Shown here: positions 1-64,000 of the stretch, one piece after another
How the letters are laid out: each line of letters opens with the position of its first letter
Numbering within the stretch: position 1 is the first letter of the stretch
Origin: Kordiimonadaceae bacterium
GTDB taxonomy: Bacteria; Pseudomonadota; Alphaproteobacteria; Sphingomonadales; Kordiimonadaceae
Reading direction: 5' to 3'
Assembly (NCBI GenBank): GCA_017640725.1
Contig: JAEPQB010000001.1
Span: 124,001 to 188,000 of the forward strand
DNA: 64,000 nt
The notes under the pieces: model-generated
Told to the model about the DNA's origin: nothing
Seen by the model: the letters and a program-made list of their open reading frames with translations, nothing else
Databases searched by the model: none
Position numbers and translations under genes: made by a program

Positions 1-475
1 AAGCGCACAATAGCCCCGCGTAAAAGATCAAAGAATTTTGTTTAAGCGCCTGCCCATAATAGCGTCTGAGTTCTAGTTCGTGAGATTTAAACAATCGTTC
101 AGAGCGCTGCTCAATCGCTTCAATGCCTGTCGCATGAAGAAGCAATTCATTTTCTATGGATTCTACTTCGATATCCGCATTGGAATTCACCCTCAGCAAA
201 GGAAAGAGAATAGAAACGGCCAGATACAAAGCGCCCAGCGCAATCAAAGCTGAATTGCCGTCCAGGAAAACGAATGCAATTGCCAGGCAAATGACAAAGA
301 CCACGACGCCCAACACCGGAACTGCGCGTACGGTTGTTCTATAAAAGCGGCGCTTTTCCTTGGCGAGCTCAAGCTGGCTCAGCAGCATTTTCTCTGGGTC
401 ATCCAAGCCTTGAACTTCAACGACTTTGTCGGCGGCAGTTTCTTCATCATTTCTGTGTTTTGTGAAGAGAGTCAT
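1..475 (-). CDS. Partial membrane protein, possibly with a TRADD-N-associated type membrane segment (C-terminus off window)
   Basis: An open frame runs from an ATG at 475 to the window edge without a stop, giving 158 residues of an incomplete protein. It shows a charged N-terminus (1-45), two hydrophobic segments (about 52-72 and 76-94), a charged helical stretch that could form a coiled coil, then RRYYGQALKQNSLIFYAGLL entering a third membrane segment. The YY-x-QAL-xQ-xxxF-xxG pattern resembles, from memory, the membrane domain associated with bacterial TRADD-N proteins. That match is tentative. It lies 43 bases downstream of the CPBP-type gene on the same strand, so the two may be co-transcribed. 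No strong ribosome binding site precedes the ATG. Confidence 0.6.
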   Translation of the reverse strand, partial: MTLFTKHRNDEETAADKVVEVQGLDDPEKMLLSQLELAKEKRRFYRTTVRAVPVLGVVVFVICLAIAFVFLDGNSALIALGALYLAVSILFPLLRVNSNADIEVESIENELLLHATGIEAIEQRSERLFKSHELELRRYYGQALKQNSLIFYAGLLCA

Positions 476-518
476 TAGCAAGTTGCCTGCAGTTAGTTAA
501 TGCCCAGCTTACACTCTA

Positions 519-968
519 TTAAGCGTACAACAAGTAATAGTTGTATAGCGAGTGCACGAGCAACGCCAATACGAAGGCTGTGCGCCTGTTACGTTTCAAC
601 CAAAAGTAATAGAGATAAGCTAAAACAGTACCTGCGAAGGCAATGAACAGAAGTGGAGCGTTCGGATCAAATACCAAATGTGAAACCGTAAATGCCAATG
701 CAGACAAACCCACGATCAAAAAGTAACTCAACCTGACTGTTCTCAAGAATCGAAAAACGGCAAATTGAAAAACGATCGTCTCCAACGTCGGTTGAAGAAT
801 CACAAACTGCAGCAAATCCAATATTTGAAATTCGGAACTGGCAGGAAGTTGGCCACCGGAAAACAGTTCTGCTGCCAGGATGAGGGCACATAGTGCCAAC
901 GCACCATGGATGACGGCATGATACGTTTGCGGCTTCGAAGCGGGTGGTTCAACATGATCGTTAGACAT
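519..968 (-). CDS. CPBP (CAAX-like) family intramembrane metalloprotease
   Basis: A 149-residue hydrophobic protein when started at MSNDHVEPP. Upstream in-frame starts at 1019 (ATG) and 1031 (TTG) are possible, but they add a non-hydrophobic leader. Three motifs typical of the CPBP/ABI family appear in order in membrane segments: a Glu in PTLETIVFQF (the usual EExxxR is reduced to a single Glu with an Arg nearby), FTVSH (FxxxH), and HSLYN (HxxxN). Members are membrane proteases or protease-like proteins used in prenyl-protein processing or bacteriocin self-immunity. The substrate here is unknown. The neighbouring partial membrane protein is the obvious candidate partner. Confidence 0.72.
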   Translation of the reverse strand: MSNDHVEPPASKPQTYHAVIHGALALCALILAAELFSGGQLPASSEFQILDLLQFVILQPTLETIVFQFAVFRFLRTVRLSYFLIVGLSALAFTVSHLVFDPNAPLLFIAFAGTVLAYLYYFWLKRNRRTAFVLALLVHSLYNYYLLYA

Positions 969-1203
969 TATGTGCTTATAGCTGCTGACAAAAATATGGG
1001 GCGCAATATTTGTTATCATAGCAGGCCTCAACGATAAGTGCAGTTATCGCTTGCTTGGTTACCGCGCTGTGCAAACGGCCAATTTCAATAGTGGTTTGTG
1101 TGCTGTTCTTACGGAATAAACCAAAGTCCGACTGTACATATTTTTGCTGACTCACCGCGTCGTTTTCGCCTAGTGATAGTGACATCAACGCACGGAGGGT
1201 CTT

Positions 1204-4089
1204 GTGGTCAGAAGTTTTGCATCCAATCGGTTTTCTTTCATCCCCAAAGTGACTGCAGCCGCGCTGTCCATTGCGGCTTTGGCATCTTGTAGTCAACCAG
1301 CAGATAACCAAACTCAGTCGTCGACGACGGAATTCGAAACGAAAGGCACGCTGGTTCCCTATTCGAGTTTTGAACTCGAAAATGGGCTTACAACCATCAT
1401 GCATATTGATCGCTCAGACCCTGTCGTGGCAGTTGCGCTAACGGCCCATGTTGGCTCTGCCCGGGAAAAAACCGGCCGCACGGGTTTCGCGCATTTGTTT
1501 GAGCATTTGCTGTTTCTCGAGTCAGAAAACCTGGGCAAAGGTGGTCTTGACCAGTTGAGTGCCCGTATTGGCGGCTCTGGCGCCAACGGCTCCACCAGCC
1601 GCGACCGCACCAATTACTTCCAGACCGTGCCAAAAGACGCGCTTGAAAAGATGCTGTGGGCAGAAGCTGACAAATTGGGTTGGTTTATCAATACGGTCAC
1701 AGAGCCGGTTCTCGCTAAAGAGAAGCAAGTCGTTAAGAACGAAAAACGCCAAGGGGTGGACAACCGTCCGTATGGCCATACCCAGTATGTGACCGACAAA
1801 GCCCTTTATCCGGAAGGTCACCCCTACAGCTGGCAGGTTATCGGGTCGCTCGCAGACCTTGATGCAGCAACGCTGGACGATGTGAAGCAATTCTTCCGTG
1901 ACTGGTATGTGCCTAACAATGTGATTTTGACCATTTCCGGTGACTTTGACCCGGAACAAGCTCGTGCTTGGGTTGAAAAATATTTTGGTGAAATTCCCCG
2001 TGGCTCAGAAATTAGCCGACAGGCTAAACAAGCTGGCGTTCTGACCAATGACGTTAATCTCTATTGGGAAGATAACTTTGCTCGATTGCCGGAACTGCGC
2101 TTCACATGGCCCACCGTGCCCGCGTACCACCCGGACACTTATGCGCTGGCGATGCTGCAGTCTTTGCTGACTGACGGCAAAGAAGCGCCCTTCAATAAAC
2201 TGTTGGTGGATGAGCTGAAACTAACAACCAACGTGTTTATGTTCCCATACGAATCCGAGCTTGCTGGTCAACTGACACTCGGCGTGCGCGCTGTGCCAGG
2301 CACCGATCTCGACGACGTTCAAACTGCGGTAGCGCAAGCCTTTGCAATGTTCGAAGCAGAAGGTGTGGACGAATCCGCCCTCAGTCGCATCAAAACAGAA
2401 GCAGAAGCAGGCTTCTACGCTGGTATTGAGAGTGTGCTCGGCAAGGGGTTCAATCTCGCAAACTATGCTATTTACACCGGCGATCCAGGATACATGGATG
2501 TGGACTTGGAGCGTATCAAAGCGGTCACATCATCAGATGTAATGCGAGTGTATGAACAGTACATCAAAGGCAAGCCCAGTATCGCGACAAGCTTCGTTCC
2601 AAAAGGAAACCCTGGGCTCGCCCTTGAAGGAGCGACGCTGGCAGAAGTTGTGGAGGAGCAAATCGTGCAGGGTGCGGAAGACGCCGTTGATCCCAGTGTA
2701 GTTGCCACTTACGAGAATACGCCATCATCGTTCGACCGAACTGTGGAGCCGCCCTATGGCCCGGCGCCGACGCTTCCAACCCCTACAATCTGGAGCCAAT
2801 CATTTGAAAATGGCCTTCAACTTGTGGGAACAGAAAGCAGCGAAACGCCTGTTGCCCGATTTAGCCTCGTCATTGAAGGCGGTCAGCTTTTGGATGATCC
2901 TGCAAATACCGGCGTTGCCAATTTTGTGACCGAGCTGATGGACAAAGGGACCCAGCAGCTCACAACAGCAGAGTTTGAGAACACCTTGAAAGCCCTTGGC
3001 GCTTCGATCTCAGTGGGCGCATCAGGCGAAGCCATCACAATTTCAGGCCAAACACTCTCGCGTAATTTTGGCGACGTGATGAGCCTAGTGACAGATATGG
3101 TGTTGGCGCCCCGCTGGGACGAAGACGAATTTGCCTTGGCGAAAATCCGCATTCAGGACCAGCTCGCGCAACAACAAGCCAATCCTAACGCGCTTGCAAC
3201 ACTGGCTTTCCAAAAGGCTGTTTACGGCGACGATCATATCCTGGGAACCAATATTTTAGGAACATCTGAAAGCATTGAAGGTGTGACCCTCGACGCTTTG
3301 AAGGCCTTCTTCAACGCAAACCTTGCGCCCAACAATGCCACACTATTGGTGGTGGGCGATGTGGATCAAAGCGTCGCCACCGCCGCCGTTGCACGACTGT
3401 CTTCTGGTTGGTCGGCCAAAGAAGTAGACCTGCCTTCTTTGGACGCACCCGCGGCACCGCAGCAATCTCAGGTCTATTTCTATAATGTTCCGGGTGCGAA
3501 ACAGTCTGTGTTCCGTTTTGGCTATCCATCAATGGCTATCGGTGACGCAGAGTTCTATCCGGCAACCGTTATGAATTACATCCTTGGTGGCGGGGGGTTT
3601 GCTTCTCGCCTGACCCAAGAATTGAGAGAGGGCAAAGGCTATACTTACGGAATTGGCTCCGGTTTTAATGGGCTTCGCAACTCGGGGTTCTTTAGTATTG
3701 GCTCAGGTGTGCGCTCCAACATAACATTTGAAGCTGCCGATTTGGTCAAGTCCATCATGGAAAATTACGCCAGTACATTTTCTGAGGCCGATCTTGGCGT
3801 GACCAAAAGTTTCCTCACCAAAAGCCCCACGCGGGCGTTTGAGACTTTGGGTGCCAAGCTGAATATGCTCTCGAACATTGCCATTAATGATTTACCGGCA
3901 GATTACGCCCAGCAACGCAGTGATTATGTTCGTGGTGTTTCACTGGCTGAAATTAGAGCGTTGGCAGAAAAACACATAAAGCCACAGGCAATGTATTATG
4001 TCGTGGTTGGTGACGCAGAAACACAGCTGGATCGCCTTTCTGGTCTTGGTTTTGGCGAGCCTGTGCTATTAAACCCTGACGAGAACTGA
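1204..4089 (+). CDS. M16 family zinc metalloprotease, lipoprotein
   Basis: A 961-residue protein starting at GTG, with a GGAGG ribosome binding site about five bases upstream. The N-terminus is a lipoprotein signal with lipobox LASC and Cys29 as the likely lipidated residue, so it should be anchored in the periplasm. The inverted zinc motif HLFEH (H97, E100, H101) is intact, and a downstream Glu in the VVKNEKRQ region is the likely third ligand. The length fits two fused M16 halves: an active N-terminal half and an inactive C-terminal half with the Arg/Tyr-containing KGYTYGIGSGF stretch. The family degrades peptides. Transcribed alone, divergent from the CPBP gene. Confidence 0.93.
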   Translation: MVRSFASNRFSFIPKVTAAALSIAALASCSQPADNQTQSSTTEFETKGTLVPYSSFELENGLTTIMHIDRSDPVVAVALTAHVGSAREKTGRTGFAHLFEHLLFLESENLGKGGLDQLSARIGGSGANGSTSRDRTNYFQTVPKDALEKMLWAEADKLGWFINTVTEPVLAKEKQVVKNEKRQGVDNRPYGHTQYVTDKALYPEGHPYSWQVIGSLADLDAATLDDVKQFFRDWYVPNNVILTISGDFDPEQARAWVEKYFGEIPRGSEISRQAKQAGVLTNDVNLYWEDNFARLPELRFTWPTVPAYHPDTYALAMLQSLLTDGKEAPFNKLLVDELKLTTNVFMFPYESELAGQLTLGVRAVPGTDLDDVQTAVAQAFAMFEAEGVDESALSRIKTEAEAGFYAGIESVLGKGFNLANYAIYTGDPGYMDVDLERIKAVTSSDVMRVYEQYIKGKPSIATSFVPKGNPGLALEGATLAEVVEEQIVQGAEDAVDPSVVATYENTPSSFDRTVEPPYGPAPTLPTPTIWSQSFENGLQLVGTESSETPVARFSLVIEGGQLLDDPANTGVANFVTELMDKGTQQLTTAEFENTLKALGASISVGASGEAITISGQTLSRNFGDVMSLVTDMVLAPRWDEDEFALAKIRIQDQLAQQQANPNALATLAFQKAVYGDDHILGTNILGTSESIEGVTLDALKAFFNANLAPNNATLLVVGDVDQSVATAAVARLSSGWSAKEVDLPSLDAPAAPQQSQVYFYNVPGAKQSVFRFGYPSMAIGDAEFYPATVMNYILGGGGFASRLTQELREGKGYTYGIGSGFNGLRNSGFFSIGSGVRSNITFEAADLVKSIMENYASTFSEADLGVTKSFLTKSPTRAFETLGAKLNMLSNIAINDLPADYAQQRSDYVRGVSLAEIRALAEKHIKPQAMYYVVVGDAETQLDRLSGLGFGEPVLLNPDEN

Positions 4090-4126
4090 TCCACCAGGGA
4101 CCAGTCCGGCACCGCCAGGGTTAACG

Positions 4127-4675
4127 GTGAAGAAGGTGAGCAGCAACAAGGTATCGCAGGGCGACGGGCTATCACGAGACGAACGTCGCAATCTCATCGG
4201 CCGCTTCCAGGTTTTGACACAACAAGAGGCGGCTGCATCAGACCTGTTCGTAACATGTAACCAGCTTTTTGAGCTTTGGAGATCTTTGCCAGGCAATCCA
4301 CCGCACTTTAGGCACTTCAAACCAGGTACAATTGCCCCCGCTTTAATTCCCAATTGCATTATGATGGACGTTATTGACGGTGGGCAGGACTATCGCTGGC
4401 GCATTTACGGCACGTCGCATGTCACACATTTTGGTGCGGACCTGACCGGCTGGACTGTCTCCGACGTCGAAAAAGCCAATCCCGCTTCGAAGGTGATCAG
4501 AGAAGTCTATGACATGATTATGGCCAACCATGCCCCTGTATTTTTTGTGCTCGACTATAGCAATCGAAATAAAGTCGTTAAGCGGGCGAGTGGCGCTATG
4601 CTACCGCTTGCAGATGATGCGGGCGAAATCGCCCGCATCGTTGGCATCATGGACTGGTTCAGTGCAGATGCCTAA
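4127..4675 (+). CDS. PAS-domain (PAS_5 type) protein
   Basis: A 182-residue soluble protein. The stretch from about 45 to 180 (FELWRSLPG, then FKPGTIAPALIPNC, YRWRIYGTSHV, GIMDWFS) matches the alphaproteobacterial PAS_5 architecture, a stand-alone sensor-like domain with no attached output domain. Two GTG starts are possible (4127 and 4136), neither with a strong ribosome binding site. I kept the longer one. It follows the M16 gene by 37 bases and ends opposite the S41 peptidase. The ligand is unknown. Confidence 0.75.
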   Translation: MKKVSSNKVSQGDGLSRDERRNLIGRFQVLTQQEAAASDLFVTCNQLFELWRSLPGNPPHFRHFKPGTIAPALIPNCIMMDVIDGGQDYRWRIYGTSHVTHFGADLTGWTVSDVEKANPASKVIREVYDMIMANHAPVFFVLDYSNRNKVVKRASGAMLPLADDAGEIARIVGIMDWFSADA

Positions 4676-4690
4676 ACCCCGAACTGGCTT

Positions 4691-4726
4691 TTGGTGCAGC
4701 CAGAATCATGTGCTTCTGGCCACCAA
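4691..4726. repeat. Inverted repeat between convergent genes
   Basis: TTGGTG-CA-GCCAGAA, an 8-base loop, then TTCTGGC-CACCAA forms a 13-pair stem with a two-base bulge. It sits between the ends of the PAS gene and the S41 peptidase gene. No U-tract follows on either strand, so it is at best a non-canonical bidirectional terminator or an mRNA 3'-end stabiliser. Confidence 0.45.
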
Positions 4727-4730
4727 ACAA

Positions 4731-5720
4731 TTAAGTTGATCGGCTGATAAGTTCGAGCGCGGCGTCGAGAGCTTCGTCGGCGGGCACCTCCACATGAGGC
4801 ATCACACCTGTTGCTTCCCATGCCTTACCCGTTTTTGGGTCAATGGTTTGAGAAATTGGCAGAAACAGCATTAGGCCCTCCCCCACATCGACAAACGCGC
4901 CGGCATTGCCTGCCCCAGCAGTTTTCTCACCAACAAGTGTTGCACGGCCACTGTTTCGCAAGGCAAAGGCGACGGCTTCTGCGCCAGAGGCCGAACGCTT
5001 ATTGGTCAAAACATATAGGTTCTTGTCCGCAAAAACTTTGCTATGCGGCGTTTCGACCGTCCAAAGCTCCTGGGGCCGGTCAAATCGGCGCGAATAGCGC
5101 GAGGAGAGATGCGTTGGTTCCGCATAGAACTGGCTCAGAAAATAGGCAACTCCGGGAACAGAGCCACCTGGCACACCGCGCAAGTCAAGAACGATATTGT
5201 CCGCTGACGCTACTGCATCCAATGCGTCAGCAAACAAATCGGGGTTGCGGTAGATGGCGCTATCAAAGTCGATAAGCCCCGTGCGCTCGTTGAGCATTTC
5301 AGCACGCACTTTGCTTGTGCCCAAGGGCTGGTATGCCTGTCCGCGGGCAACTCGGCGCATGGTTGGTGTGCGACGCCCACCAGCACGTGACATTCGCTGC
5401 TCCACAGCTTCAGCAGTTGCAATTCGCAAATGCAAATCGTTGCTTGCTTCTTTCATAACTGCATTCATCTCTTCAAGGAAACTGGCCTCATCCAAGTCAG
5501 CAAAGCCGGGTGAATTCGCAAACTTGGATAGTGCTGAGTTTAGCTCATTGGCTGTGTCTTCGATGGGGTATTGCGCTTGAATGTTTTCAATTACATTTTC
5601 CACGATTTCTAGGTTTTTGCCTGTGTCATCCTGGGCATTGAGGGCAAAGCTGTTCGCCAGAAATAAGCCGGTCGTTATGACGGCGGACTTGAGCAAATGA
5701 GAGAGTTTAATTTTCATCAT
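4731..5720 (-). CDS. S41 family (IRBP/C-terminal processing-like) peptidase, exported
   Basis: Read from the MMKIKLSHLL start at 5720, which has an AAGGA ribosome binding site and begins with a good signal peptide (cleavage near LNAQ). The longer in-frame extension overlaps the MarR gene and is unlikely. The 329-residue protein has an N-terminal helical domain like the retinol-binding-protein N-domain, then the S41 core NIVLDLRGVPGG, and SASGAEAVAFALRN containing the presumed catalytic Ser near residue 245. Secreted proteins of this family cleave hydrophobic C-termini or act as peptide binders. It overlaps the upstream MarR gene by 14 bases, so the two are translationally coupled. Confidence 0.85.
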   Translation of the reverse strand: MMKIKLSHLLKSAVITTGLFLANSFALNAQDDTGKNLEIVENVIENIQAQYPIEDTANELNSALSKFANSPGFADLDEASFLEEMNAVMKEASNDLHLRIATAEAVEQRMSRAGGRRTPTMRRVARGQAYQPLGTSKVRAEMLNERTGLIDFDSAIYRNPDLFADALDAVASADNIVLDLRGVPGGSVPGVAYFLSQFYAEPTHLSSRYSRRFDRPQELWTVETPHSKVFADKNLYVLTNKRSASGAEAVAFALRNSGRATLVGEKTAGAGNAGAFVDVGEGLMLFLPISQTIDPKTGKAWEATGVMPHVEVPADEALDAALELISRST

Positions 5721-6207
5721 TGTTTTCCTTTTCACTGTCGATTTTTTCGCGAACTCGCGTCTGCCAGTCACGACTATTGAGGGCCTGCACAAAGGTCTGA
5801 AGCGCCGCCGTTAGGTCATGCCCAGTTTCGTTCTTGATATCGTCAAGGACGTCCTGGATTGCAGCACCCAGGACTTCGACGGTTGGAACTAGCTGCTCTC
5901 CAAAGTCGGTTAGTTGATAGATTGTTGAACGGCCGTCTTTTGGATCTGGCCAAGAGTGTACCGCGCCTTCAGCCTGCATCGACTTCAATAGCTTTTGCGC
6001 GTGAACGTGGCTTACGTTTAGCTTTTTGGCGGCCTGCGTCACGTTTAGCGTGGCACCGCCTTTCATGTGCCCCAGCAGTCCTCCCCACGTGGGCTGAAGT
6101 TTGGGGTGCAGCTCCTGGCACAAATGGTGACCCGCTTCCATCAATTGGATTGATAAATTGCGCATATGGCGCGCGACAAATACACGTTCCTGCATGTTTT
6201 TACCCAT
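5707..6207 (-). CDS. MarR-type winged-helix transcriptional regulator
   Basis: A 166-residue protein with an N-terminal dimerisation helix, then a winged helix-turn-helix (LNVTQAAKKLNVSHVHAQKL, wing near DPKDGRSTIYQLT) and a long C-terminal helix. This order is typical of MarR proteins. The gene reads into the S41 peptidase gene, and a palindrome lies immediately upstream (see the site at 6219). Self-regulated control of the peptidase is a reasonable inference, while the effector is unknown. Confidence 0.85.
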   Translation of the reverse strand: MGKNMQERVFVARHMRNLSIQLMEAGHHLCQELHPKLQPTWGGLLGHMKGGATLNVTQAAKKLNVSHVHAQKLLKSMQAEGAVHSWPDPKDGRSTIYQLTDFGEQLVPTVEVLGAAIQDVLDDIKNETGHDLTAALQTFVQALNSRDWQTRVREKIDSEKENNDEN

Positions 6208-6218
6208 AAATGTATCCT

Positions 6219-6234
6219 GTTACGTAACTAATTA
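6219..6234. promoter_or_regulatory. Candidate MarR operator
   Basis: GTTACGTAAC is a perfect 10-base palindrome beginning 12 bases upstream of the MarR start codon. The palindrome TAATTA follows it directly. The position and symmetry fit an autoregulatory site, but no second copy was found to confirm a consensus. Confidence 0.5.
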
Positions 6235-6290
6235 CATTTATATCCAGAATGATCAATTCGCCTCGTCGCAATCAGGGAACCTTCAAACGC

Positions 6291-6316
6291 AAAAAGGCGG
6301 GCTTGGGGTGCCCGCC
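6291..6316 (-). terminator. Rho-independent terminator of scoAB
   Basis: On the minus strand GGCGGGC, a 7-base loop and GCCCGCC are followed by TTTTT. It lies about 30 bases beyond the scoB stop codon. Confidence 0.88.
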
Positions 6317-6344
6317 TGTCCATTTCTTTAGAATTGTTAGCCGT

Positions 6345-6986
6345 TTAGCTGAGCAGAGAAGCTTCCGTTGCGGATTCGACATCATCCATGGTTACCCCAG
6401 GCGCAAGTTCGATTACTTTGAGGCCGCCCTCGGTCACGTCAAATACACCCAAATTGGTAATGATGCGGTCAACAACACCCGTGCCTGTTAATGGCAATGA
6501 GCATTCCTTCAGCAACTTGGATGCACCAGCTTTGTTGGTGTGATCCATTATCACAACAACCCGCTTAACGCCCGCCACCAAATCCATGGCGCCGCCCATG
6601 CCTTTAACCATCTTGCCTGGGATCATCCAGTTGGCGAGGTCACCATTTTCCGCCACCTCCATTGCGCCAAGAATACTGAGGTCAATATGGCCACCACGGA
6701 TCATGGCGAAACTGTCGGAAGAAGAAAAATACGAACTGGTGTCGAGCTCAGTAATGGTCTGCTTACCAGCGTTAATCAGGTCAGGGTCGACTTCATCCTC
6801 ATAAGGAAACGGTCCCATGCCCAGCATGCCGTTTTCACTTTGCAGCGTGACTGTCATCCCGTCGGGAATGTAGTTGGCCACCAGTGTTGGAATACCAATG
6901 CCAAGGTTCACGTAAAATCCGTCCTGCAGTTCTTGGGCAGCACGTGCCGCCATATCGTTTCGGCTCCAGCCTTTCACTTCAGACAT
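6345..6986 (-). CDS. scoB: 3-oxoacid CoA-transferase subunit B
   Basis: A 213-residue beta subunit of succinyl-CoA:acetoacetate CoA-transferase, which moves CoA to acetoacetate for ketone-body or short-chain acid use. The family motif SENG contains the catalytic glutamate (E51 here). [10 protein letters not shown] and GMGGAMDLV are the expected glycine-rich segments. The start codon overlaps the scoA stop in the TGATG arrangement, so the two subunits are translationally coupled. Substrate preference cannot be settled from sequence. An atoDA-type acyl transferase is the alternative. Confidence 0.93.
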
Positions 6987-7690
6987 CAGCTGTCCTCCCG
7001 ACTGCGGGTTGTGCGCTGCTCAATGCGCTTTTCGTGACTACCTTTGATCAGGCGCTGAACGTATATGCCCGGTGTGTGGATATGGTCCGGGTCCAGTGCA
7101 CCTGCTTCCACAATCTCTTCCACTTCAACAACGGTGACCTTGCCTGCCGTTGCCATCATCGGGTTAAAATTTCGCGCGGTTTTGCGGTAAACCAGATTGC
7201 CTTCCGTATCGGCCTTCCAGGCTTTTACAATGGAAACGTCAGCCACAAGGCCCGATTCCATAATGTAAGTTTCGCCGTCAAATTCGCGGTGGTCTTTGCC
7301 TTCCGCAATCAAAGTGCCCACGCCAGTTTTAGTATAGAAGCCTGGGATCCCGGCACCGCCAGCGCGAATACGCTCTGCCAGTGTGCCTTGTGGATTAAAC
7401 TCAAGCTCGAGCTCGCCGTCCAGATACTGGCGCTCAAATTCTTTGTTTTCGCCAACATAGGAACTGATCATCTTTGTGATCTGCCTGGCATCCAGAAGAA
7501 TACCCAAGCCAAACCCGTCCACACCGCAATTGTTGGAAATAACAGTGATGTCCTTCACACCTGAAGCATGCGTCGCCGCGATCAGGTTTTCCGGAATGCC
7601 GCACAGGCCAAAACCGCCGGCCATCATAGTCATACCATCAAACAGCAAGCCTTCCATCGCGCTCGCCGCATCGGGATAAATCTTGTTCAT
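6986..7690 (-). CDS. scoA: 3-oxoacid CoA-transferase subunit A
   Basis: A 234-residue alpha subunit. The N-terminal [13 protein letters not shown] and the [22 protein letters not shown] segments are typical of the SCOT/AtoD alpha chain. An AAGGG ribosome binding site precedes the ATG. It leads a two-gene operon with scoB. The 252-base upstream gap holds only a weak inverted repeat (AATTCC-gct-GGAATT, 7758-7772) that could be an operator. Confidence 0.93.
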
Positions 7691-7942
7691 TGTATCTACC
7701 CTTGAAGAACCCTTTTGTGATCTAAAGGGCTACTATTCAAACTACATGAAGTGACTGAATTCCGCTGGAATTGCAACTCACATTGCTATGGAAGCTGCCA
7801 TCAATCGCTCCTTGCCTAACGCAATATAGTTTCATCTGCAACTAGTTGCTGAGTTATGGAGCCAACTTACCTGCCTTGAACCGGCCATAAATCATGCTTA
7901 TGTATAGGGAAATATAAAAAAGACAGCGACTAGGAGTTCATT

Positions 7943-8209
7943 ATGATGCGCTTAATTTGCCGGATTATCGGTGGTGCGCTTTGCTTCTTCGGCATACTTG
8001 GCATGCTGACGCCCATTCCGTTTGGCCTGATTTTGTTCATCATCGGACTACTTTTCCTGATCCCGTCAACACCATCAGCGGCAAATGCAGTCCGTTGGGC
8101 ACGTCGCAAGATTCGTGTGTTTGACCGGGTGATGAGTGCAGCCACCAACAGGATGCCTTACCCCTATCGTCGCGTTTTGCGGGAAACTGAAATTCGCCCT
8201 GACTGGTAA
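7943..8209 (+). CDS. Small two-helix membrane protein, paralogue of the one at 20653
   Basis: An 88-residue protein with two tight hydrophobic helices (about 8-22 and 26-42) joined by PIPFGLIL, followed by a basic tail (RWARRKIR) and a C-terminal MPYPYRRVLRET motif. The start is supported by AGGAG about eight bases upstream. It aligns with the protein at 20653-20958 through PIPFGLIL/PLPTGLIL, RWxxR and MPxxxRRxLxxT. I do not recognise a named family, and the function is unknown. Confidence 0.75.
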   Translation: MMRLICRIIGGALCFFGILGMLTPIPFGLILFIIGLLFLIPSTPSAANAVRWARRKIRVFDRVMSAATNRMPYPYRRVLRETEIRPDW

Positions 8210-8220
8210 ATGGCTCGTGG

Positions 8221-8910
8221 TCAGCTGTAGTGGCCTCTGACCTGATTTTCCCAGGACCTTAACAAACGGCCTCCGCCCCCGTTAAACTTATCACCGGATC
8301 GTTTGAATTCATTAATGCGGTCCACGCGAAAGTGCCTGAAATCGTTACGTAGTTCGCACCAGGCGGCCAGAAGCGTGCTTTCCGCAAAGAAACACACGGC
8401 AACCGGCCAAATTGTTCTTTCTGTCACGTGGCCCTTGAGGTCTTGATAGGCAATATCAAGTTTCTGTTCATCGCGAATACAGTCACGCACGTGGGAGAGG
8501 TCGACCGAGCCAAAGCCCGCGCCGTAGGTGGGCGGCGCAAACAGCGCAACGCGGTCCATGCGCGATTGCATATCTGGCGGCACCACGGATTTCACTTTCG
8601 CTACAACCCGTTCCGCAGCCTTTACCAGTGCCTCATCTCCCTTTTGCTCCGCTAATCGAGCCCCCAAAACCACGGCCTCTAATTCTTCCAGCGTGAACAT
8701 CAGGGGCGGCATGTGAAAACCGGGTCGCAATACATACCCAATACCTGCTTCCCCTTCGATTGGCACCCCCTGCCCTTGAAGGCCAGCAACATCCCTGTAG
8801 ATTGTCCGCTCGGAAACGCCGAGTTCTTCCGATAGCTCTGCGGCAGTGACTGCCCGGTCGCTGGCACGCATCGTCTCAATAATTTCAAAAAGTCGGTCAG
8901 CTTTACGCAT
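8221..8910 (-). CDS. YafY-type HTH/WYL-domain transcriptional regulator
   Basis: A 229-residue protein with an N-terminal winged helix (AELSEELGVSERTIYRDVAGL, about 23-43) and a C-terminal WYL domain (residues about 130-210). The WYL core is represented by KLDIAYQD, RTIWPVAV and LLAAWCELRNDFRHFRVDRI. Such proteins bind small ligands and often sit opposite a VOC or DinB gene that they repress. The divergent VOC gene starts 141 bases away, with a perfect inverted repeat between the two. Confidence 0.9.
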   Translation of the reverse strand: MRKADRLFEIIETMRASDRAVTAAELSEELGVSERTIYRDVAGLQGQGVPIEGEAGIGYVLRPGFHMPPLMFTLEELEAVVLGARLAEQKGDEALVKAAERVVAKVKSVVPPDMQSRMDRVALFAPPTYGAGFGSVDLSHVRDCIRDEQKLDIAYQDLKGHVTERTIWPVAVCFFAESTLLAAWCELRNDFRHFRVDRINEFKRSGDKFNGGGGRLLRSWENQVRGHYS

Positions 8911-8950
8911 GTCGGTCTCCGATTTCGAGAAATTGGATCATACCCTATCA

Positions 8951-8973
8951 CTCCTGACATATCCTGTCAGGAG
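8951..8973. promoter_or_regulatory. Operator of the divergent WYL regulator / VOC gene pair
   Basis: CTCCTGACA-tatcc-TGTCAGGAG is a perfect 9-base inverted repeat with a 5-base spacer in the divergent promoter region. A further TGTCA half-site pair (GTGTCAGTAATATGTCA) follows. The TGACA-N5-TGTCA form matches what is usually found beside YafY-type regulators. Confidence 0.75.
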
Positions 8974-9051
8974 GGTGTCAGTAATATGTCATCAGTCCCG
9001 AGCACGACAGGGATAAAACCAGAACAGAGTAATCACCACGAGGAACTAAGC

Positions 9052-9432
9052 ATGATTGGATACTTGACCGTAGGCACCAATGATTTGGGAAAATCAACAG
9101 CATATTATGATGCCCTTTTGGCTGAACTGGGCGCAAAGCGCAGCATGGATATGGAGACATTCGTGGCTTGGTCGAACGGCGCTCAAACCGAGTTCACTGT
9201 CATCAAGCCTTTCAATGGCGAAACCGCCACCCCAGGCAATGGCGCAATGGTGGCCATTTATGTCGAGTCACCGGAAGCCGTCGACAAAATGCACGCAAAA
9301 GCCCTGGAACTGGGTGGCGCGGACGAAGGCGCTCCGGGCCCACGCGGCGGCGAAGACAGCCCCTTTTACGCGGGCTATTTCCGGGACCTGGATGGCAACA
9401 AACTGAACTTTTTCCATTTCAAACAATCCTAA
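9052..9432 (+). CDS. VOC (glyoxalase/bleomycin resistance-like) family protein
   Basis: A 126-residue single-domain protein started at ATG 9052 behind GAGGAAC. The longer GTG/ATG-rich extension upstream would run through the operator and is rejected. MIGYLTVGTNDLGKSTAYYDALLAELG and the C-terminal YAGYFRDLDGNKLNFF are the two beta-alpha-beta-beta-beta halves of the fold. Metal ligands are partly visible (E/H near the end). The family includes glyoxalase-like and drug-binding proteins, and the substrate is unknown. Probably repressed by the adjacent WYL protein. Confidence 0.85.
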   Translation: MIGYLTVGTNDLGKSTAYYDALLAELGAKRSMDMETFVAWSNGAQTEFTVIKPFNGETATPGNGAMVAIYVESPEAVDKMHAKALELGGADEGAPGPRGGEDSPFYAGYFRDLDGNKLNFFHFKQS

Positions 9433-9477
9433 CCCCCACCAAGAAGGCGCCGTACAGCGCCAACCTCCCCAAACTAA

Positions 9478-9505
9478 AAAGCCCGGCTCGCCGGGCTTTC
9501 TTTTT
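9478..9505 (+). terminator. Rho-independent terminator after the VOC gene
   Basis: AAAGCCCGGC-tc-GCCGGGCTTT followed by CTTTTT, 46 bases after the VOC stop. The same GCCCGGC stem type recurs at the terminators near 12050 and 54380. Confidence 0.9.
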
Positions 9506-9622
9506 GCCCCATGAATAAAACGCCGTATCGCGAAAACACGCGGTTGGTCCCTTTTCTGCTTTACATCACGCGGCCACGATCACATCTAGGACCAAACAAA
9601 ACCAAATATAAGCGAGGACTAG

Positions 9623-10819
9623 ATGGGGAACCAACCGGAACGCATTGAACTATTGGATATTGTGCGCGGTGTAGCCGTGCTCGGCATATTGTTGATGAAC
9701 ATCCGATTGTTCTCTGAGCCGGGTGCCGCCTATTTTAACCCGCTGGCGCATGGCAGCCATGAAGGCTTGAACAAACTATGGTTTCAGTTCCAGTTTGTTT
9801 TCGCGGATCAAAAGTTCATGGCGATCTTCTCCATGCTGTTTGGTGCAAGCACGGCCATCATTTGTGATGGTCTCGCCAGAAAAGATCTTCCGGTTTTCAC
9901 CACTTATGCCAAGCGCATTTTGGGTTTGTTTGTGATCGGACTGGTCCACGCCTACCTGCTGTGGCCAGGGGATATTTTGGTCCCCTATGCACTCGGCAGT
10001 GTTATTCCTTTCATCGCCAAAAACTGGAGCTGGCGCCTGTCTGGCGCTTTGGGACTGGCACTGCTGTCATTGGGCACTCTTTCGAGCCTTGGTGCATATG
10101 AAAGTATCTCCGGCGCGCCGCCCGTTATTCAAGCCAAGCTCGGTGAAACCTACTGGCTGCCGTCGACTCAGCAACTGGCAGAAGAAGTTGCGGCATACCA
10201 AGACACCTATATGGATCACTGGCCGCTACGCGCAGCGTCTGCATTTGAAATGCAAACCAGTATTTTCCTGAGTTGGGGCGTGTGGCGCATTGGTGGCATG
10301 ATGCTTTTGGGCCTGGCGCTGTATCGCGTCGGTTTTCTGCAGGGCAAACTCAGCGCCCGCTTTTATGGTTTTACAGCGATTGCCGCCCTCACAGCAGGGT
10401 TTTTCCTCGTGGCAAATGGCCTGAGCGCGAATGAAACAAACGGTTGGACTTTTCCTTATTCCTTTTTCCTGGCTTCGGTCTGGAATTACTGGGGCTCTGG
10501 ACTGGTCGCTGTTGGCTACATTGCGATGTTTGGCTGGTTACTAAAAGGCACGAGCTTTCGTTTTGGCTTCTCCGCATTTGCAAATGTTGGCAAAGCCGCG
10601 CTCACAAATTATCTTCTTCAGTCGATCATTTGCATCAGCATTTTCTATGGCTTTGGCGGCGGATTGTTTGGGGAATTGGAACGGTATCAAACTGTTCCAA
10701 TTGTCCTGGCCGTTTGGGCAATCCAGCTGTGGTTGAGTTCATGGTGGTTCAGCAAACGGCCAAAAGGACCAATAGAGGCAATATGGCACCGCGTGACGTA
10801 CGCCCGCTGGCTGGGTTAA
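9623..10819 (+). CDS. DUF418 / YeiB-type integral membrane protein
   Basis: A 398-residue polytopic membrane protein. The opening RIELLDIVRGVAVLGILLMN is the hallmark of the YeiB/DUF418 family, and the C-terminal third (FANVGKAALTNYLLQSII, then WWFSKRPKGPIEAIWHRVTY) is the DUF418 domain proper. About nine to ten membrane segments are visible. The family's role is not established. Distant similarity to acyltransferase-3 proteins has suggested modification or transport functions. It ends four bases inside the convergent serine hydrolase gene. Confidence 0.9.
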   Translation: MGNQPERIELLDIVRGVAVLGILLMNIRLFSEPGAAYFNPLAHGSHEGLNKLWFQFQFVFADQKFMAIFSMLFGASTAIICDGLARKDLPVFTTYAKRILGLFVIGLVHAYLLWPGDILVPYALGSVIPFIAKNWSWRLSGALGLALLSLGTLSSLGAYESISGAPPVIQAKLGETYWLPSTQQLAEEVAAYQDTYMDHWPLRAASAFEMQTSIFLSWGVWRIGGMMLLGLALYRVGFLQGKLSARFYGFTAIAALTAGFFLVANGLSANETNGWTFPYSFFLASVWNYWGSGLVAVGYIAMFGWLLKGTSFRFGFSAFANVGKAALTNYLLQSIICISIFYGFGGGLFGELERYQTVPIVLAVWAIQLWLSSWWFSKRPKGPIEAIWHRVTYARWLG

Positions 10820-11964
10820 TCAACTTGGCCGGAAAAGTGCCATGACCAAGGCATGCCTGTTTGGCCAAGCAAGGCTTCAACCAATTGCGGAAAAACAAGG
10901 TGCCCTTTGGCCGTGTTCATCAAAAATATGACGCACTCTTCAGTCTCAACCAGACAAAGCAAGAGATTGTCTGTCTTTTCATTGTGACCACCGTGAAAGA
11001 AGCCAGGCCCTTTTGGGCCTTTGAAAACCTTTACGCCAACACCCGCGCCAAGGCCTGCAGTTTCGTGGGCTGTGCCTGGTGTTGTATCCCATGGTGGGAA
11101 CTGGTGCCGTGAGGTAATAGGCAGTGTCGCCTGAAGCTGTACAGCCCGCGATTCTGCTTTCATCAGGTCGCCGCGAATGTAGGCCGCGACCCATGATGAA
11201 TAATCTGACAAGGTCGTGTCCATTGACCCGGCAGCGCGGGCGTTGGACTGCATGTTATGGCCTTCATTCACACCATCGACCGTATAGCCCTGCGCGAAGT
11301 TTGGGCGAAACCGGTCCTGCCAAATGAGGTCGGTTCGCGCCATGCCGAGCGGAGCAAAGAAGCGGCGCTTAAACTCTTCACGGGTATCCATTTTTAACGC
11401 TTCTTCAATCACCAACTGAGCGATGTAATAGCCTTCACCGGAGTAGCCGTACCGAAACCCTGGGTCGAACAGAAACTCCAATTTTCCGTTGGGGTCAAAG
11501 CCGCCTGTTGGTGGGAAAAATCGGTAATTTGGAAAGCCGGTAAAATGAGAAAGGAGCACGCGAAGGGTTAACTGTTTCCACCGCTCGTCACCGTGAAGGT
11601 CTGCAAACCGCTCATAGGCAGGCAGCGGCTTTGGCAACTGTTGAGCGATTGACACGTCGATGTCGATTTTGCCTTCTTCTGCAAGCTGCATAACATATGT
11701 GGCGAACATGAATTTAGTGAGAGACGCCCCGTACATGACTGTGTTCTCATCAAGTGGTGTCTCGGTTTCCACTTCGCGGTAACCAAAAGTATTTGAGTAA
11801 ATGAGTTCACCGCCTTTGATGTGCCCAACGGCAAGGCCTGGCAGCTGATGAGTTGCCATTATTTGCTGTACTTTTGCTTCAAATTTTTGATTTTTCTCGC
11901 TGGCAGTGACTGCAGACGTAGTGGCAAGCACGATATAAAATAGAGTTGAAATTTTCTGTAACAT
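10816..11964 (-). CDS. Exported serine hydrolase (class C beta-lactamase/esterase family)
   Basis: Started at ATG 11964 because this gives a signal peptide (cleavage near VTAS). A TTG ten codons upstream is the alternative. The 382-residue protein has the SxxK motif SLTK (S81, K84), a YSG box in place of the usual YxN, and a later GGHNE region near the KTG/HxG position. The family includes D-aminopeptidases, esterases and penicillin-binding-like proteins. The altered Tyr box makes classical beta-lactamase activity unlikely. Periplasmic location inferred. Confidence 0.85.
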   Translation of the reverse strand: MLQKISTLFYIVLATTSAVTASEKNQKFEAKVQQIMATHQLPGLAVGHIKGGELIYSNTFGYREVETETPLDENTVMYGASLTKFMFATYVMQLAEEGKIDIDVSIAQQLPKPLPAYERFADLHGDERWKQLTLRVLLSHFTGFPNYRFFPPTGGFDPNGKLEFLFDPGFRYGYSGEGYYIAQLVIEEALKMDTREEFKRRFFAPLGMARTDLIWQDRFRPNFAQGYTVDGVNEGHNMQSNARAAGSMDTTLSDYSSWVAAYIRGDLMKAESRAVQLQATLPITSRHQFPPWDTTPGTAHETAGLGAGVGVKVFKGPKGPGFFHGGHNEKTDNLLLCLVETEECVIFLMNTAKGHLVFPQLVEALLGQTGMPWSWHFSGQVD

Positions 11965-12044
11965 GGCTGTCGCTTTCTTGTTTGTTTCAGCCAAGTTGTG
12001 GGAATTCCTGCTTTGCCTACAAGGTGAATATCCGGGAATAAAAC

Positions 12045-12069
12045 GAAAAAGCCCGGCAAAAGCCGGGCT
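12045..12069 (-). terminator. Rho-independent terminator of the pyrophosphatase gene
   Basis: On the minus strand AGCCCGGC, loop TTTT, GCCGGGCT is followed by TTTTCGTTTT. It lies 25 bases after the ppa stop and separates it from the serine hydrolase gene. Confidence 0.88.
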
Positions 12070-12093
12070 AATTCAGAACTTATTTGATGAGGA

Positions 12094-12621
12094 TCAGGCG
12101 CCTGCGGCGGCGATACCTTCTTCAATGAGGGACGCGGCTTTTTCCGGGCCTTCCCAGCCTTTGATTTTCACCCACTTGCCAGCTTCCAGGTCTTTATAGT
12201 GCTCAAAGAAGTGGGAAATCTGGTCCAGGAAGATATTTGGCAGCTCTTCGTAGCTTTGCACTTCGCGGTGGAACGGGTGCAATTTATCTACGGGCACCAT
12301 CAGAAGCTTTTCGTCCATACCAGCTTCATCTTCCATCACCAGCACACCCAGTGGGCGGCAGCGCACCACGGCACCTGGCATGATTGGCGTATGGTTGGCC
12401 AAAATCACATCAACAGGATCGCCGTCATCAGCCAGTGTGTGGGGAATGAAGCCATAGTTGCACGGGTAGCGCATGCTGGTATGCATGATACGATCCACGA
12501 ACAAAGCACCTGATTCTTTATCAAGTTCATACTTCACGGGTTCGGTGCCAGCAGGCACTTCAATAATGACGTTCACGTCCCATGGGGCGTTTTCGCCGAC
12601 AGGAATTTTGTTAATATTCAC
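12094..12621 (-). CDS. ppa: Inorganic pyrophosphatase (family I)
   Basis: A 175-residue cytoplasmic enzyme that hydrolyses pyrophosphate to drive biosynthetic reactions. The metal-binding DDGDPVDV signature is intact, and YPCNYGFIP and DEKLLMVPVDK are conserved active-site strands. GTG at 12621 is chosen because it gives the usual alphaproteobacterial N-terminus (M)NINKIPVGENAP and lies eight bases after AGGAT. A TTG one codon upstream is the alternative. Monocistronic, with a terminator. Confidence 0.96.
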   Translation of the reverse strand: MNINKIPVGENAPWDVNVIIEVPAGTEPVKYELDKESGALFVDRIMHTSMRYPCNYGFIPHTLADDGDPVDVILANHTPIMPGAVVRCRPLGVLVMEDEAGMDEKLLMVPVDKLHPFHREVQSYEELPNIFLDQISHFFEHYKDLEAGKWVKIKGWEGPEKAASLIEEGIAAAGA

Positions 12622-12661
12622 CAATCTAATCCTTGTTGGTGCTGGGGTTACTCAAACTTTG

Positions 12662-13600
12662 TTACCAAACGGCATAATGACCGAGAATTATGGCAAGCAA
12701 TACGATGCCACCAAACTCAATGTTGGACCGAAACGCCTGAAGGCAAGCAATTGGGTCATCTAAATCTACCGTACGGATCTGCGAAGCCAACTGGGTGCCC
12801 GCAAATGCGATGCCGATGTAAAAGATTAAGCCAAGGTTTGCAAGCACTCCAGCACCTAAAAGCCCAATAAAAAATAGCCCGTAAAATACCCACAAAGCAG
12901 GTTTGGTTTTTTGACCCAGTGTTAGTGCTGTTGACCCGACCCCAATGAGCGCATCATCTTCCTTGTCCTGATGGGCATAAATAGTGTCATACCCCAGCGT
13001 CCAGAACACGCATGCACCATATAGCACAATAGCAGACCAGCTAAGTGCGCCGTCTAGGGCCGCCCAGCCCATCAATGCCCCCCAATTGAATGTGAGCCCA
13101 AGCCATGCCTGCGGCCAACCGGTTATTCGCTTCATAAAGGGGTATGCAGCAACCAAAGCCAGTGACCCAATTCCCAGAAAAATTGCAAAATTGTTGAATT
13201 GAAGAAGCACAACCAGGCCAATCAAGCACTGGAAGGCCAAAAATGCCCAAGCCTGCTTTTTACTGACTTCGCCTGCCGGGATTGGGCGGGATTTTGTGCG
13301 ATCAACCTTCGCATCGATATCCGTGTCAACAATATCGTTGTAGGTGCAGCCTGCGCCGCGCATCACCAATGAGCCAATAGCAAACAGGAGCGCAATGTAA
13401 CCCAGCTCAAGAAGACCATATCCTGCAATCGAAAGGGCCATTGACCAGAGACAAGGCCAAAGGAGCAGCCATGTCCCAACTGGCCGGTCCAATCTGGCCA
13501 GTTTGAGGTAAGGCCTGGCCGCAACCGGCGCTATCCGGTACACCCAGCTTCCTTTAACTGCATCGGCTGTTTCCACGATTGTTTCCGGCCCGTCGGTCAT
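12662..13600 (-). CDS. ubiA: 4-hydroxybenzoate polyprenyltransferase
   Basis: A 312-residue membrane enzyme of ubiquinone synthesis that attaches the polyprenyl tail to 4-hydroxybenzoate. The first Asp-rich motif NDIVDTDIDAKVDRTKSRP and the second YAHQDKEDD, which bind the Mg-prenyl diphosphate, are both intact. About eight to nine hydrophobic helices follow the family pattern. Divergent from rsmE with an 85-base gap. Confidence 0.95.
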   Translation of the reverse strand: MTDGPETIVETADAVKGSWVYRIAPVAARPYLKLARLDRPVGTWLLLWPCLWSMALSIAGYGLLELGYIALLFAIGSLVMRGAGCTYNDIVDTDIDAKVDRTKSRPIPAGEVSKKQAWAFLAFQCLIGLVVLLQFNNFAIFLGIGSLALVAAYPFMKRITGWPQAWLGLTFNWGALMGWAALDGALSWSAIVLYGACVFWTLGYDTIYAHQDKEDDALIGVGSTALTLGQKTKPALWVFYGLFFIGLLGAGVLANLGLIFYIGIAFAGTQLASQIRTVDLDDPIACLQAFRSNIEFGGIVLLAIILGHYAVW

Positions 13601-13685
13601 GGGTCACTCAATTGACAATTGTTGTTTTCCTCATATCGCAGTAAGCAGAGTTACACGCAATCGCAATCGGGATAACTGCGAAAAA

Positions 13686-14417
13686 ATGTCTGTTCGATTA
13701 TTTGTAGAAGGTGCGCTTGGCTCGGGCTCCGCTGTATTGCTCGACAGGGACCAGTCACACTATCTCGCCAATGTCATGCGCAAAAAACAAGGTGATATGG
13801 TCTCGCTTTTCAATGGGAAAGACGGCGAGTGGCAGGCCACTCTGGCCACGGTCGAAAAGCGTGTTGTCAGCCTAGACGTTATCCAACAAACCAGAATTCA
13901 AGAAACAGAGCCTGATTTGTGGCTGGCTTTCGCTCCAATAAAAAAAGCGCGCCTCGACTTTATTGCTCAAAAAGCAACCGAACTGGGGGTGTCCAGTCTA
14001 ACACCCGTTATGACAAGGCGCACGATAGTGGACCGAGTAAAAACCGACCGCATGCTCACGAATGCAATTGAGGCCGCTGAGCAGTGCGAACGACTGACAG
14101 TGCCCGCTGTGAATGATGCAACCAAGCTTGATGCGTTTCTGACTGAGTTGCCAGCTGATCGCAAACTCATGTTCTGTGACGAAGACAAGACGGGCGAAGA
14201 AAGTCATGCGGCGCTCCAGTCGGCGGCCAGCAAAGCAGAGCCCGGCGCGTGGGCGATTCTTATTGGCCCTGAGGGCGGTTTTGACGATGCCGAGCGCGAG
14301 AAAATTCGGTCCCACCCTGGCTGCGTACCTGTATCGCTTGGCCCCAGAGTACTACGAGCTGATACCGCTGCCATGGCCGCCATCAGCCTGTGGCAATCCG
14401 CAATCGGTGATTGGTAG
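13686..14417 (+). CDS. rsmE: 16S rRNA (uracil1498-N3)-methyltransferase
   Basis: A 243-residue SPOUT-fold methyltransferase that modifies U1498 of the small subunit rRNA using S-adenosylmethionine. Diagnostic segments are RLFVEGAL at the N-terminal PUA-like domain, KKARLDFIAQKATELGV, and the knot motifs IGPEGGFDDAE and LGPRVLRADTAA. The ATG at 13686 is used since upstream in-frame sequence does not resemble the family. Its placement beside ubiA and near gshA is common in alphaproteobacteria. Confidence 0.95.
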   Translation: MSVRLFVEGALGSGSAVLLDRDQSHYLANVMRKKQGDMVSLFNGKDGEWQATLATVEKRVVSLDVIQQTRIQETEPDLWLAFAPIKKARLDFIAQKATELGVSSLTPVMTRRTIVDRVKTDRMLTNAIEAAEQCERLTVPAVNDATKLDAFLTELPADRKLMFCDEDKTGEESHAALQSAASKAEPGAWAILIGPEGGFDDAEREKIRSHPGCVPVSLGPRVLRADTAAMAAISLWQSAIGDW

Positions 14418-14465
14418 CCTAACCAACGCTCCTCAACTCGAAAATTCTTGCCCTTAGCAACTGTT

Positions 14466-14486
14466 TATTGGAAGGCATTTCCAATA
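14466..14486. repeat. Inverted repeat upstream of the cysteine dioxygenase gene
   Basis: TATTGGAA-ggcat-TTCCAATA is a perfect 8-base inverted repeat, 101 bases before the next start codon and 48 bases after rsmE. No U-tract follows, so an operator is more likely than a terminator. Confidence 0.5.
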
Positions 14487-14587
14487 TATTCGCCAATAAA
14501 TGAAAAATAGAAAATAATTTTCAGCCAAATACTGGTATTCTAGCCCAATCTTGAAAACCAAATGAGCATTGAGGGCTAAAAAACACC

Positions 14588-15145
14588 ATGGACGGAGCAT
14601 TCTGTTTCAAAAACGGCACACATTTATCGAAGCTGATTGGTGAAACCAGTACGCTCACCCGTGAACTTGATGGCGCAAGCCATCGTGCCGCCGTTGCGTG
14701 TTTGTTGCGCCTCGCCCTTCCCCATGTGAACACCATGCCACCATCCGAAAACGCGGTGAATGAACATGGATATGCCCGTCAAATTCTTCATGCGGACCCT
14801 GACGGGTTGTTCACCGTTATGGCGCTTCGTTGGTTACCGGGGGCTTGCACCCCGATCCATGGACACAATGCCTGGGGCTGCGTGGGTGTTCTTGAAGGTG
14901 AAGTGGGCTGCGAAACTTTTGATCACCGCACCTGTGAAAGCCAGGAATGTGTTCCTGAAGCGCCGAGCCTGGTATCAACCGGCAAGCTGTTGGCTGGCCC
15001 AGGAACTGTTGCGAGCGTTGACCCTGATCCGTGCGGCATCCACCGCATATTCAACCCAACACAGGCGCCCGCGACCACGCTGCACATATACGGTATGGAC
15101 CTGGAAGAAGACCCCAGCGCGCTCAATAAATGGTACCAGCATTAA
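14588..15145 (+). CDS. Cysteine dioxygenase type I family cupin
   Basis: A 185-residue cupin. PIHGHNAWGCVGVLEG carries the two metal-binding His of the first cupin motif, and GIHRIFN carries the third. This matches the cysteine dioxygenase family, which oxidises cysteine (or a related thiol such as 3-mercaptopropionate) to the sulfinic acid with Fe(II) and oxygen. The next gene makes gamma-glutamylcysteine, so both act on cysteine. The exact thiol substrate cannot be told from sequence. Confidence 0.82.
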   Translation: MDGAFCFKNGTHLSKLIGETSTLTRELDGASHRAAVACLLRLALPHVNTMPPSENAVNEHGYARQILHADPDGLFTVMALRWLPGACTPIHGHNAWGCVGVLEGEVGCETFDHRTCESQECVPEAPSLVSTGKLLAGPGTVASVDPDPCGIHRIFNPTQAPATTLHIYGMDLEEDPSALNKWYQH

Positions 15146-15262
15146 GCTCATAATCTGCGGACCATTAAGCTCACATAGCCGTGAATTCATTTTAACTTGC
15201 TTGAAAGGCTTGTGCCCACACCCTACGTTCGACCCATATCGAAGAGCAGGGACTTCGCCTTT

Positions 15263-16627
15263 ATGCCTACTGACAATTCACTGATTGAGAGCAAGACACA
15301 GCTTGTTGAGTTTCTTGAAACCGGCAGCAAGCCAGATCGTTCTACGTGGCGCATTGGCTCGGAGCATGAGAAGTTTATCTTCCACCGCGATAACCAAGGG
15401 CCGCTTTCATATGCTGGTGAAAATGGCAAAGCCGGCATTCGCGATGTGTTGCAGGCTTTTGTATCCCGCGGTTGGTCACCGGTGGAAGAAGACGGCAATA
15501 TCATTGCTGCTTTAAAAGACGGCGCCTCTGTGACTTTGGAGCCCGGCGGGCAGTTTGAGCTTTCCGGCGCACCGCTTGAGACCATTCATCAGACGTGCAA
15601 TGAAACCAGCAGCCATCTGAAGATGGCCAAGGAAATTGGTGAAGAGCTCGATATCGGTTTCTTGGGTCTGGGATACCACCCAACCCTCAAGCGTGAAGAC
15701 GTGCCAGTGATGCCAAAAGCGCGCTATGACATCATGCGCAACTACATGCCAACGGTGGGCAGTCTTGGCCTTGATATGATGCTCCGTACCTGCACGGTTC
15801 AGGTTAACCTGGACTTTGCCAGCGAAGCAGACATGGTGGAAAAATTCCGTATCAGCTTGGCTCTGCAACCGCTGGCCACTGCGCTTTTTGCCAACTCTCC
15901 CCTAAAAGAAGGTCGCCCAAATGGTATGCGCAGCCTTCGCTCGCATGTTTGGACGGACACTGATCCAGATCGGTGCGGCATGCTGCCATTTGTATTTGAA
16001 GACGGCATGGGCTTCGAAAGGTGGGTTGACCATGTACTTGATGTACCAATGTATTTTGTTCGCCGCGACGGCAAATACATTAATGCGGCTGGTCAAAGCT
16101 TCCGGGACTTCATGAAAGGTGATTTGCCTGCACTCCGCGGCGAGCTTCCAACTATGGAAGACTGGAAAGACCATATGACCACCCTTTTTCCAGAAGTCAG
16201 GCTAAAAACCTTCCTGGAAATGCGCGGTGCTGATGGCGGACCATGGTCCCGGCTTTGTGCGTTACCTGCGCTTTGGGTCGGCCTTTTGTATGACGAGGAT
16301 GCCCAGTCAGAAGCTGCGGACCTTGTTAAGGACTGGACACTGGCTGACATGAGCGCCATGCGAGACAATGCCCCCATGATGGGCATGACCACAGAGGTCG
16401 GAAGCGTCAAGTTTCAGGAACTGGCGAAACAAGTTTTGGCCATCGCTGACAAAGGTCTGAAAAATCGAGCAAAAATCTCCACGAGCGGCGAAACCGAACA
16501 GGGCTTTTTGAACGCTTTGTGGGAAACTGCGGAAACCGGGAAAACGCCAGCTGATGTGATTTTGGAAGATCTTAATGGCAAATGGGGCGGTGACGTCACA
16601 CGCATTTTCTCGGAATATTCCTACTAG
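15263..16627 (+). CDS. gshA: Glutamate-cysteine ligase (plant/alphaproteobacterial type)
   Basis: A 454-residue enzyme of the GCS2-like class that makes gamma-glutamylcysteine, the first step of glutathione synthesis. The start is MPTDNSLIESK at 15263, giving the normal length; the extension upstream lacks family similarity. WRIGSEHEKF near residue 31 and LEPGGQFELSGAPLETIHQT near residue 95 are the nucleotide/glutamate-binding signatures. MLRTCTVQVNLDF is also typical. The Cys pair used for redox control in plants cannot be assigned with confidence. Confidence 0.94.
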   Translation: MPTDNSLIESKTQLVEFLETGSKPDRSTWRIGSEHEKFIFHRDNQGPLSYAGENGKAGIRDVLQAFVSRGWSPVEEDGNIIAALKDGASVTLEPGGQFELSGAPLETIHQTCNETSSHLKMAKEIGEELDIGFLGLGYHPTLKREDVPVMPKARYDIMRNYMPTVGSLGLDMMLRTCTVQVNLDFASEADMVEKFRISLALQPLATALFANSPLKEGRPNGMRSLRSHVWTDTDPDRCGMLPFVFEDGMGFERWVDHVLDVPMYFVRRDGKYINAAGQSFRDFMKGDLPALRGELPTMEDWKDHMTTLFPEVRLKTFLEMRGADGGPWSRLCALPALWVGLLYDEDAQSEAADLVKDWTLADMSAMRDNAPMMGMTTEVGSVKFQELAKQVLAIADKGLKNRAKISTSGETEQGFLNALWETAETGKTPADVILEDLNGKWGGDVTRIFSEYSY

Positions 16628-16744
16628 AAGCGACGAACTGTTTCCTGAACAGGATGAGTGGCCCTGACTCCTGTTACTAAATAACGTATTCTCCTAATTG
16701 AGAGTTGACGCCTTTTAGAGGGCTGAACCAACCAGGGGGATAAC

Positions 16745-17209
16745 ATGGCAGTTTCATTCACAATCAACGGCATGCAGCGCACGTTTGACGGCGACGAAGA
16801 AATGCCGCTTCTTTGGCATTTGCGCGAAGAAGCAGGGCTTAAAGGCACGAAATTTGGCTGCGGGATCGGTCAATGCGGTGCATGTACGGTGCATCTGGAC
16901 GGCGAGGCTGTGCGCAGTTGCTCCGTTCCGATGGGCGCCATCGCCGATGCCAATATCACAACGATTGAGGGCCTGGCAGACGGTGACAACCTACACCCCG
17001 TGCAGGAAGCCTGGCTTGAAGAAGATGTGCCTCAGTGCGGGTACTGCCAAGCGGGTCAGATTATGGCGACGGTTGCATTCCTCAAGGACACGCCAAATCC
17101 AACCGATGAGGACATCAATGACGGCATAACTAACTTATGCCGCTGTGGCACCTATTATCGCATCAGAAAAGCGATCAAGCGCGCCGCTGAAAACATGGCC
17201 ACGGCCTAA
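16745..17209 (+). CDS. Molybdenum hydroxylase small [2Fe-2S] subunit (isoquinoline 1-oxidoreductase alpha-like)
   Basis: A 154-residue two-cluster ferredoxin-type subunit. FGCGIGQCGACTVHLDG binds the plant-type cluster (about residues 37-60), and QCGYCQAGQ plus CRCGTYYRIRKAI bind the second cluster. AGGGGGA precedes the ATG. It is followed 43 bases later by the molybdopterin subunit. No FAD subunit is present, as in isoquinoline 1-oxidoreductase and aldehyde dehydrogenases of the IorAB type, which pass electrons to a periplasmic acceptor. Confidence 0.93.
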   Translation: MAVSFTINGMQRTFDGDEEMPLLWHLREEAGLKGTKFGCGIGQCGACTVHLDGEAVRSCSVPMGAIADANITTIEGLADGDNLHPVQEAWLEEDVPQCGYCQAGQIMATVAFLKDTPNPTDEDINDGITNLCRCGTYYRIRKAIKRAAENMATA

Positions 17210-17252
17210 CGAACCAATCCGAGCTCATAACTAACCGAAACGGAGACCTGAC

Positions 17253-19445
17253 ATGGCTTCTCTGAACCGTCGAGTATTTTTGAAATCTGCCACAGCAACC
17301 GCAACAATGGTTGTGATGGTTTCGCAGACACCGCATATCCTGGCACAGGATGCCCCGTCGAGCGGGTCTGTTTCACCCTGTTTGAAACTGGATTCAAACG
17401 GACAGATTGCACTGTGCGTGCCCATCCCCGACATGGGACAGGGAATGGAAACTACTGCAGCGCAAATGATTGCAGATGAGTTGAACGTTAATCTCGACGA
17501 TGTAAAAGTTGAGCTGATGCCATTTCTGGGCCGCACAAACGCGGAAGGCCGCGCCGTATTCGGCCGGTTTTATCAAGGTGGCGGCGGCAGCGGCTCGACC
17601 ATGCGCATTTATCACGAAGTTCGAAGAACAGCCGCCTATGCCCGAACCGTTCTGCTGGAAGCTGCGGCACGCAATTGGCGCATACCTCGGCGCGGCCTGG
17701 TGGCAGAAAACGGCCATGTGCGCGACCCGAATTCAGAACGTTCCATTTCTTATACTGATCTGCTGCAGTCGGCCCAGTCCGTCGGGGACGAAGTCAAACC
17801 CAATAGCATCGACCCAAAGCCTGCCAACGCACATACTGCAATCGGCAAAGACACAAAAAATGTCCATGGCAAAGCGATTGTAACGGGCGAACCCATCTTT
17901 GGCATTGATGCAGATATTTCGGACATGGCGCACGCCGTTGTTCGACGTTGCCCATATTTAAACGGCGATGTCGTAGGGTTTGATGACACCCGAGCCCGTC
18001 AGGTGCCAGGCGTTATTGACATTACGACACTGGATCGCATCCCAGAGGATAAGAGCATTTATCGGTCAGTGGCCGCTGGTGTGGCCGTGATTGCCGAAAC
18101 CTATTGGGCCGCGCGCAAGGCAGCGGATCTGATTGAGATTGAATGGGATGGCTCTGCCTCACTGGAGGACGACACTGAAATTTTGAAATCCCGATGTTTA
18201 GCGGCCCTGGACGGTGACGATTTTACCACTTCTATCGAAGGTGGAGACCTTCAAGCCGCGTTATCTTCGGCGAGCCACGTTGTGGAAGCGACTTACATTC
18301 ATCCCCATTGGGCACACACCTGTATCGAGCCGCACAGTTGCATCGCAAATGTTCAGGGCGATGAAGCCGAGATTTGGGTTGGCCATCAATTTATGGATGC
18401 GGCCATCAACGGTGTAACAAATGCTGTTGGTATTTCGCCCGATAAAGTGAAAGCCAACTTTTATCGCATGGGCACTGGGTTCGGTCGCAAGTTCGAAGAA
18501 GATTTTGTGATGGAAGCAGCTCTGCTTTCAAAGGCTGTGGGTCGAGCAGTAAAGGTTACGTGGTCGCGTGAAGACGAGATGGAGCAGGACTATGTAAACT
18601 CCCTCGGCGCATATCGGTTACGGGCCGCTATCGACGGTAATGGCAACATTAATGGTTGGCACATCAGGGCCGCATCGGACACTGTGCCCGCCATCATCAC
18701 ACGGGAGTATCCAGCTCGATTGGTCGGCAACTATAAAGGCGAGTTCCATCAAGTGCCAAACGGCGTATCGCGTGGCGCCTGGCGCGGACCGCACCACAAT
18801 GTTGCCGGCTGGGTGATACAAAGCTTTCTGGATGAAATTGCGGCGGCAAGCGGCAAAGACCGACTGCAAAATCTGTTAGATGTTTACAGTAAAAAAGACG
18901 TTCTAAAGTCTCTTAACTGGCCCTACCGCGACACATTCTTTGAACGGTATCGAGCGGTTTTGCAAAAGGCAGCGGACGAGTCCGGTTTTGGCAAAAAAAT
19001 GCCCGCAGGATGGGGACAAGGCATAGCGGTGCACCACACTTTTGTCAGCGTGTGTGCGCATGTGGTGGAAGTGGAGATGCTTGGCGACAACGACTACCGC
19101 GTTCACCGTGTAACCAGCGCCATTGATTGCGGGTTGGCAGTCAACCCGCTTGGCGTGCGGGCGCAAGTAGAGAGCGGCATCATGGATGGCCTTTGCGCAG
19201 CAAAATATGGCAAATGGACGTTGGACAAAGGCCTTGTCACCACCAATAACTTCGATAGCTATCAGAAAATGCGTATCAATGAGGCCCCCGCCTACGTGGA
19301 CATTCATATTCTGGATTTCGGTGAAACCGAACCTCGGGGAACAGGCGAGGTTTCTTTGCCACCGGTGATACCCGCACTCACCAATGCGATATTCGCCGCA
19401 AGCGGAAAACGCCTCCGAAGCCTGCCAATCAGCGAGAACCTATAA
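17253..19445 (+). CDS. Molybdopterin-binding subunit, isoquinoline 1-oxidoreductase beta-like, Tat-exported
   Basis: A 730-residue subunit starting with NRRVFLKSATATATMV, a twin-arginine signal, so the mature enzyme should be periplasmic with its small partner carried along. GFGRKFEEDFVMEAALLSKAV, GAWRGPHHNVAGWVIQSFLD and the C-terminal GTGEVSLPPVIPALTNAIFA (with the catalytic Glu) are family landmarks of the xanthine oxidase superfamily. No cytochrome, XdhC-type chaperone or molybdopterin cytidylyltransferase gene is in the window, so maturation must use genes elsewhere. The substrate (aldehyde or N-heterocycle) is unresolved. Confidence 0.92.
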   Translation: MASLNRRVFLKSATATATMVVMVSQTPHILAQDAPSSGSVSPCLKLDSNGQIALCVPIPDMGQGMETTAAQMIADELNVNLDDVKVELMPFLGRTNAEGRAVFGRFYQGGGGSGSTMRIYHEVRRTAAYARTVLLEAAARNWRIPRRGLVAENGHVRDPNSERSISYTDLLQSAQSVGDEVKPNSIDPKPANAHTAIGKDTKNVHGKAIVTGEPIFGIDADISDMAHAVVRRCPYLNGDVVGFDDTRARQVPGVIDITTLDRIPEDKSIYRSVAAGVAVIAETYWAARKAADLIEIEWDGSASLEDDTEILKSRCLAALDGDDFTTSIEGGDLQAALSSASHVVEATYIHPHWAHTCIEPHSCIANVQGDEAEIWVGHQFMDAAINGVTNAVGISPDKVKANFYRMGTGFGRKFEEDFVMEAALLSKAVGRAVKVTWSREDEMEQDYVNSLGAYRLRAAIDGNGNINGWHIRAASDTVPAIITREYPARLVGNYKGEFHQVPNGVSRGAWRGPHHNVAGWVIQSFLDEIAAASGKDRLQNLLDVYSKKDVLKSLNWPYRDTFFERYRAVLQKAADESGFGKKMPAGWGQGIAVHHTFVSVCAHVVEVEMLGDNDYRVHRVTSAIDCGLAVNPLGVRAQVESGIMDGLCAAKYGKWTLDKGLVTTNNFDSYQKMRINEAPAYVDIHILDFGETEPRGTGEVSLPPVIPALTNAIFAASGKRLRSLPISENL

Positions 19446-19952
19446 ATACTTGAGCCAGTTGATTAAGAAGATAACCGCCAGTACAAGAGTGCCCATAAAA
19501 GCACTCCATGCCAACGCAATGGGCAGGCCTGCAAACCGCTTCCGTATGGCCTGATGATAGCTGCCGCACTCCAAACAGTGGAACCATTTGTCCTCCGGGT
19601 CCGCTTTGTAGCGGATGAGCGGAATAGCTGACGGCACTTCCCCAAAAAACGCGTGAACGCGATGCGAGCCGCAATGAGGGCAACTATGTTCATCCCCATC
19701 CGCATCAAGGTTTGGGCCTCTCGATGGCATTAGCTCAATTTTCGACAGGGCCTGTTCAGCAGCGCGCCAGTCTTTGGCCTTAACAAACAGGTCGGTATTG
19801 CTGACAAAGTTCATTGAGCCCACATGCTCATTCGCCAGAAAGGCAGGCACGCCCTGCCCTTCCAGATTTAGCTTGAGTATTTGGGCTTGATGCCCTTCCA
19901 AACCAGAACGGATGGCAACCAGCTTGTCCAGATCTGATTGTTGGTTCTGCAT
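19440..19952 (-). CDS. DUF2007 domain plus zinc ribbon, membrane-anchored
   Basis: A 170-residue protein in three parts. Residues 8-75 form a DUF2007-type domain (LVAIRSGLEGHQAQILKLNL, then GVPAFLANEH). Residues about 88-125 have CPHCG and CLECG knuckles for a zinc ribbon, and residues 145-167 are a C-terminal membrane helix. DUF2007 has been called a putative signal-transducing domain, but its role is not established. It starts four bases after the oxidase-like gene ends, so the two form an operon. Confidence 0.8.
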   Translation of the reverse strand: MQNQQSDLDKLVAIRSGLEGHQAQILKLNLEGQGVPAFLANEHVGSMNFVSNTDLFVKAKDWRAAEQALSKIELMPSRGPNLDADGDEHSCPHCGSHRVHAFFGEVPSAIPLIRYKADPEDKWFHCLECGSYHQAIRKRFAGLPIALAWSAFMGTLVLAVIFLINWLKYL

Positions 19953-19956
19953 GTGA

Positions 19957-20499
19957 TCAGTCGTTCAGTCCCGTTTCAAAGCCATCAATTGAAACCATAT
20001 TGTTCTGTTGCTGATACTCCAGGATTTTTTCTTCGCCTTTGGTTTCAATCCATTTTTTCAGGGTGTCCCGATCCCGCATTTCTTCTGCGATGGGCACCGC
20101 GTACCCGCAGCTTGTTTGTGTGCTCTCCACTTCCAACAAAATGATCTGCCGCGCCAAAATCCCGCTGGGGAACTTTGCGCGAAGCTCATCATATTCATCG
20201 TGATGGGGGCGCACCACACGGCCTTTACCATAAAGCCGATAAATCAGGGCGTTACGGCTGAAGCTATTGAACATGATGGTAAGGCGGCCATCGTTTTTGA
20301 TGTGTGCCGCTGTTTCATTGCCACTGCCACCCAAGTCAAGATAACCACACAGGTTTGGAGACAAAACTCGAAAACTATCGTTTCCTTTAGGGCTTAAATT
20401 GATCCGGCCTTTCGAGCAGGCTGTGGCTGTAAAAAACATGGGTTGCTCTGCAATAAACTCGGCATGTTTTTCAGTTATATGATCAAAAAAATCGGCCAT
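19957..20499 (-). CDS. Pyridoxamine 5'-phosphate oxidase-related flavin-binding protein
   Basis: A 180-residue split-barrel protein: MFFTATACSKGRINLSPKGND, then YLDLGGSGNETAAHIKNDGRLTIMF and LYGKGRVV are the FMN-binding strands of the PNPOx-like family. CAGGAG sits well placed before the ATG. These proteins bind FMN or F420 and are often called general stress or nitroreductase-like proteins. True PNP oxidase activity is unlikely because the C-terminal PLP-binding signature is absent. Confidence 0.85.
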   Translation of the reverse strand: MADFFDHITEKHAEFIAEQPMFFTATACSKGRINLSPKGNDSFRVLSPNLCGYLDLGGSGNETAAHIKNDGRLTIMFNSFSRNALIYRLYGKGRVVRPHHDEYDELRAKFPSGILARQIILLEVESTQTSCGYAVPIAEEMRDRDTLKKWIETKGEEKILEYQQQNNMVSIDGFETGLND

Positions 20500-20604
20500 G
20501 TACGGCTCCTGTTATTGCCGGACCTCACATGTTTGAAAATCCCGCATTCAGCTTCGATCCACATCTTGCCAAAGGCGATCAAATAAATCACCTGACAATA
20601 TATG

Positions 20605-20633
20605 GTCACATTAAATTGGTAATCTAATGTGAC
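20605..20633. promoter_or_regulatory. Inverted repeat in the divergent promoter region
   Basis: GTCACATTA, 11 bases, TAATGTGAC gives perfect 9-base arms between the divergent starts at 20499 and 20653. The right arm is only 20 bases from the plus-strand start. It could be an operator shared by both genes. Confidence 0.5.
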
Positions 20634-20652
20634 ATAGAATTAGAGGCGCTTT

Positions 20653-20958
20653 GTGCCAAAAAAGTTGAAATATCTGCTCAGATGGGTGGCCTTGCCAGTT
20701 GGCATTGTCATTTTTGCTGTGGGTTTAGTAACGTTTCCGCTGCCCTTGCCAACCGGTTTAATCCTCATGGTTGTTGGCTTGACTGTGATGGCAATCAACC
20801 CTCTCGTCCTGCGCTGGGTAAAACGCACACGCCCCCGGTTTCCTGAACTGAATGCAAAAATCCGAAGCATCACGCCGCATATGCCCACATTCGTTCGTCG
20901 TTTTCTAAGCCGAACTGACAGCCAACAAAAGCGTCAAAAACCCAAACTAGACCATTGA
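20653..20958 (+). CDS. Small two-helix membrane protein, paralogue of the one at 7943
   Basis: A 101-residue protein from a GTG start, with hydrophobic helices at about 10-29 and 36-55 joined by PLPTGLIL, then RWVKRTRPRF and MPTFVRRFLSRT. The tail is basic and hydrophilic. It shares the loop and tail motifs with the 88-residue protein at 7943, so the two are probably paralogues. It ends 12 bases inside the convergent MAPEG gene. Function unknown. Confidence 0.72.
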   Translation: MPKKLKYLLRWVALPVGIVIFAVGLVTFPLPLPTGLILMVVGLTVMAINPLVLRWVKRTRPRFPELNAKIRSITPHMPTFVRRFLSRTDSQQKRQKPKLDH

Positions 20959-21372
20959 AAGATAGTGCCGCGTTACATCGATAAACAACCAAATCAAGGC
21001 AAACGAACTGAGCGAAAACACTGCAAATCGGTGCATAACCCTGTTGTACGTGATGTGCACGACAGCATGCACAATACGCAAGCCGACATAAGCCCACGCT
21101 ATCAAAAGTGTTGTTTCGTCACCTAGGCCCGCAACTATGGCAATGCCACACAGTACGTAAAACAGGACCGGCGCTTCAAATTGGTGATTGTAGTTTTGCC
21201 CTGCAAAACGTGCTTGTTTGGGCAACTTGTCCAGCGACCTTGGGTCCTGCAACACGTCGTTCGATGGTTTGGCAATGGCAAGAGCAGGGATACGATACAG
21301 ATACAAAACCAAGAGAGTAACCAGGGTCAGACCCACTTGAGCCAATACCGGGGCAATCAGTGCAGAATTCAT
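20947..21372 (-). CDS. MAPEG family membrane protein
   Basis: Started at ATG 21372 behind GAGGAA. The ORF extension upstream is unsupported. The 141-residue protein has four hydrophobic helices. QNYNHQFEAPVLFYVLC and YVGLRIVHAVVHITYNRVMHR are the MAPEG signature, including the conserved Glu and the RxxH/HxxxN region. Bacterial members are of uncertain function; eukaryotic relatives act on glutathione and lipid mediators. Glutathione is presumably made by this cell (gshA at 15263). Confidence 0.88.
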   Translation of the reverse strand: MNSALIAPVLAQVGLTLVTLLVLYLYRIPALAIAKPSNDVLQDPRSLDKLPKQARFAGQNYNHQFEAPVLFYVLCGIAIVAGLGDETTLLIAWAYVGLRIVHAVVHITYNRVMHRFAVFSLSSFALIWLFIDVTRHYLSMV

Positions 21373-21535
21373 GACTATTTCCTCGCAGCAGTTGAAGTGC
21401 TCGCATTTAATGCGCTCTGCAGGAACGGACCAAGGAAAAAATATGAATAGTGGCATTCCAAAAACACGTATTGGTGAACTGGCTTGCCGAGATTTTGGTT
21501 GATCCATATGGTGGCGATTAAGGACACACAAAGAT

Positions 21536-22027
21536 ATGAAAATTCGACCTTACGACGCTACAGACTGGCCAGAAGTTGAGCGAATATATGCCGAAGGCAT
21601 CGCGACAAAAGTGGCCACTTTTGAAACCCAGCCCAAAGCACAATCAAAGTGGGAAGAAGACAGCATTGATGCGTCTGCGATCGTTGCCGAGACATCCAAT
21701 GACTTGCTCGGCGGCTGGGCGGTTTTGTGGCCCGTTTCAGACAGATGCGCGTATGCGGGCGTCGCGGAAGTGAGTGTTTATGTCGGAAGCAATGCCCGGG
21801 GCCAGGGTGTCGGAAAAGCGCTCCTGAATGAGCTTGTTACCACCTCAGAAAAACTGAACATCTGGACACTCCAGGCAGGTATTTTTGAAGAAAATACTGC
21901 CTCTATCAATCTGCACGAAAAGTGTGGTTTCCGCTTGGTCGGCATGCGGGAACGTCTAGGCGCTTTGGACGGCGTTTGGAAAAATATCGTCCTCATGGAA
22001 CGCCGCAGCAAAGTGGTTGCTTCCTAG
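21536..22027 (+). CDS. GNAT N-acetyltransferase, phosphinothricin acetyltransferase-like
   Basis: A 163-residue acetyltransferase. VSVYVGSNARGQGVGKALL holds the R/QxxGxG/A acetyl-CoA loop at about residues 77-98, and EENTASINLHEKCGFRLVGMRERLGALDGVW is the characteristic Pat/Bar-type C-terminal half. Members N-acetylate phosphinothricin, methionine sulfoximine or related small amines. The substrate here is not known. AAGGA lies about ten bases upstream of the ATG. Confidence 0.9.
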   Translation: MKIRPYDATDWPEVERIYAEGIATKVATFETQPKAQSKWEEDSIDASAIVAETSNDLLGGWAVLWPVSDRCAYAGVAEVSVYVGSNARGQGVGKALLNELVTTSEKLNIWTLQAGIFEENTASINLHEKCGFRLVGMRERLGALDGVWKNIVLMERRSKVVAS

Positions 22028-22054
22028 AAATTCATATCGGGCTTACATTGCAAG

Positions 22055-23845
22055 TCAGGCATCCCGAACAGTGTTCACAAATGCTTGGACATTTTCCCGC
22101 AAGCTAGATGCTTTTTCGCGCAAAGAACTTGCTGACGTCAGCACCGTTTGTGCATCCTGGCTGGACTGTCGAGCACTCGTACTGACACCGACAATCGTCT
22201 TTGTCACAGCACTTGTGCCGCTTGAAACCATCTCGATATTCGAAGCAATGCTCCCGGTCGAGTTGTCCTGCTCTTCCACCGCAATCGCAATGTCATCGGC
22301 ATTTTGACCAATTTCAGAAATCTGGCCTTGAATGCTGTCAACCGCACTCACTGCCTTCTGGGTCGCGGTTTGCATATCACCTACTTGTTCACTAATGCGC
22401 TGAGTTGCACCGGCCGTTTGACTTGCAAGCGACTTCACTTCGCTAGCTACAACTGCAAAGCCTCGACCTGCCTCGCCTGCCCGTGCCGCTTCAATGGTAG
22501 CATTCAGCGCAAGCAAATTCGTTTGCTCCGCGATATCGGTGATGAGATTAACAACGTCGCCGATGCTTCGCGCAGCTTCCGAAAGTTGGGCAATATCGGC
22601 ACCTGCAGATCTTGTTTGGTCTACCGCGCCTTTTGCGGCCGCCGCCGACTGTAAGGTCTGCTGCGAAACCAATCGCACAGATCGAGCTAACTCGTTTGCA
22701 CTTTCGGCAACCTGTTGGGCGTTTTCGTTAGCGTCTGTTGACCTGCTTTCCACTTGTTCAGAATCGGTCATGGTCTTTTCAAGCGCTTCTGACATGTGAA
22801 TGGCCGCTTGTTCCATCTCGTTAGCGGCGTCTGAAAGGTCTTCCACAAGTCCCATCACAGAGGCTTCAAACTGATCCGCTAGCGCTAGCATCTCGGTTCG
22901 GCGATCCTGACGCGCTTGCTCAGCTGCGGCTTCTTCAGCTTGTTTGCGCTGCGCTTCATCCTGCAGGGCTTGTTCTTTTCTCGCTTCTTCTGCTGACCGT
23001 TCCTTTGCTTCACGCTCAGCAGCCACAGCTGCCATCTGCCTGGCTTCAACCGCATTGTCCCTGAAGACCAACACGGCACTGCTAATCATGCCTATTTCAT
23101 CCCTTGCGCTGGAATTTGGCACTTCGACTTCCAGGTTGCCTTCTGACAGTTGCAGAACGACGTCTGACAACCTCTTCAATGGCCGCACGCCAGAAACTGC
23201 CCATGCAGCAACCAAGACGCTCAAGACCAACGCAATACCGGTAAAAACAAGCATTTGAGACCGGAAGTTTTCAGCAATTGCACGGGTCTCGCCGGTCAGT
23301 CGGTTATTCTTGGCCTCTTCCAAATCTATGAATTGATTAATTCTCGCCAGCCAAACAGTAAAGTTTGGCCGTGCCTGCGTGATGAGCATCAATAATGCCG
23401 TTTCTCGATCTCCCACATTCAATGCAGAAATAATACCTTCAATTTGGGGCAGCGTTGTTTCTTCAATCTCTTCAATTGACCTTAGAATGCGTCGTTCATC
23501 ACCATCAACGTTTTCCGGCTGTGAGAAAATGCGAGCCATACCAGCTGCGGACTCTGCATACATTTCTGTAAGGTCAATAATTTCCTGCCGCGATTTTTGA
23601 AGGTCGGTTGGATCACTCAGCAACACCAGATCACGAACAGCAATCGCGCGATCATGCACACTGCCCCTGAAATTAATGGCATAACGTTGCTTAACTGTAT
23701 TCAGGTCGTTGATGACCGTCAGTTTGGTGTCGATCTGGCCCACATCGTTTGTGCCGATGATGGTCAAGGCAACTATCAATGCCACAACCAGGCCAAACCC
23801 TGTGAATAGGCGGTTTTGAATACGAACGTTTTTTAAGAACTGCAT
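22055..23845 (-). CDS. Methyl-accepting chemotaxis protein
   Basis: A 596-residue chemoreceptor. One membrane helix is at about 13-35, followed by a periplasmic four-helix-bundle-like sensor (to about 190) and a second helix at 194-215. After that come a HAMP domain ([25 protein letters not shown]), an Ala/Glu-rich coiled coil, and the MA signalling domain with the highly conserved hairpin tip [20 protein letters not shown]. No C-terminal CheR/CheB pentapeptide is visible. It stands alone; no che genes are in the window. Confidence 0.95.
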
Positions 23846-23960
23846 AGCGGACCCCTGATTTCCCCATTGAGCAGATTTTGTACCAATGTGTACAAAATGG
23901 GTATAGGAGACCGGCAGCCCTGTCAGCTAACTTCAACTTCAAGAAAAGTTGAAATTGCTC

Positions 23961-24761
23961 TTAACGATTTATTCGGAGGTCGTTTTTCATGGGCATGCGC
24001 TTTTCGTTCACGCGCACTTCCGCACCAGGCATTCGAAAGCCAGACAAAATCCTGTTTGTGATGCGCTCATAATGCTGGACGAACCGTTCGACCCATTCTT
24101 GCCGATCTTGAGGCAGTGAGCCTTTAGCCAAACCGAGGGTCGTTTCTTCCTGTTCGCTTCGCCAGTCCAGAACTGTCGCGAAGCTTGGTGCGCAGAGGTA
24201 GAGAAAACCATCAAATTGCTTCCACAAGGGTTCATAGTGGTTTGAAAGGGCGTGTTCTTGCCAAGTTCGCCACCTGCCGGCCGCGTCCTCCTTGCCTTCC
24301 AGTTCATTAACAGGCTGATCCTGGCCGGCATCGGGGTCAGACAGCGCGCCGATCAACCAGCCTTCCACCAGAAAGGCATCTGGCCTTCCTGTAAACTCGT
24401 TTTCGTCTGAGCTTCGGTCGTCCGTTATTTTGTCAAATTTCGGCCAGTGGGCGACACCGGCTTCATCTTGAGATTGTAGCGCTTTAATGGTGCTGCAAAG
24501 CAATTTAATATCATGTGTTCCTGGCGCCCCTCGGGTGGCACACAATGGGTGGATAGTTTGAGCAAGCCGGTTGCGTGCTGAGCGTCTCAGGTAAAAGTCA
24601 TCAAGTGAAAGTGCGGCCACATTCAGTCCCGACGCATCAGCCAGCTGACGCAACGCCGTCGTTTTCCCTATGCCTTGTGATCCGCTCAGTCCAAGAAGGG
24701 GAATCGAATTGTGGTCCGCAATGGTATAGCGAACCCACTCCTCCAAAACATCACCAATCAT
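23961..24761 (-). CDS. D-glycerate 3-kinase-like P-loop kinase
   Basis: A 266-residue kinase when started at ATG 24761 (GTG at 24779 is possible). The much longer frame upstream overlaps uvrB and is an artefact. Walker A is GLSGSQGIGKTT near residue 25, followed by LSLDDFYLRRSAR, TRGAPGTHD and VEGWLIGA. These are shared with plant and bacterial glycerate 3-kinases of the P-loop type. The expected reaction is D-glycerate plus ATP to 3-phosphoglycerate. It follows uvrB by 34 bases and is probably co-transcribed. Confidence 0.84.
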   Translation of the reverse strand: MIGDVLEEWVRYTIADHNSIPLLGLSGSQGIGKTTALRQLADASGLNVAALSLDDFYLRRSARNRLAQTIHPLCATRGAPGTHDIKLLCSTIKALQSQDEAGVAHWPKFDKITDDRSSDENEFTGRPDAFLVEGWLIGALSDPDAGQDQPVNELEGKEDAAGRWRTWQEHALSNHYEPLWKQFDGFLYLCAPSFATVLDWRSEQEETTLGLAKGSLPQDRQEWVERFVQHYERITNRILSGFRMPGAEVRVNEKRMPMKNDLRINR

Positions 24762-24795
24762 TTGCGTGTCTTCTGTCACTTGACCACACTGCAGC

Positions 24796-26955
24796 TTAGT
24801 ACATTTTCCGGTGACTTTTGGCTTTCTTGGTACGTGTGCCTGGCCGCCCCCCTGTAGCCCGACCTTTCGGGCGCACGCGCTGGTCTTCAATTCCGAGTTC
24901 GCCGGCCTCAAGCTTGCGAATTTCATCTCGCAAACGGGCGGCTTCTTCAAACTCAAGGTTTTCTGCAGCCTCGCGCATCTTCTTATTGAGGCCTTCCAGG
25001 TGCTTCTTGAGGTTGGAGCCAACCAAATGCTTGGCGTCTTCGCCAATACCCACCGTCACATGATCGCCAGACGCAACATGCTCGATAATGTCTCCTACGT
25101 TTTTGGCAACAGTTTTCGGCGTGATGCCATGGGCTTCGTTATAGGCAACCTGCTTGTCTCGCCGGCGATTTGTTTCATCAATTGCTTTCCGCATCGAGCC
25201 AGTGATTGTATCGGCGTACAAAATGACCCGCCCTTCTGCGTTGCGCGCCGCCCGGCCGATCGTTTGCACCAGCGATCGCTCAGACCGCAGAAAGCCTTCT
25301 TTGTCTGCGTCCAAGATCGCGACAAGTCCACACTCAGGAATATCCAAACCTTCGCGCAACAGGTTGATGCCGACCAGCACATCAAACGCACCCAACCGCA
25401 GATCCCGGATAATTTCAATACGCTCCAATGTGTCGATATCAGAGTGCATGTAGCGAACCTTCACGCCGTTTTCGTGCAGATATTCGGTTAAGTCCTCTGC
25501 CATGCGTTTTGTCAGCGTCGTTACCAGCACCCGCATGCCCTTCTCGGCCATCGCGTGCGCTTCATGCATCAAATCATCCACTTGGCTTTCGACAGGCCTG
25601 ATGTCGATTTCCGGGTCTACAAGACCCGTTGGTCGAATGACCTGTTCTGCAAACACGCCGCCCGTTTGCTCAAGTTCCCAGTCACCCGGGGTCGCAGAAA
25701 CATATACGGTCTGCGGCCGCATGCCATTCCACTCCTCAAATTTGAGCGGGCGATTATCAATGCAACTTGGCAGGCGAAACCCATAGTCCGCGAGTGTTGA
25801 CTTGCGCTTGAAGTCACCGCGGCTCATCCCGCCCACCTGGTTCACAGACACATGGCTTTCGTCCACGAACAAAAGCGCATTTTCAGGAATGTATTCAAAA
25901 AGCGTAGGGGGCGGCTCGCCAGGGTTGCGTCCTGTTAAATAGCGTGAATAGTTTTCAATGCCCGCGCAAGACCCGGTAGCTTCCAGCATCTCGAGATCAA
26001 ATGTTGTGCGCTGTTCCAGCCGCTGCAACTCAAGTATGCGGTTCATTTCCTCATACTCTTTCAGCCGGCCATTAAGCTCATGCTTGATCTTTTTGACAGC
26101 CTGATCAAGCGTGGGCCGCGGCGTTACATAGTGGCTGTTTGCATAGATTTTGACCCCATCAAGGCTGCGAATTTTTTCCCCCGTAAGCGGGTCGAACTCG
26201 ACGATGTCCTCAATCTCGTCACCAAACATCATCAAGCGCCATGCACGGTCCTCTAGGTGACTTGGAAAAATATCGATGACATCACCGCGCACGCGGAAAG
26301 TGCCGCGCTGGAAAGCTTGATCATTTCGCTGATACTGCATGGCAACTAAACGGCGGAGAAGCTCCCGGTTATCCACTTCCTGACCGGCTCTAAGTGCAAA
26401 TGTCATTGCGGTGTAGGTTTCCACGCTTCCGATGCCATAAATACAGGAAACGGACGCCACAATGATCACATCGTCGCGCTCTAGAATAGCTCGCGTCGCA
26501 GAGTGACGCATTCGGTCAATCTGCTCATTTATTGACGCTTCCTTTTCAACAAATGTATCTGTGCGCGGCACATAGGCTTCTGGCTGGTAATAGTCATAGT
26601 AGGAAACAAAATACTCGACTGAGTTATTCGGAAAGAAAGACTTGAATTCGCCGTAGAGTTGGGCTGCCAGCGTCTTATTGGGCGCCATGATCAAAGCAGG
26701 TCGCTGCGTGGCCTCAATCACCTTCGCCATGGTATAGGTTTTACCCGAGCCTGTGACGCCGAGCAGTACTTGGTCTTGCTCTTGCCCTTTGATGCCGTCC
26801 ACCAGTTCAGCTATCGCTGTTGGCTGGTCACCTGAGGGTTTGAAGTCTGAAACGACTTCAAACTTTACGCCTCCTTCAGATTTTTCAGGCCGCGCAGGTC
26901 GGTGGGGCACAAACGGCTGGTTCACTGGCTGTTCTTGCTGTTCAGGCAAAGGCAT
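24796..26955 (-). CDS. uvrB: UvrABC excision repair helicase subunit B
   Basis: A 719-residue damage-verification subunit of nucleotide excision repair. It carries Walker [10 protein letters not shown] near residue 64, the beta-hairpin region [24 protein letters not shown] in the helicase core, QTIGRAARN (motif VI) and a C-terminal UVR domain ([17 protein letters not shown]) that binds UvrC. The length is slightly above E. coli UvrB because of a 27-residue leader and a basic tail. Confidence 0.98.
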
Positions 26956-27126
26956 TAGGGAGGCTCCGAATTACTGTGCACACTATAATTGTTCATGGTT
27001 TGTTTTCAAGGCGAAATGGCCAATTAGCGATGCTACCGGTCAGCATTCACAAGGAGTTGAAACAGCTTCAATTTACAAGGCCAGCCATGTTGGGCTCAAT
27101 GTCAGCAAATCTGTCAGGAGAGCAAC

Positions 27127-27705
27127 GTGCAACCACTCAAACTGTATCTTACAATCGCGGCAGCCACATTCGTTTTTGGCGCGGCCAGCACGGCCCAAGA
27201 TCAAACAGGGCCGGACGAGCAAGCTCCTTCTCAAGAAACAGTCCCCGCAGCAATGGACTTAGATCGGTTGAACACCCTAATCCTGAAAATAAACCCCGAG
27301 GCCACCAGAGAGGAAAACATGTGGCAATTTCAGTTGGCTGAGCGCGTCGTTTACGTCGTGGCGGACCCTGCTGCAGACAGGATGCGGATCATGAGCCCAA
27401 TTGCACAAACGGGTACATTGCCGCCCGAACTGTACGAGCGCATGCTGCAAGCCAATTTCGATGCAGCCCTGGACGCCCGCTATGCAATTGCGCAAAACCT
27501 GGTTTGGAGTGTGTTTATTCACCCGCTGGGTAGCCTAACCGAACGCGAACTTCTGTCAGGAACCGCCCAAACAGTTACCGCAGCGATCAATTTTGGTACC
27601 AGCTTTTCTTCTGGGGCAACGGTTTATGGAGGCGGCGACACAAACGGCATCATTGGCCGAGAGTTGCTTGAAGAACTGTTGAAACGAGAAGGTCAAGCAC
27701 TATAA
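27127..27705 (+). CDS. Exported protein with a CesT/YbjN-like domain
   Basis: A 192-residue protein from a GTG start with AGGAG upstream. Residues 1-23 are a signal peptide (cleavage near TAQD). The body has the pattern W-x-F-x-L...VYVVADPAADRMRIMSPI...MLQANFDAALDARYAI..., followed by HPLGSLTERELLS and a Gly/Ser-rich SFSSGATVYGG segment. This resembles the type III chaperone-like (CesT/YbjN) fold often found in non-secretion contexts. The similarity is from pattern memory, and the function is unknown. Confidence 0.68.
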   Translation: MQPLKLYLTIAAATFVFGAASTAQDQTGPDEQAPSQETVPAAMDLDRLNTLILKINPEATREENMWQFQLAERVVYVVADPAADRMRIMSPIAQTGTLPPELYERMLQANFDAALDARYAIAQNLVWSVFIHPLGSLTERELLSGTAQTVTAAINFGTSFSSGATVYGGGDTNGIIGRELLEELLKREGQAL

Positions 27706-27952
27706 ATCCTTTCGCCACCTTCGCATCAGCGCCACGCGCGCAACTTCAAATTGATGGATTCCATTAAATACATCGATTACTTTTTGTGCGCTGATTATTT
27801 ATTGTGCAATAATAATGCAGCTTTATTGACCAATACAAATCCAGTTGATTTTTTATTGTTGTTTTTCAATACCTTATTTTTTCCCAGAGTCTGGCACACT
27901 GCTTGCTGAACAAGTGTTGAAACAATCAATGACGGTTGTTCTGGAGGTTGAT

Positions 27953-28156
27953 ATGACACTGTTTACGCCAATGACGGCAAACCAGTTAGGGTTAAACCCC
28001 CTTTGTCTTGCGCAGACTCCAGGCGCCGAATTTGGTTCAGAATTTTTCCAGTTCTCTCTCTCAGTCAACAAACTCGACACAGCCATCTCAGCGTCCAATT
28101 CACGTGGCGCTGGCGCAGTGGTTTGGGGTCGGCAAGCTTTTAAGGAGATGGCCTAA
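27953..28156 (+). CDS. Small hypothetical protein (67 aa)
   Basis: A short ORF with a convincing GGAGG six bases before its ATG and a terminator-like hairpin 66 bases after the stop. The sequence MTLFTPMTANQLGLNPLCLA...FFQFSLSVNKL is not recognised. It lies in an otherwise empty 684-base gap between the CesT-like gene and the aminotransferase gene, in AT-rich DNA (27760-27890). Without it the gap shows no other gene. Confidence 0.45.
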   Translation: MTLFTPMTANQLGLNPLCLAQTPGAEFGSEFFQFSLSVNKLDTAISASNSRGAGAVVWGRQAFKEMA

Positions 28157-28221
28157 CGAAACATTACGACTGATTTAAGTATCTTCCCAAGCCCGACCTC
28201 CCATTATCGGGCTGCACAGAC

Positions 28222-28276
28222 GGCATGCTGATCCAACGGTTCTCTCTCCCCAGACGGTCAGCATGCCTTTTCTTTT
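28222..28276 (+). terminator. Terminator-like hairpin after the 67-aa ORF
   Basis: GGCATGCTGA, a 26-base loop, TCAGCATGCC then TTTTCTTTT. The stem is a perfect 10 pairs and the U-tract is good, but the loop is longer than usual. Confidence 0.65.
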
Positions 28277-28341
28277 GAAATCAGAAAAAATGCGGTCTTT
28301 TCGATCAAGCAGGGATTGATATGGATCACACACAGGCATAA

Positions 28342-29592
<1,251 letters not shown>

Positions 29593-29599
29593 CCGTCAC

Positions 29600-30448
29600 A
29601 TGCCGGATGCATCCTTAGCAACAGCGTTGATCTTATTTTCCGCGCTGTTGCATGCCAGCTGGAATGCAGTTCTGAAGTCAGGCAAAGACCGTCAGGCCAT
29701 GATCGGTGTGCTGAATGTCTCGGCCTCAATCGTATCTTTGCCAATGATTTTTCTGGTCCCCACCCCCAGCGGTGAAGACTGGACCTGGATTGGTATTTCT
29801 GTCGCCGTACATCTGGCTTATCAGTTGAGCTTAGCGCGCATGATGGACAGCGCAGACTATTCGCTCGTCTACCCCATCTCGCGAGGTCTTGGTCCGCTGG
29901 TCGTGACAGCTGCAGCTTTGCTGCTACTGGGGGAACCGCTGGGTGCCGGCCAAATACTCGCTATTTTCGTGATTATTGCCGGCGCAGTACTCGCGGGTTT
30001 TGCAAGTGCAGATCGTTTGCGTGCCCCGCCCCTGCAAGCAGTATTCTGGGCCTGCCTGGTAGGTTTGCTTATCGGAGTTTACACGTCAATTGACGGTTCG
30101 GCGGTGAAACGCATGTCGCCGCTCACATTTCTTTTCTGGTCAAACTTGCTGATCATGCCACCCATGATGGCCTTTTTGTACCGCGCGGAAGGAACAGAGT
30201 TTAGCAAAAGAATGATTGTAGCGACTCCACGCGCCCTTGTGATGACCTTCATCGCCTATTGCGGCTATACGCTTGCGCTGTTTGCGTTTCGGTTTGGGAA
30301 CCTGGCTGAAATTGCCGCGCTCAGGGAAACAAGCATTCTTTTTGCCGCGGTCATTGGTGGGTTCTGGCTCAAGGAGCGCATCACTGTCGGCCGCTTGATT
30401 GGGATTGCTATCATTGCCGTGGGTGCGATCGCACTCAAATCAATATAG
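29600..30448 (+). CDS. EamA/DMT superfamily transporter
   Basis: A 282-residue protein with about ten membrane helices arranged as two EamA repeats (ALILFSALLHASWNAVLKSG in the first, and AVFWACLVGLLIGVYTSIDG starting the second). These permeases export or import small metabolites such as amino acids. The tight link to the aminotransferase gene suggests, without proof, an amino-acid-related substrate. Confidence 0.88.
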   Translation: MPDASLATALILFSALLHASWNAVLKSGKDRQAMIGVLNVSASIVSLPMIFLVPTPSGEDWTWIGISVAVHLAYQLSLARMMDSADYSLVYPISRGLGPLVVTAAALLLLGEPLGAGQILAIFVIIAGAVLAGFASADRLRAPPLQAVFWACLVGLLIGVYTSIDGSAVKRMSPLTFLFWSNLLIMPPMMAFLYRAEGTEFSKRMIVATPRALVMTFIAYCGYTLALFAFRFGNLAEIAALRETSILFAAVIGGFWLKERITVGRLIGIAIIAVGAIALKSI

Positions 30449-30477
30449 CCCCTCTTGACATCGGCCTGTTCAATCAT

Positions 30478-30499
30478 TATTTCGGTAATTAACGAAATA
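30478..30499. promoter_or_regulatory. Operator upstream of the SdpR/SdpI-like pair
   Basis: TATTTCG-g-TAATTA-a-CGAAATA is a 22-base palindrome with one mismatched pair, ending 17 bases before the regulator start codon. The form and position fit an ArsR/SdpR-family autoregulatory operator. Confidence 0.68.
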
Positions 30500-30516
30500 C
30501 AGAAATAAGGCGCACT

Positions 30517-30816
30517 ATGTCAGATGTATTCAACGCCCTTTCGTCTCAAACAAGGCGCCAGATCTTGTCGCTTTTGAAGTCCCGAGACATGACAGCGGGC
30601 GAAATTGCGGATGAGCTTTCGGTGGGAAAATCTACGCTTTCAGGGCATTTCAACGTCCTTAAAGCAACGGATTTGGTCGTCACGGAACGACAGGGCACCA
30701 CAATCAATTACAGCTTAAACACCAGTGTTGTTGAAGACCTGTTGGCTGCGGTTGTCGGATTGCTGTCTAGCCAAGAAGAAAAGGAGACAAAAGGTGAAAA
30801 TGACCCTGCAATTTAA
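30517..30816 (+). CDS. ArsR-family regulator, SdpR-like
   Basis: A 99-residue winged-helix protein: DVFNALSSQTRRQILSLLKSRDM, then AGEIADELSVGKSTLSGHFNVL as the DNA-reading helix-turn-helix. No metal-binding CxC motif is present, in line with SdpR rather than metal-sensing ArsR. It overlaps the SdpI-like gene by 23 bases. In Bacillus the homologous pair responds to a toxin sensed by SdpI; whether that holds here is unknown. Confidence 0.88.
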   Translation: MSDVFNALSSQTRRQILSLLKSRDMTAGEIADELSVGKSTLSGHFNVLKATDLVVTERQGTTINYSLNTSVVEDLLAAVVGLLSSQEEKETKGENDPAI

Positions 30817-31459
30817 GGCTGCTTGGATAATTTTCCTGCTCACGCTCGTCACAGGTTTTGTTGCCTACAACAACGCAGATTCTGCCTCTCAAATTGCGAC
30901 CCACTGGGATAGCGCAGGGAACCCTGATGGCTACAGCGGACCTCTGGTTGCTTTTTTTATGATGCCGTTTATTCAAACCATTATGCTGGCAATATTCAGT
31001 TCGCTGAAAATACTCGAACCCCGCGCAGCTAATCTCGAAAAATCGAAGAAAGCCATTGGCGCTGTAGTTAACGCGGTCACTGCTTTACTGTTGGTTGTCC
31101 AGGCGATCATCATTGATCAGGCGTTTGAGTTCGGGCTGCTGGGCACCAATGTGATATTTGCAGGCGTAGGCGTCATCCTGATGGTTATGGGCAACTATTT
31201 TGGCAAGTTAAAGTCCAGCTTTTTCATTGGCATTCGCACGCCATGGACCTTATCGAGTGAAACCGTTTGGCAGAAAACGCACCGTGTGGGCGGCAAGCTT
31301 TTTTTCACGGCCGGGGCCATCATCGCTATTGCGCCATTTGTCCTGACGCAGGACATGATGGGGCCGGTCTTGGTTAGTGTTATCTTGCCTGCCGCCCTCG
31401 TCCCTATCTTTTACAGCTGGTACCTGTGGCGAAAAGAGCAACAGTCAGCTACCCATTAA
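30794..31459 (+). CDS. SdpI/DUF1648 family membrane protein
   Basis: A 221-residue membrane protein with about six hydrophobic helices. It is started at GTG 30794, seven bases after AAGGAG; ATG 30800 is the alternative. IATHWDSAGNPDGYSG is the DUF1648 signature in the first loop, and FFIGIRTPWTLSSETVWQKTHRVGGKLF is the SdpI core. In Bacillus SdpI gives immunity to the SdpC killing factor and sequesters SdpR. No sdpABC genes are nearby, so a self-toxin role is unlikely. Envelope-stress sensing is a guess. Confidence 0.88.
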   Translation: MKMTLQFKAAWIIFLLTLVTGFVAYNNADSASQIATHWDSAGNPDGYSGPLVAFFMMPFIQTIMLAIFSSLKILEPRAANLEKSKKAIGAVVNAVTALLLVVQAIIIDQAFEFGLLGTNVIFAGVGVILMVMGNYFGKLKSSFFIGIRTPWTLSSETVWQKTHRVGGKLFFTAGAIIAIAPFVLTQDMMGPVLVSVILPAALVPIFYSWYLWRKEQQSATH

Positions 31460-31470
31460 TCGTTTTTTTC

Positions 31471-31486
31471 TATTATTATAATAATA
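31471..31486. promoter_or_regulatory. AT-only palindrome in the dps promoter region
   Basis: TATTATTATAATAATA is a perfect 16-base palindrome 65 bases upstream of the Dps start, within a strongly AT-rich stretch (31465-31500). It might be a regulator site or simply promoter DNA. No OxyR, Fur or Irr consensus is clearly matched. Confidence 0.35.
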
Positions 31487-31550
31487 TATTGTTATTGGAT
31501 AGATTAATCAGTCGTCCCTATATTTGGATCATGTTCAAAAGGAGGACGCC

Positions 31551-32012
31551 ATGACAAACGAATTTACACAGCCTCAAAAAGACGAAATTGCCCAGTCTCT
31601 CAAGCCTTTTCTTGCCGAAACATTCCAACTTTACGTGGCCACACTCAACGTGCACTGGAACGTGACAGGCCCCCTGTTTCAGCCGGTGCATGCACTGACT
31701 GAAGAACAATATCTGGAGCTTGCACCTGCAATCGACGAGATTGCTGAACGCATCCGTTCACTGGGGCACAAAGCACCAGCGACGATGCAGCAATATATGG
31801 ATACTGGCTCTGTTGCGGATGGGGACGAAAATGCTTCTGCCGAAGCGATGGTGAAAGCGCTGCAAGCAGGACACGAGCAACTGGCGAACCGTATTCGCCC
31901 CCTGATTGCCCAGGCAGCTGATGCATCTGACGACGTAACAGCGGGCCTGCTCACCGACCGGCTCACAGTGCACGAGAAAGCACAGTGGATGCTGGGTGCA
32001 ATGCTTGGCTAA
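31551..32012 (+). CDS. dps: Dps-family ferritin-like DNA-protection protein
   Basis: A 153-residue protein from ATG 31551, directly behind AGGAGG. The ORF extension upstream is not needed. LNVHWNVTGPLF carries the His, and PAIDEIAERIRSLG the Asp/Glu, of the inter-subunit ferroxidase centre. Dps dodecamers store iron, consume hydrogen peroxide and bind DNA. The N-terminus is short and has only one Lys, so DNA binding through it may be weak. Monocistronic. Confidence 0.92.
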   Translation: MTNEFTQPQKDEIAQSLKPFLAETFQLYVATLNVHWNVTGPLFQPVHALTEEQYLELAPAIDEIAERIRSLGHKAPATMQQYMDTGSVADGDENASAEAMVKALQAGHEQLANRIRPLIAQAADASDDVTAGLLTDRLTVHEKAQWMLGAMLG

Positions 32013-32018
32013 CCATTC

Positions 32019-33752
32019 TTATTGGAGAGCAGCGATCCACTGCTCTCCATACGCAATATAAACAGCAGTGCCGACTGCACCGACCATCAAGAACTCCAAT
32101 AGCTTCAAGAACCAATTGCGGTAATAGCCTTCCAAATCGCGGTCCATACCATCCATGCCTAAACCCGAGTTAAAAGCGTGGATTGCTGGTATATAGATTA
32201 GCACCAAAAGACCGTAGACCCCGGCTGCGAGCAAAGCCGTTTCATCACCGCCACTGGCTTTCTCAATCATGGGCACACCCACAATGGCAGGCACGGAATA
32301 AAGAACCGTCGTCAGCAAAAACTTCATGAATTGCATCAAAAAGAGATGCGGTACTCCGCCAAAAAATGTGATCAGTATCGAAATGAAGAACTGAAGGACA
32401 TCAAAGTCTGGTTTGTACGAATATGCGGGCTTGGGTCTATGTGCTCTAGCGTGACTTGGCTTTAACTTCTTCTCCAGCTGCTTCTTTCGTTCCGGGTCTC
32501 TTGTGTTTGCAGCAGGCATAGTGCTTTTTGTGCGATCAAAACTCGTTCGCTCGGCCTTCAAGGCCTTTCTGGCATCGGCACCGGATAACGTCTGAACAAT
32601 ACTGTCGTTTTCCTCTTCGCCGTCCGCGAGGTCCTCATCACTCATAACCTTGAGAGTGATGCTTTTGTCGAGCACAACAGAGGCAAACATATCGGCTGAC
32701 ACTTTGGCAGTGCCAACTGCCTGGTCGGACCCTTGAAGAAGGTTTACCCATCTGATCATTGCAGACGCGTCGTACATGCCTTCCTGTATTGAATCTGCTA
32801 CTTCGCCATAGGCGTCATTGGACATGTCATCATTCAGGCCGACCCAACTCAAGGCGTCACTTAGCTCGCTGCCCCCCAGCCTGGCCACATCCAGTCCCTG
32901 ACTGATGCGAAACAAAGACTTCCGAGCCATGTCGCCCACTTTGCAGTTTGACGGGAAAAAGAACTCAGCTTCCATAATCACGCCGTCATGATTGACGTAA
33001 CTGATGGTGAACAAAGCAGCGTTGACGTTGGTTTTTTCTGCGCGCACCCCCACCGCCGTCAAGGTGAATTTGTTTATCAACCGATCGACAACAAAAGCGC
33101 CTATTTTTCGAGCGACACGATCACTTGCCAAGTCCAAAACCCGCAACCCCAGAATTGCGCCTACGGGAATTTCAGCAATCTTTTTGCCAACCTTTTTGCC
33201 ATCTGTGTAGGTGGACCGCTCGCAGTCATAGAAGCGGACTGTGTTGCCAACTATTTTGGCGCACGTGAGCATTTCTGAAGGTCGCTCCATGACCGCGAAG
33301 TCACCGGGTAATCCCATGCGGTACACATATGTGGGAATAAGGGTATCCTCAGCATCACCTGACTGAAGTTCCGAAAGAACCTTTTGCGCGGCGGGTGAGA
33401 CAGTCGCCCTTAGTTTTGCAGCTTCCTCCCTTGAAAAAACCGCGTTTTCAAGCAAAGCGGCGTACTTCTTTTCCGATGACTTTGTCAGTTTAGCCGTTGC
33501 AGCACTAACTTTATCGATGCCGCGTTTGGACGAACGGTCTCCAAGGCGAAAACCCCATTCCCGCAAATCCTGCATTGTGAGCAGCCCAAAGATCACAAAC
33601 GGCCCGAAGATCAGCATCTCGGAAATTGATTGCAGCTCCTCGATACCACCTTCGATGCCACTACTGTAAAAACTGAAACCGGCCAAAATGACCAAGAGCA
33701 CCAAGCTGATCCAAAAGGTCGACTTGATGTTAGACAGTATTGCGCGCCACAT
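32019..33752 (-). CDS. Large unrecognised membrane protein (577 aa)
   Basis: Started at ATG 33752 behind GGGGGAG, which places MWRAILSNIKSTFWISLVLLV at the N-terminus. The longer frame upstream is judged spurious. Layout: two membrane helices (about 9-30 and 45-62), a cytoplasmic region of roughly 400 residues with a mixed alpha/beta part (AEIPVGAILGLRVLDL, FTLTAVGVRAEKTNVNAALFTISYVNH), a charged Lys-rich linker (about 430-460), and a C-terminal block of three to four helices. I recognise no domain. It is convergent with dps, and the M19 dipeptidase gene is divergent. Confidence 0.7.
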   Translation of the reverse strand: MWRAILSNIKSTFWISLVLLVILAGFSFYSSGIEGGIEELQSISEMLIFGPFVIFGLLTMQDLREWGFRLGDRSSKRGIDKVSAATAKLTKSSEKKYAALLENAVFSREEAAKLRATVSPAAQKVLSELQSGDAEDTLIPTYVYRMGLPGDFAVMERPSEMLTCAKIVGNTVRFYDCERSTYTDGKKVGKKIAEIPVGAILGLRVLDLASDRVARKIGAFVVDRLINKFTLTAVGVRAEKTNVNAALFTISYVNHDGVIMEAEFFFPSNCKVGDMARKSLFRISQGLDVARLGGSELSDALSWVGLNDDMSNDAYGEVADSIQEGMYDASAMIRWVNLLQGSDQAVGTAKVSADMFASVVLDKSITLKVMSDEDLADGEEENDSIVQTLSGADARKALKAERTSFDRTKSTMPAANTRDPERKKQLEKKLKPSHARAHRPKPAYSYKPDFDVLQFFISILITFFGGVPHLFLMQFMKFLLTTVLYSVPAIVGVPMIEKASGGDETALLAAGVYGLLVLIYIPAIHAFNSGLGMDGMDRDLEGYYRNWFLKLLEFLMVGAVGTAVYIAYGEQWIAALQ

Positions 33753-33989
33753 AGGCTCCCCCGATTTACCCCCAGTGTACGTAAGAGTTATTGTAAGCAT
33801 ATAATGGAATTTCGGTCCAATATCCTGCGGCACGGAACACAGCGTTTCCTGTTGCATCAACGGGCAGCCAAGCATACGCTTAAGACAAATCAACTGGCGT
33901 TTCGCCTTCGAAGTTGCCAGAAAATCATTGCTTATTGAATTAGAGATTGGCCTGCCAACAAAGGCCGGTTTCTGCATGGGGGAATCACA

Positions 33990-35198
33990 ATGAAAAAATT
34001 ACTGACTGGGCTGTCGCTTGTTGCACTGGCTGCTTGTTCGGGTGAGCCTGAACAACCACAAGACCTAGCGGCGACAGCCAATCGCATAACGGCAGAAACG
34101 ATCATCGTGGATGGCCACATTGATGTGCCTTACCGGATGAATGATGCCTGGATAAACGTTGCTGGTCCAACAGCAGACGGTGATTTCGATTATCCACGGG
34201 CTGTGTCGGGCGGACTTAACGCGCCATTTATGTCGATTTATACGCCAGCAGTTTTTGATGGCACGCCAATGGCCAAGGCCCATGCAGAGCGCATGATTGC
34301 GCTCGTGGAGCGGATGGAAACCGATGCACCGGAAAAGTTTGCGATTGCCAGAACCGTAGCTGACCTTGAAGCCGCCTTTTTCACCGGGAAAATTGCTTTG
34401 CCACTTGGCATGGAAAATGGTGCGCCAATAATGGGCGACCTCGCCAATCTCGACTACTTCTTTGAGCGCGGTATCCGCTACATCACGCTGACCCATTCTC
34501 GCGCCAACCACATTTCAGATAGTTCCTACGACGAAAACAAGGTCTGGGGCGGACTGTCAGACTTTGGGAAGCAAGTCGTCGCAAAAATGAACGACCTGGG
34601 CATTATGGTAGATGTTAGCCATATCTCCGATGAGGCATATTGGGATGTCATGGAAATCACAAAAACACCCGTGATCGCCTCTCATTCTTCCGCGCGGCAT
34701 TTCACGCCTGGATTTGAACGCAACATGAACGACGAAATGATCAAAGCGCTCGCGACAAATGGAAGCGTTATCATGATCAACTATGGCTCGTCATTCGTGA
34801 CAGAAGAAGCCAATCAATATCGGCCCAAACGAGCTGCGGCATATGAGGCCCATCTGGCTGAAAACAATATTGAAGATAGTGATGAGGTGCGCGCAGCCTT
34901 TGTTGCAGAGTATCAAAAAACAACCCCTTACCCCTATGCGACACTTGAGCAGGTGCTTGATCATTTCGACCATGTGGTAAGAATTGCGGGCATCAACCAT
35001 GTGGGGATTGGTTCGGATTATGACGGCGTTGGCGATAGCTTGCCCATTGGCTTGAAGGATGTTTCTTCATATCCAGCTCTGGCTGAAGGTTTGCTGCGTA
35101 GAGGATACTCGGAAGAAGACGTCAAAAAAGTCCTGTCAGGAAACGTCTTGCGCGTGTGGCGCACTGTAGAAGCATACGCTGCGTCACAGCAGTCCTAG
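33990..35198 (+). CDS. M19 membrane dipeptidase, lipoprotein
   Basis: A 402-residue zinc dipeptidase of the renal dipeptidase family. The signal peptide ends in lipobox LAAC, so it is lipid-anchored in the periplasm. VDGHIDVPYR carries the HxD zinc ligands, and DVSHISDEAYWDV and ASHSSARHF are the other metal and active-site segments. IGSDYDGVGD is a typical C-terminal motif. GGGGGA lies just upstream of the ATG. It cleaves dipeptides, including some with D-residues. Confidence 0.94.
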   Translation: MKKLLTGLSLVALAACSGEPEQPQDLAATANRITAETIIVDGHIDVPYRMNDAWINVAGPTADGDFDYPRAVSGGLNAPFMSIYTPAVFDGTPMAKAHAERMIALVERMETDAPEKFAIARTVADLEAAFFTGKIALPLGMENGAPIMGDLANLDYFFERGIRYITLTHSRANHISDSSYDENKVWGGLSDFGKQVVAKMNDLGIMVDVSHISDEAYWDVMEITKTPVIASHSSARHFTPGFERNMNDEMIKALATNGSVIMINYGSSFVTEEANQYRPKRAAAYEAHLAENNIEDSDEVRAAFVAEYQKTTPYPYATLEQVLDHFDHVVRIAGINHVGIGSDYDGVGDSLPIGLKDVSSYPALAEGLLRRGYSEEDVKKVLSGNVLRVWRTVEAYAASQQS

Positions 35199-35216
35199 GA
35201 GCTTGAAGCCTTATAC

Positions 35217-35242
35217 AAAGCCGCCTGCGGGCGGCTTTTTTT
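35217..35242 (+). terminator. Rho-independent terminator of the dipeptidase gene
   Basis: AAAGCCGCC-tgcg-GGCGGCTTT followed by TTTTG, 19 bases past the stop codon. Confidence 0.9.
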
Positions 35243-35369
35243 GTTCAAACACCTATTGCGGCAGCAATCATCTGTAATTGATACGCAATTCCCTTGTATT
35301 TAGCGCTTGGCACTCTATCGTTTTATTTGTCCCTGGGGAGAGGGACTAAAAACGAACCCGGGGAGAGTT

Positions 35370-36674
35370 ATGAGCGACAGCACCAAGCCCGCCGCATCAA
35401 TGGAAATGAGCCAAAGCGCAAAGTATTATACGCTGGCTATTCTCACCATTGTTTATGTGTTCAATTTCATTGATCGCCAGATTTTGGTGATTCTGCAGCC
35501 GCTTATCAAAGCAGATTTGGACTTGAGCGATACCCAGCTGGGACTTCTTTCTGGTATTGCATTTGCCTTTTTTTACACTGTGCTCGGCATCCCAATTGCG
35601 CGCCTGGCTGATCGAAGCAATCGACGCAACATTATTGCGGTTGCACTTACCGCATGGAGCGCAATGACAGTCGTGTGTGGCTACACACAGAATTACATTC
35701 AGCTTTTGTTGGCCCGCATGGGGGTTGGTGTCGGGGAAGCCGGGGGCAGCCCACCCGCGCACTCAATGATCTCCGATATGTTCACTGAAGAGAAACGCGC
35801 AACGGCGCTGGCGATCTATTCTGCGGGCCTTTACTTGGGTGTGTTGATCGGTTTTTCTGCAGGTGGTTACTTCGGAGAAACTTTCGGCTGGCGCCAAACG
35901 TTTCTCATTGTTGGCGCGCCAGGACTTTTGTTGGCGATAATCCTGTACCTGACGGTGAGGGAACCAGCCAGAACACAGCCTGTCAAATCAGCAGACGCCC
36001 CTTCATTCCGCGATACGATGAACCGGCTGATGAAGTTAAAGTCCTTTCCATTTTTCGCGATCGGGTGCGGCATGTCCGCCTTTGTCAGTTATGGCACCAG
36101 CAACTTCATGCCGAGCTATATGGTTCGGTATCACGAAGTACCGCTGAGTGAGATCGGGTTTCTACTTGCAATAACCGGCGGTGGCGGTGGCATCATCGGC
36201 ACTTTCCTCGGCGGGTATTTGACTGACAGAATTGGGGGCCAGGACCCTCGCTGGTATCTTTGGTTGCCAGGATTAACTGCCGTTACCGCAGTGCCACTCG
36301 CGATCTATGTTTTCAACACAGACAATACAACAATGATGTTGTGGGCTTACTTCGTGGTGGCAGTATTGGGCACCTTGTATTTAGCCCCATCGATTGCGGT
36401 GGCACACCGGCTTGTGGACCCTAGAATGAGAGCCATGACCTCTGCCATTCTGTTCTTTGTGCTAAATATGATTGGGCTTGGTGGTGGGCCTGTAATTGTT
36501 GGCATGATCAGTGACTTCTTCACCAATTTGAATGGCCAGGACGGGCTTCGGATCGCCTTAACCATTGGTGGCTGTGTCGCTCTGATAAAAGGGTATCTGT
36601 TCTGGTCGGCTGGCCTAAAACTGCCAGCGGATTTGAAAGTCGCGGCTGAATTGAACAACGCAAGCAAGGAGTGA
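35370..36674 (+). CDS. MFS transporter, spinster-like subgroup
   Basis: A 434-residue 12-helix transporter started at ATG 35370 behind GGGGAG. FIDRQILVILQPLIKADL and GIPIARLADRSNRRNIIA are the loop 2-3 signature of the spinster-type branch, and RMGVGVGEAGGSPPAHSMISDMF is the helix 4-5 segment. Bacterial members are linked to sphingolipid, sugar or drug transport; the substrate is unknown. The next gene starts three bases after its stop, so the two are co-transcribed. Confidence 0.9.
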   Translation: MSDSTKPAASMEMSQSAKYYTLAILTIVYVFNFIDRQILVILQPLIKADLDLSDTQLGLLSGIAFAFFYTVLGIPIARLADRSNRRNIIAVALTAWSAMTVVCGYTQNYIQLLLARMGVGVGEAGGSPPAHSMISDMFTEEKRATALAIYSAGLYLGVLIGFSAGGYFGETFGWRQTFLIVGAPGLLLAIILYLTVREPARTQPVKSADAPSFRDTMNRLMKLKSFPFFAIGCGMSAFVSYGTSNFMPSYMVRYHEVPLSEIGFLLAITGGGGGIIGTFLGGYLTDRIGGQDPRWYLWLPGLTAVTAVPLAIYVFNTDNTTMMLWAYFVVAVLGTLYLAPSIAVAHRLVDPRMRAMTSAILFFVLNMIGLGGGPVIVGMISDFFTNLNGQDGLRIALTIGGCVALIKGYLFWSAGLKLPADLKVAAELNNASKE

Positions 36675-36677
36675 ACC

Positions 36678-38366
36678 TTGACAGAAGAGTGGCACAAACC
36701 CTGGCAAGTCCGATGGTTTGACGTCACTCTTGTGGTGATCCTGGTTGCCGCCGCATGCTGGCGCGCGGCCATGTCCGACGGCGGCCTTGTGCTGTCTTTA
36801 CTACACGGGCTATTGCTCGTCTTTTTGTTTGTGACACTGTCTGCTGGCGCGCGCCGACTTCACCCTCTGCCCGCATACGGATTTTTCTGTGTTGCCGCAC
36901 TATTGCTTATCGCGGAATTGGCTGTGCAGCACCTCACCGGGCTCCACGTCAATTGGTTCTTAATCAGCCTGCTTTTGCAGCCTGATGCTGATACTCAAAT
37001 CGGTTTCTCTGCTGTTTATGTAGGCGTATTTGTGTTGGCAACTATCGGTGTTCTGGCCTGGACAAGTTGGAGGACCAGGGCAAGGGTAATACGCATCCAG
37101 CCGTTGGTGGTACTAGTTTTCACGGTAGGCATATTTGTAGGGGCCCAATGGGTCTATACAGTGGCCTACTTTGATGGCGCTGCGCGCATCCTCGAAACCC
37201 GCCGCACCTTGCCCTTTTTCTGGGCTCCCCACCCCTACCGATCAAACAAGCTTTTGGGATATGTCTTTGGACCCAGAAGCGAAAACCCCTTTGCAGAGTC
37301 CGATAACGGATTGGATGAGATACAAACTGATGCAGGTGGGCGAAGTGTTCCCTCTCTGGATTTGGCGACCGCACCGAATATATTGATAATCGTTGCTGAC
37401 AGTTGGCGGGCAAAAGATTTAGCCGAAAACCCTAGCCTCGCGCCAAATTTCCTACGAGCCGGGGAAAACGGCTTTCTCTCCCTCACGCACTCTAGCGTCT
37501 CAAATTGCACTCATTTTTCAATGTATTCGCTGTTCACGGGCAAGCTCGCCACGAGTTACGGGCGCAGTCGCCGCCTGAAGGCTCCCGCCGGAATAATACC
37601 ATTATTGGATACTGCCGGTTACGACGTCAGTACCGCAGAATCTATCGCAATGGATTGGTACAATCTATCTGACATTTTGCTGCCTCATAACGCAGAGCGA
37701 GCGCTTGTTGACGGTGCAGACAACTTTGAAACCGATCAGCAGGTAACCCAGCAAACTCTTGAAAAAATTGCAGGGTGGCAGGGTTTGGACAGACCGCAAA
37801 TGCATTTGGCATTCTATCAAGGCACCCATTACCCCTATCACAGAGACCGTGCACGCCCTGGAACCACTAACCTTGCTAGATACAAGCAAGCCGTCACCAT
37901 CCTAGATAATGAGCTGGCACTGATATTTGAGGCGCTGCAGCCTTCTTCAAACATGAGAAGAACACTCGTTATCGTAACATCAGATCATGGAGAAGAATTC
38001 CTGGATGAAGGGGTCGTGGGACACGCCAGCAGGCTGACGGACGAACAAGTGACGGTACCTTTCATGGTACTTGGTAACGTGTCGTCAGCCGCGGTTCCAA
38101 ATTCGCATACCGGCGTGCATGATTTCATAATGGCTGAGTTGGGAATTCCCATAGAGACAGACCAAAATAACGCGCCAATCATTCTGACCAACTGCGACTA
38201 TGATCACCCCAATGGATTTGCGCTATTGAGCAAACAGGGTAGGTTCGAGTTTGCTTACGACGACGGATACCTAGTGCCAACAGTTGACACTCAAAGCGCG
38301 CACGAAAAACAGGAAATTTCTAAGGCCGCAAAAAAATTGCTGCAGGCGATATCCGAGGATCGCTAG
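36678..38366 (+). CDS. Sulfatase-fold membrane protein, PbgA/YejM- or LtaS-like
   Basis: A 562-residue protein started at TTG 36678, since AAGGAG lies correctly before it and no better start exists. Five hydrophobic helices fill residues about 10-165, followed by a periplasmic alkaline-phosphatase-superfamily domain. Metal ligands: the Asp in IIVADSWRAKD and the DH pair in VTSDHGEEFLD. The nucleophile region reads SVSNCTHFSMYSLFTG, with Thr rather than the C-x-P-x-R of true sulfatases. This resembles SSGNRTD-type motifs of PbgA and the Thr of LtaS-type enzymes. An envelope lipid role (sensing or phosphoglycerol/phosphoethanolamine chemistry) is inferred. Confidence 0.82.
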   Translation: MTEEWHKPWQVRWFDVTLVVILVAAACWRAAMSDGGLVLSLLHGLLLVFLFVTLSAGARRLHPLPAYGFFCVAALLLIAELAVQHLTGLHVNWFLISLLLQPDADTQIGFSAVYVGVFVLATIGVLAWTSWRTRARVIRIQPLVVLVFTVGIFVGAQWVYTVAYFDGAARILETRRTLPFFWAPHPYRSNKLLGYVFGPRSENPFAESDNGLDEIQTDAGGRSVPSLDLATAPNILIIVADSWRAKDLAENPSLAPNFLRAGENGFLSLTHSSVSNCTHFSMYSLFTGKLATSYGRSRRLKAPAGIIPLLDTAGYDVSTAESIAMDWYNLSDILLPHNAERALVDGADNFETDQQVTQQTLEKIAGWQGLDRPQMHLAFYQGTHYPYHRDRARPGTTNLARYKQAVTILDNELALIFEALQPSSNMRRTLVIVTSDHGEEFLDEGVVGHASRLTDEQVTVPFMVLGNVSSAAVPNSHTGVHDFIMAELGIPIETDQNNAPIILTNCDYDHPNGFALLSKQGRFEFAYDDGYLVPTVDTQSAHEKQEISKAAKKLLQAISEDR

Positions 38367-39004
38367 CCTTCCAAACCAGCACTTTTCAGCATCATGCTGA
38401 TCACACTTGCTTTGGCGTCTTCAAACTGGCTGTTAGAGAGCGGAGCGCCACCATTCATGACGTTGATCTGCGCTTCAAAATCAGCGTAATTTTGCGTGGT
38501 TGCCCAGACCATATACATGAAATACCGGGTATTCATGGGTTTTAGGCGCCCTTCATCAATCCATTTCTGAAGCACTTGTTCCCGGCTTGTCAGCCAAGGT
38601 TTGACCTCATTCTCGAGGTATTCTTGCAGGAACGGCGCACCTGAAGCCATTTCGATCGCCCAAAGTCGGGAGCCATTCGGACGCTCACGCGCCAAATCCA
38701 TTTTTGCCGCCACATAGCGACGGATTGCCTTTTCCGGATCATCCGAGGCGTCGAAACTGTCGGCGGCGTGCAGCCAAATCGTGCAAATATTCTCGATAAC
38801 ACGCCGGTAAAGTTCTTCTTTGTTGCCAAAGTAATAATAGACGTTGGGCTTTGGCACATTGGCGCGGTCAGCAATTAATCCGACGCTCGCTCCTTTAAAT
38901 CCCTTTTCAGCAAACACGCTTTCAGCAGCAATCATGATCTTGCTGACATTCTCGCGCCTGATAGCAGCCTTGTGGCTGGCTTCATTGTCGGCCGGGCGGT
39001 TCAT
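38363..39004 (-). CDS. TetR-family regulator resembling RutR
   Basis: A 213-residue regulator. The N-terminal helix-turn-helix (IADRANVPKPNVYYYFGNKEELY, residues about 40-62) is typical of TetR. The C-terminal ligand domain carries GSRLWAIEMASGAPFL and FMYMVWATTQNYADF. These match RutR-type segments as I recall them from E. coli (RLFCMEMLAGAPLL; FMIWASTQHYADF). RutR binds uracil or thymine and represses pyrimidine catabolism. The downstream locus (TonB receptor, deo/upp/bmp genes) contains sites like the RutR box, so this is its likely regulator. Confidence 0.85.
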   Translation of the reverse strand: MNRPADNEASHKAAIRRENVSKIMIAAESVFAEKGFKGASVGLIADRANVPKPNVYYYFGNKEELYRRVIENICTIWLHAADSFDASDDPEKAIRRYVAAKMDLARERPNGSRLWAIEMASGAPFLQEYLENEVKPWLTSREQVLQKWIDEGRLKPMNTRYFMYMVWATTQNYADFEAQINVMNGGAPLSNSQFEDAKASVISMMLKSAGLEG

Positions 39005-39035
39005 AAACGATTTTCCTCGGTTGCGTTTATGTAGG

Positions 39036-39052
39036 TGGCAAAACTATTGCCA
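39036..39052. promoter_or_regulatory. Inverted repeat upstream of the RutR-like gene
   Basis: TGGCAA-aacta-TTGCCA, perfect 6-base arms, begins 32 bases before the regulator start codon. It does not match the TTGAC-N6-GTCAA boxes elsewhere, so if it is an operator another protein may bind it. Confidence 0.4.
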
Positions 39053-39111
39053 TAGTCAGAGGCCTAATTCCAGAGACAGTGACCCAGTACAGGTTTCTGG
39101 TTTCGAGCCTT

Positions 39112-39142
39112 GAAAAAAAGACGCCCGGGAGTCCCGGGCGTC
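39112..39142 (-). terminator. Rho-independent terminator of the TonB receptor gene
   Basis: On the minus strand GACGCCCGGG, a 3-base loop and CCCGGGCGTC are followed by TTTTTTTC. It lies about 25 bases past the receptor stop codon. Confidence 0.93.
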
Positions 39143-39166
39143 CTGTCTCTATCCTAACTTTACCAA

Positions 39167-42100
39167 TTAGAACTTGTACTTAACGCCGAACTGGATGCGC
39201 CACAGCGTATCACCAGCATCAACATTTGTTGGAATTCCACCAGTCAAGTTGAAGTCGTCAAAGACAAACTGAGCACCATCAATCGACGCACCGCTTACAA
39301 TGATACCATTGTTATCTTGGTCGTAGAAACGCTGCACGCCAGCACCGCTATCAATGAAGTTGAGGAAGTTCTCAAAGTTCAGTGAAAGCTCAATGAGGTG
39401 GCCCTCAAATGGTGTTGGCACTTCTTGGCTGAAGCGAAGATCGATATCAGCATTCCAAGGCTGGTTGAGAGTTCCAGGAGGAACAATGCCGCCAGCATAT
39501 TGAGTGAGGTTGTTCTCTTCCAGGAACTGGAAGAAACCATTCACGTCAAATCCAGGTGCAAACTGAACCAGCGGATCAGTTGGGCCTGTTGGAATGTACA
39601 GCAGGCTTCTTGCCACATCATCAGAGTCACCGAAGGTATCCTGAGAGGTATCTTCATTAAACACTGCCGACAAAGGACGACCAGAACGGGCACGGAAGAA
39701 CACACCAATGGTGGACTGCAAGCCATCCCAGAACTCATCGCGGTACGTGGCATTCAGAACAATGTTGTGCTTGTTAGCAAACACTGAGTTACCAATTGGA
39801 ACATCGTTGAAGTTGTCAGTAGACACGTTCTCGAAGCTGGAACCTGCAGTAAAGTTGGTAGCAGGGTTACCTACATTCACGTCAGCAAATGCATAACCAG
39901 CTCTGAATGAAATTGTGCCCGTGTCAGTCACGTCAAAGTCTTTAGCAAACTGAGCCGAGAAAGAATACGCATCGCCGCTACCGTTAACCGCATTGGTCAA
40001 AACGATGTTCTGTGGAAGTGAAACGCCGTCGAAACAAGCTGCAGACGTGTTGCTGAACGTACGCAAGTTGTCACTAAGCGTTGCGCCACAACCAGGAGCA
40101 GACGGATCGATGTTCGCAAAGATAGGACGACCATCTGGCGCCGTACCATTTTGAGCGATACTCAGGTCAACAAAGTCAAGTGAGTTACGGTTGTTGGTGT
40201 AGATGAAGTCAAGGTTAACTTGCCAGTCATCGAAGAAACCAGAACCACCGAAATCAGTGTAGTGCTGAACGCCCAGGCTAAACCGGTCTTGGCTTGGCAA
40301 AACAAGGTCAGGATCAGTAGCCGCAACTTCAGCAGCAAACAATGAGTTCCGGAGAAGGATCTCTTGGCCGATACAAGCCGGAAGACCTTGGAACTGACCA
40401 TTTACAATAGTGTTTTGCAGGTCGGCATCTGTACAAATGTCGTTTGTACCGAACGAGTCACCCGCGTCACCCAAAGCAATCGCACCACCAAAGTTTTGGA
40501 ACGCGTTTGAGAAGAATACGGTTGGATCACCACCACCGAAGCGGCCAAAGCCGGCTGTCAGAGTTGTCTGACCAAACTGCTCAGGAAGTTCCCAAGTCAA
40601 GCCGATACGTGGCTGCCACAAATCAAGGCCGTCATAGGCGTTGTTGTTGTTGAAGCCATAACGATCAACAAATGCTGGGTTGAGGTTTGGTGCGTCGTTT
40701 GACTTGTAGAAGTCGTAACGCAAACCAGCAACAATTTGCAGGTTATCAGTAACCTGCCACTCATCCTGTGCATACAGCGAGTGGATATTTCTGGCAAAGT
40801 CTGCACCAGCGTCAAGCGGATCCAGAGTGAAAGATCCATTCTGACGGATAAGCGCAACGTTACCTGCTTCAAGGTCTTCAACGCTGTCAAAGAATACAGT
40901 ACCTGTCGCGTTGATGATGAAGAGGTTGAACACTTCCAAACGGTCAAGTTCATAACCAAATGAAATTGTGTGGTCACCGGTCACATAGTCACCAGCGACT
41001 TTGACTTGATCAACGCGCGTATCAAGTTGGTTCGCACTACGGAAAATACCGGGGCCAGATGCAAAGTCATTTCCGAAGAACTCGTTTGCGAATGACAGCG
41101 CACGGATTGCTACCCGAGTAACGTTGGTATCTTGTGCTTCACCACCAAGGGTTGGGCCCTGGTTATCCTGAACATCACTTCTTGAAAGACGAATCTCTGT
41201 GGAGAAGTTTTCCGTCCAGTCCGAGAACAAGCGGAATGAGTATGTGTCAGAGATCGAACCGCGGTCCTGGAAGTTATCGAGGAATGTTGTTTCACCGCGA
41301 CCAGTACCAATTGCATCACCCAGCAAACGGTCTTCTTCAAGGCGAGCATATGTCGCTGCCACACGATGGTTATCAGTAACGTTCCAGTCAATACGACCAA
41401 AGAAACGACGGCTGGTGTTAGGCAAAGAGCGAACCAGAGGACCAACATCGCGTCCAAAGATATTTTGGATCGCAGTAGCCGCACGATTTGCTTCGTCCAA
41501 AGTCAAACCGGATTCGTTCAAGAAGCCTGCACCAATTGGTCCTTCGTTCTGAATGCCACCAGCATCAGTTTCTTCGTATGAAGCATAGAAGAAGATTTTG
41601 TCTTCAATAATCGGACCGCCAAGCTCGGCGCCCCAGTTGTAGTTGTCAAAATCGGCGTCTACTGGAGGCTCACCCTCGATATCTGAACCGGTGAGGCTGT
41701 CGCCTGTGTAAAGGAAGAATGCTGAACCCTGGAAGTCATTCGTACCAGACTTAGTAACAATGTTGATGTTACAACCTGTGAACTGGCCATACTCCACGTC
41801 GATTGGAGAAAACTCAACCGCGGTTGAAGATACAGAATCGAATGGAATTGGGAATGTGCTACGCGCCAGGTTACCGGAAAGGTTCAAACCAAATGGGTCA
41901 CCCGCACGGGCACCATCAATTGTAAAGGCGTTTGCACGAGCGTTACCACCCAAACAAGAAATACCGAAGCCTTCACCGCCGCTGCCACGCTGTACGTTAA
42001 CACGTGGATCCAAACGGATAACGTCACGGATCTGACGGCTTACAGAAGGCAGGCTCTGAATATCTGCGAAATTGAAAGAACTACCAGGACCAACTGCAAT

Positions 42101-42502
42101 CTGCGCTGCGACAACCGAAGACGCCACAACCGTAATTTCTTCGATGCCATCATTGGCGTCTTGAAGAGCAATATTAAAGGCCGTGGTACCAGAAAGGTTG
42201 GTAAACACGTCAGTAATGAGAACATCCTCATACTGGTTAGAGTCTACGCGAATGGTGTACGGGCCACCAACAGTAAGGCCGCGTGCTGAAAATACACCGT
42301 TAGCATTTGTTGTTACCGTCCGGGTCGTTCCAGTACGAGTATCAGTGATAGTAACGCTTTCACCAACAGCTGGGTTACCAGCTGGTGTTGTGACCGTACC
42401 ACGTACCGACGACGTAATTTCCTGCGAGACGGCAGGCACGGATGCTGCCATAGCAGCAAGCGCCACACCACTACACAAAGTAGTCTTAAATAGGCGATTC
42501 AT
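39167..42502 (-). CDS. Large Oar-like TonB-dependent outer membrane receptor
   Basis: A 1111-residue receptor. A signal peptide ends near VSQE, and a carboxypeptidase-regulatory-like beta-sandwich spans about residues 28-115 (SVRGTVTTPAGNPAVG). EEITVVAS could be the TonB box. A plug with NAFTIDGARAGDPFG and FTGCNINIVTKSGTNDFQGS follows, then a long barrel ending in WRIQFGVKYKF with the expected C-terminal aromatic. Several Cys pairs lie in loops. Such receptors import large or scarce nutrients. The RutR-like box upstream and the neighbouring nucleoside genes point to nucleosides, nucleobases or nucleic-acid fragments as ligand; this is inference. Confidence 0.93.
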   Translation of the reverse strand: MNRLFKTTLCSGVALAAMAASVPAVSQEITSSVRGTVTTPAGNPAVGESVTITDTRTGTTRTVTTNANGVFSARGLTVGGPYTIRVDSNQYEDVLITDVFTNLSGTTAFNIALQDANDGIEEITVVASSVVAAQIAVGPGSSFNFADIQSLPSVSRQIRDVIRLDPRVNVQRGSGGEGFGISCLGGNARANAFTIDGARAGDPFGLNLSGNLARSTFPIPFDSVSSTAVEFSPIDVEYGQFTGCNINIVTKSGTNDFQGSAFFLYTGDSLTGSDIEGEPPVDADFDNYNWGAELGGPIIEDKIFFYASYEETDAGGIQNEGPIGAGFLNESGLTLDEANRAATAIQNIFGRDVGPLVRSLPNTSRRFFGRIDWNVTDNHRVAATYARLEEDRLLGDAIGTGRGETTFLDNFQDRGSISDTYSFRLFSDWTENFSTEIRLSRSDVQDNQGPTLGGEAQDTNVTRVAIRALSFANEFFGNDFASGPGIFRSANQLDTRVDQVKVAGDYVTGDHTISFGYELDRLEVFNLFIINATGTVFFDSVEDLEAGNVALIRQNGSFTLDPLDAGADFARNIHSLYAQDEWQVTDNLQIVAGLRYDFYKSNDAPNLNPAFVDRYGFNNNNAYDGLDLWQPRIGLTWELPEQFGQTTLTAGFGRFGGGDPTVFFSNAFQNFGGAIALGDAGDSFGTNDICTDADLQNTIVNGQFQGLPACIGQEILLRNSLFAAEVAATDPDLVLPSQDRFSLGVQHYTDFGGSGFFDDWQVNLDFIYTNNRNSLDFVDLSIAQNGTAPDGRPIFANIDPSAPGCGATLSDNLRTFSNTSAACFDGVSLPQNIVLTNAVNGSGDAYSFSAQFAKDFDVTDTGTISFRAGYAFADVNVGNPATNFTAGSSFENVSTDNFNDVPIGNSVFANKHNIVLNATYRDEFWDGLQSTIGVFFRARSGRPLSAVFNEDTSQDTFGDSDDVARSLLYIPTGPTDPLVQFAPGFDVNGFFQFLEENNLTQYAGGIVPPGTLNQPWNADIDLRFSQEVPTPFEGHLIELSLNFENFLNFIDSGAGVQRFYDQDNNGIIVSGASIDGAQFVFDDFNLTGGIPTNVDAGDTLWRIQFGVKYKF

Positions 42503-42709
42503 TCCCTAAGCTCCGTTTAAATGGTTGCAACCGGACCACAGAACATGCCGATTACCCCCCTGTTAACCCCTGTGCCGAGGTTTAGTTTCAATTTCACACA
42601 ATACCCAGCCACTACTTCACCAAATCCTAACGAAAAGGTCAAGAACGACCGGGAACCCGCTCAAACGCTTGTTTGCGGCATGGTTCTAGTATCGTTTCAT
42701 TTCAGTTTT

Positions 42710-42725
42710 TTGACGTTTGTGTCAA
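42710..42725. promoter_or_regulatory. RutR-like box upstream of the TonB receptor
   Basis: TTGACGTTTGTGTCAA, a TTGAC-N6-GTCAA palindrome followed by GAAT. It shares 13 of 16 positions with the deoC box. Read on the minus strand it begins TTGACA, which could serve as a -35 element. It lies about 210 bases upstream of the receptor start. Confidence 0.62.
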
Positions 42726-42764
42726 GAATCATTGAAACGGATACCGCTTGGGCAAAGATATAGA

Positions 42765-42796
42765 ACCGAGTTGTTGCCAAAATGCGACAACTCGGT
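42765..42796. repeat. Strong hairpin in the receptor upstream region
   Basis: ACCGAGTTGT, 12 bases, ACAACTCGGT: perfect 10-pair arms, extendable inward to 12 of 13 pairs with a CAAAAT loop. No U-tract is present on either strand. It could be a degenerate terminator for deoB or a further operator. Confidence 0.6.
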
Positions 42797-42925
42797 GCCT
42801 AAGAATACAACAACTGTGCAAAAAACAGCCACTCAGTGCGAGCACTGTACGGATGGTGGATGGTGGGGGCGTCACTCAGTTTGTTCGAATAAGCCACCGC
42901 ACTCGAACTTTAACCAATGAGGCGA

Positions 42926-44143
42926 CTATTGCGCTGCAACGCCCTCACTCAATGGGGAAATTTCGAGATGTTTGGCTACTGTTTGGCCAATATCTGCAAA
43001 ACTGTCCCTGCGACCACCGCTTCCGGTCGTGAAATTTGGACCAAACGCCACAAACGGTACAAACTCTCGTGTATGGTCACTTCCTGGCCAAGTTGGGTCG
43101 CATCCGTGATCAGCGGTTAAAATTACCAAATCGTCGTCGCGCATTTGGTTGATAAATTCCGGAAGCCGGGTATCAAAATACTCTAACGCAGCGGCATAGC
43201 CTGCCACGTTGCGCCGATGGCCAAAGTTCTGATCGAAATCAACAAAATTCACGAACGTAAGCGAACCGTCTTCAGCCTCTTCCTGCATTTTCAAACTCAG
43301 ATCAAACAAGCCATCGAGACCATTTGCCTTCACCTTTTTGGTTAGGCCACTGTGGGCAAATATATCGGCGATTTTTCCCACCGAAATCACTTCGCGGCCT
43401 TCGGCCTCAAGCAGGTCAAGCAATGTCCGTTGGTGTGGTGGCGTCGCCAGATCGCGCCGGTTGCCGGTACGTTCATAGGCCCCACTTTCGCCCAAAAATG
43501 GCCTGGCAATGACGCGGCCGATATTGTAGTCGTCAACAAGCTCGCGTGCGACCTCACAAACCTCGTACAATTTATCTAGTCCAAAGTGCTCTTCATGGGC
43601 CGCGATCTGGAACACACTGTCTGCCGAGGTGTAAACAATCGGCTTGCCGGAAGCGACATGCTCATCGCCTAATTCTTCAATGATCACAGTTCCAGAGGCG
43701 GCTTTGTTGCCTAGAACACCCGGAATGCCAGTACGCTCAACCAGTTTCGAAATCAGATCGTCAGGAAAACTCGGAAACTCAGGCTGGAAATAGCCCCAGT
43801 CAAATTCAACCGGCACCCCTGCCATTTCCCAATGGCCGGAGGGCGTATCTTTTCCGAAAGAGCGCTCTGCACAAGCAGCATAAAAGCCTTTTGCAGCGCC
43901 TTCAAACTCGGTCCCTGGATGAATTTTGCCTGTCGCAAGCTCCGCTGCTTTGCCAAGCCCAAGCTCAACCATGTTTGGCAAAGAAATCGGCCCGGCAGTT
44001 GGTCTTTCAGCAGCAGTATTGCCAGATGCACACCATTCGGCAATGTGGCCGAACGTATCTGCGCCAACATCGCCAAACTTGTCGGCATCTGGCGCCGCGC
44101 CAATGCCAAAACTATCCAGAACCAATATGAATGCCCGTGCCAT
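42926..44143 (-). CDS. deoB: Phosphopentomutase
   Basis: A 405-residue alkaline-phosphatase-superfamily mutase that converts (deoxy)ribose-1-phosphate to the 5-phosphate. [32 protein letters not shown] (with the phospho-Thr) and [20 protein letters not shown] are diagnostic metal and nucleophile motifs. The GAGGG binding site lies inside the end of deoA, and only two bases separate the genes. It links the phosphorylases (DeoA, PunA) to DeoC. Confidence 0.97.
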
Positions 44144-44145
44144 GA

Positions 44146-45486
44146 CTAGCCCTCAATGATTTCGGCAACAACCGGGGTGAGTGAAACCTCAGTATCGCTC
44201 AGTTTAACTGCCGACTTAACTTCTTCAGCCGCACGCTCAGCCGTCGCAAGATCGTGCGCTTGTACCACGGCAAGCGGATCACCTACTTCAATACGATCCC
44301 CGATTTGAACAATATCTGTCAAACCAACTGCATGGTCGATTTTTGCCGATGGATCGGTTCGTCCGCCACCCATGGCAACCACAGCCATGCCAATCGCGCG
44401 TGTATCTTGTTCAGATACAAAGCCAGCGCGGTCACTGCTAACCGCAAACGTCTGCTCCGCAACTGTAACATGTTTTGAAAGAGACGATAAAATATCGTTG
44501 GGGCCGCCTTGCGCTGCCACCATTTTTTCGAAAACAACGGCTGCACTGCCATCATCCAGGCTCCTTTGGGAGGCCTGCAGCGCCTCATCCACGCTGCCAG
44601 ACACACCTGAAATGTGCAGCATGTGGGCAGCAAGCGCCAGTGTCACATCGACCAACCGACTGTCCGCAGCGCTTGGGTTTGTCAGAAACTCGACAGACTC
44701 GATAACCTCAACGGCATTTCCGGCGGTGCGGCCCAAAACCTGGTTCATGTCTGTAAGCAGCGCTCGCGTCGGGGTGCCGGCAGCGCCTGCAACTCGCACA
44801 ATATTCTCTGCGAGCTCTTTGGCCTTATCGTAATCCGCCATAAAGGCCCCGGACCCGAACTTCACATCCATGATCAATGAATTCAGACCGGCTGACAGTT
44901 TCTTCGAGAGAATTGACGCTGTAATCAGCGGAATGCTCTCAACTGTCGCGGTCACGTCACGCACAGCATAAAAACGCTTATCGGCGGGGGCAAGCTCGCC
45001 CGTTTGGCCTATGATAGAACAACCCACATCACGCACAATTTCGGCAAATCGCTCGATGCTTGGATAAGGGTCATAGCCCGGGATAGCTTCAAATTTATCG
45101 AGCGTGCCGCCCGTATGCCCCAGACCCCGCCCTGAGATCATTGGCACCAGTCCGCCGCACGCAGCAACTATGGGAGCCAGCATAAGGCTGACCTTGTCGC
45201 CCACACCACCTGTCGAGTGCTTGTCAACGATTGGTGCCTCTGCGTCAAAGCCTAGACTTGTCCAATCGATAACATCACCGCTGTCCCGCATAGAAAGCGT
45301 CAGCGCAGCGCCTTCTTGCGGGCTCATGCCATTGAAGAATACTGCCATGCCAAAAGCAGCTATCTGCGCATCCGTAACGCGGCCATCGGTAATGCCTTCA
45401 ACAAAGCGAGCAATGTCAGCTTCGCTCACCGTCTGGCCATCGCGTTTTTGCTGAATAATCGCTTGTGGAATTAAAATATCACTCAT
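44146..45486 (-). CDS. deoA: Thymidine phosphorylase
   Basis: A 446-residue enzyme of the pyrimidine nucleoside phosphorylase family. [45 protein letters not shown] and [20 protein letters not shown] are the phosphate- and pyrimidine-binding signatures. It splits thymidine or deoxyuridine to base plus deoxyribose-1-phosphate. Its start overlaps the cdd stop (TAATG), so translation is coupled. Whether uridine is also used cannot be judged; no separate uridine phosphorylase gene is in the window. Confidence 0.96.
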
Positions 45487-45932
45487 TACTTTTCTCTCTT
45501 GCCGTGACGGACTGCGTTCACAACGTCGGGTCCAAATGAATTCGGCAACAAGGTGAAAATAGATGTTTCCATCAAGACGCCACCATCTGAGTCACACAAA
45601 TAAATCTCGATGTCGTCGGCGCCCGCAAATTCGCGCAGATTTTGCCTGCAGCCACCGCATGGGGCACACAAATCCTGATTAGGCCCAGATACAACAGCTG
45701 CAACAATCTGCCGACCACCCGCCATTGCCATGCTGCCGATTGCATTTGCTTCGGCGCACATGCCGAGTGGGTAAGCCGCATTCTCAACATTACAGCCGGC
45801 GTAAATAGCACCATCGTCCGCCAACACAGCTGCGCCCACAGCATAGCCCGAATAGGGTGAGTATGAATTCGCCCGGGCGTCAATAGCGGCTTCAATCAAC
45901 GCCTTTTTGGTGGATTCATCGATCTTTTTCAT
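45486..45932 (-). CDS. cdd: Cytidine deaminase
   Basis: A 148-residue homotetramer-type deaminase that converts cytidine and deoxycytidine to uridine and deoxyuridine. SYSPYSGYAVGAAVLADDG, CAEANAIG (zinc Cys plus catalytic Glu) and PCGGCRQNL (two zinc Cys) are intact. ATG 45932 is chosen. It overlaps the end of the upstream permease gene by 17 bases, so no separate ribosome binding site is visible and coupling is likely. Confidence 0.96.
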   Translation of the reverse strand: MKKIDESTKKALIEAAIDARANSYSPYSGYAVGAAVLADDGAIYAGCNVENAAYPLGMCAEANAIGSMAMAGGRQIVAAVVSGPNQDLCAPCGGCRQNLREFAGADDIEIYLCDSDGGVLMETSIFTLLPNSFGPDVVNAVRHGKREK

Positions 45933-46887
45933 AGGGAATACCACTCGCTTTAGGCGCTTCCATCTTGCCAACAAAACCAGCCAAGATAATGACGGTCAGG
46001 ACGTACGGCAGCATGATGGTGAACTGCACCGGAATTTCGCCAATCAACGGCAAGCTAACGCCTTGCAAGCGCCCCTGCAGCGCATCAACAAACGCAAACA
46101 GCAAACAGGCCAGCAATGTCGGAACCGGCTTCCATTTGCCGAAAATCATTGCCGCCAGAGCAAGAAACCCCTTACCTGCAGACATGTCACGGATGAAACC
46201 CGCACCAAGCGCCGTGGAGAGAGCACTGCCCGAAATTCCACAAAGAATCCCCGCAATAATCATCGCCTGATAGCGCAACAGGGTTACAGAAATGCCGGCT
46301 GTATCTACGGCTTCGGGGTTTTCACCCACAGCGCGCAGTCGCAGACCAAAACGCGTTTTATAGAGAACCCACGCCACAACAGGCACCGCAGCGAAGGCGA
46401 CATAGGTCAGCAAATTATGGCCGGATATCAGATCACTGTAGATTGCTCCCAAAAACGGTACGTCCTGCAGCACATCGGCAAATGGCAGCGTGATCTCCGT
46501 GAACCGCATGGAGCTATCAAGAAACGGCGTCTGCCCGCCACGCGAAAACCATGCAATAGCCAGCAATGGTGCCAGGCCGGCAACCATAATGTTGATCGCC
46601 ATACCAGACACGATTTGGTTGCCGCGCTGATTGATCGACACATAGCCATGCAGCAACGCGAGCGCCACAGAGAACAAAATACCTGCCGCCAGCCCCGCCC
46701 ATGCAGACGCGGTAATGGCTGCGGCACTGGCTGCCGCAAACGCGGCGCCAAGCATCTTGCCCTCAAGGCCAATGTCAACAATACCGGCACGCTCAGCGCA
46801 CAAACCAGCAAGCGCGGCCAATATGAGCGGTGCTGCAATGCGCAGCGTCGAATCAGTTAACAGAACAATGTCGGTAAGAAACTCCAT
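45916..46887 (-). CDS. Nucleoside ABC importer permease (second subunit)
   Basis: A 323-residue permease of the BMP-type (YufQ/NupQ-like) nucleoside importers with about eight to nine helices. The N-terminal DIVLLTDSTLRIAAPLILAALAGL and the central AVGENPEAVDTAGISV loop are characteristic and contact the ATPase. Its start meets the stop of the first permease, and its end overlaps cdd. The whole run bmp-ATPase-permease-permease-cdd-deoA-deoB is one operon. Confidence 0.93.
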   Translation of the reverse strand: MEFLTDIVLLTDSTLRIAAPLILAALAGLCAERAGIVDIGLEGKMLGAAFAAASAAAITASAWAGLAAGILFSVALALLHGYVSINQRGNQIVSGMAINIMVAGLAPLLAIAWFSRGGQTPFLDSSMRFTEITLPFADVLQDVPFLGAIYSDLISGHNLLTYVAFAAVPVVAWVLYKTRFGLRLRAVGENPEAVDTAGISVTLLRYQAMIIAGILCGISGSALSTALGAGFIRDMSAGKGFLALAAMIFGKWKPVPTLLACLLFAFVDALQGRLQGVSLPLIGEIPVQFTIMLPYVLTVIILAGFVGKMEAPKASGIPYEKDR

Positions 46888-47996
46888 CAGGCAGCTCCTT
46901 TACCGATAAGCCGAGCGTATGCGGCCGTAACCGGTTTGCGCATCAGATGCGGCATGGCCCCTGCGAAGATAATGACAAGCCCCTGCACAACAACGATCAT
47001 GTCGCTGGAGATGGTGGTAATTTCGAAAGCGATTTCCGCACCACCTTGATAAAGCACACCAAACAAGATGGCTGCCAACACTATGCCCAGAGGGTGATTG
47101 CGCCCCATGAAAGCGACTGCAATGCCAACAAAACCATAGCCAAGCGTGAAGTTGCCGATCAGCCGAAGCTGCTCACCCAGCAGTTCGTTGAGACCCATCA
47201 TGCCCGCAAGCGCGCCTGACATCATTAAGGCGATGATGGTCACGCGAGGCACCGAAACCCCGGCGAAAGCGGCCGCATTTTGGTTCTTGCCTGCCACGCG
47301 CATTTCATAACCAAAGCGCGTGCGCGTCAGCAGAAACCAAACAGCAAGTGCCATCAGAAGAGCAATGAGGAAGGAGACATTCAATGGGCTCTGTTCAAAG
47401 CTGAAACCAAGTACACTCATCAGCTCATCAAACTTCATAAGGCCCGCGCCTTCTGGGAAATCACTGCTTTCAGGCATCTGTCCACCGGGCCGCTGCAGGG
47501 GCCCAACCAGCAGGTAAGCCAACAATGCAGACGCGATGAAATTAAACATGATGGTGGTAATCACGATATGACTACCCCGCGTCGCCTGCAGCCAAGCAGG
47601 AATAAAGGCCCACGCGCCGCCAAACAGTGCCGCCCCGAGGATTGCGATAATGACCGACAATACGGGTGCTGTATCGCCAAGCCAGAATACGGCAAGTGTT
47701 AAACCAAGACCACCAAGCATCGCCTGACCCTCACCGCCAATATTGAAATGGCCGGCATGATATGCGACCGAAACGGCAAGACCGGTGAAGATGAAGTTGG
47801 TGGCATAATAGAAGGTATAGCCAATGCCTTCTTGGTAGCCGAAGGCGCCATCAAACAAGAGACTCAGGGCATAAAAAGGGTCTTCACCCAGTGCCCAAAT
47901 CAACAGACCTGACAGCAAGAACGCAATCAAGGTGTTCAAGAACGGCATTGCAATGGCTTCGACCGCGCCTGGTAATTTTTTGGCCGACGCACTCAT
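46887..47996 (-). CDS. Nucleoside ABC importer permease (first subunit)
   Basis: A 369-residue permease of the YufP/NupP-like type with about ten helices. YHAGHFNIGGEGQAMLGGLG and MRVAGKNQNAAAFAGVSVPR are the conserved cytoplasmic loops that dock with the ATPase. It overlaps the ATPase gene by four bases. Together with the second permease it should form the inner-membrane channel for nucleosides. Confidence 0.94.
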   Translation of the reverse strand: MSASAKKLPGAVEAIAMPFLNTLIAFLLSGLLIWALGEDPFYALSLLFDGAFGYQEGIGYTFYYATNFIFTGLAVSVAYHAGHFNIGGEGQAMLGGLGLTLAVFWLGDTAPVLSVIIAILGAALFGGAWAFIPAWLQATRGSHIVITTIMFNFIASALLAYLLVGPLQRPGGQMPESSDFPEGAGLMKFDELMSVLGFSFEQSPLNVSFLIALLMALAVWFLLTRTRFGYEMRVAGKNQNAAAFAGVSVPRVTIIALMMSGALAGMMGLNELLGEQLRLIGNFTLGYGFVGIAVAFMGRNHPLGIVLAAILFGVLYQGGAEIAFEITTISSDMIVVVQGLVIIFAGAMPHLMRKPVTAAYARLIGKGAA

Positions 47997-49552
47997 AGTC
48001 CAGCCCCCTCAGTAGTCGCTTCTGCATGAGCACCCGCCATCATCAGCCCAATAGTGCGCTCGTCCGCGTCCTGAATATCAACGGTCCCAGTAATTTCGCC
48101 CTCGCACATAACGATGATGCGATCGCTGATTGCCATAAGCTCATCAAGGTCAGCCGACACCACAAGAACCGCTTTGCCGGTATTCCTGAGTTCCGTGATC
48201 TGATCATGAATTTTGGTAACAGCGCCAATATCGACGCCTCGCGTTGGCTGGCCAATAATCAGTGTTTGCGGGTCCCGCGCAAGCTCACGTGCAATCACCA
48301 ATTTTTGCTGGTTACCGCCCGAAAATGATGCAACAGCAAGCGAAGGGTCACGCGGACGCACATCTTGGCTCTCAAAATAACTGTGTGCGGCATCGTTGAT
48401 TGCGGACAGTTTCAATAACCCGTTTTCACTGAAGTCTGGCTCGCGCTGATAACCGAGAATTGAGTTTTCCGTTGCGCTCATATCGGCAACAACACCTGTT
48501 TTCAAGCGGTCCTCGGCAATATGGGCAAGCCCAGCACGCCGCAACTCAATGGGATCGGTCATCGCCTCATTTGAATTTACCAATTCCTGGCCAAGCGTAA
48601 CTGTGCCATCCGACACAGGCCGCAAACCCGTCAACACATCTAGAAGCTCTGTTTGACCATTGCCTGCAACGCCAGCGACCCCAAGCACCTCACCATCAAA
48701 CAGTTCAAAAGAGATGTTCTTTAAGGCCGTGTGCCCCAGATCAGATTGCGCAGACACACCGTCGACTCTAAGGCGAGGGGCGCCATGCTCCTGTCCGGCG
48801 CGCTCTACTGCCCTCGAAATCTTGGCCCCCACCATCGCTTCGGCAAGGTTTTCTGGTGACGTATCACTCGTTGCAACCCGTGTGATCACTTTGCCAGCAC
48901 GAATGACTGTAACAGCATCTGTTATGGCCATGATTTCATGCAGCTTGTGCGTGACGAACAGAATGGTTTTGCCACGGCTTTTCAGCAGGCGCACCAGTTC
49001 AAAAAGCTGATCGCATTCCTGTGGTGTCAAAACAGCAGTAGGCTCATCAAGAATAAGAATATCAGCGCCGCGAAATAGCGCTTTCAGGATCTCCACTCTT
49101 TGCCGTTCACCAACGGACAATTGGCTGACTGGCGTGTCCAGCGGAAGGTCAAATCCGAATTGCTGCTCTAGCCCAAGAAGCTTGGCGCGCGCATCAGTTT
49201 TTGCGTGATCCAACATGCCCTGCCCTTCGGCGCCGAGGATGATATTCTCCAAAACCGTAAATGGTTCCACCAGCATGAAGTGCTGGTGGACCATCGCGAT
49301 ACCAGCGGCCATCGCGTCAGATGGGCTATCTAGGTCAAGCTTTTGACCGTTGACGATAAGGTCGCCGCTGTTGGGTTGATAGAAACCAAACAGCATTTTC
49401 AGCAGCGTCGACTTGCCAGCACCGTTTTCCCCTACAATGCCGTGGACAGTGCCCTGTTCCACGAACAGCGAGATATTGTCGTTGGCTTGCACAGCCCCAA
49501 AGCGCTTGCACAAATCCTTGGTTTCAATGGCAGGGGCTGTTGTCATCAACAT
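47993..49552 (-). CDS. Nucleoside ABC importer ATPase (two nucleotide-binding domains)
   Basis: A 519-residue tandem ATPase. The first domain has GENGAGKSTLLKML (Walker A) and LSVGERQRVEILKAL (signature). The second has a degenerate Walker A, GVAGNGQTELLDVL, and FSGGNQQKLVIAREL. The same asymmetry is normal for this family (YufO/NupO, RbsA-like). ATG at 49552 or 49546 is possible. It energises the two permeases encoded just downstream. Confidence 0.95.
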   Translation of the reverse strand: MLMTTAPAIETKDLCKRFGAVQANDNISLFVEQGTVHGIVGENGAGKSTLLKMLFGFYQPNSGDLIVNGQKLDLDSPSDAMAAGIAMVHQHFMLVEPFTVLENIILGAEGQGMLDHAKTDARAKLLGLEQQFGFDLPLDTPVSQLSVGERQRVEILKALFRGADILILDEPTAVLTPQECDQLFELVRLLKSRGKTILFVTHKLHEIMAITDAVTVIRAGKVITRVATSDTSPENLAEAMVGAKISRAVERAGQEHGAPRLRVDGVSAQSDLGHTALKNISFELFDGEVLGVAGVAGNGQTELLDVLTGLRPVSDGTVTLGQELVNSNEAMTDPIELRRAGLAHIAEDRLKTGVVADMSATENSILGYQREPDFSENGLLKLSAINDAAHSYFESQDVRPRDPSLAVASFSGGNQQKLVIARELARDPQTLIIGQPTRGVDIGAVTKIHDQITELRNTGKAVLVVSADLDELMAISDRIIVMCEGEITGTVDIQDADERTIGLMMAGAHAEATTEGAGL

Positions 49553-49579
49553 TCTTTCGAATTTAGTCGCTGGCGCGGT

Positions 49580-50581
49580 CTAGTGACCGTCATTGCCGCC
49601 GTCGACGTCAGCAACGACAATTTCACCGGAAACGATTTTGGCACGCGCCGCTTCAATCTGTGTCCGCATCTCTTCACTGATCAGCGCGGCATTATGCTCG
49701 TCCATCGCATAGTCAACGCCGCCCTCAGGCAGACCCAGCACCTGATGTCCCGGTGCCCAGGTGCCACCATGTGCGGATAGCATGGCTTGCTGGACCGCAA
49801 GGTCCACTCGCTTGAGCATGCTTGTCAGCACAAAGCCTGGCTGAACGTGGTTTTGGTTACTGTCCACGCCGATGGCCAGGGCCCCGTTATCTTTCGCGGC
49901 ATTGATCACACCGAGACCCGACGGGCCGGCTGCAGAAAAAATAATGTCGACGCCCCGCGCATATTGGGACTTCGCCATTTCCGCAGCTTTAATGGGATCA
50001 TTCCAGGCAGACGGCGTTGTGCCCACATAGTTCTCGATGAACTCCAGGTCACCGCGCACATAATTGGCACCTTGCTCGTAACCTACCTGGAAGCGACGAA
50101 TAAGCGGAATATCCATGCCACCAATGAAGCCGATCTTTCCGCTTTCTGAAGCCAATCCCGCTATCATGCCAACAAGAAAAGAACCTTCATTTTCTTTGAA
50201 AGTGACCGATTGCACATTCGGCAAATCAATCACGGCATCGATCACCGTGAACTTTACGTTCGGGAACTGTTCCGCAACATTGCGGACGGCCACCGAGTAA
50301 CCAACGCCAACAGCAACAATCAAATCAGCGCGCCGACGCGCGAATCGCTTCAAGGCCTGTTCATATTGTGTTTCGCTATTCGGTTCAAAGTCCCTGAACT
50401 CAATCCCGGTTTCACGGGCAAATTGTTCGGCACCCCGAAAAGCTGCCTCGTTAAAAGACTTGTCGAATTTTCCGCCGATGTCATAGAGCAATACAGGTCG
50501 GAAGTTCTGTGCCGATGCAAAGGACGCAGGAAGTATCACGAGTGCGGCAAAGGCCAGCATTCTGAAGAATGAAAATTTCAC
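49580..50581 (-). CDS. BMP-family nucleoside-binding protein of an ABC importer
   Basis: Started at GTG 50581 behind GGGAG, giving a 333-residue protein with a signal peptide (cleavage near ASAQ). The longer frame upstream is dismissed. LYDIGGKFDKSFNEAAFRGAEQFA, VGVGYSVAVRNVAEQFPNVKF and VDSNQNHVQPGFVLTSMLKRVD are the Med/PnrA-type signatures; this family binds purine and other nucleosides in the periplasm. It heads the minus-strand importer and salvage operon and is divergent from upp, with a RutR-like box between. Confidence 0.94.
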   Translation of the reverse strand: MKFSFFRMLAFAALVILPASFASAQNFRPVLLYDIGGKFDKSFNEAAFRGAEQFARETGIEFRDFEPNSETQYEQALKRFARRRADLIVAVGVGYSVAVRNVAEQFPNVKFTVIDAVIDLPNVQSVTFKENEGSFLVGMIAGLASESGKIGFIGGMDIPLIRRFQVGYEQGANYVRGDLEFIENYVGTTPSAWNDPIKAAEMAKSQYARGVDIIFSAAGPSGLGVINAAKDNGALAIGVDSNQNHVQPGFVLTSMLKRVDLAVQQAMLSAHGGTWAPGHQVLGLPEGGVDYAMDEHNAALISEEMRTQIEAARAKIVSGEIVVADVDGGNDGH

Positions 50582-50685
50582 GAAATTTTGCTCCCTATTG
50601 GCGGAAAAATGCCTATGCTCCTTTATGCATCGAACTGCAAGGCGGGCGCAAGGGAACCAGAGCAATTACAGCAGGTCAACCATTT

Positions 50686-50701
50686 TTGACATTTTGGTCA
50701 A
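50686..50701. promoter_or_regulatory. RutR-like box between bmp and upp
   Basis: TTGACATTTTGGTCAA differs from the deoC box at a single base. It lies in the 201-base divergent region, 105 bases from the importer start and 82 from the upp start, so it could control both. A further GGTCAA half-site is at 50674-50679. Confidence 0.75.
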
Positions 50702-50782
50702 GATTAGGTCGACAGCTTATGCGAAACTGGGTAAGCAGGGCGCGCTCCCACTTTGATTGGATGCTTCTGGAGGGGAAACTTT

Positions 50783-51421
50783 ATGACGTCACTGGTTACT
50801 GTTGTTGATCACCCTTTGGTGCAGCACAAGCTCACACTGTTGAGACGCAAGGAAGCGAGCACCGCTGAATTCCGCACTTTGCTGCGGGAAATTGGGCTTT
50901 TCCTAGGATACGAGGCACTTAGGGATCTTCCCCTTGGCAAGGTTCAAATCGAGACACCGGTTTGCCCGGCCGAAGCGCCTGTATTGTCCGGTAAAAAGCT
51001 CACCTTTATTTCCGTGCTGCGTGCAGGCGACGGCCTTTTGGGCCCTATGCTTGAGCTGGTACCATCTGCGCGTGTGGGTCAAATTGGCCTGGCGCGAGAC
51101 GAGGAAACGCTTCAGCCCACCAAATATTTCTTCAAAGTGCCAAAAGATATATCGAATCGCCTGAACGTGGTGTTGGACCCAATGTTGGCGACTGGCCATT
51201 CAGCCGTGCGCGCGGTTCAGGAAATGAAAGATGCCGGCGCCACTGACGTGCGCTTCGTATGTTTGCTGGCGGCGCCCGAGGGCATGGAGACATTTACCAA
51301 AGCGCATCCCGATGTGCCTGTGTACACGGCGTCCATCGACGATCACTTAAACGACAAAGGCTATATCGTGCCCGGTCTTGGCGACGCGGGTGACCGGCTA
51401 TTTGGAACCAAGGGGGTTTAG
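50783..51421 (+). CDS. upp: Uracil phosphoribosyltransferase
   Basis: A 212-residue salvage enzyme that converts uracil and PRPP to UMP. ATG 50783 follows GGAGGGG, and the N-terminus [21 protein letters not shown] is standard. [13 protein letters not shown] is the PRPP loop, and [16 protein letters not shown] the uracil-binding end. It starts a plus-strand operon with the next phosphoribosyltransferase and PunA. It would recapture uracil released inside the cell, for example from deoxyuridine by DeoA. Confidence 0.97.
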
Positions 51422-51426
51422 GGTCC

Positions 51427-51981
51427 ATGAGTGTAGAAAAGAAATACGTAACGGCTCAAGAACTGTTGACAGACTCGTTTGAACTGGGCTTGCAGATTTT
51501 AAAAAGCGGCTTTCGGCCAAAGTTTATTGTGGGTGTATGGCGTGGCGGCACTCCAACTGGTATCGCTGTGCAGGAAATCCTGGATTATTACGGCGTAGAC
51601 ACCGACCACATTGCGATCCGAACGTCGAGTTACATCGGCATGCAACAGCAGAAAGAAGTGAAAGTTCACGGGCTGGAGTATATTGTTAACAACATCAACG
51701 CAGAAGACAGCCTGCTTATTGTTGACGATGTATTTGACAGCGGTCGCTCTATCGCGGCCACTGTCGAGCACCTCAAGGCTAAGTGCCGCAGGAACACGCC
51801 GGACGTGATCAAAATAGCAACGGTATTCTTCAAACCGGCCCGCAACGTGACCAACCTGAAACCAGACTTCTACTGTCACGAAACCGATGATTGGCTTGTG
51901 TTCCCGCATGAGCTCTCGGACATGACTAAAGAAGAGATCAAAGCCCACAAGGGGCTCGATCTGCCTGAAATCGAAATCTAG
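51427..51981 (+). CDS. Purine-type phosphoribosyltransferase
   Basis: A 184-residue type I phosphoribosyltransferase. LLIVDDVFDSGRSI is the PRPP loop, and VGVWRGGTPTGIAVQEIL an early substrate loop. The protein resembles the hypoxanthine/xanthine-guanine group (Gpt-like) rather than orotate or adenine enzymes. It starts five bases after upp and precedes PunA, which would supply hypoxanthine and guanine, supporting a purine-base salvage role. The exact base specificity is not clear. Confidence 0.85.
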   Translation: MSVEKKYVTAQELLTDSFELGLQILKSGFRPKFIVGVWRGGTPTGIAVQEILDYYGVDTDHIAIRTSSYIGMQQQKEVKVHGLEYIVNNINAEDSLLIVDDVFDSGRSIAATVEHLKAKCRRNTPDVIKIATVFFKPARNVTNLKPDFYCHETDDWLVFPHELSDMTKEEIKAHKGLDLPEIEI

Positions 51982-52008
51982 CCATCAAACCATTTAGGAG
52001 ACCAAGTC

Positions 52009-52830
52009 ATGAGCTTTGAAGACGTGCAAAACTGCGCCAGTTTCATCCGTGAACGTTTCACTGGCGAGATGCCGAAAATGGCGCTCGTGCTGGGCAGTGG
52101 TCTCAACAGTATGGCCGACGCGATCGACGATCCGACCGTATTCTCATTCCTCGATTTGCCCGGGTTCCCGGAGCCGACGGTAGAGGGTCATGCCGGGCGC
52201 ATGCTCATCGGCAAACTGGAAGGCAAGCCTGTGATTTGCATGCAGGGTCGCGCGCACGCTTACGAAGGTCACCCCGCCGAAAAGCTGGCTTTCTCAACGC
52301 GGGTACTGTGGGCTTTGGGTGTTGAAATTCTTGTTCTCACAAACGCGGCAGGAAGCCTCAATGAAAAAGCCGGACCTGGTAGTTTGATGGCGATCACAGA
52401 TCACATCAATTTCTCGGGCATCAATCCACTCGTGGGTGTCAATGATGACCGATTTGGTCCGCGCTTTTCTGACATGACGGCGGCTTGGGACAAAGACCTG
52501 ACAGCCAACCTGAAACAGTGCGCGGGTCAACTTGATATCCACCTTCATGAAGGCGTTTACCTCATGGCCAAAGGCCCGAACTTCGAAACGCCAGCTGAAA
52601 TCCACGCCTTTCGCATGATGGGCGCAAACGCTGTTGGCATGTCGACTGTGCCGGAATGCCTTGTGGCGCGACATGTGGGCATGCGGGTGTGCGGTGTGAG
52701 CTCCATTACCAACCTGGCCGCTGGCATGACCGGCGACGCGCTGACACACGATGAAACAATGGAATTTGGAGCAATTGCAGCCGTAAACCTTGAGAAGCTG
52801 TTACGCGCCTTCATTGAGAAAGTAGCCTAA
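52009..52830 (+). CDS. punA: Purine nucleoside phosphorylase
   Basis: A 273-residue trimer-type enzyme that splits inosine and guanosine (and deoxy forms) to base plus pentose-1-phosphate. MALVLGSGLNSMA, GHAGRMLIGKLEGKPVICMQGR and GPNFETPAEIHAFRMMGANAVGMS are the phosphate and purine pocket motifs, with the catalytic Asn in the SSITNLAAG segment. AGGAG precedes the ATG. It fits with the exported adenosine deaminase at 59524, which would turn adenosine into inosine before uptake. Confidence 0.95.
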   Translation: MSFEDVQNCASFIRERFTGEMPKMALVLGSGLNSMADAIDDPTVFSFLDLPGFPEPTVEGHAGRMLIGKLEGKPVICMQGRAHAYEGHPAEKLAFSTRVLWALGVEILVLTNAAGSLNEKAGPGSLMAITDHINFSGINPLVGVNDDRFGPRFSDMTAAWDKDLTANLKQCAGQLDIHLHEGVYLMAKGPNFETPAEIHAFRMMGANAVGMSTVPECLVARHVGMRVCGVSSITNLAAGMTGDALTHDETMEFGAIAAVNLEKLLRAFIEKVA

Positions 52831-52848
52831 CCTCGCCAAATAGACTTT

Positions 52849-52889
52849 CTCTGCTGCTCTGATTAAGGTCGACATCCACCGCAGCAGAG
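52849..52889. repeat. Inverted repeat pairing with the ribosome binding site of the MBL gene
   Basis: CTCTGCTGC at 52849-52857 pairs perfectly with GCAGCAGAG at 52881-52889, whose 3' end is part of the AGAGGA ribosome binding site of the gene at 52899. In the mRNA this could hide the site. Confidence 0.5.
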
Positions 52890-52898
52890 GAATTCTTC

Positions 52899-53807
52899 AT
52901 GACGCCCATCGCCAAACGCCTGCTTCTGACTTTTTTGCTTTTCTCGTTTTCGTTGACCGCAGAAGCAGACATGAAAGTCATTCTTCTGGGCACGGGCACA
53001 CCGTTTGCTGACCCTGAAAAATCCGGCCCTGCCACAGCCATTATTGTCGATGGACAAGCATGGATCGTCGATGCTGGCCCCGGTGTCGTGCGCCGTGCCT
53101 CCGCAGCACATATTGCCGGGGAAAACGCGCTGGCGCAACCGAACCTATCGCGTCTGCTGATCACGCATCTGCATTCCGATCATACGTTGGGCTTGCCAGA
53201 CATAATGTATTCCCCCTGGACCCTGGATCGCACAGACCCTCTTCAAATATGGGGGCCACCCGGCACACAAGGAATGGTGCAAAATATTGAAGCTGCCTAT
53301 TCCGAAGACCGCGAAATCAGGCTGATGGGCGCCGAACCCGCGAGCGAGCAGGGCTGGCAAACCAAGGTGCGGGAGACCCGCGGCGGCGTCATCTATCAAA
53401 CCGACGCGCTCACCATTGAAGCCATCCCAGTGTGCCACGGGGATTGGACGTTGGCGTTTGGCTTCAAATTTATTCATGAAGGCAAAACCGTGGTCATTTC
53501 TGGCGACACTACATATTGCCCTGCCCTCGAAGAGGCTGCAAAAGGCGCTGATATTCTGGTGCACGAAGTTTATGACGGTGCGGCACTCGCCCTGCGCAAA
53601 CCGGAATGGCAAAACTATCACAGCAAAGCCCACACCTCAGCAGAAGACCTTGGCCATCTGGCAACAAATGCAGGCGTAAAATCATTGGTTTTGTACCACC
53701 AGCTGACATTTCGGGGCAGTAAGGAAGCCATCATGGCGCAGGTGGCGAGCCGTTTCTCTGGCTCAGTTACATGGGGTGAGGACCTGATGGTGTTTAACCT
53801 GGAGTAA
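52899..53807 (+). CDS. Exported MBL-fold metallo-hydrolase
   Basis: A 302-residue protein with a signal peptide (residues 1-24) followed by a metallo-beta-lactamase fold of the RNase Z/arylsulfatase-like branch. LLGTGTPFADPEK is the opening strand and THLHSDHTLGLPD the HxHxDH zinc motif. Additional ligands are in CHGDWTLAF, SGDTTYC and LYHQLTF. Being exported, it is not RNase Z. The substrate could be a phospho- or sulfo-ester. It lies 68 bases after punA and may be read from the same promoter. Confidence 0.88.
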   Translation: MTPIAKRLLLTFLLFSFSLTAEADMKVILLGTGTPFADPEKSGPATAIIVDGQAWIVDAGPGVVRRASAAHIAGENALAQPNLSRLLITHLHSDHTLGLPDIMYSPWTLDRTDPLQIWGPPGTQGMVQNIEAAYSEDREIRLMGAEPASEQGWQTKVRETRGGVIYQTDALTIEAIPVCHGDWTLAFGFKFIHEGKTVVISGDTTYCPALEEAAKGADILVHEVYDGAALALRKPEWQNYHSKAHTSAEDLGHLATNAGVKSLVLYHQLTFRGSKEAIMAQVASRFSGSVTWGEDLMVFNLE

Positions 53808-53816
53808 GTCCACAAT

Positions 53817-53901
53817 CCCCCTGCTGTCAGCATTGTTTCGTAATCTGTGCTATATTGCCGCCATAGAAGACCAAACAGACTAACGCGACAACAGCAGGGG
53901 G
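53817..53901. repeat. Long-range inverted repeat pairing with the ribosome binding site of the next gene
   Basis: CCCCCTGCTGT at 53817-53827 is the exact complement of ACAGCAGGGGG at 53891-53901. The right arm contains most of the AGGGGGG ribosome binding site for the gene at 53909. The 63-base loop contains TGTGCTATATT, possibly a -10 element. Confidence 0.5.
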
Positions 53902-53908
53902 GACAAAC

Positions 53909-54373
53909 ATGACTATCCACACCAAAGTGCTGGGGGCGATAGTAGCCCTCACCTTGTTTCACGTTCCAGTCACCGCACAATCAGAGGAAGATGCAGCCGC
54001 CATCGAAGCTGCCGCGATGGATTACATCCTCGGGTTTTATGAAGGCAAACCCGAGCGTCTGGAGCGTGCGTTATCGCCTGAGCTTAAGAAGCTGGGTTGG
54101 GGCCGCCGCGCATCAGAAGGCCCCTATCAAGGCCCTTTCTATATGACCCGCGACAGCGCCAAGGAGTTTGCACCCGGCTATTCAGCGAACGAGCAACTAC
54201 CGGCAGACGCCCACAAAAAGGTCGAGATACTCGACCAGCTCGACAAGATTGCGTCTGTGCGCATCGAAGCAGTTTGGGGCATCGACTATATGCATATGGC
54301 CAAAATTGAAGGCGAATGGAAAATTTACAATGTCATCTGGCAAACCTGGCCGGACGGTGTAGAGCGCAAATAA
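53909..54373 (+). CDS. Exported NTF2-like (lumazine-binding-like) protein
   Basis: A 154-residue protein with a signal peptide (cleavage near VTAQ). AIEAAAMDYILGFYEGKPERLERALSPELKKLGW, then VEILDQLDKIASVRIEAVWGIDYMHMAKIEGEWKIYNVIWQ, is the SnoaL/NTF2-type fold of the putative lumazine-binding family. It is commonly seen as a stand-alone secreted protein and its ligand is unknown. A strong AGGGGGG binding site lies seven bases before the ATG. Confidence 0.82.
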   Translation: MTIHTKVLGAIVALTLFHVPVTAQSEEDAAAIEAAAMDYILGFYEGKPERLERALSPELKKLGWGRRASEGPYQGPFYMTRDSAKEFAPGYSANEQLPADAHKKVEILDQLDKIASVRIEAVWGIDYMHMAKIEGEWKIYNVIWQTWPDGVERK

Positions 54374-54374
54374 G

Positions 54375-54398
54375 AAAAAGCCCGGCAGAACCGGGCTT
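54375..54398 (-). terminator. Rho-independent terminator of the deoC/ALDH operon
   Basis: On the minus strand AAGCCCGG, loop TTCTG, CCGGGCTT is followed by TTTCTTA. It lies just past the ALDH stop and also just past the convergent NTF2-like gene. Confidence 0.88.
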
Positions 54399-54403
54399 GA
54401 TCA

Positions 54404-56809
54404 TCAGTAGCTTTTGCCGCCTTCGTTGGCGTCGCCGTATGGCACCCAGATGTTTTTCACTTCCGATCCGCGTTCCATCATGGTGCGGGCGCCAAACTGG
54501 GTTTGGCTGGTGAAGTCGTAGGCTTTGCCGTAATTGAGCCAGGTGCGCTTCATGTTTTCTGCGGCTTCGCGCTCCATGTCGGCGCAGCCGTCGCGGCTGC
54601 CGAAATACCACAGCGCGTCAACACCATAGTGTTTCGCCATAGGCATGGCCATCGCATCACGCTCGCCCGTCACAATATTTACAACACCACCCGGCAGGTC
54701 AGACGTTTCCAGAATTTGGTAGAAGTCGGTCGCCAGGAGCGGATAGCGCTGAGACGGGATGACAACAGCCGTATTGCCCGCCGCAATTGCAAACGCTGTC
54801 AGCGTCACGAACGCCAGAAGCGGCGCCTCGTCAGGGCACACGATACCCAGCGTGCCGATGGATTCATTCATCGCCAGCGCCACACCGCGAATAGGCGGCG
54901 CATGCACAAGGCCATCATGCTTATCTGCCATGGCCGCTGCCGCAAACAAGCGTTCAATCGACAGCTCCACCTCACGGGCCGCTGCTTTTGCAGATGCGCC
55001 GGTAAGCGTGCTCAGACGGTTCTGGAATTCTTCCGCGCGGTAGCCAAGATTTTCAGCAATGTAATACAGGATCTGTGCCTTGGAGTGGCCAGCTACCTTT
55101 GCCCAACCCGCGGCCTTGCCAGCCGCTTCGACAGCATTCCGAATATCTTTGTAGTTACCAGCACCAACAAGGCCCGCGAACACGCCCTTGCTGGTTGCGA
55201 CAGGCACAGAATCACCACCATCCGGCCGCGCCTGTTTGCCACCAATATACATTTTGGCGGTTTGGTCCACAGAATGCAGGCCGCCAGCTTTTGGCATTTT
55301 CACGTCGTCAGGGGCCGCAATCCCAGTCCACTCCTTCAGACCCTTTTCAAACTTGGGCTTCATGTAAGCGAGCATGCCTTCGCGCCCGCCTTCCCGGCCA
55401 AATCCGCTTTCGCGGTAGCCGCCAAAGCCAACGGCTGCGTCAAACATGTTGGTGCCATTCACCCAGATCACACCTGCCTTCAGGGCGGGCGCCACTTCAA
55501 GCGCACGACTGATGCTTTCAGACCAGATGCTGCCCGCGAGACCGTAGCGCGTGTTGTTGGCAAGCCCAACGGCTTCGGACTGGGTACGGAAGGTGATCGC
55601 CGTCAACACAGGCCCAAACACTTCTTCCTTGAAGAGCGTGTTGTCCGTGCCCACGCCTGTCACTAAGGTTGGTGGGAAGAACGAACCTGTCTCTGGCATC
55701 GGGCAGTTGGCCTGGAACACTTCTGCGCCTTCGTCCGCCCCTTGCTTGACCAAGGCTGCAATCCGCTCCTGCTGCACTTTGTCGACAACAGCGCCGATAT
55801 CAATGCATTTATCTAGGCTGTCACCGATGCGAAGTTTGCCCATGCGCTCCTTGAGTTTGGCAAAGAACTTGTCTGCGATGCCTTCTTGCACCAACAGCCG
55901 CGATCCGGCGCAGCACACCTCACCCTGGTTAAACCAGATGGCATCCACGATGCCTTCAACAGCACCATCAAGGTCTGCGTCCTCAAACACAATGAACGGC
56001 GACTTGCCGCCAAGCTCCAGCGTGAGCTTCTTGCCGCTGCCGGCAATTGAACGGCGGATCAATTTGCCAACACCGGTTGAACCGGTGAAAGCAACTTTGT
56101 CAACGTCGGCATCTACGACCATTGAGCCAACATCGCCAGCGCCCGTGACAATATTTACAACACCTTTCGGCAGGCCCGCTTCTTCACAAAGCTCAGCAAA
56201 CATCAGGGCCGTAAGCGAGGTGAACTCAGCCGGTTTCATAACCACTGTGTTACCTGCGGCAAGCGCAGGCGCAATTTTCCATGCCATCATCAGCAGCGGG
56301 AAGTTCCACGGGATCACCTGCCCCGCGACACCTACCGCTTCATGGTCCGGGAACTCTTCATCGAGCAGCTGAGCCCAACCGGCGTGATGGTAGAAATGAC
56401 GCGCCACCAATGGGATATCAATGTCCCGGCTTTCCCGGATCGGCTTGCCGTTATCGAGCGACTCAATAACCGCCAGAATACGACTGTGTTTTTGAACTAG
56501 GCGCGCCAGTGCATACAGGTATCTTGCACGGCCGTGACCGCCCAGCTTTTCCCAGCCACCTTGAGCCGTGCGCGCAGCAGCAACCGCCGCGTCCACATCT
56601 TCCTGACGGGCGGATGTGATGCTCGCGAGTTTTTCGCCCGTTGACGGCGAAAAGGTTTCAAAACTTTTGGCACCATCTGGTTTTACCCAAGCACCATTGA
56701 TAAAGAGACCAAAATGATGATCGTGGCCAGCCAGCCATTTGTCGGCATTGGCACGACTTTCAAGGGCAGGTCCATAATCCATGGAATCAAACTTTTCGCT
56801 AACGCTCAT
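54404..56809 (-). CDS. ALDH16-type aldehyde dehydrogenase (tandem domains)
   Basis: An 801-residue protein. Residues 1 to about 490 form a complete aldehyde dehydrogenase with the Glu motif LELGGKSP and NQGEVCCAGSR containing the catalytic Cys (C299). Residues about 510-801 repeat only part of the fold (SIGTLGIVCPDEAPLLAF, PGGVVNIVTGERDAMAM) and lack a second catalytic Cys. This one-and-a-half layout is that of the ALDH16 family. AGGGGGC precedes the ATG, ten bases after deoC. The neighbouring aldolase makes acetaldehyde, a likely substrate, oxidised to acetate with NAD. Confidence 0.92.
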   Translation of the reverse strand: MSVSEKFDSMDYGPALESRANADKWLAGHDHHFGLFINGAWVKPDGAKSFETFSPSTGEKLASITSARQEDVDAAVAAARTAQGGWEKLGGHGRARYLYALARLVQKHSRILAVIESLDNGKPIRESRDIDIPLVARHFYHHAGWAQLLDEEFPDHEAVGVAGQVIPWNFPLLMMAWKIAPALAAGNTVVMKPAEFTSLTALMFAELCEEAGLPKGVVNIVTGAGDVGSMVVDADVDKVAFTGSTGVGKLIRRSIAGSGKKLTLELGGKSPFIVFEDADLDGAVEGIVDAIWFNQGEVCCAGSRLLVQEGIADKFFAKLKERMGKLRIGDSLDKCIDIGAVVDKVQQERIAALVKQGADEGAEVFQANCPMPETGSFFPPTLVTGVGTDNTLFKEEVFGPVLTAITFRTQSEAVGLANNTRYGLAGSIWSESISRALEVAPALKAGVIWVNGTNMFDAAVGFGGYRESGFGREGGREGMLAYMKPKFEKGLKEWTGIAAPDDVKMPKAGGLHSVDQTAKMYIGGKQARPDGGDSVPVATSKGVFAGLVGAGNYKDIRNAVEAAGKAAGWAKVAGHSKAQILYYIAENLGYRAEEFQNRLSTLTGASAKAAAREVELSIERLFAAAAMADKHDGLVHAPPIRGVALAMNESIGTLGIVCPDEAPLLAFVTLTAFAIAAGNTAVVIPSQRYPLLATDFYQILETSDLPGGVVNIVTGERDAMAMPMAKHYGVDALWYFGSRDGCADMEREAAENMKRTWLNYGKAYDFTSQTQFGARTMMERGSEVKNIWVPYGDANEGGKSY

Positions 56810-56818
56810 TGTCGCCCC

Positions 56819-57775
56819 CTAACCCATCGGATGCCTGTAACCAACCGAATACGACCCGGTGGCATGATACTCTAATTGACGCTCCAGATCACCCAAAAGG
56901 CTGGAAGCGCCGAAACGGAATAACTCTGGCTCAAGCCAATCACGGCCAAGCTCTTCTTTGAGAAGCGCAAGATACAGAACTGCGTCTTTTGCGGTTTTGA
57001 TGCCGCCGGCCGGTTTGTAACCCACCTGCTGGCCAGTGCGTTCGTAAAACTCTCTGATCTGGCGGATCATCACGAGGGACACAGGCAGAGTTGCATTCAC
57101 GCCTTCCATGCCTGTGGACGTTTTGATGAAGTCTGACCCGGCCATCATGGCAACCATAGATGCTTTGCCCACCTGGGTAAGGTTGCCGTGCTCGCCCGTT
57201 GCGAGAATGGTTTTCATCAACGCTGGGCCGCAGGCCTCTTTGAACGCCTTCACTTCGTCGTAAAGCGCTTCCCAGTTGCCTGTCAGAACATGACCACGCG
57301 TGACGACGATATCAATCTCGCCAGCGCCCGCAGCAACAGAGCGTTTAATTTCCTCAAGCCGCGTTTCAAACGGTGCCAAACCCGCTGGAAAGCCAGTGGA
57401 CACAGCGGCCACAGGCACGCCGGAACCGTTCAGGGTGCCAACTGCTGTCTCCACCATTTCGTGGTACACACACACCGCGCCCGTGGTGAGACGCATATCG
57501 CCCATGCCAAATTTCTCCAGCACATCGCGCCGCACTGGCTGCTTTGCTTTCCCGCACAGGCGCTGCACGCGCCCTGGCGTGTCATCGCCCGCGAGGGTCG
57601 TTAGATCGATGCAGCTAACGGCCTTGAGCATGAATGCGATCTGGCTGTCTTTTTTGACAGCGCGCCGACCGCCGAGTGTGGCGGTTCTGCGCTCGACCGC
57701 ACTCTTGTTAATCCGAATGCCGTCCAGCCAATCCGCGTGGAAAGCAGTGCCTCGGTTTACCAGCGTTTCAGTCAC
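56819..57775 (-). CDS. deoC: Deoxyribose-phosphate aldolase
   Basis: A 318-residue class I aldolase of the longer form. It cleaves deoxyribose-5-phosphate to glyceraldehyde-3-phosphate and acetaldehyde. DFIKTSTGMEG holds the Schiff-base Lys, and GYKPAGGIKTAKDA the second active-site Lys. VSTGFPAG and EIDIVVTRG are also typical. It starts at GTG 57775. A RutR-like box overlaps the likely -35 element 47-62 bases upstream. Co-transcribed with the ALDH16 gene. Confidence 0.96.
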   Translation of the reverse strand: MTETLVNRGTAFHADWLDGIRINKSAVERRTATLGGRRAVKKDSQIAFMLKAVSCIDLTTLAGDDTPGRVQRLCGKAKQPVRRDVLEKFGMGDMRLTTGAVCVYHEMVETAVGTLNGSGVPVAAVSTGFPAGLAPFETRLEEIKRSVAAGAGEIDIVVTRGHVLTGNWEALYDEVKAFKEACGPALMKTILATGEHGNLTQVGKASMVAMMAGSDFIKTSTGMEGVNATLPVSLVMIRQIREFYERTGQQVGYKPAGGIKTAKDAVLYLALLKEELGRDWLEPELFRFGASSLLGDLERQLEYHATGSYSVGYRHPMG

Positions 57776-57821
57776 GATTGTCCCGTCCTGTCTATGCGTT
57801 TAGGGTGCATAAACCCTATTA

Positions 57822-57837
57822 TTGACCTTTTGGTCAA
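57822..57837. promoter_or_regulatory. RutR-like box on the deoC promoter
   Basis: TTGACC-tttt-GGTCAA. On the minus strand the box begins TTGACC, followed by a 17-base spacer and GTTTAT, a plausible -35/-10 pair. A bound repressor would block it. It matches the published RutR box TTGACCAnnTGGTCAA at all but one of the defined positions. Confidence 0.78.
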
Positions 57838-57845
57838 GATTTGTT

Positions 57846-59453
57846 TTAGTTCTGAGCCTCGTTTTTGCTCAGGTTGAAGCCGATCAGCATCAGTCCAGCG
57901 ATCAGATAGCCGGCCGCCAACCGAAGTGGCAACACCTCAAGACCGCCCAAGTCGCCAATGGCCCAAGGCACGTACATGCCGCCAGTGGGTGCGACGGAAT
58001 GGATGATACCAAATGCGGTGCACAATGCGGCAACAAATGCGGCCGCAGCAGCTCTTGGCAACCGTCTGTCGATGATCCACACGATCATAGCACCCCAAAT
58101 GATACTTGTCAGAATGTACCCCTTTGACATCGCGCCCATGAGCTGGAAACCGGCGACCCATTCGCTTGCCAAGCCTTGCTGTACTGTTGCTTCCAGCCGG
58201 CCATAGAGGTCGGAGAGTTTTGTGAAAGTATAGTTCAGTACACCCGGAATGATTGCGAACAAAAGGGCAGGTGCGTGGCGAACTTCGCCGCCGGTGAATG
58301 CGAGACGCATGATGTCACATGCGACCACAACCAGGATGGGCTTCAGAACTGCTGCCGGGATCATTTGCGACGCCAAAGCGATAACACCCAAAAAGCCGCC
58401 AACAACAATCACGCTGACCGCACCGATAGCATAATTGGTGCGCGCTCCCATACGTTTATAGGTAGCATGACCAAAATACGGTGTGGTTTGCACAACGCCC
58501 CCAAATAGAGCACTGACAGCGGTCGCGAGAGAATCGATCCGAACCACCTTACTGGCGTCGTAGGTATCGCCGATCACCCGCGCGCCGGCGATCACATTGA
58601 CGCTGCTGGCCGCAATCAAAATCGCAAATGGCAGGATGATGCCAAGGTAATTGGTGACGTCACCAAAAAGAGATATAGGCCCCAACAGGCTGGGAGATGG
58701 AAGCGCCGCCACAAGTTCTGGCGCCTCTTTTACAATATAATTGTTGCCGGCGGCTGCGAACGCGAGAATGTAATAGAGCATCGTGCCGCCCACAATGGCG
58801 ATAACCGCCCCTGGCATGCTGAAAGGGAGCCGGTGGCCAGCGATAAGCGCGTAGGCCATCACGATCAGCGATACAATGCCAACCTCCGGCAGTTCAAATA
58901 CGCCGAATATAGCCTCGGCACCGAGCCAAACGGTTGCAATCCCTGCCATTGCGCCAATCATCGCCATGGGCGGTAACTCTTTTTGCATGCGCACCGCCAC
59001 GAAGGATAGGGCGAACTTTATGAACGCCATCCAAAGCGTGCCGGCCATGCCGATCACCCATGCTTTTTCAGCTGCGGCAACAGTCCCTAAACTCTCAACA
59101 TTGGCGAGATAAACTGGACCAAGAATGAAGAAGCACATGCCAAAAACCGTCGGCAAATCAATACCCAGCGGGATTGAAGTAATGGCTTCATTACCGGTTT
59201 CTTTGGCAGTTTTTTTGGCAAACCAGATGAACATACCATTGCCGACCAGCAGGCCCGCAAGTGCACCTGGAATGACTTTTCCGAACACAACTTCCACAGG
59301 AAACTGGAATGCACCGAGCAGTATGCCCGCAAGCACAAACATATTAACCACGGCATCAAGGAAGAAGGCAAAACCAGCATTGATATCAGCCGCCATTTGC
59401 GACGAAGGCGGGGCGGCATCGGCAAACGCGTTTGCTGGCTGTTGTTCTGACAT
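57846..59453 (-). CDS. NCS2-type nucleobase permease
   Basis: A 535-residue permease with about 12-14 helices. GVVQTTPYFGHATYKRMGARTNYAIGAVS is close to the AzgA/NCS2 motif region, and GNGMFIWFAKKTAKETGNEAITSIPLGID is an early loop typical of this branch. The substrate is probably a purine or uracil, in line with the neighbours. GGGGAG precedes the ATG. It lies between the adenosine deaminase and deoC genes on the same strand. Confidence 0.86.
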   Translation of the reverse strand: MSEQQPANAFADAAPPSSQMAADINAGFAFFLDAVVNMFVLAGILLGAFQFPVEVVFGKVIPGALAGLLVGNGMFIWFAKKTAKETGNEAITSIPLGIDLPTVFGMCFFILGPVYLANVESLGTVAAAEKAWVIGMAGTLWMAFIKFALSFVAVRMQKELPPMAMIGAMAGIATVWLGAEAIFGVFELPEVGIVSLIVMAYALIAGHRLPFSMPGAVIAIVGGTMLYYILAFAAAGNNYIVKEAPELVAALPSPSLLGPISLFGDVTNYLGIILPFAILIAASSVNVIAGARVIGDTYDASKVVRIDSLATAVSALFGGVVQTTPYFGHATYKRMGARTNYAIGAVSVIVVGGFLGVIALASQMIPAAVLKPILVVVACDIMRLAFTGGEVRHAPALLFAIIPGVLNYTFTKLSDLYGRLEATVQQGLASEWVAGFQLMGAMSKGYILTSIIWGAMIVWIIDRRLPRAAAAAFVAALCTAFGIIHSVAPTGGMYVPWAIGDLGGLEVLPLRLAAGYLIAGLMLIGFNLSKNEAQN

Positions 59454-59523
59454 AGTTTTCTCCCCTGCCCTTCCTCGAGGCTTATTTGCTTTTGGCTATT
59501 CGAATTAGCCCCACCGGCACGAC

Positions 59524-61071
59524 CTAGTTAAACGAATTTCGCCGGCGTTCTGGCACTTTCAGGTCAGCCTCAAATTCCCGGAATTTTTCTTCTAGTTTCC
59601 ACTGCAAACGGGCTTTATCGCTTCTGTCCAGCATGGTTTGGCAAGCGTCCCCTGCTTGTTGGCCGGTTTCCAAGTCACTTAGACACGCAGGCATACCCCA
59701 AAGGCTATCGCCGTCAAGAAAACTGTAGGTCAACGAGTTTCTGGACACATGCCGAAGCTCGAAATACGGCACGCGGTAGCTTCGTGCAAGCCTCATGTAT
59801 TCATGGGTCAAATCGATCCGCGAAACACCTTCATCATCTGTGCTGACGGTGTATGGCACTTCCATATCGCGGTAAAGCTGAAGCGGATGTTCATCTCCGG
59901 TTACGCCCAAAATGGTGTCATTGCTGGTCAGGTTGATTTCCACGAGAATTTCTTCTTCCGCCATTTTTTGAACCAGTTGCTCATGGTTGTCTTCGTACCC
60001 TATGGCAACGCCGTGACCAATCCGTTTTGCATGGCCGATTTCGATCGCCTCCCGAATATGGAAACGAAGCTGTTTTGGACGCACCAAACCAATCGTCAGT
60101 TCACCGGCGTGAAGCGTAATATTTTGCTCACCGCGATTGGTGTAAAGATGATCAATCATGCGCATGTGCTGGGTATAGTCTCGCAATGCTAGGAAACCAT
60201 CTTCTGGCGCAACAAGATTGAGACCAACTACCTTTGGTGTTTTCTCCATCACCGCCCAACCCAAAATGATCTGCGCATAAACAACCGCCGGATCAAACTC
60301 CCTAACCACCTGATGTAGGAAGCGGATTTCCACTTCGCAACCTGGTTCTGGCGTGCCGCTGCCACAAGCCAGCAGCTCTCTTTTTCGCGTTTCTGCATAG
60401 GCAAGCTGGAGTTGGATATGCTCAACAAGTGCCTCAAGCTGATCGCCAAACGGGCTCGCCATAAGGGTTTGATAGTCTGCTGCGGGATCACCAGTTAGCT
60501 CAATGCCTCCAACCAACGGGAAAAGCTGTGGCAAGACAACCGTTTCCATCAATTCGAGGTAGAGTACATTCTGTTTGCCTGCCCGGTTGGCGACTGCCGC
60601 AAGCTGGTCGCCGAACCGCTCTGGCTTCGCAGCAATTTTGGCAAAGGTTCCAAAAAACTGATTGTGCCCGGACCAGCCGTTAGTAGGCACATAACTTCTT
60701 GTACTTAAAGCATTTATCAGGTCAAGACGATAGGGTTCAAACGCCTGTGCCTCGGCAGCAGTAATCCAGCCGCTGGCGTCGCATGTGCCGCCCTCTGGGA
60801 ACCGCAGTGCCGGTACTTCCATGTCTGCGCACAGGCCATCTTCTGCAGCCCATTCCAGCCAGGTTTCGGCATAGATTGCGCCGCGCAGATGGGTATGGAT
60901 GTCACCCCCTTTTGGCATCGCTTCAAATGCTTGGCGACCGCGGCCGTTATCCAGATGCCAATAAAGTGCGGTGCCTGCAACGCGCGCAACACGGTCCCCC
61001 TGGTCTTGTGCCACTGACGGCAACGACCAAAGCGCCATCAAAACGCACGTAAGTCTGGCAAAAAATCGCAT
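59524..61071 (-). CDS. Exported adenosine deaminase family protein
   Basis: A 515-residue protein from ATG 61071 (a TTG two codons earlier is possible), with a signal peptide ending near SVAQ. GGDIHTHLRGA carries the zinc His pair (H59, H61). LHAGE, RIGHGVAIG and STDDEGVSR carry the remaining zinc and catalytic residues. The size and secretion resemble the ADGF-type deaminases more than the cytoplasmic 330-residue enzyme. It would convert adenosine to inosine outside the cytoplasm, upstream of uptake and PunA. Confidence 0.92.
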   Translation of the reverse strand: MRFFARLTCVLMALWSLPSVAQDQGDRVARVAGTALYWHLDNGRGRQAFEAMPKGGDIHTHLRGAIYAETWLEWAAEDGLCADMEVPALRFPEGGTCDASGWITAAEAQAFEPYRLDLINALSTRSYVPTNGWSGHNQFFGTFAKIAAKPERFGDQLAAVANRAGKQNVLYLELMETVVLPQLFPLVGGIELTGDPAADYQTLMASPFGDQLEALVEHIQLQLAYAETRKRELLACGSGTPEPGCEVEIRFLHQVVREFDPAVVYAQIILGWAVMEKTPKVVGLNLVAPEDGFLALRDYTQHMRMIDHLYTNRGEQNITLHAGELTIGLVRPKQLRFHIREAIEIGHAKRIGHGVAIGYEDNHEQLVQKMAEEEILVEINLTSNDTILGVTGDEHPLQLYRDMEVPYTVSTDDEGVSRIDLTHEYMRLARSYRVPYFELRHVSRNSLTYSFLDGDSLWGMPACLSDLETGQQAGDACQTMLDRSDKARLQWKLEEKFREFEADLKVPERRRNSFN

Positions 61072-61195
61072 GAACAATTTCCCAAGCTTGCCAACAAAGT
61101 CGGTCTTTTCTAGTGTCCCTCAACAGGTGAGTCTGTCCCCACAGGGGAGCAACCCTACCCGAGCCAAAGCAAAAAGAACATAGGGCAAATCATCC

Positions 61196-61783
61196 ATGGC
61201 CAAGCTGTATTTTTATTATTCCGCGATGAATGCGGGAAAATCCACCACGCTTTTGCAGTCTAGCTTCAACTACGAAGAACGGGGCATGCAAACGATGTTG
61301 TTCACAGCGGCCATAGATGATCGTTACGATGTCGGAACGATATCATCGCGCCTCGGCATAAAAAAAGAAGCCACTTTGTTCGAAAAAGGTAAAAATCTGC
61401 GCGAAATAGTGGAAAAAGAGCACAAAAAAAGGAATTTGAGCTGCGTGTTAATTGATGAATCGCAGTTTTTGACAAAAGAGCATGTTTTTCAGCTCGCGAG
61501 CGTTGTCGATGACCTTTCAATACCTGTTTTGTGCTACGGGCTGCGCACAGATTTCCAAGCCAACCTTTTTGAGGGAAGCAAATGGCTCTTGGCAATCTCT
61601 GATGAAATTCATGAGCTCAAAACCATTTGCCCGAGCGGGAAAAAAGCAACCATGAACCTGCGCATTGACGAGCACGGCAACGCGGTCAAAGTTGGCGCCT
61701 CTATCGAAATTGGTGGCAATGATCGCTATATCGCCCTCAGCCGCAAAGAGTTTATGGAAAGACTGCGCGCCGCCGAAAAATAA
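61196..61783 (+). CDS. tdk: Thymidine kinase (type II) with degenerate zinc site
   Basis: A 195-residue kinase that phosphorylates thymidine and deoxyuridine. Walker A is SAMNAGKST (residues 9-17), the catalytic Glu is in IDESQF (E88), and the lasso region is [18 protein letters not shown]. The zinc ribbon that most relatives carry is largely lost. Only C145 remains; the usual Cys at 148 is Gly, the later Cys is Ser182, and the His three residues on is Glu185. It is divergent from the adenosine deaminase gene. Confidence 0.94.
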
Positions 61784-61792
61784 GCCGTCGAC

Positions 61793-62518
61793 TCAGACGG
61801 TTTTTTTGCGACGGGCTCCCGGCCAAAACCGGAAATAAAGCAAAACCACACCCATTAGCACAAACAGGGTTGAGGTAAGCGTGGTGATGATCAGAAGCGG
61901 ATGATTGAAATCCTCGCGCTCGTCATAATCCATGATGTGAAGCATCCAGAAAAAATCGAACACCCGCCAGTAATCATTGCGGCGTGCCAGCACACGCCCG
62001 GTGTCAGGAGAGATGTAAATCCGGGTGCCGTCCGGGTCATCCAAATTAACCCGCCACACGGGTAGCGAACGACGAAAATCGCCCGGCTCTTCCGTAATCC
62101 AATCTACCGACATCACAGAAACATCAATATTTTCAGTGCGATAGTCAAAGTCAAGGAGTGCAACCTGTTCGGCTAGCTCCGCTCCGATTGGCGACAATAG
62201 GCTGCCAGTAGCTCCAGAATAAAGTTGTGTCTTGCCTGCCCCGTCAGTTACCTGCAAAACACGGCCTCCGGCAAGTGTGCGTGCCGAAATCTGCCGGGCA
62301 TCCGCAACGTTTATGTGAGGCAATACAGCTTGCAATTCATCGCTGCTAAAGGAAACCGGTGCCTGTTCCGCCATGGAGCGTTCGCCGCGCACCAGGTCGA
62401 GTGGCAGCACGGTCATCACCAATCCACCCACAAACCAGAATATAATCTGAAGCCCTACCAGAAGGCCCATCCAGTTGTGGAGCGAAAGTGCCAATCGCCT
62501 GATGTTATTTGATTTCAC
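61793..62518 (-). CDS. PepSY-domain membrane protein
   Basis: Started at GTG 62518 behind AAGGAT, giving 241 residues; the longer frame upstream is rejected. An N-terminal helix RLALSLHNWMGLLVGLQIIFWFVGGL has the His typical of PepSY_TM proteins. A periplasmic PepSY-like region (WRVNLDDPDGTRIYISPDTGRVLARRNDYWRVFDFFWMLH) follows, then a C-terminal membrane helix and an Arg/Lys tail. Such proteins are linked to iron/heme or copper handling. The neighbouring His/Cys-rich protein suggests a metal context. Confidence 0.85.
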   Translation of the reverse strand: MKSNNIRRLALSLHNWMGLLVGLQIIFWFVGGLVMTVLPLDLVRGERSMAEQAPVSFSSDELQAVLPHINVADARQISARTLAGGRVLQVTDGAGKTQLYSGATGSLLSPIGAELAEQVALLDFDYRTENIDVSVMSVDWITEEPGDFRRSLPVWRVNLDDPDGTRIYISPDTGRVLARRNDYWRVFDFFWMLHIMDYDEREDFNHPLLIITTLTSTLFVLMGVVLLYFRFWPGARRKKTV

Positions 62519-62677
62519 AGACTTGTATCCTTGAGTGATTGGAATGCAGCAAAAGCGATGAACCGTTAGATAGCGTCGATAATCGAATTTGTCAGCTATG
62601 GTATACAGTTTCTTTTTAATGTAGCATTCTGGTTGGTGTCTGATGCTCGACCAGGGCAATCGGACAGGGGGCCAGTT

Positions 62678-62983
62678 ATGACACAAGCATTTGTCAGAAC
62701 AACATGGATGCGCGCTGCTAGTTTGGCGGCGCTGCTTGCCTGGTTCCTTTTGCTGGGTCAGACCATTGTTCACGCAGACCACGGCGACCACTCCAGCACA
62801 GCCGCGCACCAGTGTGTTGCTTGTTCTTTCAGTGGTCTCGAAGGTGACCTATTCCCCCCGGCTAAGCCAGCAAACACAAACGTGCCGGCGCAATCATTGG
62901 CTGCCAAACGGCATGACCCAATCGAAGTGCCTGTATCTGGAGACCACCGTAAGCCCGCCACGCGCGCGCCGCCTCGTTCTTAA
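62678..62983 (+). CDS. Small exported His/Cys protein (DUF2946-like)
   Basis: A 101-residue protein from ATG 62678 behind AGGGGG, with a signal or anchor helix (residues about 12-30). It is followed by HADHGDHSSTAAHQCVACSF, a cluster of His and a CVAC pair that could bind a metal. The pattern recalls the DUF2946 group of copper-linked proteins. The rest is Pro/Ala-rich. It is divergent from the PepSY gene and precedes the ABC export operon by 153 bases. Confidence 0.65.
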   Translation: MTQAFVRTTWMRAASLAALLAWFLLLGQTIVHADHGDHSSTAAHQCVACSFSGLEGDLFPPAKPANTNVPAQSLAAKRHDPIEVPVSGDHRKPATRAPPRS

Positions 62984-63136
62984 GCGCGGACGTCTCCATC
63001 AGGGCATAGTTGCTCTCTGTGAACACAACTTCACACTGACCAATATCCTCTCATTCTCTGTTCGCGCTTCTTTCCGCAGATCTTCCGCACGAAGCCACCT
63101 GCCACCGAACAACGGAACGAAATAAAGGGGACCACC

Positions 63137-63913
63137 ATGTCTTTGACTGATGAATTTACCAGTGGTCAGCAAGCCATGCTGCAAACAACCAATCTTCGAA
63201 AAACCTTTGATGGTGTCGTCGCACTCGAAGGCCTTAACATTAGCGTCAAACCGGGGGAAACCCTTTGTCTTTTGGGGGCAAACGGTGCTGGCAAGACAAC
63301 CACCATCAATTTGCTGCTCGGGTTTCTTGAGCCGACATCAGGCGAAGCGTTTGTCAATGGCCGCAATGTTGCCGAAGAGCCGGTTGAGACGAAACGGGAT
63401 CTTGCCTACATCCCGGAACAAGTCGCCTTATATCCCTCCCTGTCTGGCCTGGAAAATCTGAAGTATTTCGCCGCACTTGCAGGCCAGGACAGCTATTCGG
63501 ACGCAGACCTTTACGCATTCATTGAGCGATCCGGACTGTCAAAAGAGCAAGCCGACCGATCTGTTTCTGCATACTCGAAAGGCATGCGTCAGAAAATCGG
63601 AGTCGCCACCGCGCTCGCCAAACAAGCCAAAGCCTTCTTGCTGGATGAACCCCTGTCTGGCCTTGACCCAAGCGCCGCCAACGAGTTCGCCCGACTGGCC
63701 GGTGAACTGCGCGCGAGCGGTGCAGCAATTCTGATGGCAACACACGATATTTTCCGGGCAACAGAACTTGCTTCACGAATCGGCATCATGAAAGCCGGCC
63801 AACTGGTCGAAGAACTGGACCCACAAGCATTGCATGGCAAAGAGATCGAAGCCATTTACCTCAATCACATGCGCACTGATCACGCCGCACCTGCCAAAGG
63901 AGCTGCAGCATGA
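63137..63913 (+). CDS. ABC exporter ATPase (ABC-2 type)
   Basis: A 258-residue ATPase. LLGANGAGKTTTINLLLGF (Walker A), AYSKGMRQKIGVATAL (signature) and FLLDEPLSGLDPSAANE (Walker B) are intact. The sequence resembles the NosF/CcmA-like branch that pairs with ABC-2 permeases. The next gene begins inside its stop codon (ATGA), so they are coupled. Confidence 0.92.
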   Translation: MSLTDEFTSGQQAMLQTTNLRKTFDGVVALEGLNISVKPGETLCLLGANGAGKTTTINLLLGFLEPTSGEAFVNGRNVAEEPVETKRDLAYIPEQVALYPSLSGLENLKYFAALAGQDSYSDADLYAFIERSGLSKEQADRSVSAYSKGMRQKIGVATALAKQAKAFLLDEPLSGLDPSAANEFARLAGELRASGAAILMATHDIFRATELASRIGIMKAGQLVEELDPQALHGKEIEAIYLNHMRTDHAAPAKGAAA

Positions 63914-64000
63914 TCAAAGCCATTATTTGGAAAGAGCTGCTGCAGTATCGGCGTGATGGCCGAATACTCGCTGTATTGCTTATCACGCTCGCGCTCGGTT
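63910..64000 (+). CDS. ABC-2 type permease, N-terminal fragment cut by the window
   Basis: Thirty residues visible: MIKAIIWKELLQYRRDGRIL, then a hydrophobic stretch. The WKELxQxxRDGR opening is typical of ABC-2/NosY-like permeases. It overlaps the ATPase gene by four bases. Confidence 0.75.
   Translation, partial: MIKAIIWKELLQYRRDGRILAVLLITLALG

Follow-up and report, generated by a model that had tools for sequence, protein, structure and literature searches.

A candidate outer-membrane receptor for nucleosides or nucleic acids beside a RutR-like regulator and a deo operon in a Kordiimonadaceae bacterium

The window, meaning the whole analysed stretch of 64,000 nucleotides from a Kordiimonadaceae bacterium, contains a gene for an Oar-type TonB-dependent receptor (R1) that is flanked by a regulator gene on one side and by genes of nucleoside uptake and breakdown on the other. 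The first-pass annotation had placed the receptor between a RutR-like regulator gene and the deo operon. Open reading frames and profile searches bear this out, showing a TetR-family gene on one side and bmpA-ABC-cdd-deoA-deoB on the other, and the RutR-like box that the annotation had reported upstream of the receptor proved to be an exact TTGAC-N6-GTCAA palindrome. The features are the following:

38363–39004, minus strand: RutR-like TetR-family regulator, 213 aa (PF08362, YcdC/RutR C-terminal, 151.7 bits)
39113–39142, minus strand: terminator-like hairpin followed by a T run, 3' of the R1 gene (by eye)
39167–42502, minus strand: Oar-type TonB-dependent receptor R1, 1111 aa (open reading frame and profile search)
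42627–42642, unstranded: box 2, degenerate (2 mismatches), 140 bp upstream of the R1 start
42710–42725, unstranded: box 1, RutR-type palindrome TTGACGTTTGTGTCAA, 223 bp upstream of the R1 start
42926–44143, minus strand: deoB, phosphopentomutase (TIGR01696, 508 bits, cut-off 341)
44146–45486, minus strand: deoA, thymidine phosphorylase (TIGR02643, 622 bits, cut-off 571)
45486–45974, minus strand: cdd, cytidine deaminase (TIGR01354, 135 bits, cut-off 114)
45916–46887 and 46887–47996, minus strand: two ABC permeases (the former from the ORF list, the latter from the profile scan)
47993–49552, minus strand: ABC ATPase (profile scan)
49580–50665, minus strand: bmpA, PnrA-like substrate-binding protein (PF02608, 213 bits)
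50686–50701, unstranded: box TTGACATTTTGGTCAA between bmpA and the divergent upp (pattern search)
50753–52830, plus strand: upp, a phosphoribosyltransferase-domain gene and a purine nucleoside phosphorylase-family gene, divergent from bmpA
54404–56809, minus strand: aldehyde dehydrogenase, with deoC downstream of the 57822 box
56819–57775, minus strand: deoC, downstream of the 57822 box
57822–57837, unstranded: box TTGACCTTTTGGTCAA upstream of deoC and the aldehyde dehydrogenase gene, a position it also has in five further members of the genus

Judged by their context, the permeases and the ATPase (45916–49552) would form a nucleoside-type ABC transporter. The scanned neighbours of R1 comprise deo/nup genes, the regulator gene, a sulfatase-family gene, an MFS gene and a dipeptidase gene; exbB and exbD, the arrangement known from Myxococcus xanthus Oar, were absent among them. 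The membrane dipeptidase gene (33990–35198) and the MFS gene lie beyond the regulator and are retained in many relatives.

R1 begins with a signal peptide, recognised by eye, and an N-terminal CarboxypepD_reg domain at residues 32–114 (PF13620, 54.5 bits against a cut-off of 32.3), which marks the Oar subclass and is followed by a TonB-box-like stretch, the plug and the barrel. This stretch, EEITVVAS from residue 121 onward, was picked by eye ahead of the plug, and its E121, E122 and I123 are at least 90% conserved among 41 aligned receptors. PF25183 matches the protein with 136.4 bits (cut-off 30), the Pfam Plug and barrel profiles reach 21.1 and 23.1 bits, both under their cut-offs, and a PDB protein-sequence search gave no match at E 0.01. 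The best PDB fold matches to an AlphaFold2 model (pLDDT 84.4, pTM 0.82) are the TonB receptors PirA (Z 35.2), Cir (Z 34.7) and BtuB (Z 34.2); according to this model, R1 is a TonB-receptor fold whose barrel is closed by a plug domain. The match is one to TonB receptors in general and is uninformative on the ligand. R1 is longer than every chain among the 50 fold matches listed (576–871 aa). It is also strongly acidic, with a net charge of -77; the control receptors described below are equally acidic, and charge was therefore rejected as a discriminator between the two groups.

The regulator keeps all five residues by which E. coli RutR contacts uracil (W77, Y97, W167, Q171 and Q179, as given in the available passages of PMC10891134), each invariant in the alignment, and it also retains the DNA-contact residues K52 and K62. 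Its scores against the RutR equivalog models lie well below their cut-offs (TIGR03613, 173 versus 368 bits; NF011584, 142.8 versus 230 bits), and it is the product of the one PF08362 gene in the window's genome. The conserved palindrome upstream of R1 has the 16-bp length of the E. coli RutR operator and is called RutR-type here by comparison with what we take to be the consensus letters of that operator.

The loose box pattern is no more frequent across the window's genome than its reversed control (11 versus 12 sites), so that a single box upstream of R1 would by itself be weak proof. Three of the 11 sites fall inside the 64-kb window, all of them intergenic (42710, 50686 and 57822), and another lies upstream of R2, a second receptor of the same family located away from the nucleoside markers searched. 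Box 1 of the window has a less typical centre that departs from the AT-rich consensus and is outside the set of AT-centred sites, and a promoter scan upstream of R1 returned 0 sigma-70-like sites versus a mean of 0.6 in shuffles. The R1 box rises above chance because it is conserved across relatives. Conservation upstream of orthologues, which the first-pass annotation had named as a check on its proposal, holds throughout the genus, where each of the 24 receptors examined has a box no more than 400 bp away that departs from the pattern at one position at most and is exact for 20 of the receptors. By hand count, two boxes 79–83 bp apart (about 82) precede 14 of 19 deo-locus receptors of the genus and box 2 is exact or has one mismatch in 16 of 19; in the genus alignment, the paired boxes stand out as conserved islands within diverged DNA.

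Genus-wide, AT-centred boxes number 60 versus 13 for the reversed control, and a pattern one base shorter gives 6 versus 10. Neighbourhoods were examined for 20 regions around AT-centred sites in addition to some sites in loci already examined, with sfsA, map and the TetR gene at C9:2268 named by eye. A box also stands before deoC (five relatives), before PreT/PreA-like genes (two relatives and, at one mismatch, the window's genome) and before a class III aminotransferase gene. The dihydropyrimidine dehydrogenase name used at L276 and L284 is based on Pfam Fer4_20 and a downstream dihydroorotate-dehydrogenase-type gene with a ferredoxin domain, with no NCBIfam cut-off passed. Among the neighbours read, no clear pyrimidine link was seen at L274/L289, L278, L279, L281 and L290. 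Sites within the tdk coding sequence (L275, L285 and L292) were discarded as intragenic, the gene preceding purF contains the L277 site, and two sites of one genome (L282 and L283 of G003), both at contig ends, look like one site seen twice.

With at most one mismatch allowed, a threshold chosen after the upstream boxes had been inspected, 26 of 30 regulator-encoding genomes have a box upstream of the receptor versus 0 of 12 without the regulator, where absence includes weak PF08362 hits of 20–25 bits (G030, G037 and G041) and G040 was excluded for having only 52 bp upstream. Counted by genus, the figures are 7 of 10 regulator-bearing genera versus 0 of 10 others, while exact boxes (1/10 versus 0/10) do not separate the two, and the reversed-control pattern occurs upstream of 0 of 42 receptors. 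It is quite improbable, in our estimate, that the boxes serve a different regulator and not the RutR-like protein; this possibility concerns the regulation only and not the cargo. A different TetR-like gene (C9:2268/2293, TetR by eye) is preceded by two boxes with this core, which therefore cannot be taken as specific to a single regulator, but the co-occurrence of receptor box and PF08362 gene, the boxes at pyrimidine genes and the single PF08362 gene of the window's genome all argue against such an assignment.

The order RutR-like regulator, receptor, deoB, deoA, cdd and permeases is found in 15 of the 18 same-genus loci, and the remaining three (L055, L059 and L095) are interrupted by contig ends. 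One receptor adjoins deoB in all 18 relatives, and orthologues beside unrelated genes without the box, which would have spoken against the first-pass proposal, were not seen in the genus. In two genomes without the regulator (G021 and G028) the receptor still lies beside deoB, and RutR-like regulation is thus not universal. The R1-type locus of all 18 same-genus relatives also contains an S1/P1 nuclease gene (PF02265, 186 and 207 bits in two genus loci and 209 in the non-Kordiimonas locus L141, cut-off 29.5), whose product has by eye an export signal resembling a plain Sec signal, and sometimes a PhoD-like phosphatase gene; the window's genome gave no match to PF02265.

Beyond the genus, 76 loci were drawn from the best 80 of 576 confirmed stretches, and for 60 of them the flank covers at least 12 of 16 kb. 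Of the 76 loci, 52 have a nucleoside, nuclease/nucleotidase or PpnN gene within 8 kb, versus 0 of 19 other PF25183 receptors, and the marked relatives span Alpha-, Beta- and Gammaproteobacteria in differing gene arrangements; no marker was found in 24 loci, and 13 of the 76 are marked when markers are limited to the window's genes. The choice of NupC, uridine kinase, EEP, 5'-nucleotidase and PpnN as queries followed a reading of the neighbourhoods, which makes the Fisher values for linkage against controls (0.0026, 1.6e-4 and 9e-7) too favourable. When the window's genes are combined with the S1/P1 query from the genus, 6 of 13 non-Kordiimonas genomes are marked (L140, L141, L142, L148, L156 and L166; hand count) versus 0 of 18 controls. 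The controls were the 19 other ORFs above the PF25183 cut-off in 14 genomes, came from 9 of the 14 and include five stretches shorter than 19 kb; 18 are clean, since L243 falls inside the receptor clade of the tree. Control hits outside the tally were PhoD-like in L243 and aldehyde dehydrogenase in L240 and L252. The tree left out seven loci (L066, L095 and L096, which were cut, and L126, L127, L133 and L151, repeats of relatives), five controls without a receptor hit (L236, L238, L247, L248 and L252) and three rows that were too short (L068, L145 and L241).

These linkages bear on whether R1 might be an Oar-like receptor for some other cargo, a peptide or, as with Myxococcus Oar and PopC, an exported protein, with its deo position due to chance or hitch-hiking. 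One Oar with a tested role exports a protease (available passages of PMC6434023 and PMC11658791), and the dipeptidase and MFS genes kept beyond the regulator would suit such a cargo, but the link to nucleoside genes is seen in three proteobacterial classes, with differing arrangements, and in none of the 19 controls, and R2 carries a box although it is away from the searched nucleoside markers; we regard this alternative as very unlikely. Conserved boxes, deoB adjacency and linkage in distant relatives instead support the first-pass proposal of R1 as a candidate outer-membrane nucleoside or nucleic-acid receptor, and it is probable, on this sequence evidence, that its cargo is derived from nucleic acids and under RutR-like control. 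The narrower version that we favour, in which R1 is a TonB-dependent importer of nucleosides and/or nucleotides, has roughly even chances on the same grounds.

The proposed operators of the RutR-like repressor are the boxes that precede R1, bmpA/upp, deoC and the dihydropyrimidine-dehydrogenase-like genes, and a pyrimidine base (uracil or thymine) from salvaged nucleosides would bind the regulator and lift repression, which is proposed because the uracil pocket is conserved and such a mechanism has been reported in E. coli. R1 may then carry the substrate into the periplasm, where BmpA and the ABC transporter would take over inward transport, and Cdd, DeoA, DeoB and DeoC would degrade what is imported, as their family assignments suggest. 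In other genus members, the missing step between nucleic acid and nucleoside would be supplied by a putatively exported S1/P1 nuclease, joined in some cases by a PhoD-like phosphatase; the nuclease is presumably missing from the window's organism through loss. Nucleosides are small enough for ordinary porins, and a TonB receptor for them would therefore have to be explained, for instance by a low number of porins or by scarcity of the substrate.

Within the nucleic-acid reading, R1 could also be a TonB-driven feeder that imports short oligonucleotides or single-stranded nucleic acid, with the S1/P1 nuclease and the PhoD-like phosphatase acting behind it in the periplasm. The nuclease gene adjoins the receptor in the genus, in Pseudoalteromonas and in Parashewanella, the Sec-like N-termini would leave the enzyme periplasmic unless it is exported further, and R1 exceeds all listed PDB chains in length. 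Its acidity, even if shared by the controls, speaks against the passage of nucleic acid, as do the missing nuclease in the window's genome and lineages with NupC (L131) or NupC and uridine kinase (L132 and L138) and no nuclease among the queries used; we consider the feeder unlikely. Similarly doubtful is its extension to the widespread Oar-type clade as the entry of a nucleic-acid-eating system, in which oligonucleotides or single-stranded nucleic acid would be drawn in by TonB, cut to nucleosides by S1/P1-type nuclease and PhoD/EEP-type phosphatases, controlled by pyrimidine bases and independent of the competence machinery.

To our knowledge, Oar-type TonB receptors are mostly without known cargo, and the regulon and recurring neighbourhood point to nucleosides, nucleotides or oligonucleotides as one ligand class that can be tested for the R1 clade. 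If this holds true, nucleic-acid compounds would join the cargo of TonB transport, and since dissolved DNA and nucleosides feed aquatic bacteria, their entry through the outer membrane would bear on the recycling of phosphorus, nitrogen and carbon.

Among known systems, E. coli RutR resembles the regulator in its PF08362 TetR subfamily, its uracil- and DNA-contact residues and, as predicted for the regulator here, its 16-bp palindromic operator and its pyrimidine-catabolic targets. It differs in its regulon (rutA-G and carAB), whereas no rut operon is found among the genes adjoining the regulator here, which is predicted to act on nup/deo, PreT/PreA-like and TonB receptor genes. M. xanthus Oar shares with R1 the PF13620 N-terminal extension, plug and barrel, and has a TonB box with a putative counterpart in R1 (available passages of PMC6434023), but exports the protease PopC and adjoins exbB1/exbD1 (available passages of PMC11658791), whereas R1 lies in a nucleoside locus. 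A literature search of PMC CC papers found no published nucleoside TonB receptor. The role proposed for R1 is like that of Tsx, the nucleoside channel of E. coli, in passing nucleosides across the outer membrane, but Tsx is a nucleoside-specific porin and does not belong to the TonB-dependent class (available passages of PMC11658791). The passages of PMC5343134 on predicted regulons name no receptor in a RutR regulon; for the proteobacterial TonB receptors of the HutC, HypR and NagR regulons, the ligand class was likewise predicted from the regulon by comparative genomics, the ligands there being histidine, hydroxyproline/proline and N-acetylglucosamine.

The receptor gene (R1) lies between a RutR-type (PF08362) TetR gene downstream and the genes bmpA, ABC ATPase, two permeases, cdd, deoA and deoB upstream, all sharing a single strand. 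Gene order and family assignments bear out the first-pass annotation, which had placed it between a RutR-like regulator gene and the deo operon, and the proposed RutR-like box upstream is an exact TTGAC-N6-GTCAA palindrome. The features discussed are:

38363-39004, minus strand: RutR-like regulator gene
39167-42502, minus strand: R1, 1111 residues, CarboxypepD_reg domain and outer-membrane barrel
42710: exact box upstream of R1
50686: exact box between bmpA and upp
52899-53807: metallo-beta-lactamase-fold hydrolase, signal-like N-terminus, directly after the nucleoside phosphorylase gene
54404-56809: aldehyde dehydrogenase, 801 aa, behind deoC
57822: exact box upstream of deoC
57846-59453: 535-aa membrane-protein-like ORF upstream of deoC and the 57822 box
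G000:C9:83453-85756 (same genome, contig C9; loci L046, L014): R2, same family as R1, exact box at 85920-85935

The AlphaFold2 model of R1 has the TonB-receptor fold (pLDDT 84.4), with PirA, Cir and BtuB as closest PDB matches (Z 34-35). Gene order, the boxes with their conservation, the co-occurrence of box and regulator, and the families are established at the level of sequence, and they suggest that the receptor probably handles nucleic-acid-derived cargo under RutR-like control. The regulator would bind the boxes and be released by pyrimidine bases, and the receptor would import a nucleoside, nucleotide or short oligonucleotide in a process powered by TonB.

The box also proved conserved upstream of orthologues, occurring with at most one mismatch at all 24 genus receptors examined (20 exact), while the reversed pattern, used as a measure of chance, occurs at none of the 24. 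By hand count, 14 of the 19 deo-locus receptors of the genus carry two boxes with at most one mismatch, 79-83 bp apart and near -220 and -140; the exceptions are R1 itself, whose second box has two mismatches, L062, whose pair is 107 bp apart, L055, with the second box only, L058, with the first only, and L061, without the second. In the upstream alignment both boxes are conserved islands within diverged sequence. The same alignment shows a CTGAAA stretch directly after box 1, conserved along with it, and a spacing held near 82 bp, or about eight helical turns. A loose version of the pattern is no commoner than its reversed control in the whole genome of the window (11 vs 12 sites), and in 19 genus genomes a box with an AT-rich centre, which the R1 box itself does not have, occurs at 60 sites vs 13 for the control and a palindrome shortened by one base at 6 vs 10.

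Forty-two genomes have the receptor and sufficient upstream sequence. With one mismatch allowed, a threshold set after an initial look at the data, 26 of the 30 genomes that encode the regulator have a box vs 0 of the 12 that do not (Fisher 1.6e-7), or by genus 7/10 vs 0/10 (Fisher 0.003). Exact boxes follow by genome (18/30 vs 0/12), and by genus the difference is not significant (1/10 vs 0/10). Boxes further occur at bmpA in all five distinct loci where 98 bp or more could be read upstream, in the cdd/upp gap in one of two loci, at deoC in five further genomes, at a class III aminotransferase gene in one genome and at a dihydropyrimidine-dehydrogenase-like gene pair in two relatives, the homologue of which in the window's genome has a box with one mismatch. 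These genes fit a putative pyrimidine regulon; among the neighbours of the remaining box sites read, no pyrimidine link was seen. Two exact boxes 25 bp apart at G000:C9:2268-2308 (L012, L013) stand, by eye, ahead of a TetR-like gene and are possibly operators of that regulator itself.

R2 is flanked by a metallo-beta-lactamase-fold gene on one side and sfsA/map-like genes on the other, with nucleoside markers absent, and 7 of 8 receptors of its subclade (hand count) have a box with at most one mismatch. In L288 and L293 (genomes G012 and G016) a different, 738-aa TonB receptor replaces R2 at this locus, and a box lies in the gap between it and the sfsA-like gene. A gene beside R2 encodes a relative (27% identical) of the 52899-53807 product, whose nearest solved relatives are PNGM-1 and, more distantly, RNase Z, and which is a possible exported phosphodiesterase or nuclease. 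The 57846-59453 ORF, without any Pfam match, also stands upstream of deoC and box in genus relatives and is a possible base or nucleoside permease. The aldehyde dehydrogenase contains two matching stretches and so is either duplicated internally or the product of a fusion.

Scanning named genomes yielded 79 loci, drawn from the best 80 of 576 confirmed stretches; 76 of these loci lie outside Kordiimonadales by record title. Among the matches listed, a nucleoside gene lies within 8 kb of the receptor in 24/76 loci, a nucleoside or nuclease/nucleotidase-type gene in 32/76, the nucleotide nucleosidase gene ppnN in 20/76 (L170, L173-L176, L180, L181, L184-L191, L193, L196, L198, L200, L201), any of these markers in 52/76 and none in 24/76; some markers were selected only after the neighbourhoods had been read, and the window's own genes alone give 13/76. 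The neighbourhoods include receptor-cdd-deoA with tdk, upp and deoC (Colwellia L156, Thalassotalea, Thalassomonas), NupC with uridine kinase (Paraglaciecola, Alishewanella, one sphingomonad), an S1/P1 nuclease (Pseudoalteromonas, Parashewanella), bmpA with its ABC transporter (Rubrivivax, Aquabacterium) and PpnN downstream of the receptor (Lysobacter, Stenotrophomonas, Rhodanobacter and others); the ppnN loci are gammaproteobacterial, with ppnN mostly within a few hundred bases. Pfam confirmed the families of ten representative neighbours. The controls, 19 further receptors that score above the PF25183 cut-off in 14 genomes, lack every tallied marker within 8 kb. FastTree places the receptor set in a single group, with 12 of the 13 controls in the tree outside it and one (L243) inside. 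In L068 (G042:C83) a receptor gene with internal stop codons, apparently a decayed copy, lies beside a deoA-cdd-ABC cluster.

Each of the 18 same-genus relatives has an S1/P1 nuclease match (PF02265; 186 and 207 bits in two) in its locus, directly observed between deoB and the receptor in 16, and some members have a PhoD-like phosphatase gene (97 bits) there. Outside the genus a PhoD-like gene adjoins the receptor in L048, L050, L068, L073, L079, L081 and L082; the window's genome has two PhoD-family genes, outside the R1 locus. In Pseudoalteromonas (L144, L154, L163, L165, L167) two tandem receptors of the R1 family adjoin the S1/P1 gene. A nuclease acting outside would leave nucleosides or nucleotides for the receptor to take, and a periplasmic one would require the receptor to take oligonucleotides. 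The N-termini of the S1/P1 proteins resemble, by eye, plain Sec signals, as import of oligonucleotides towards a periplasmic nuclease would have it, but we consider this unlikely. NupC/uridine-kinase neighbourhoods in which the queries used found no nuclease, and the lack of a PF02265 match in the window's genome, both favour small cargo.

In its accessible text, a 2024 review of TonB transporters mentions nucleosides solely in connection with Tsx (PMC11658791), and the literature as far as accessible yielded no description of a TonB receptor for nucleosides; RegPrecise may already contain such a prediction, and RutR regulons have been described for 68 genomes with 743 target genes (PMC5343134). 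In E. coli RutR, uracil is held by W77, Y97, W167, Q171 and the partner's Q179, the DNA-binding part includes lysines K52 and K62, and uracil impairs DNA binding (PMC10891134). The regulator, the sole PF08362 protein found in the window's genome, retains every one of these residues, whereas its score on the RutR equivalog model is far lower (173 bits vs a cut-off of 368), for which reason we name it RutR-like rather than RutR.
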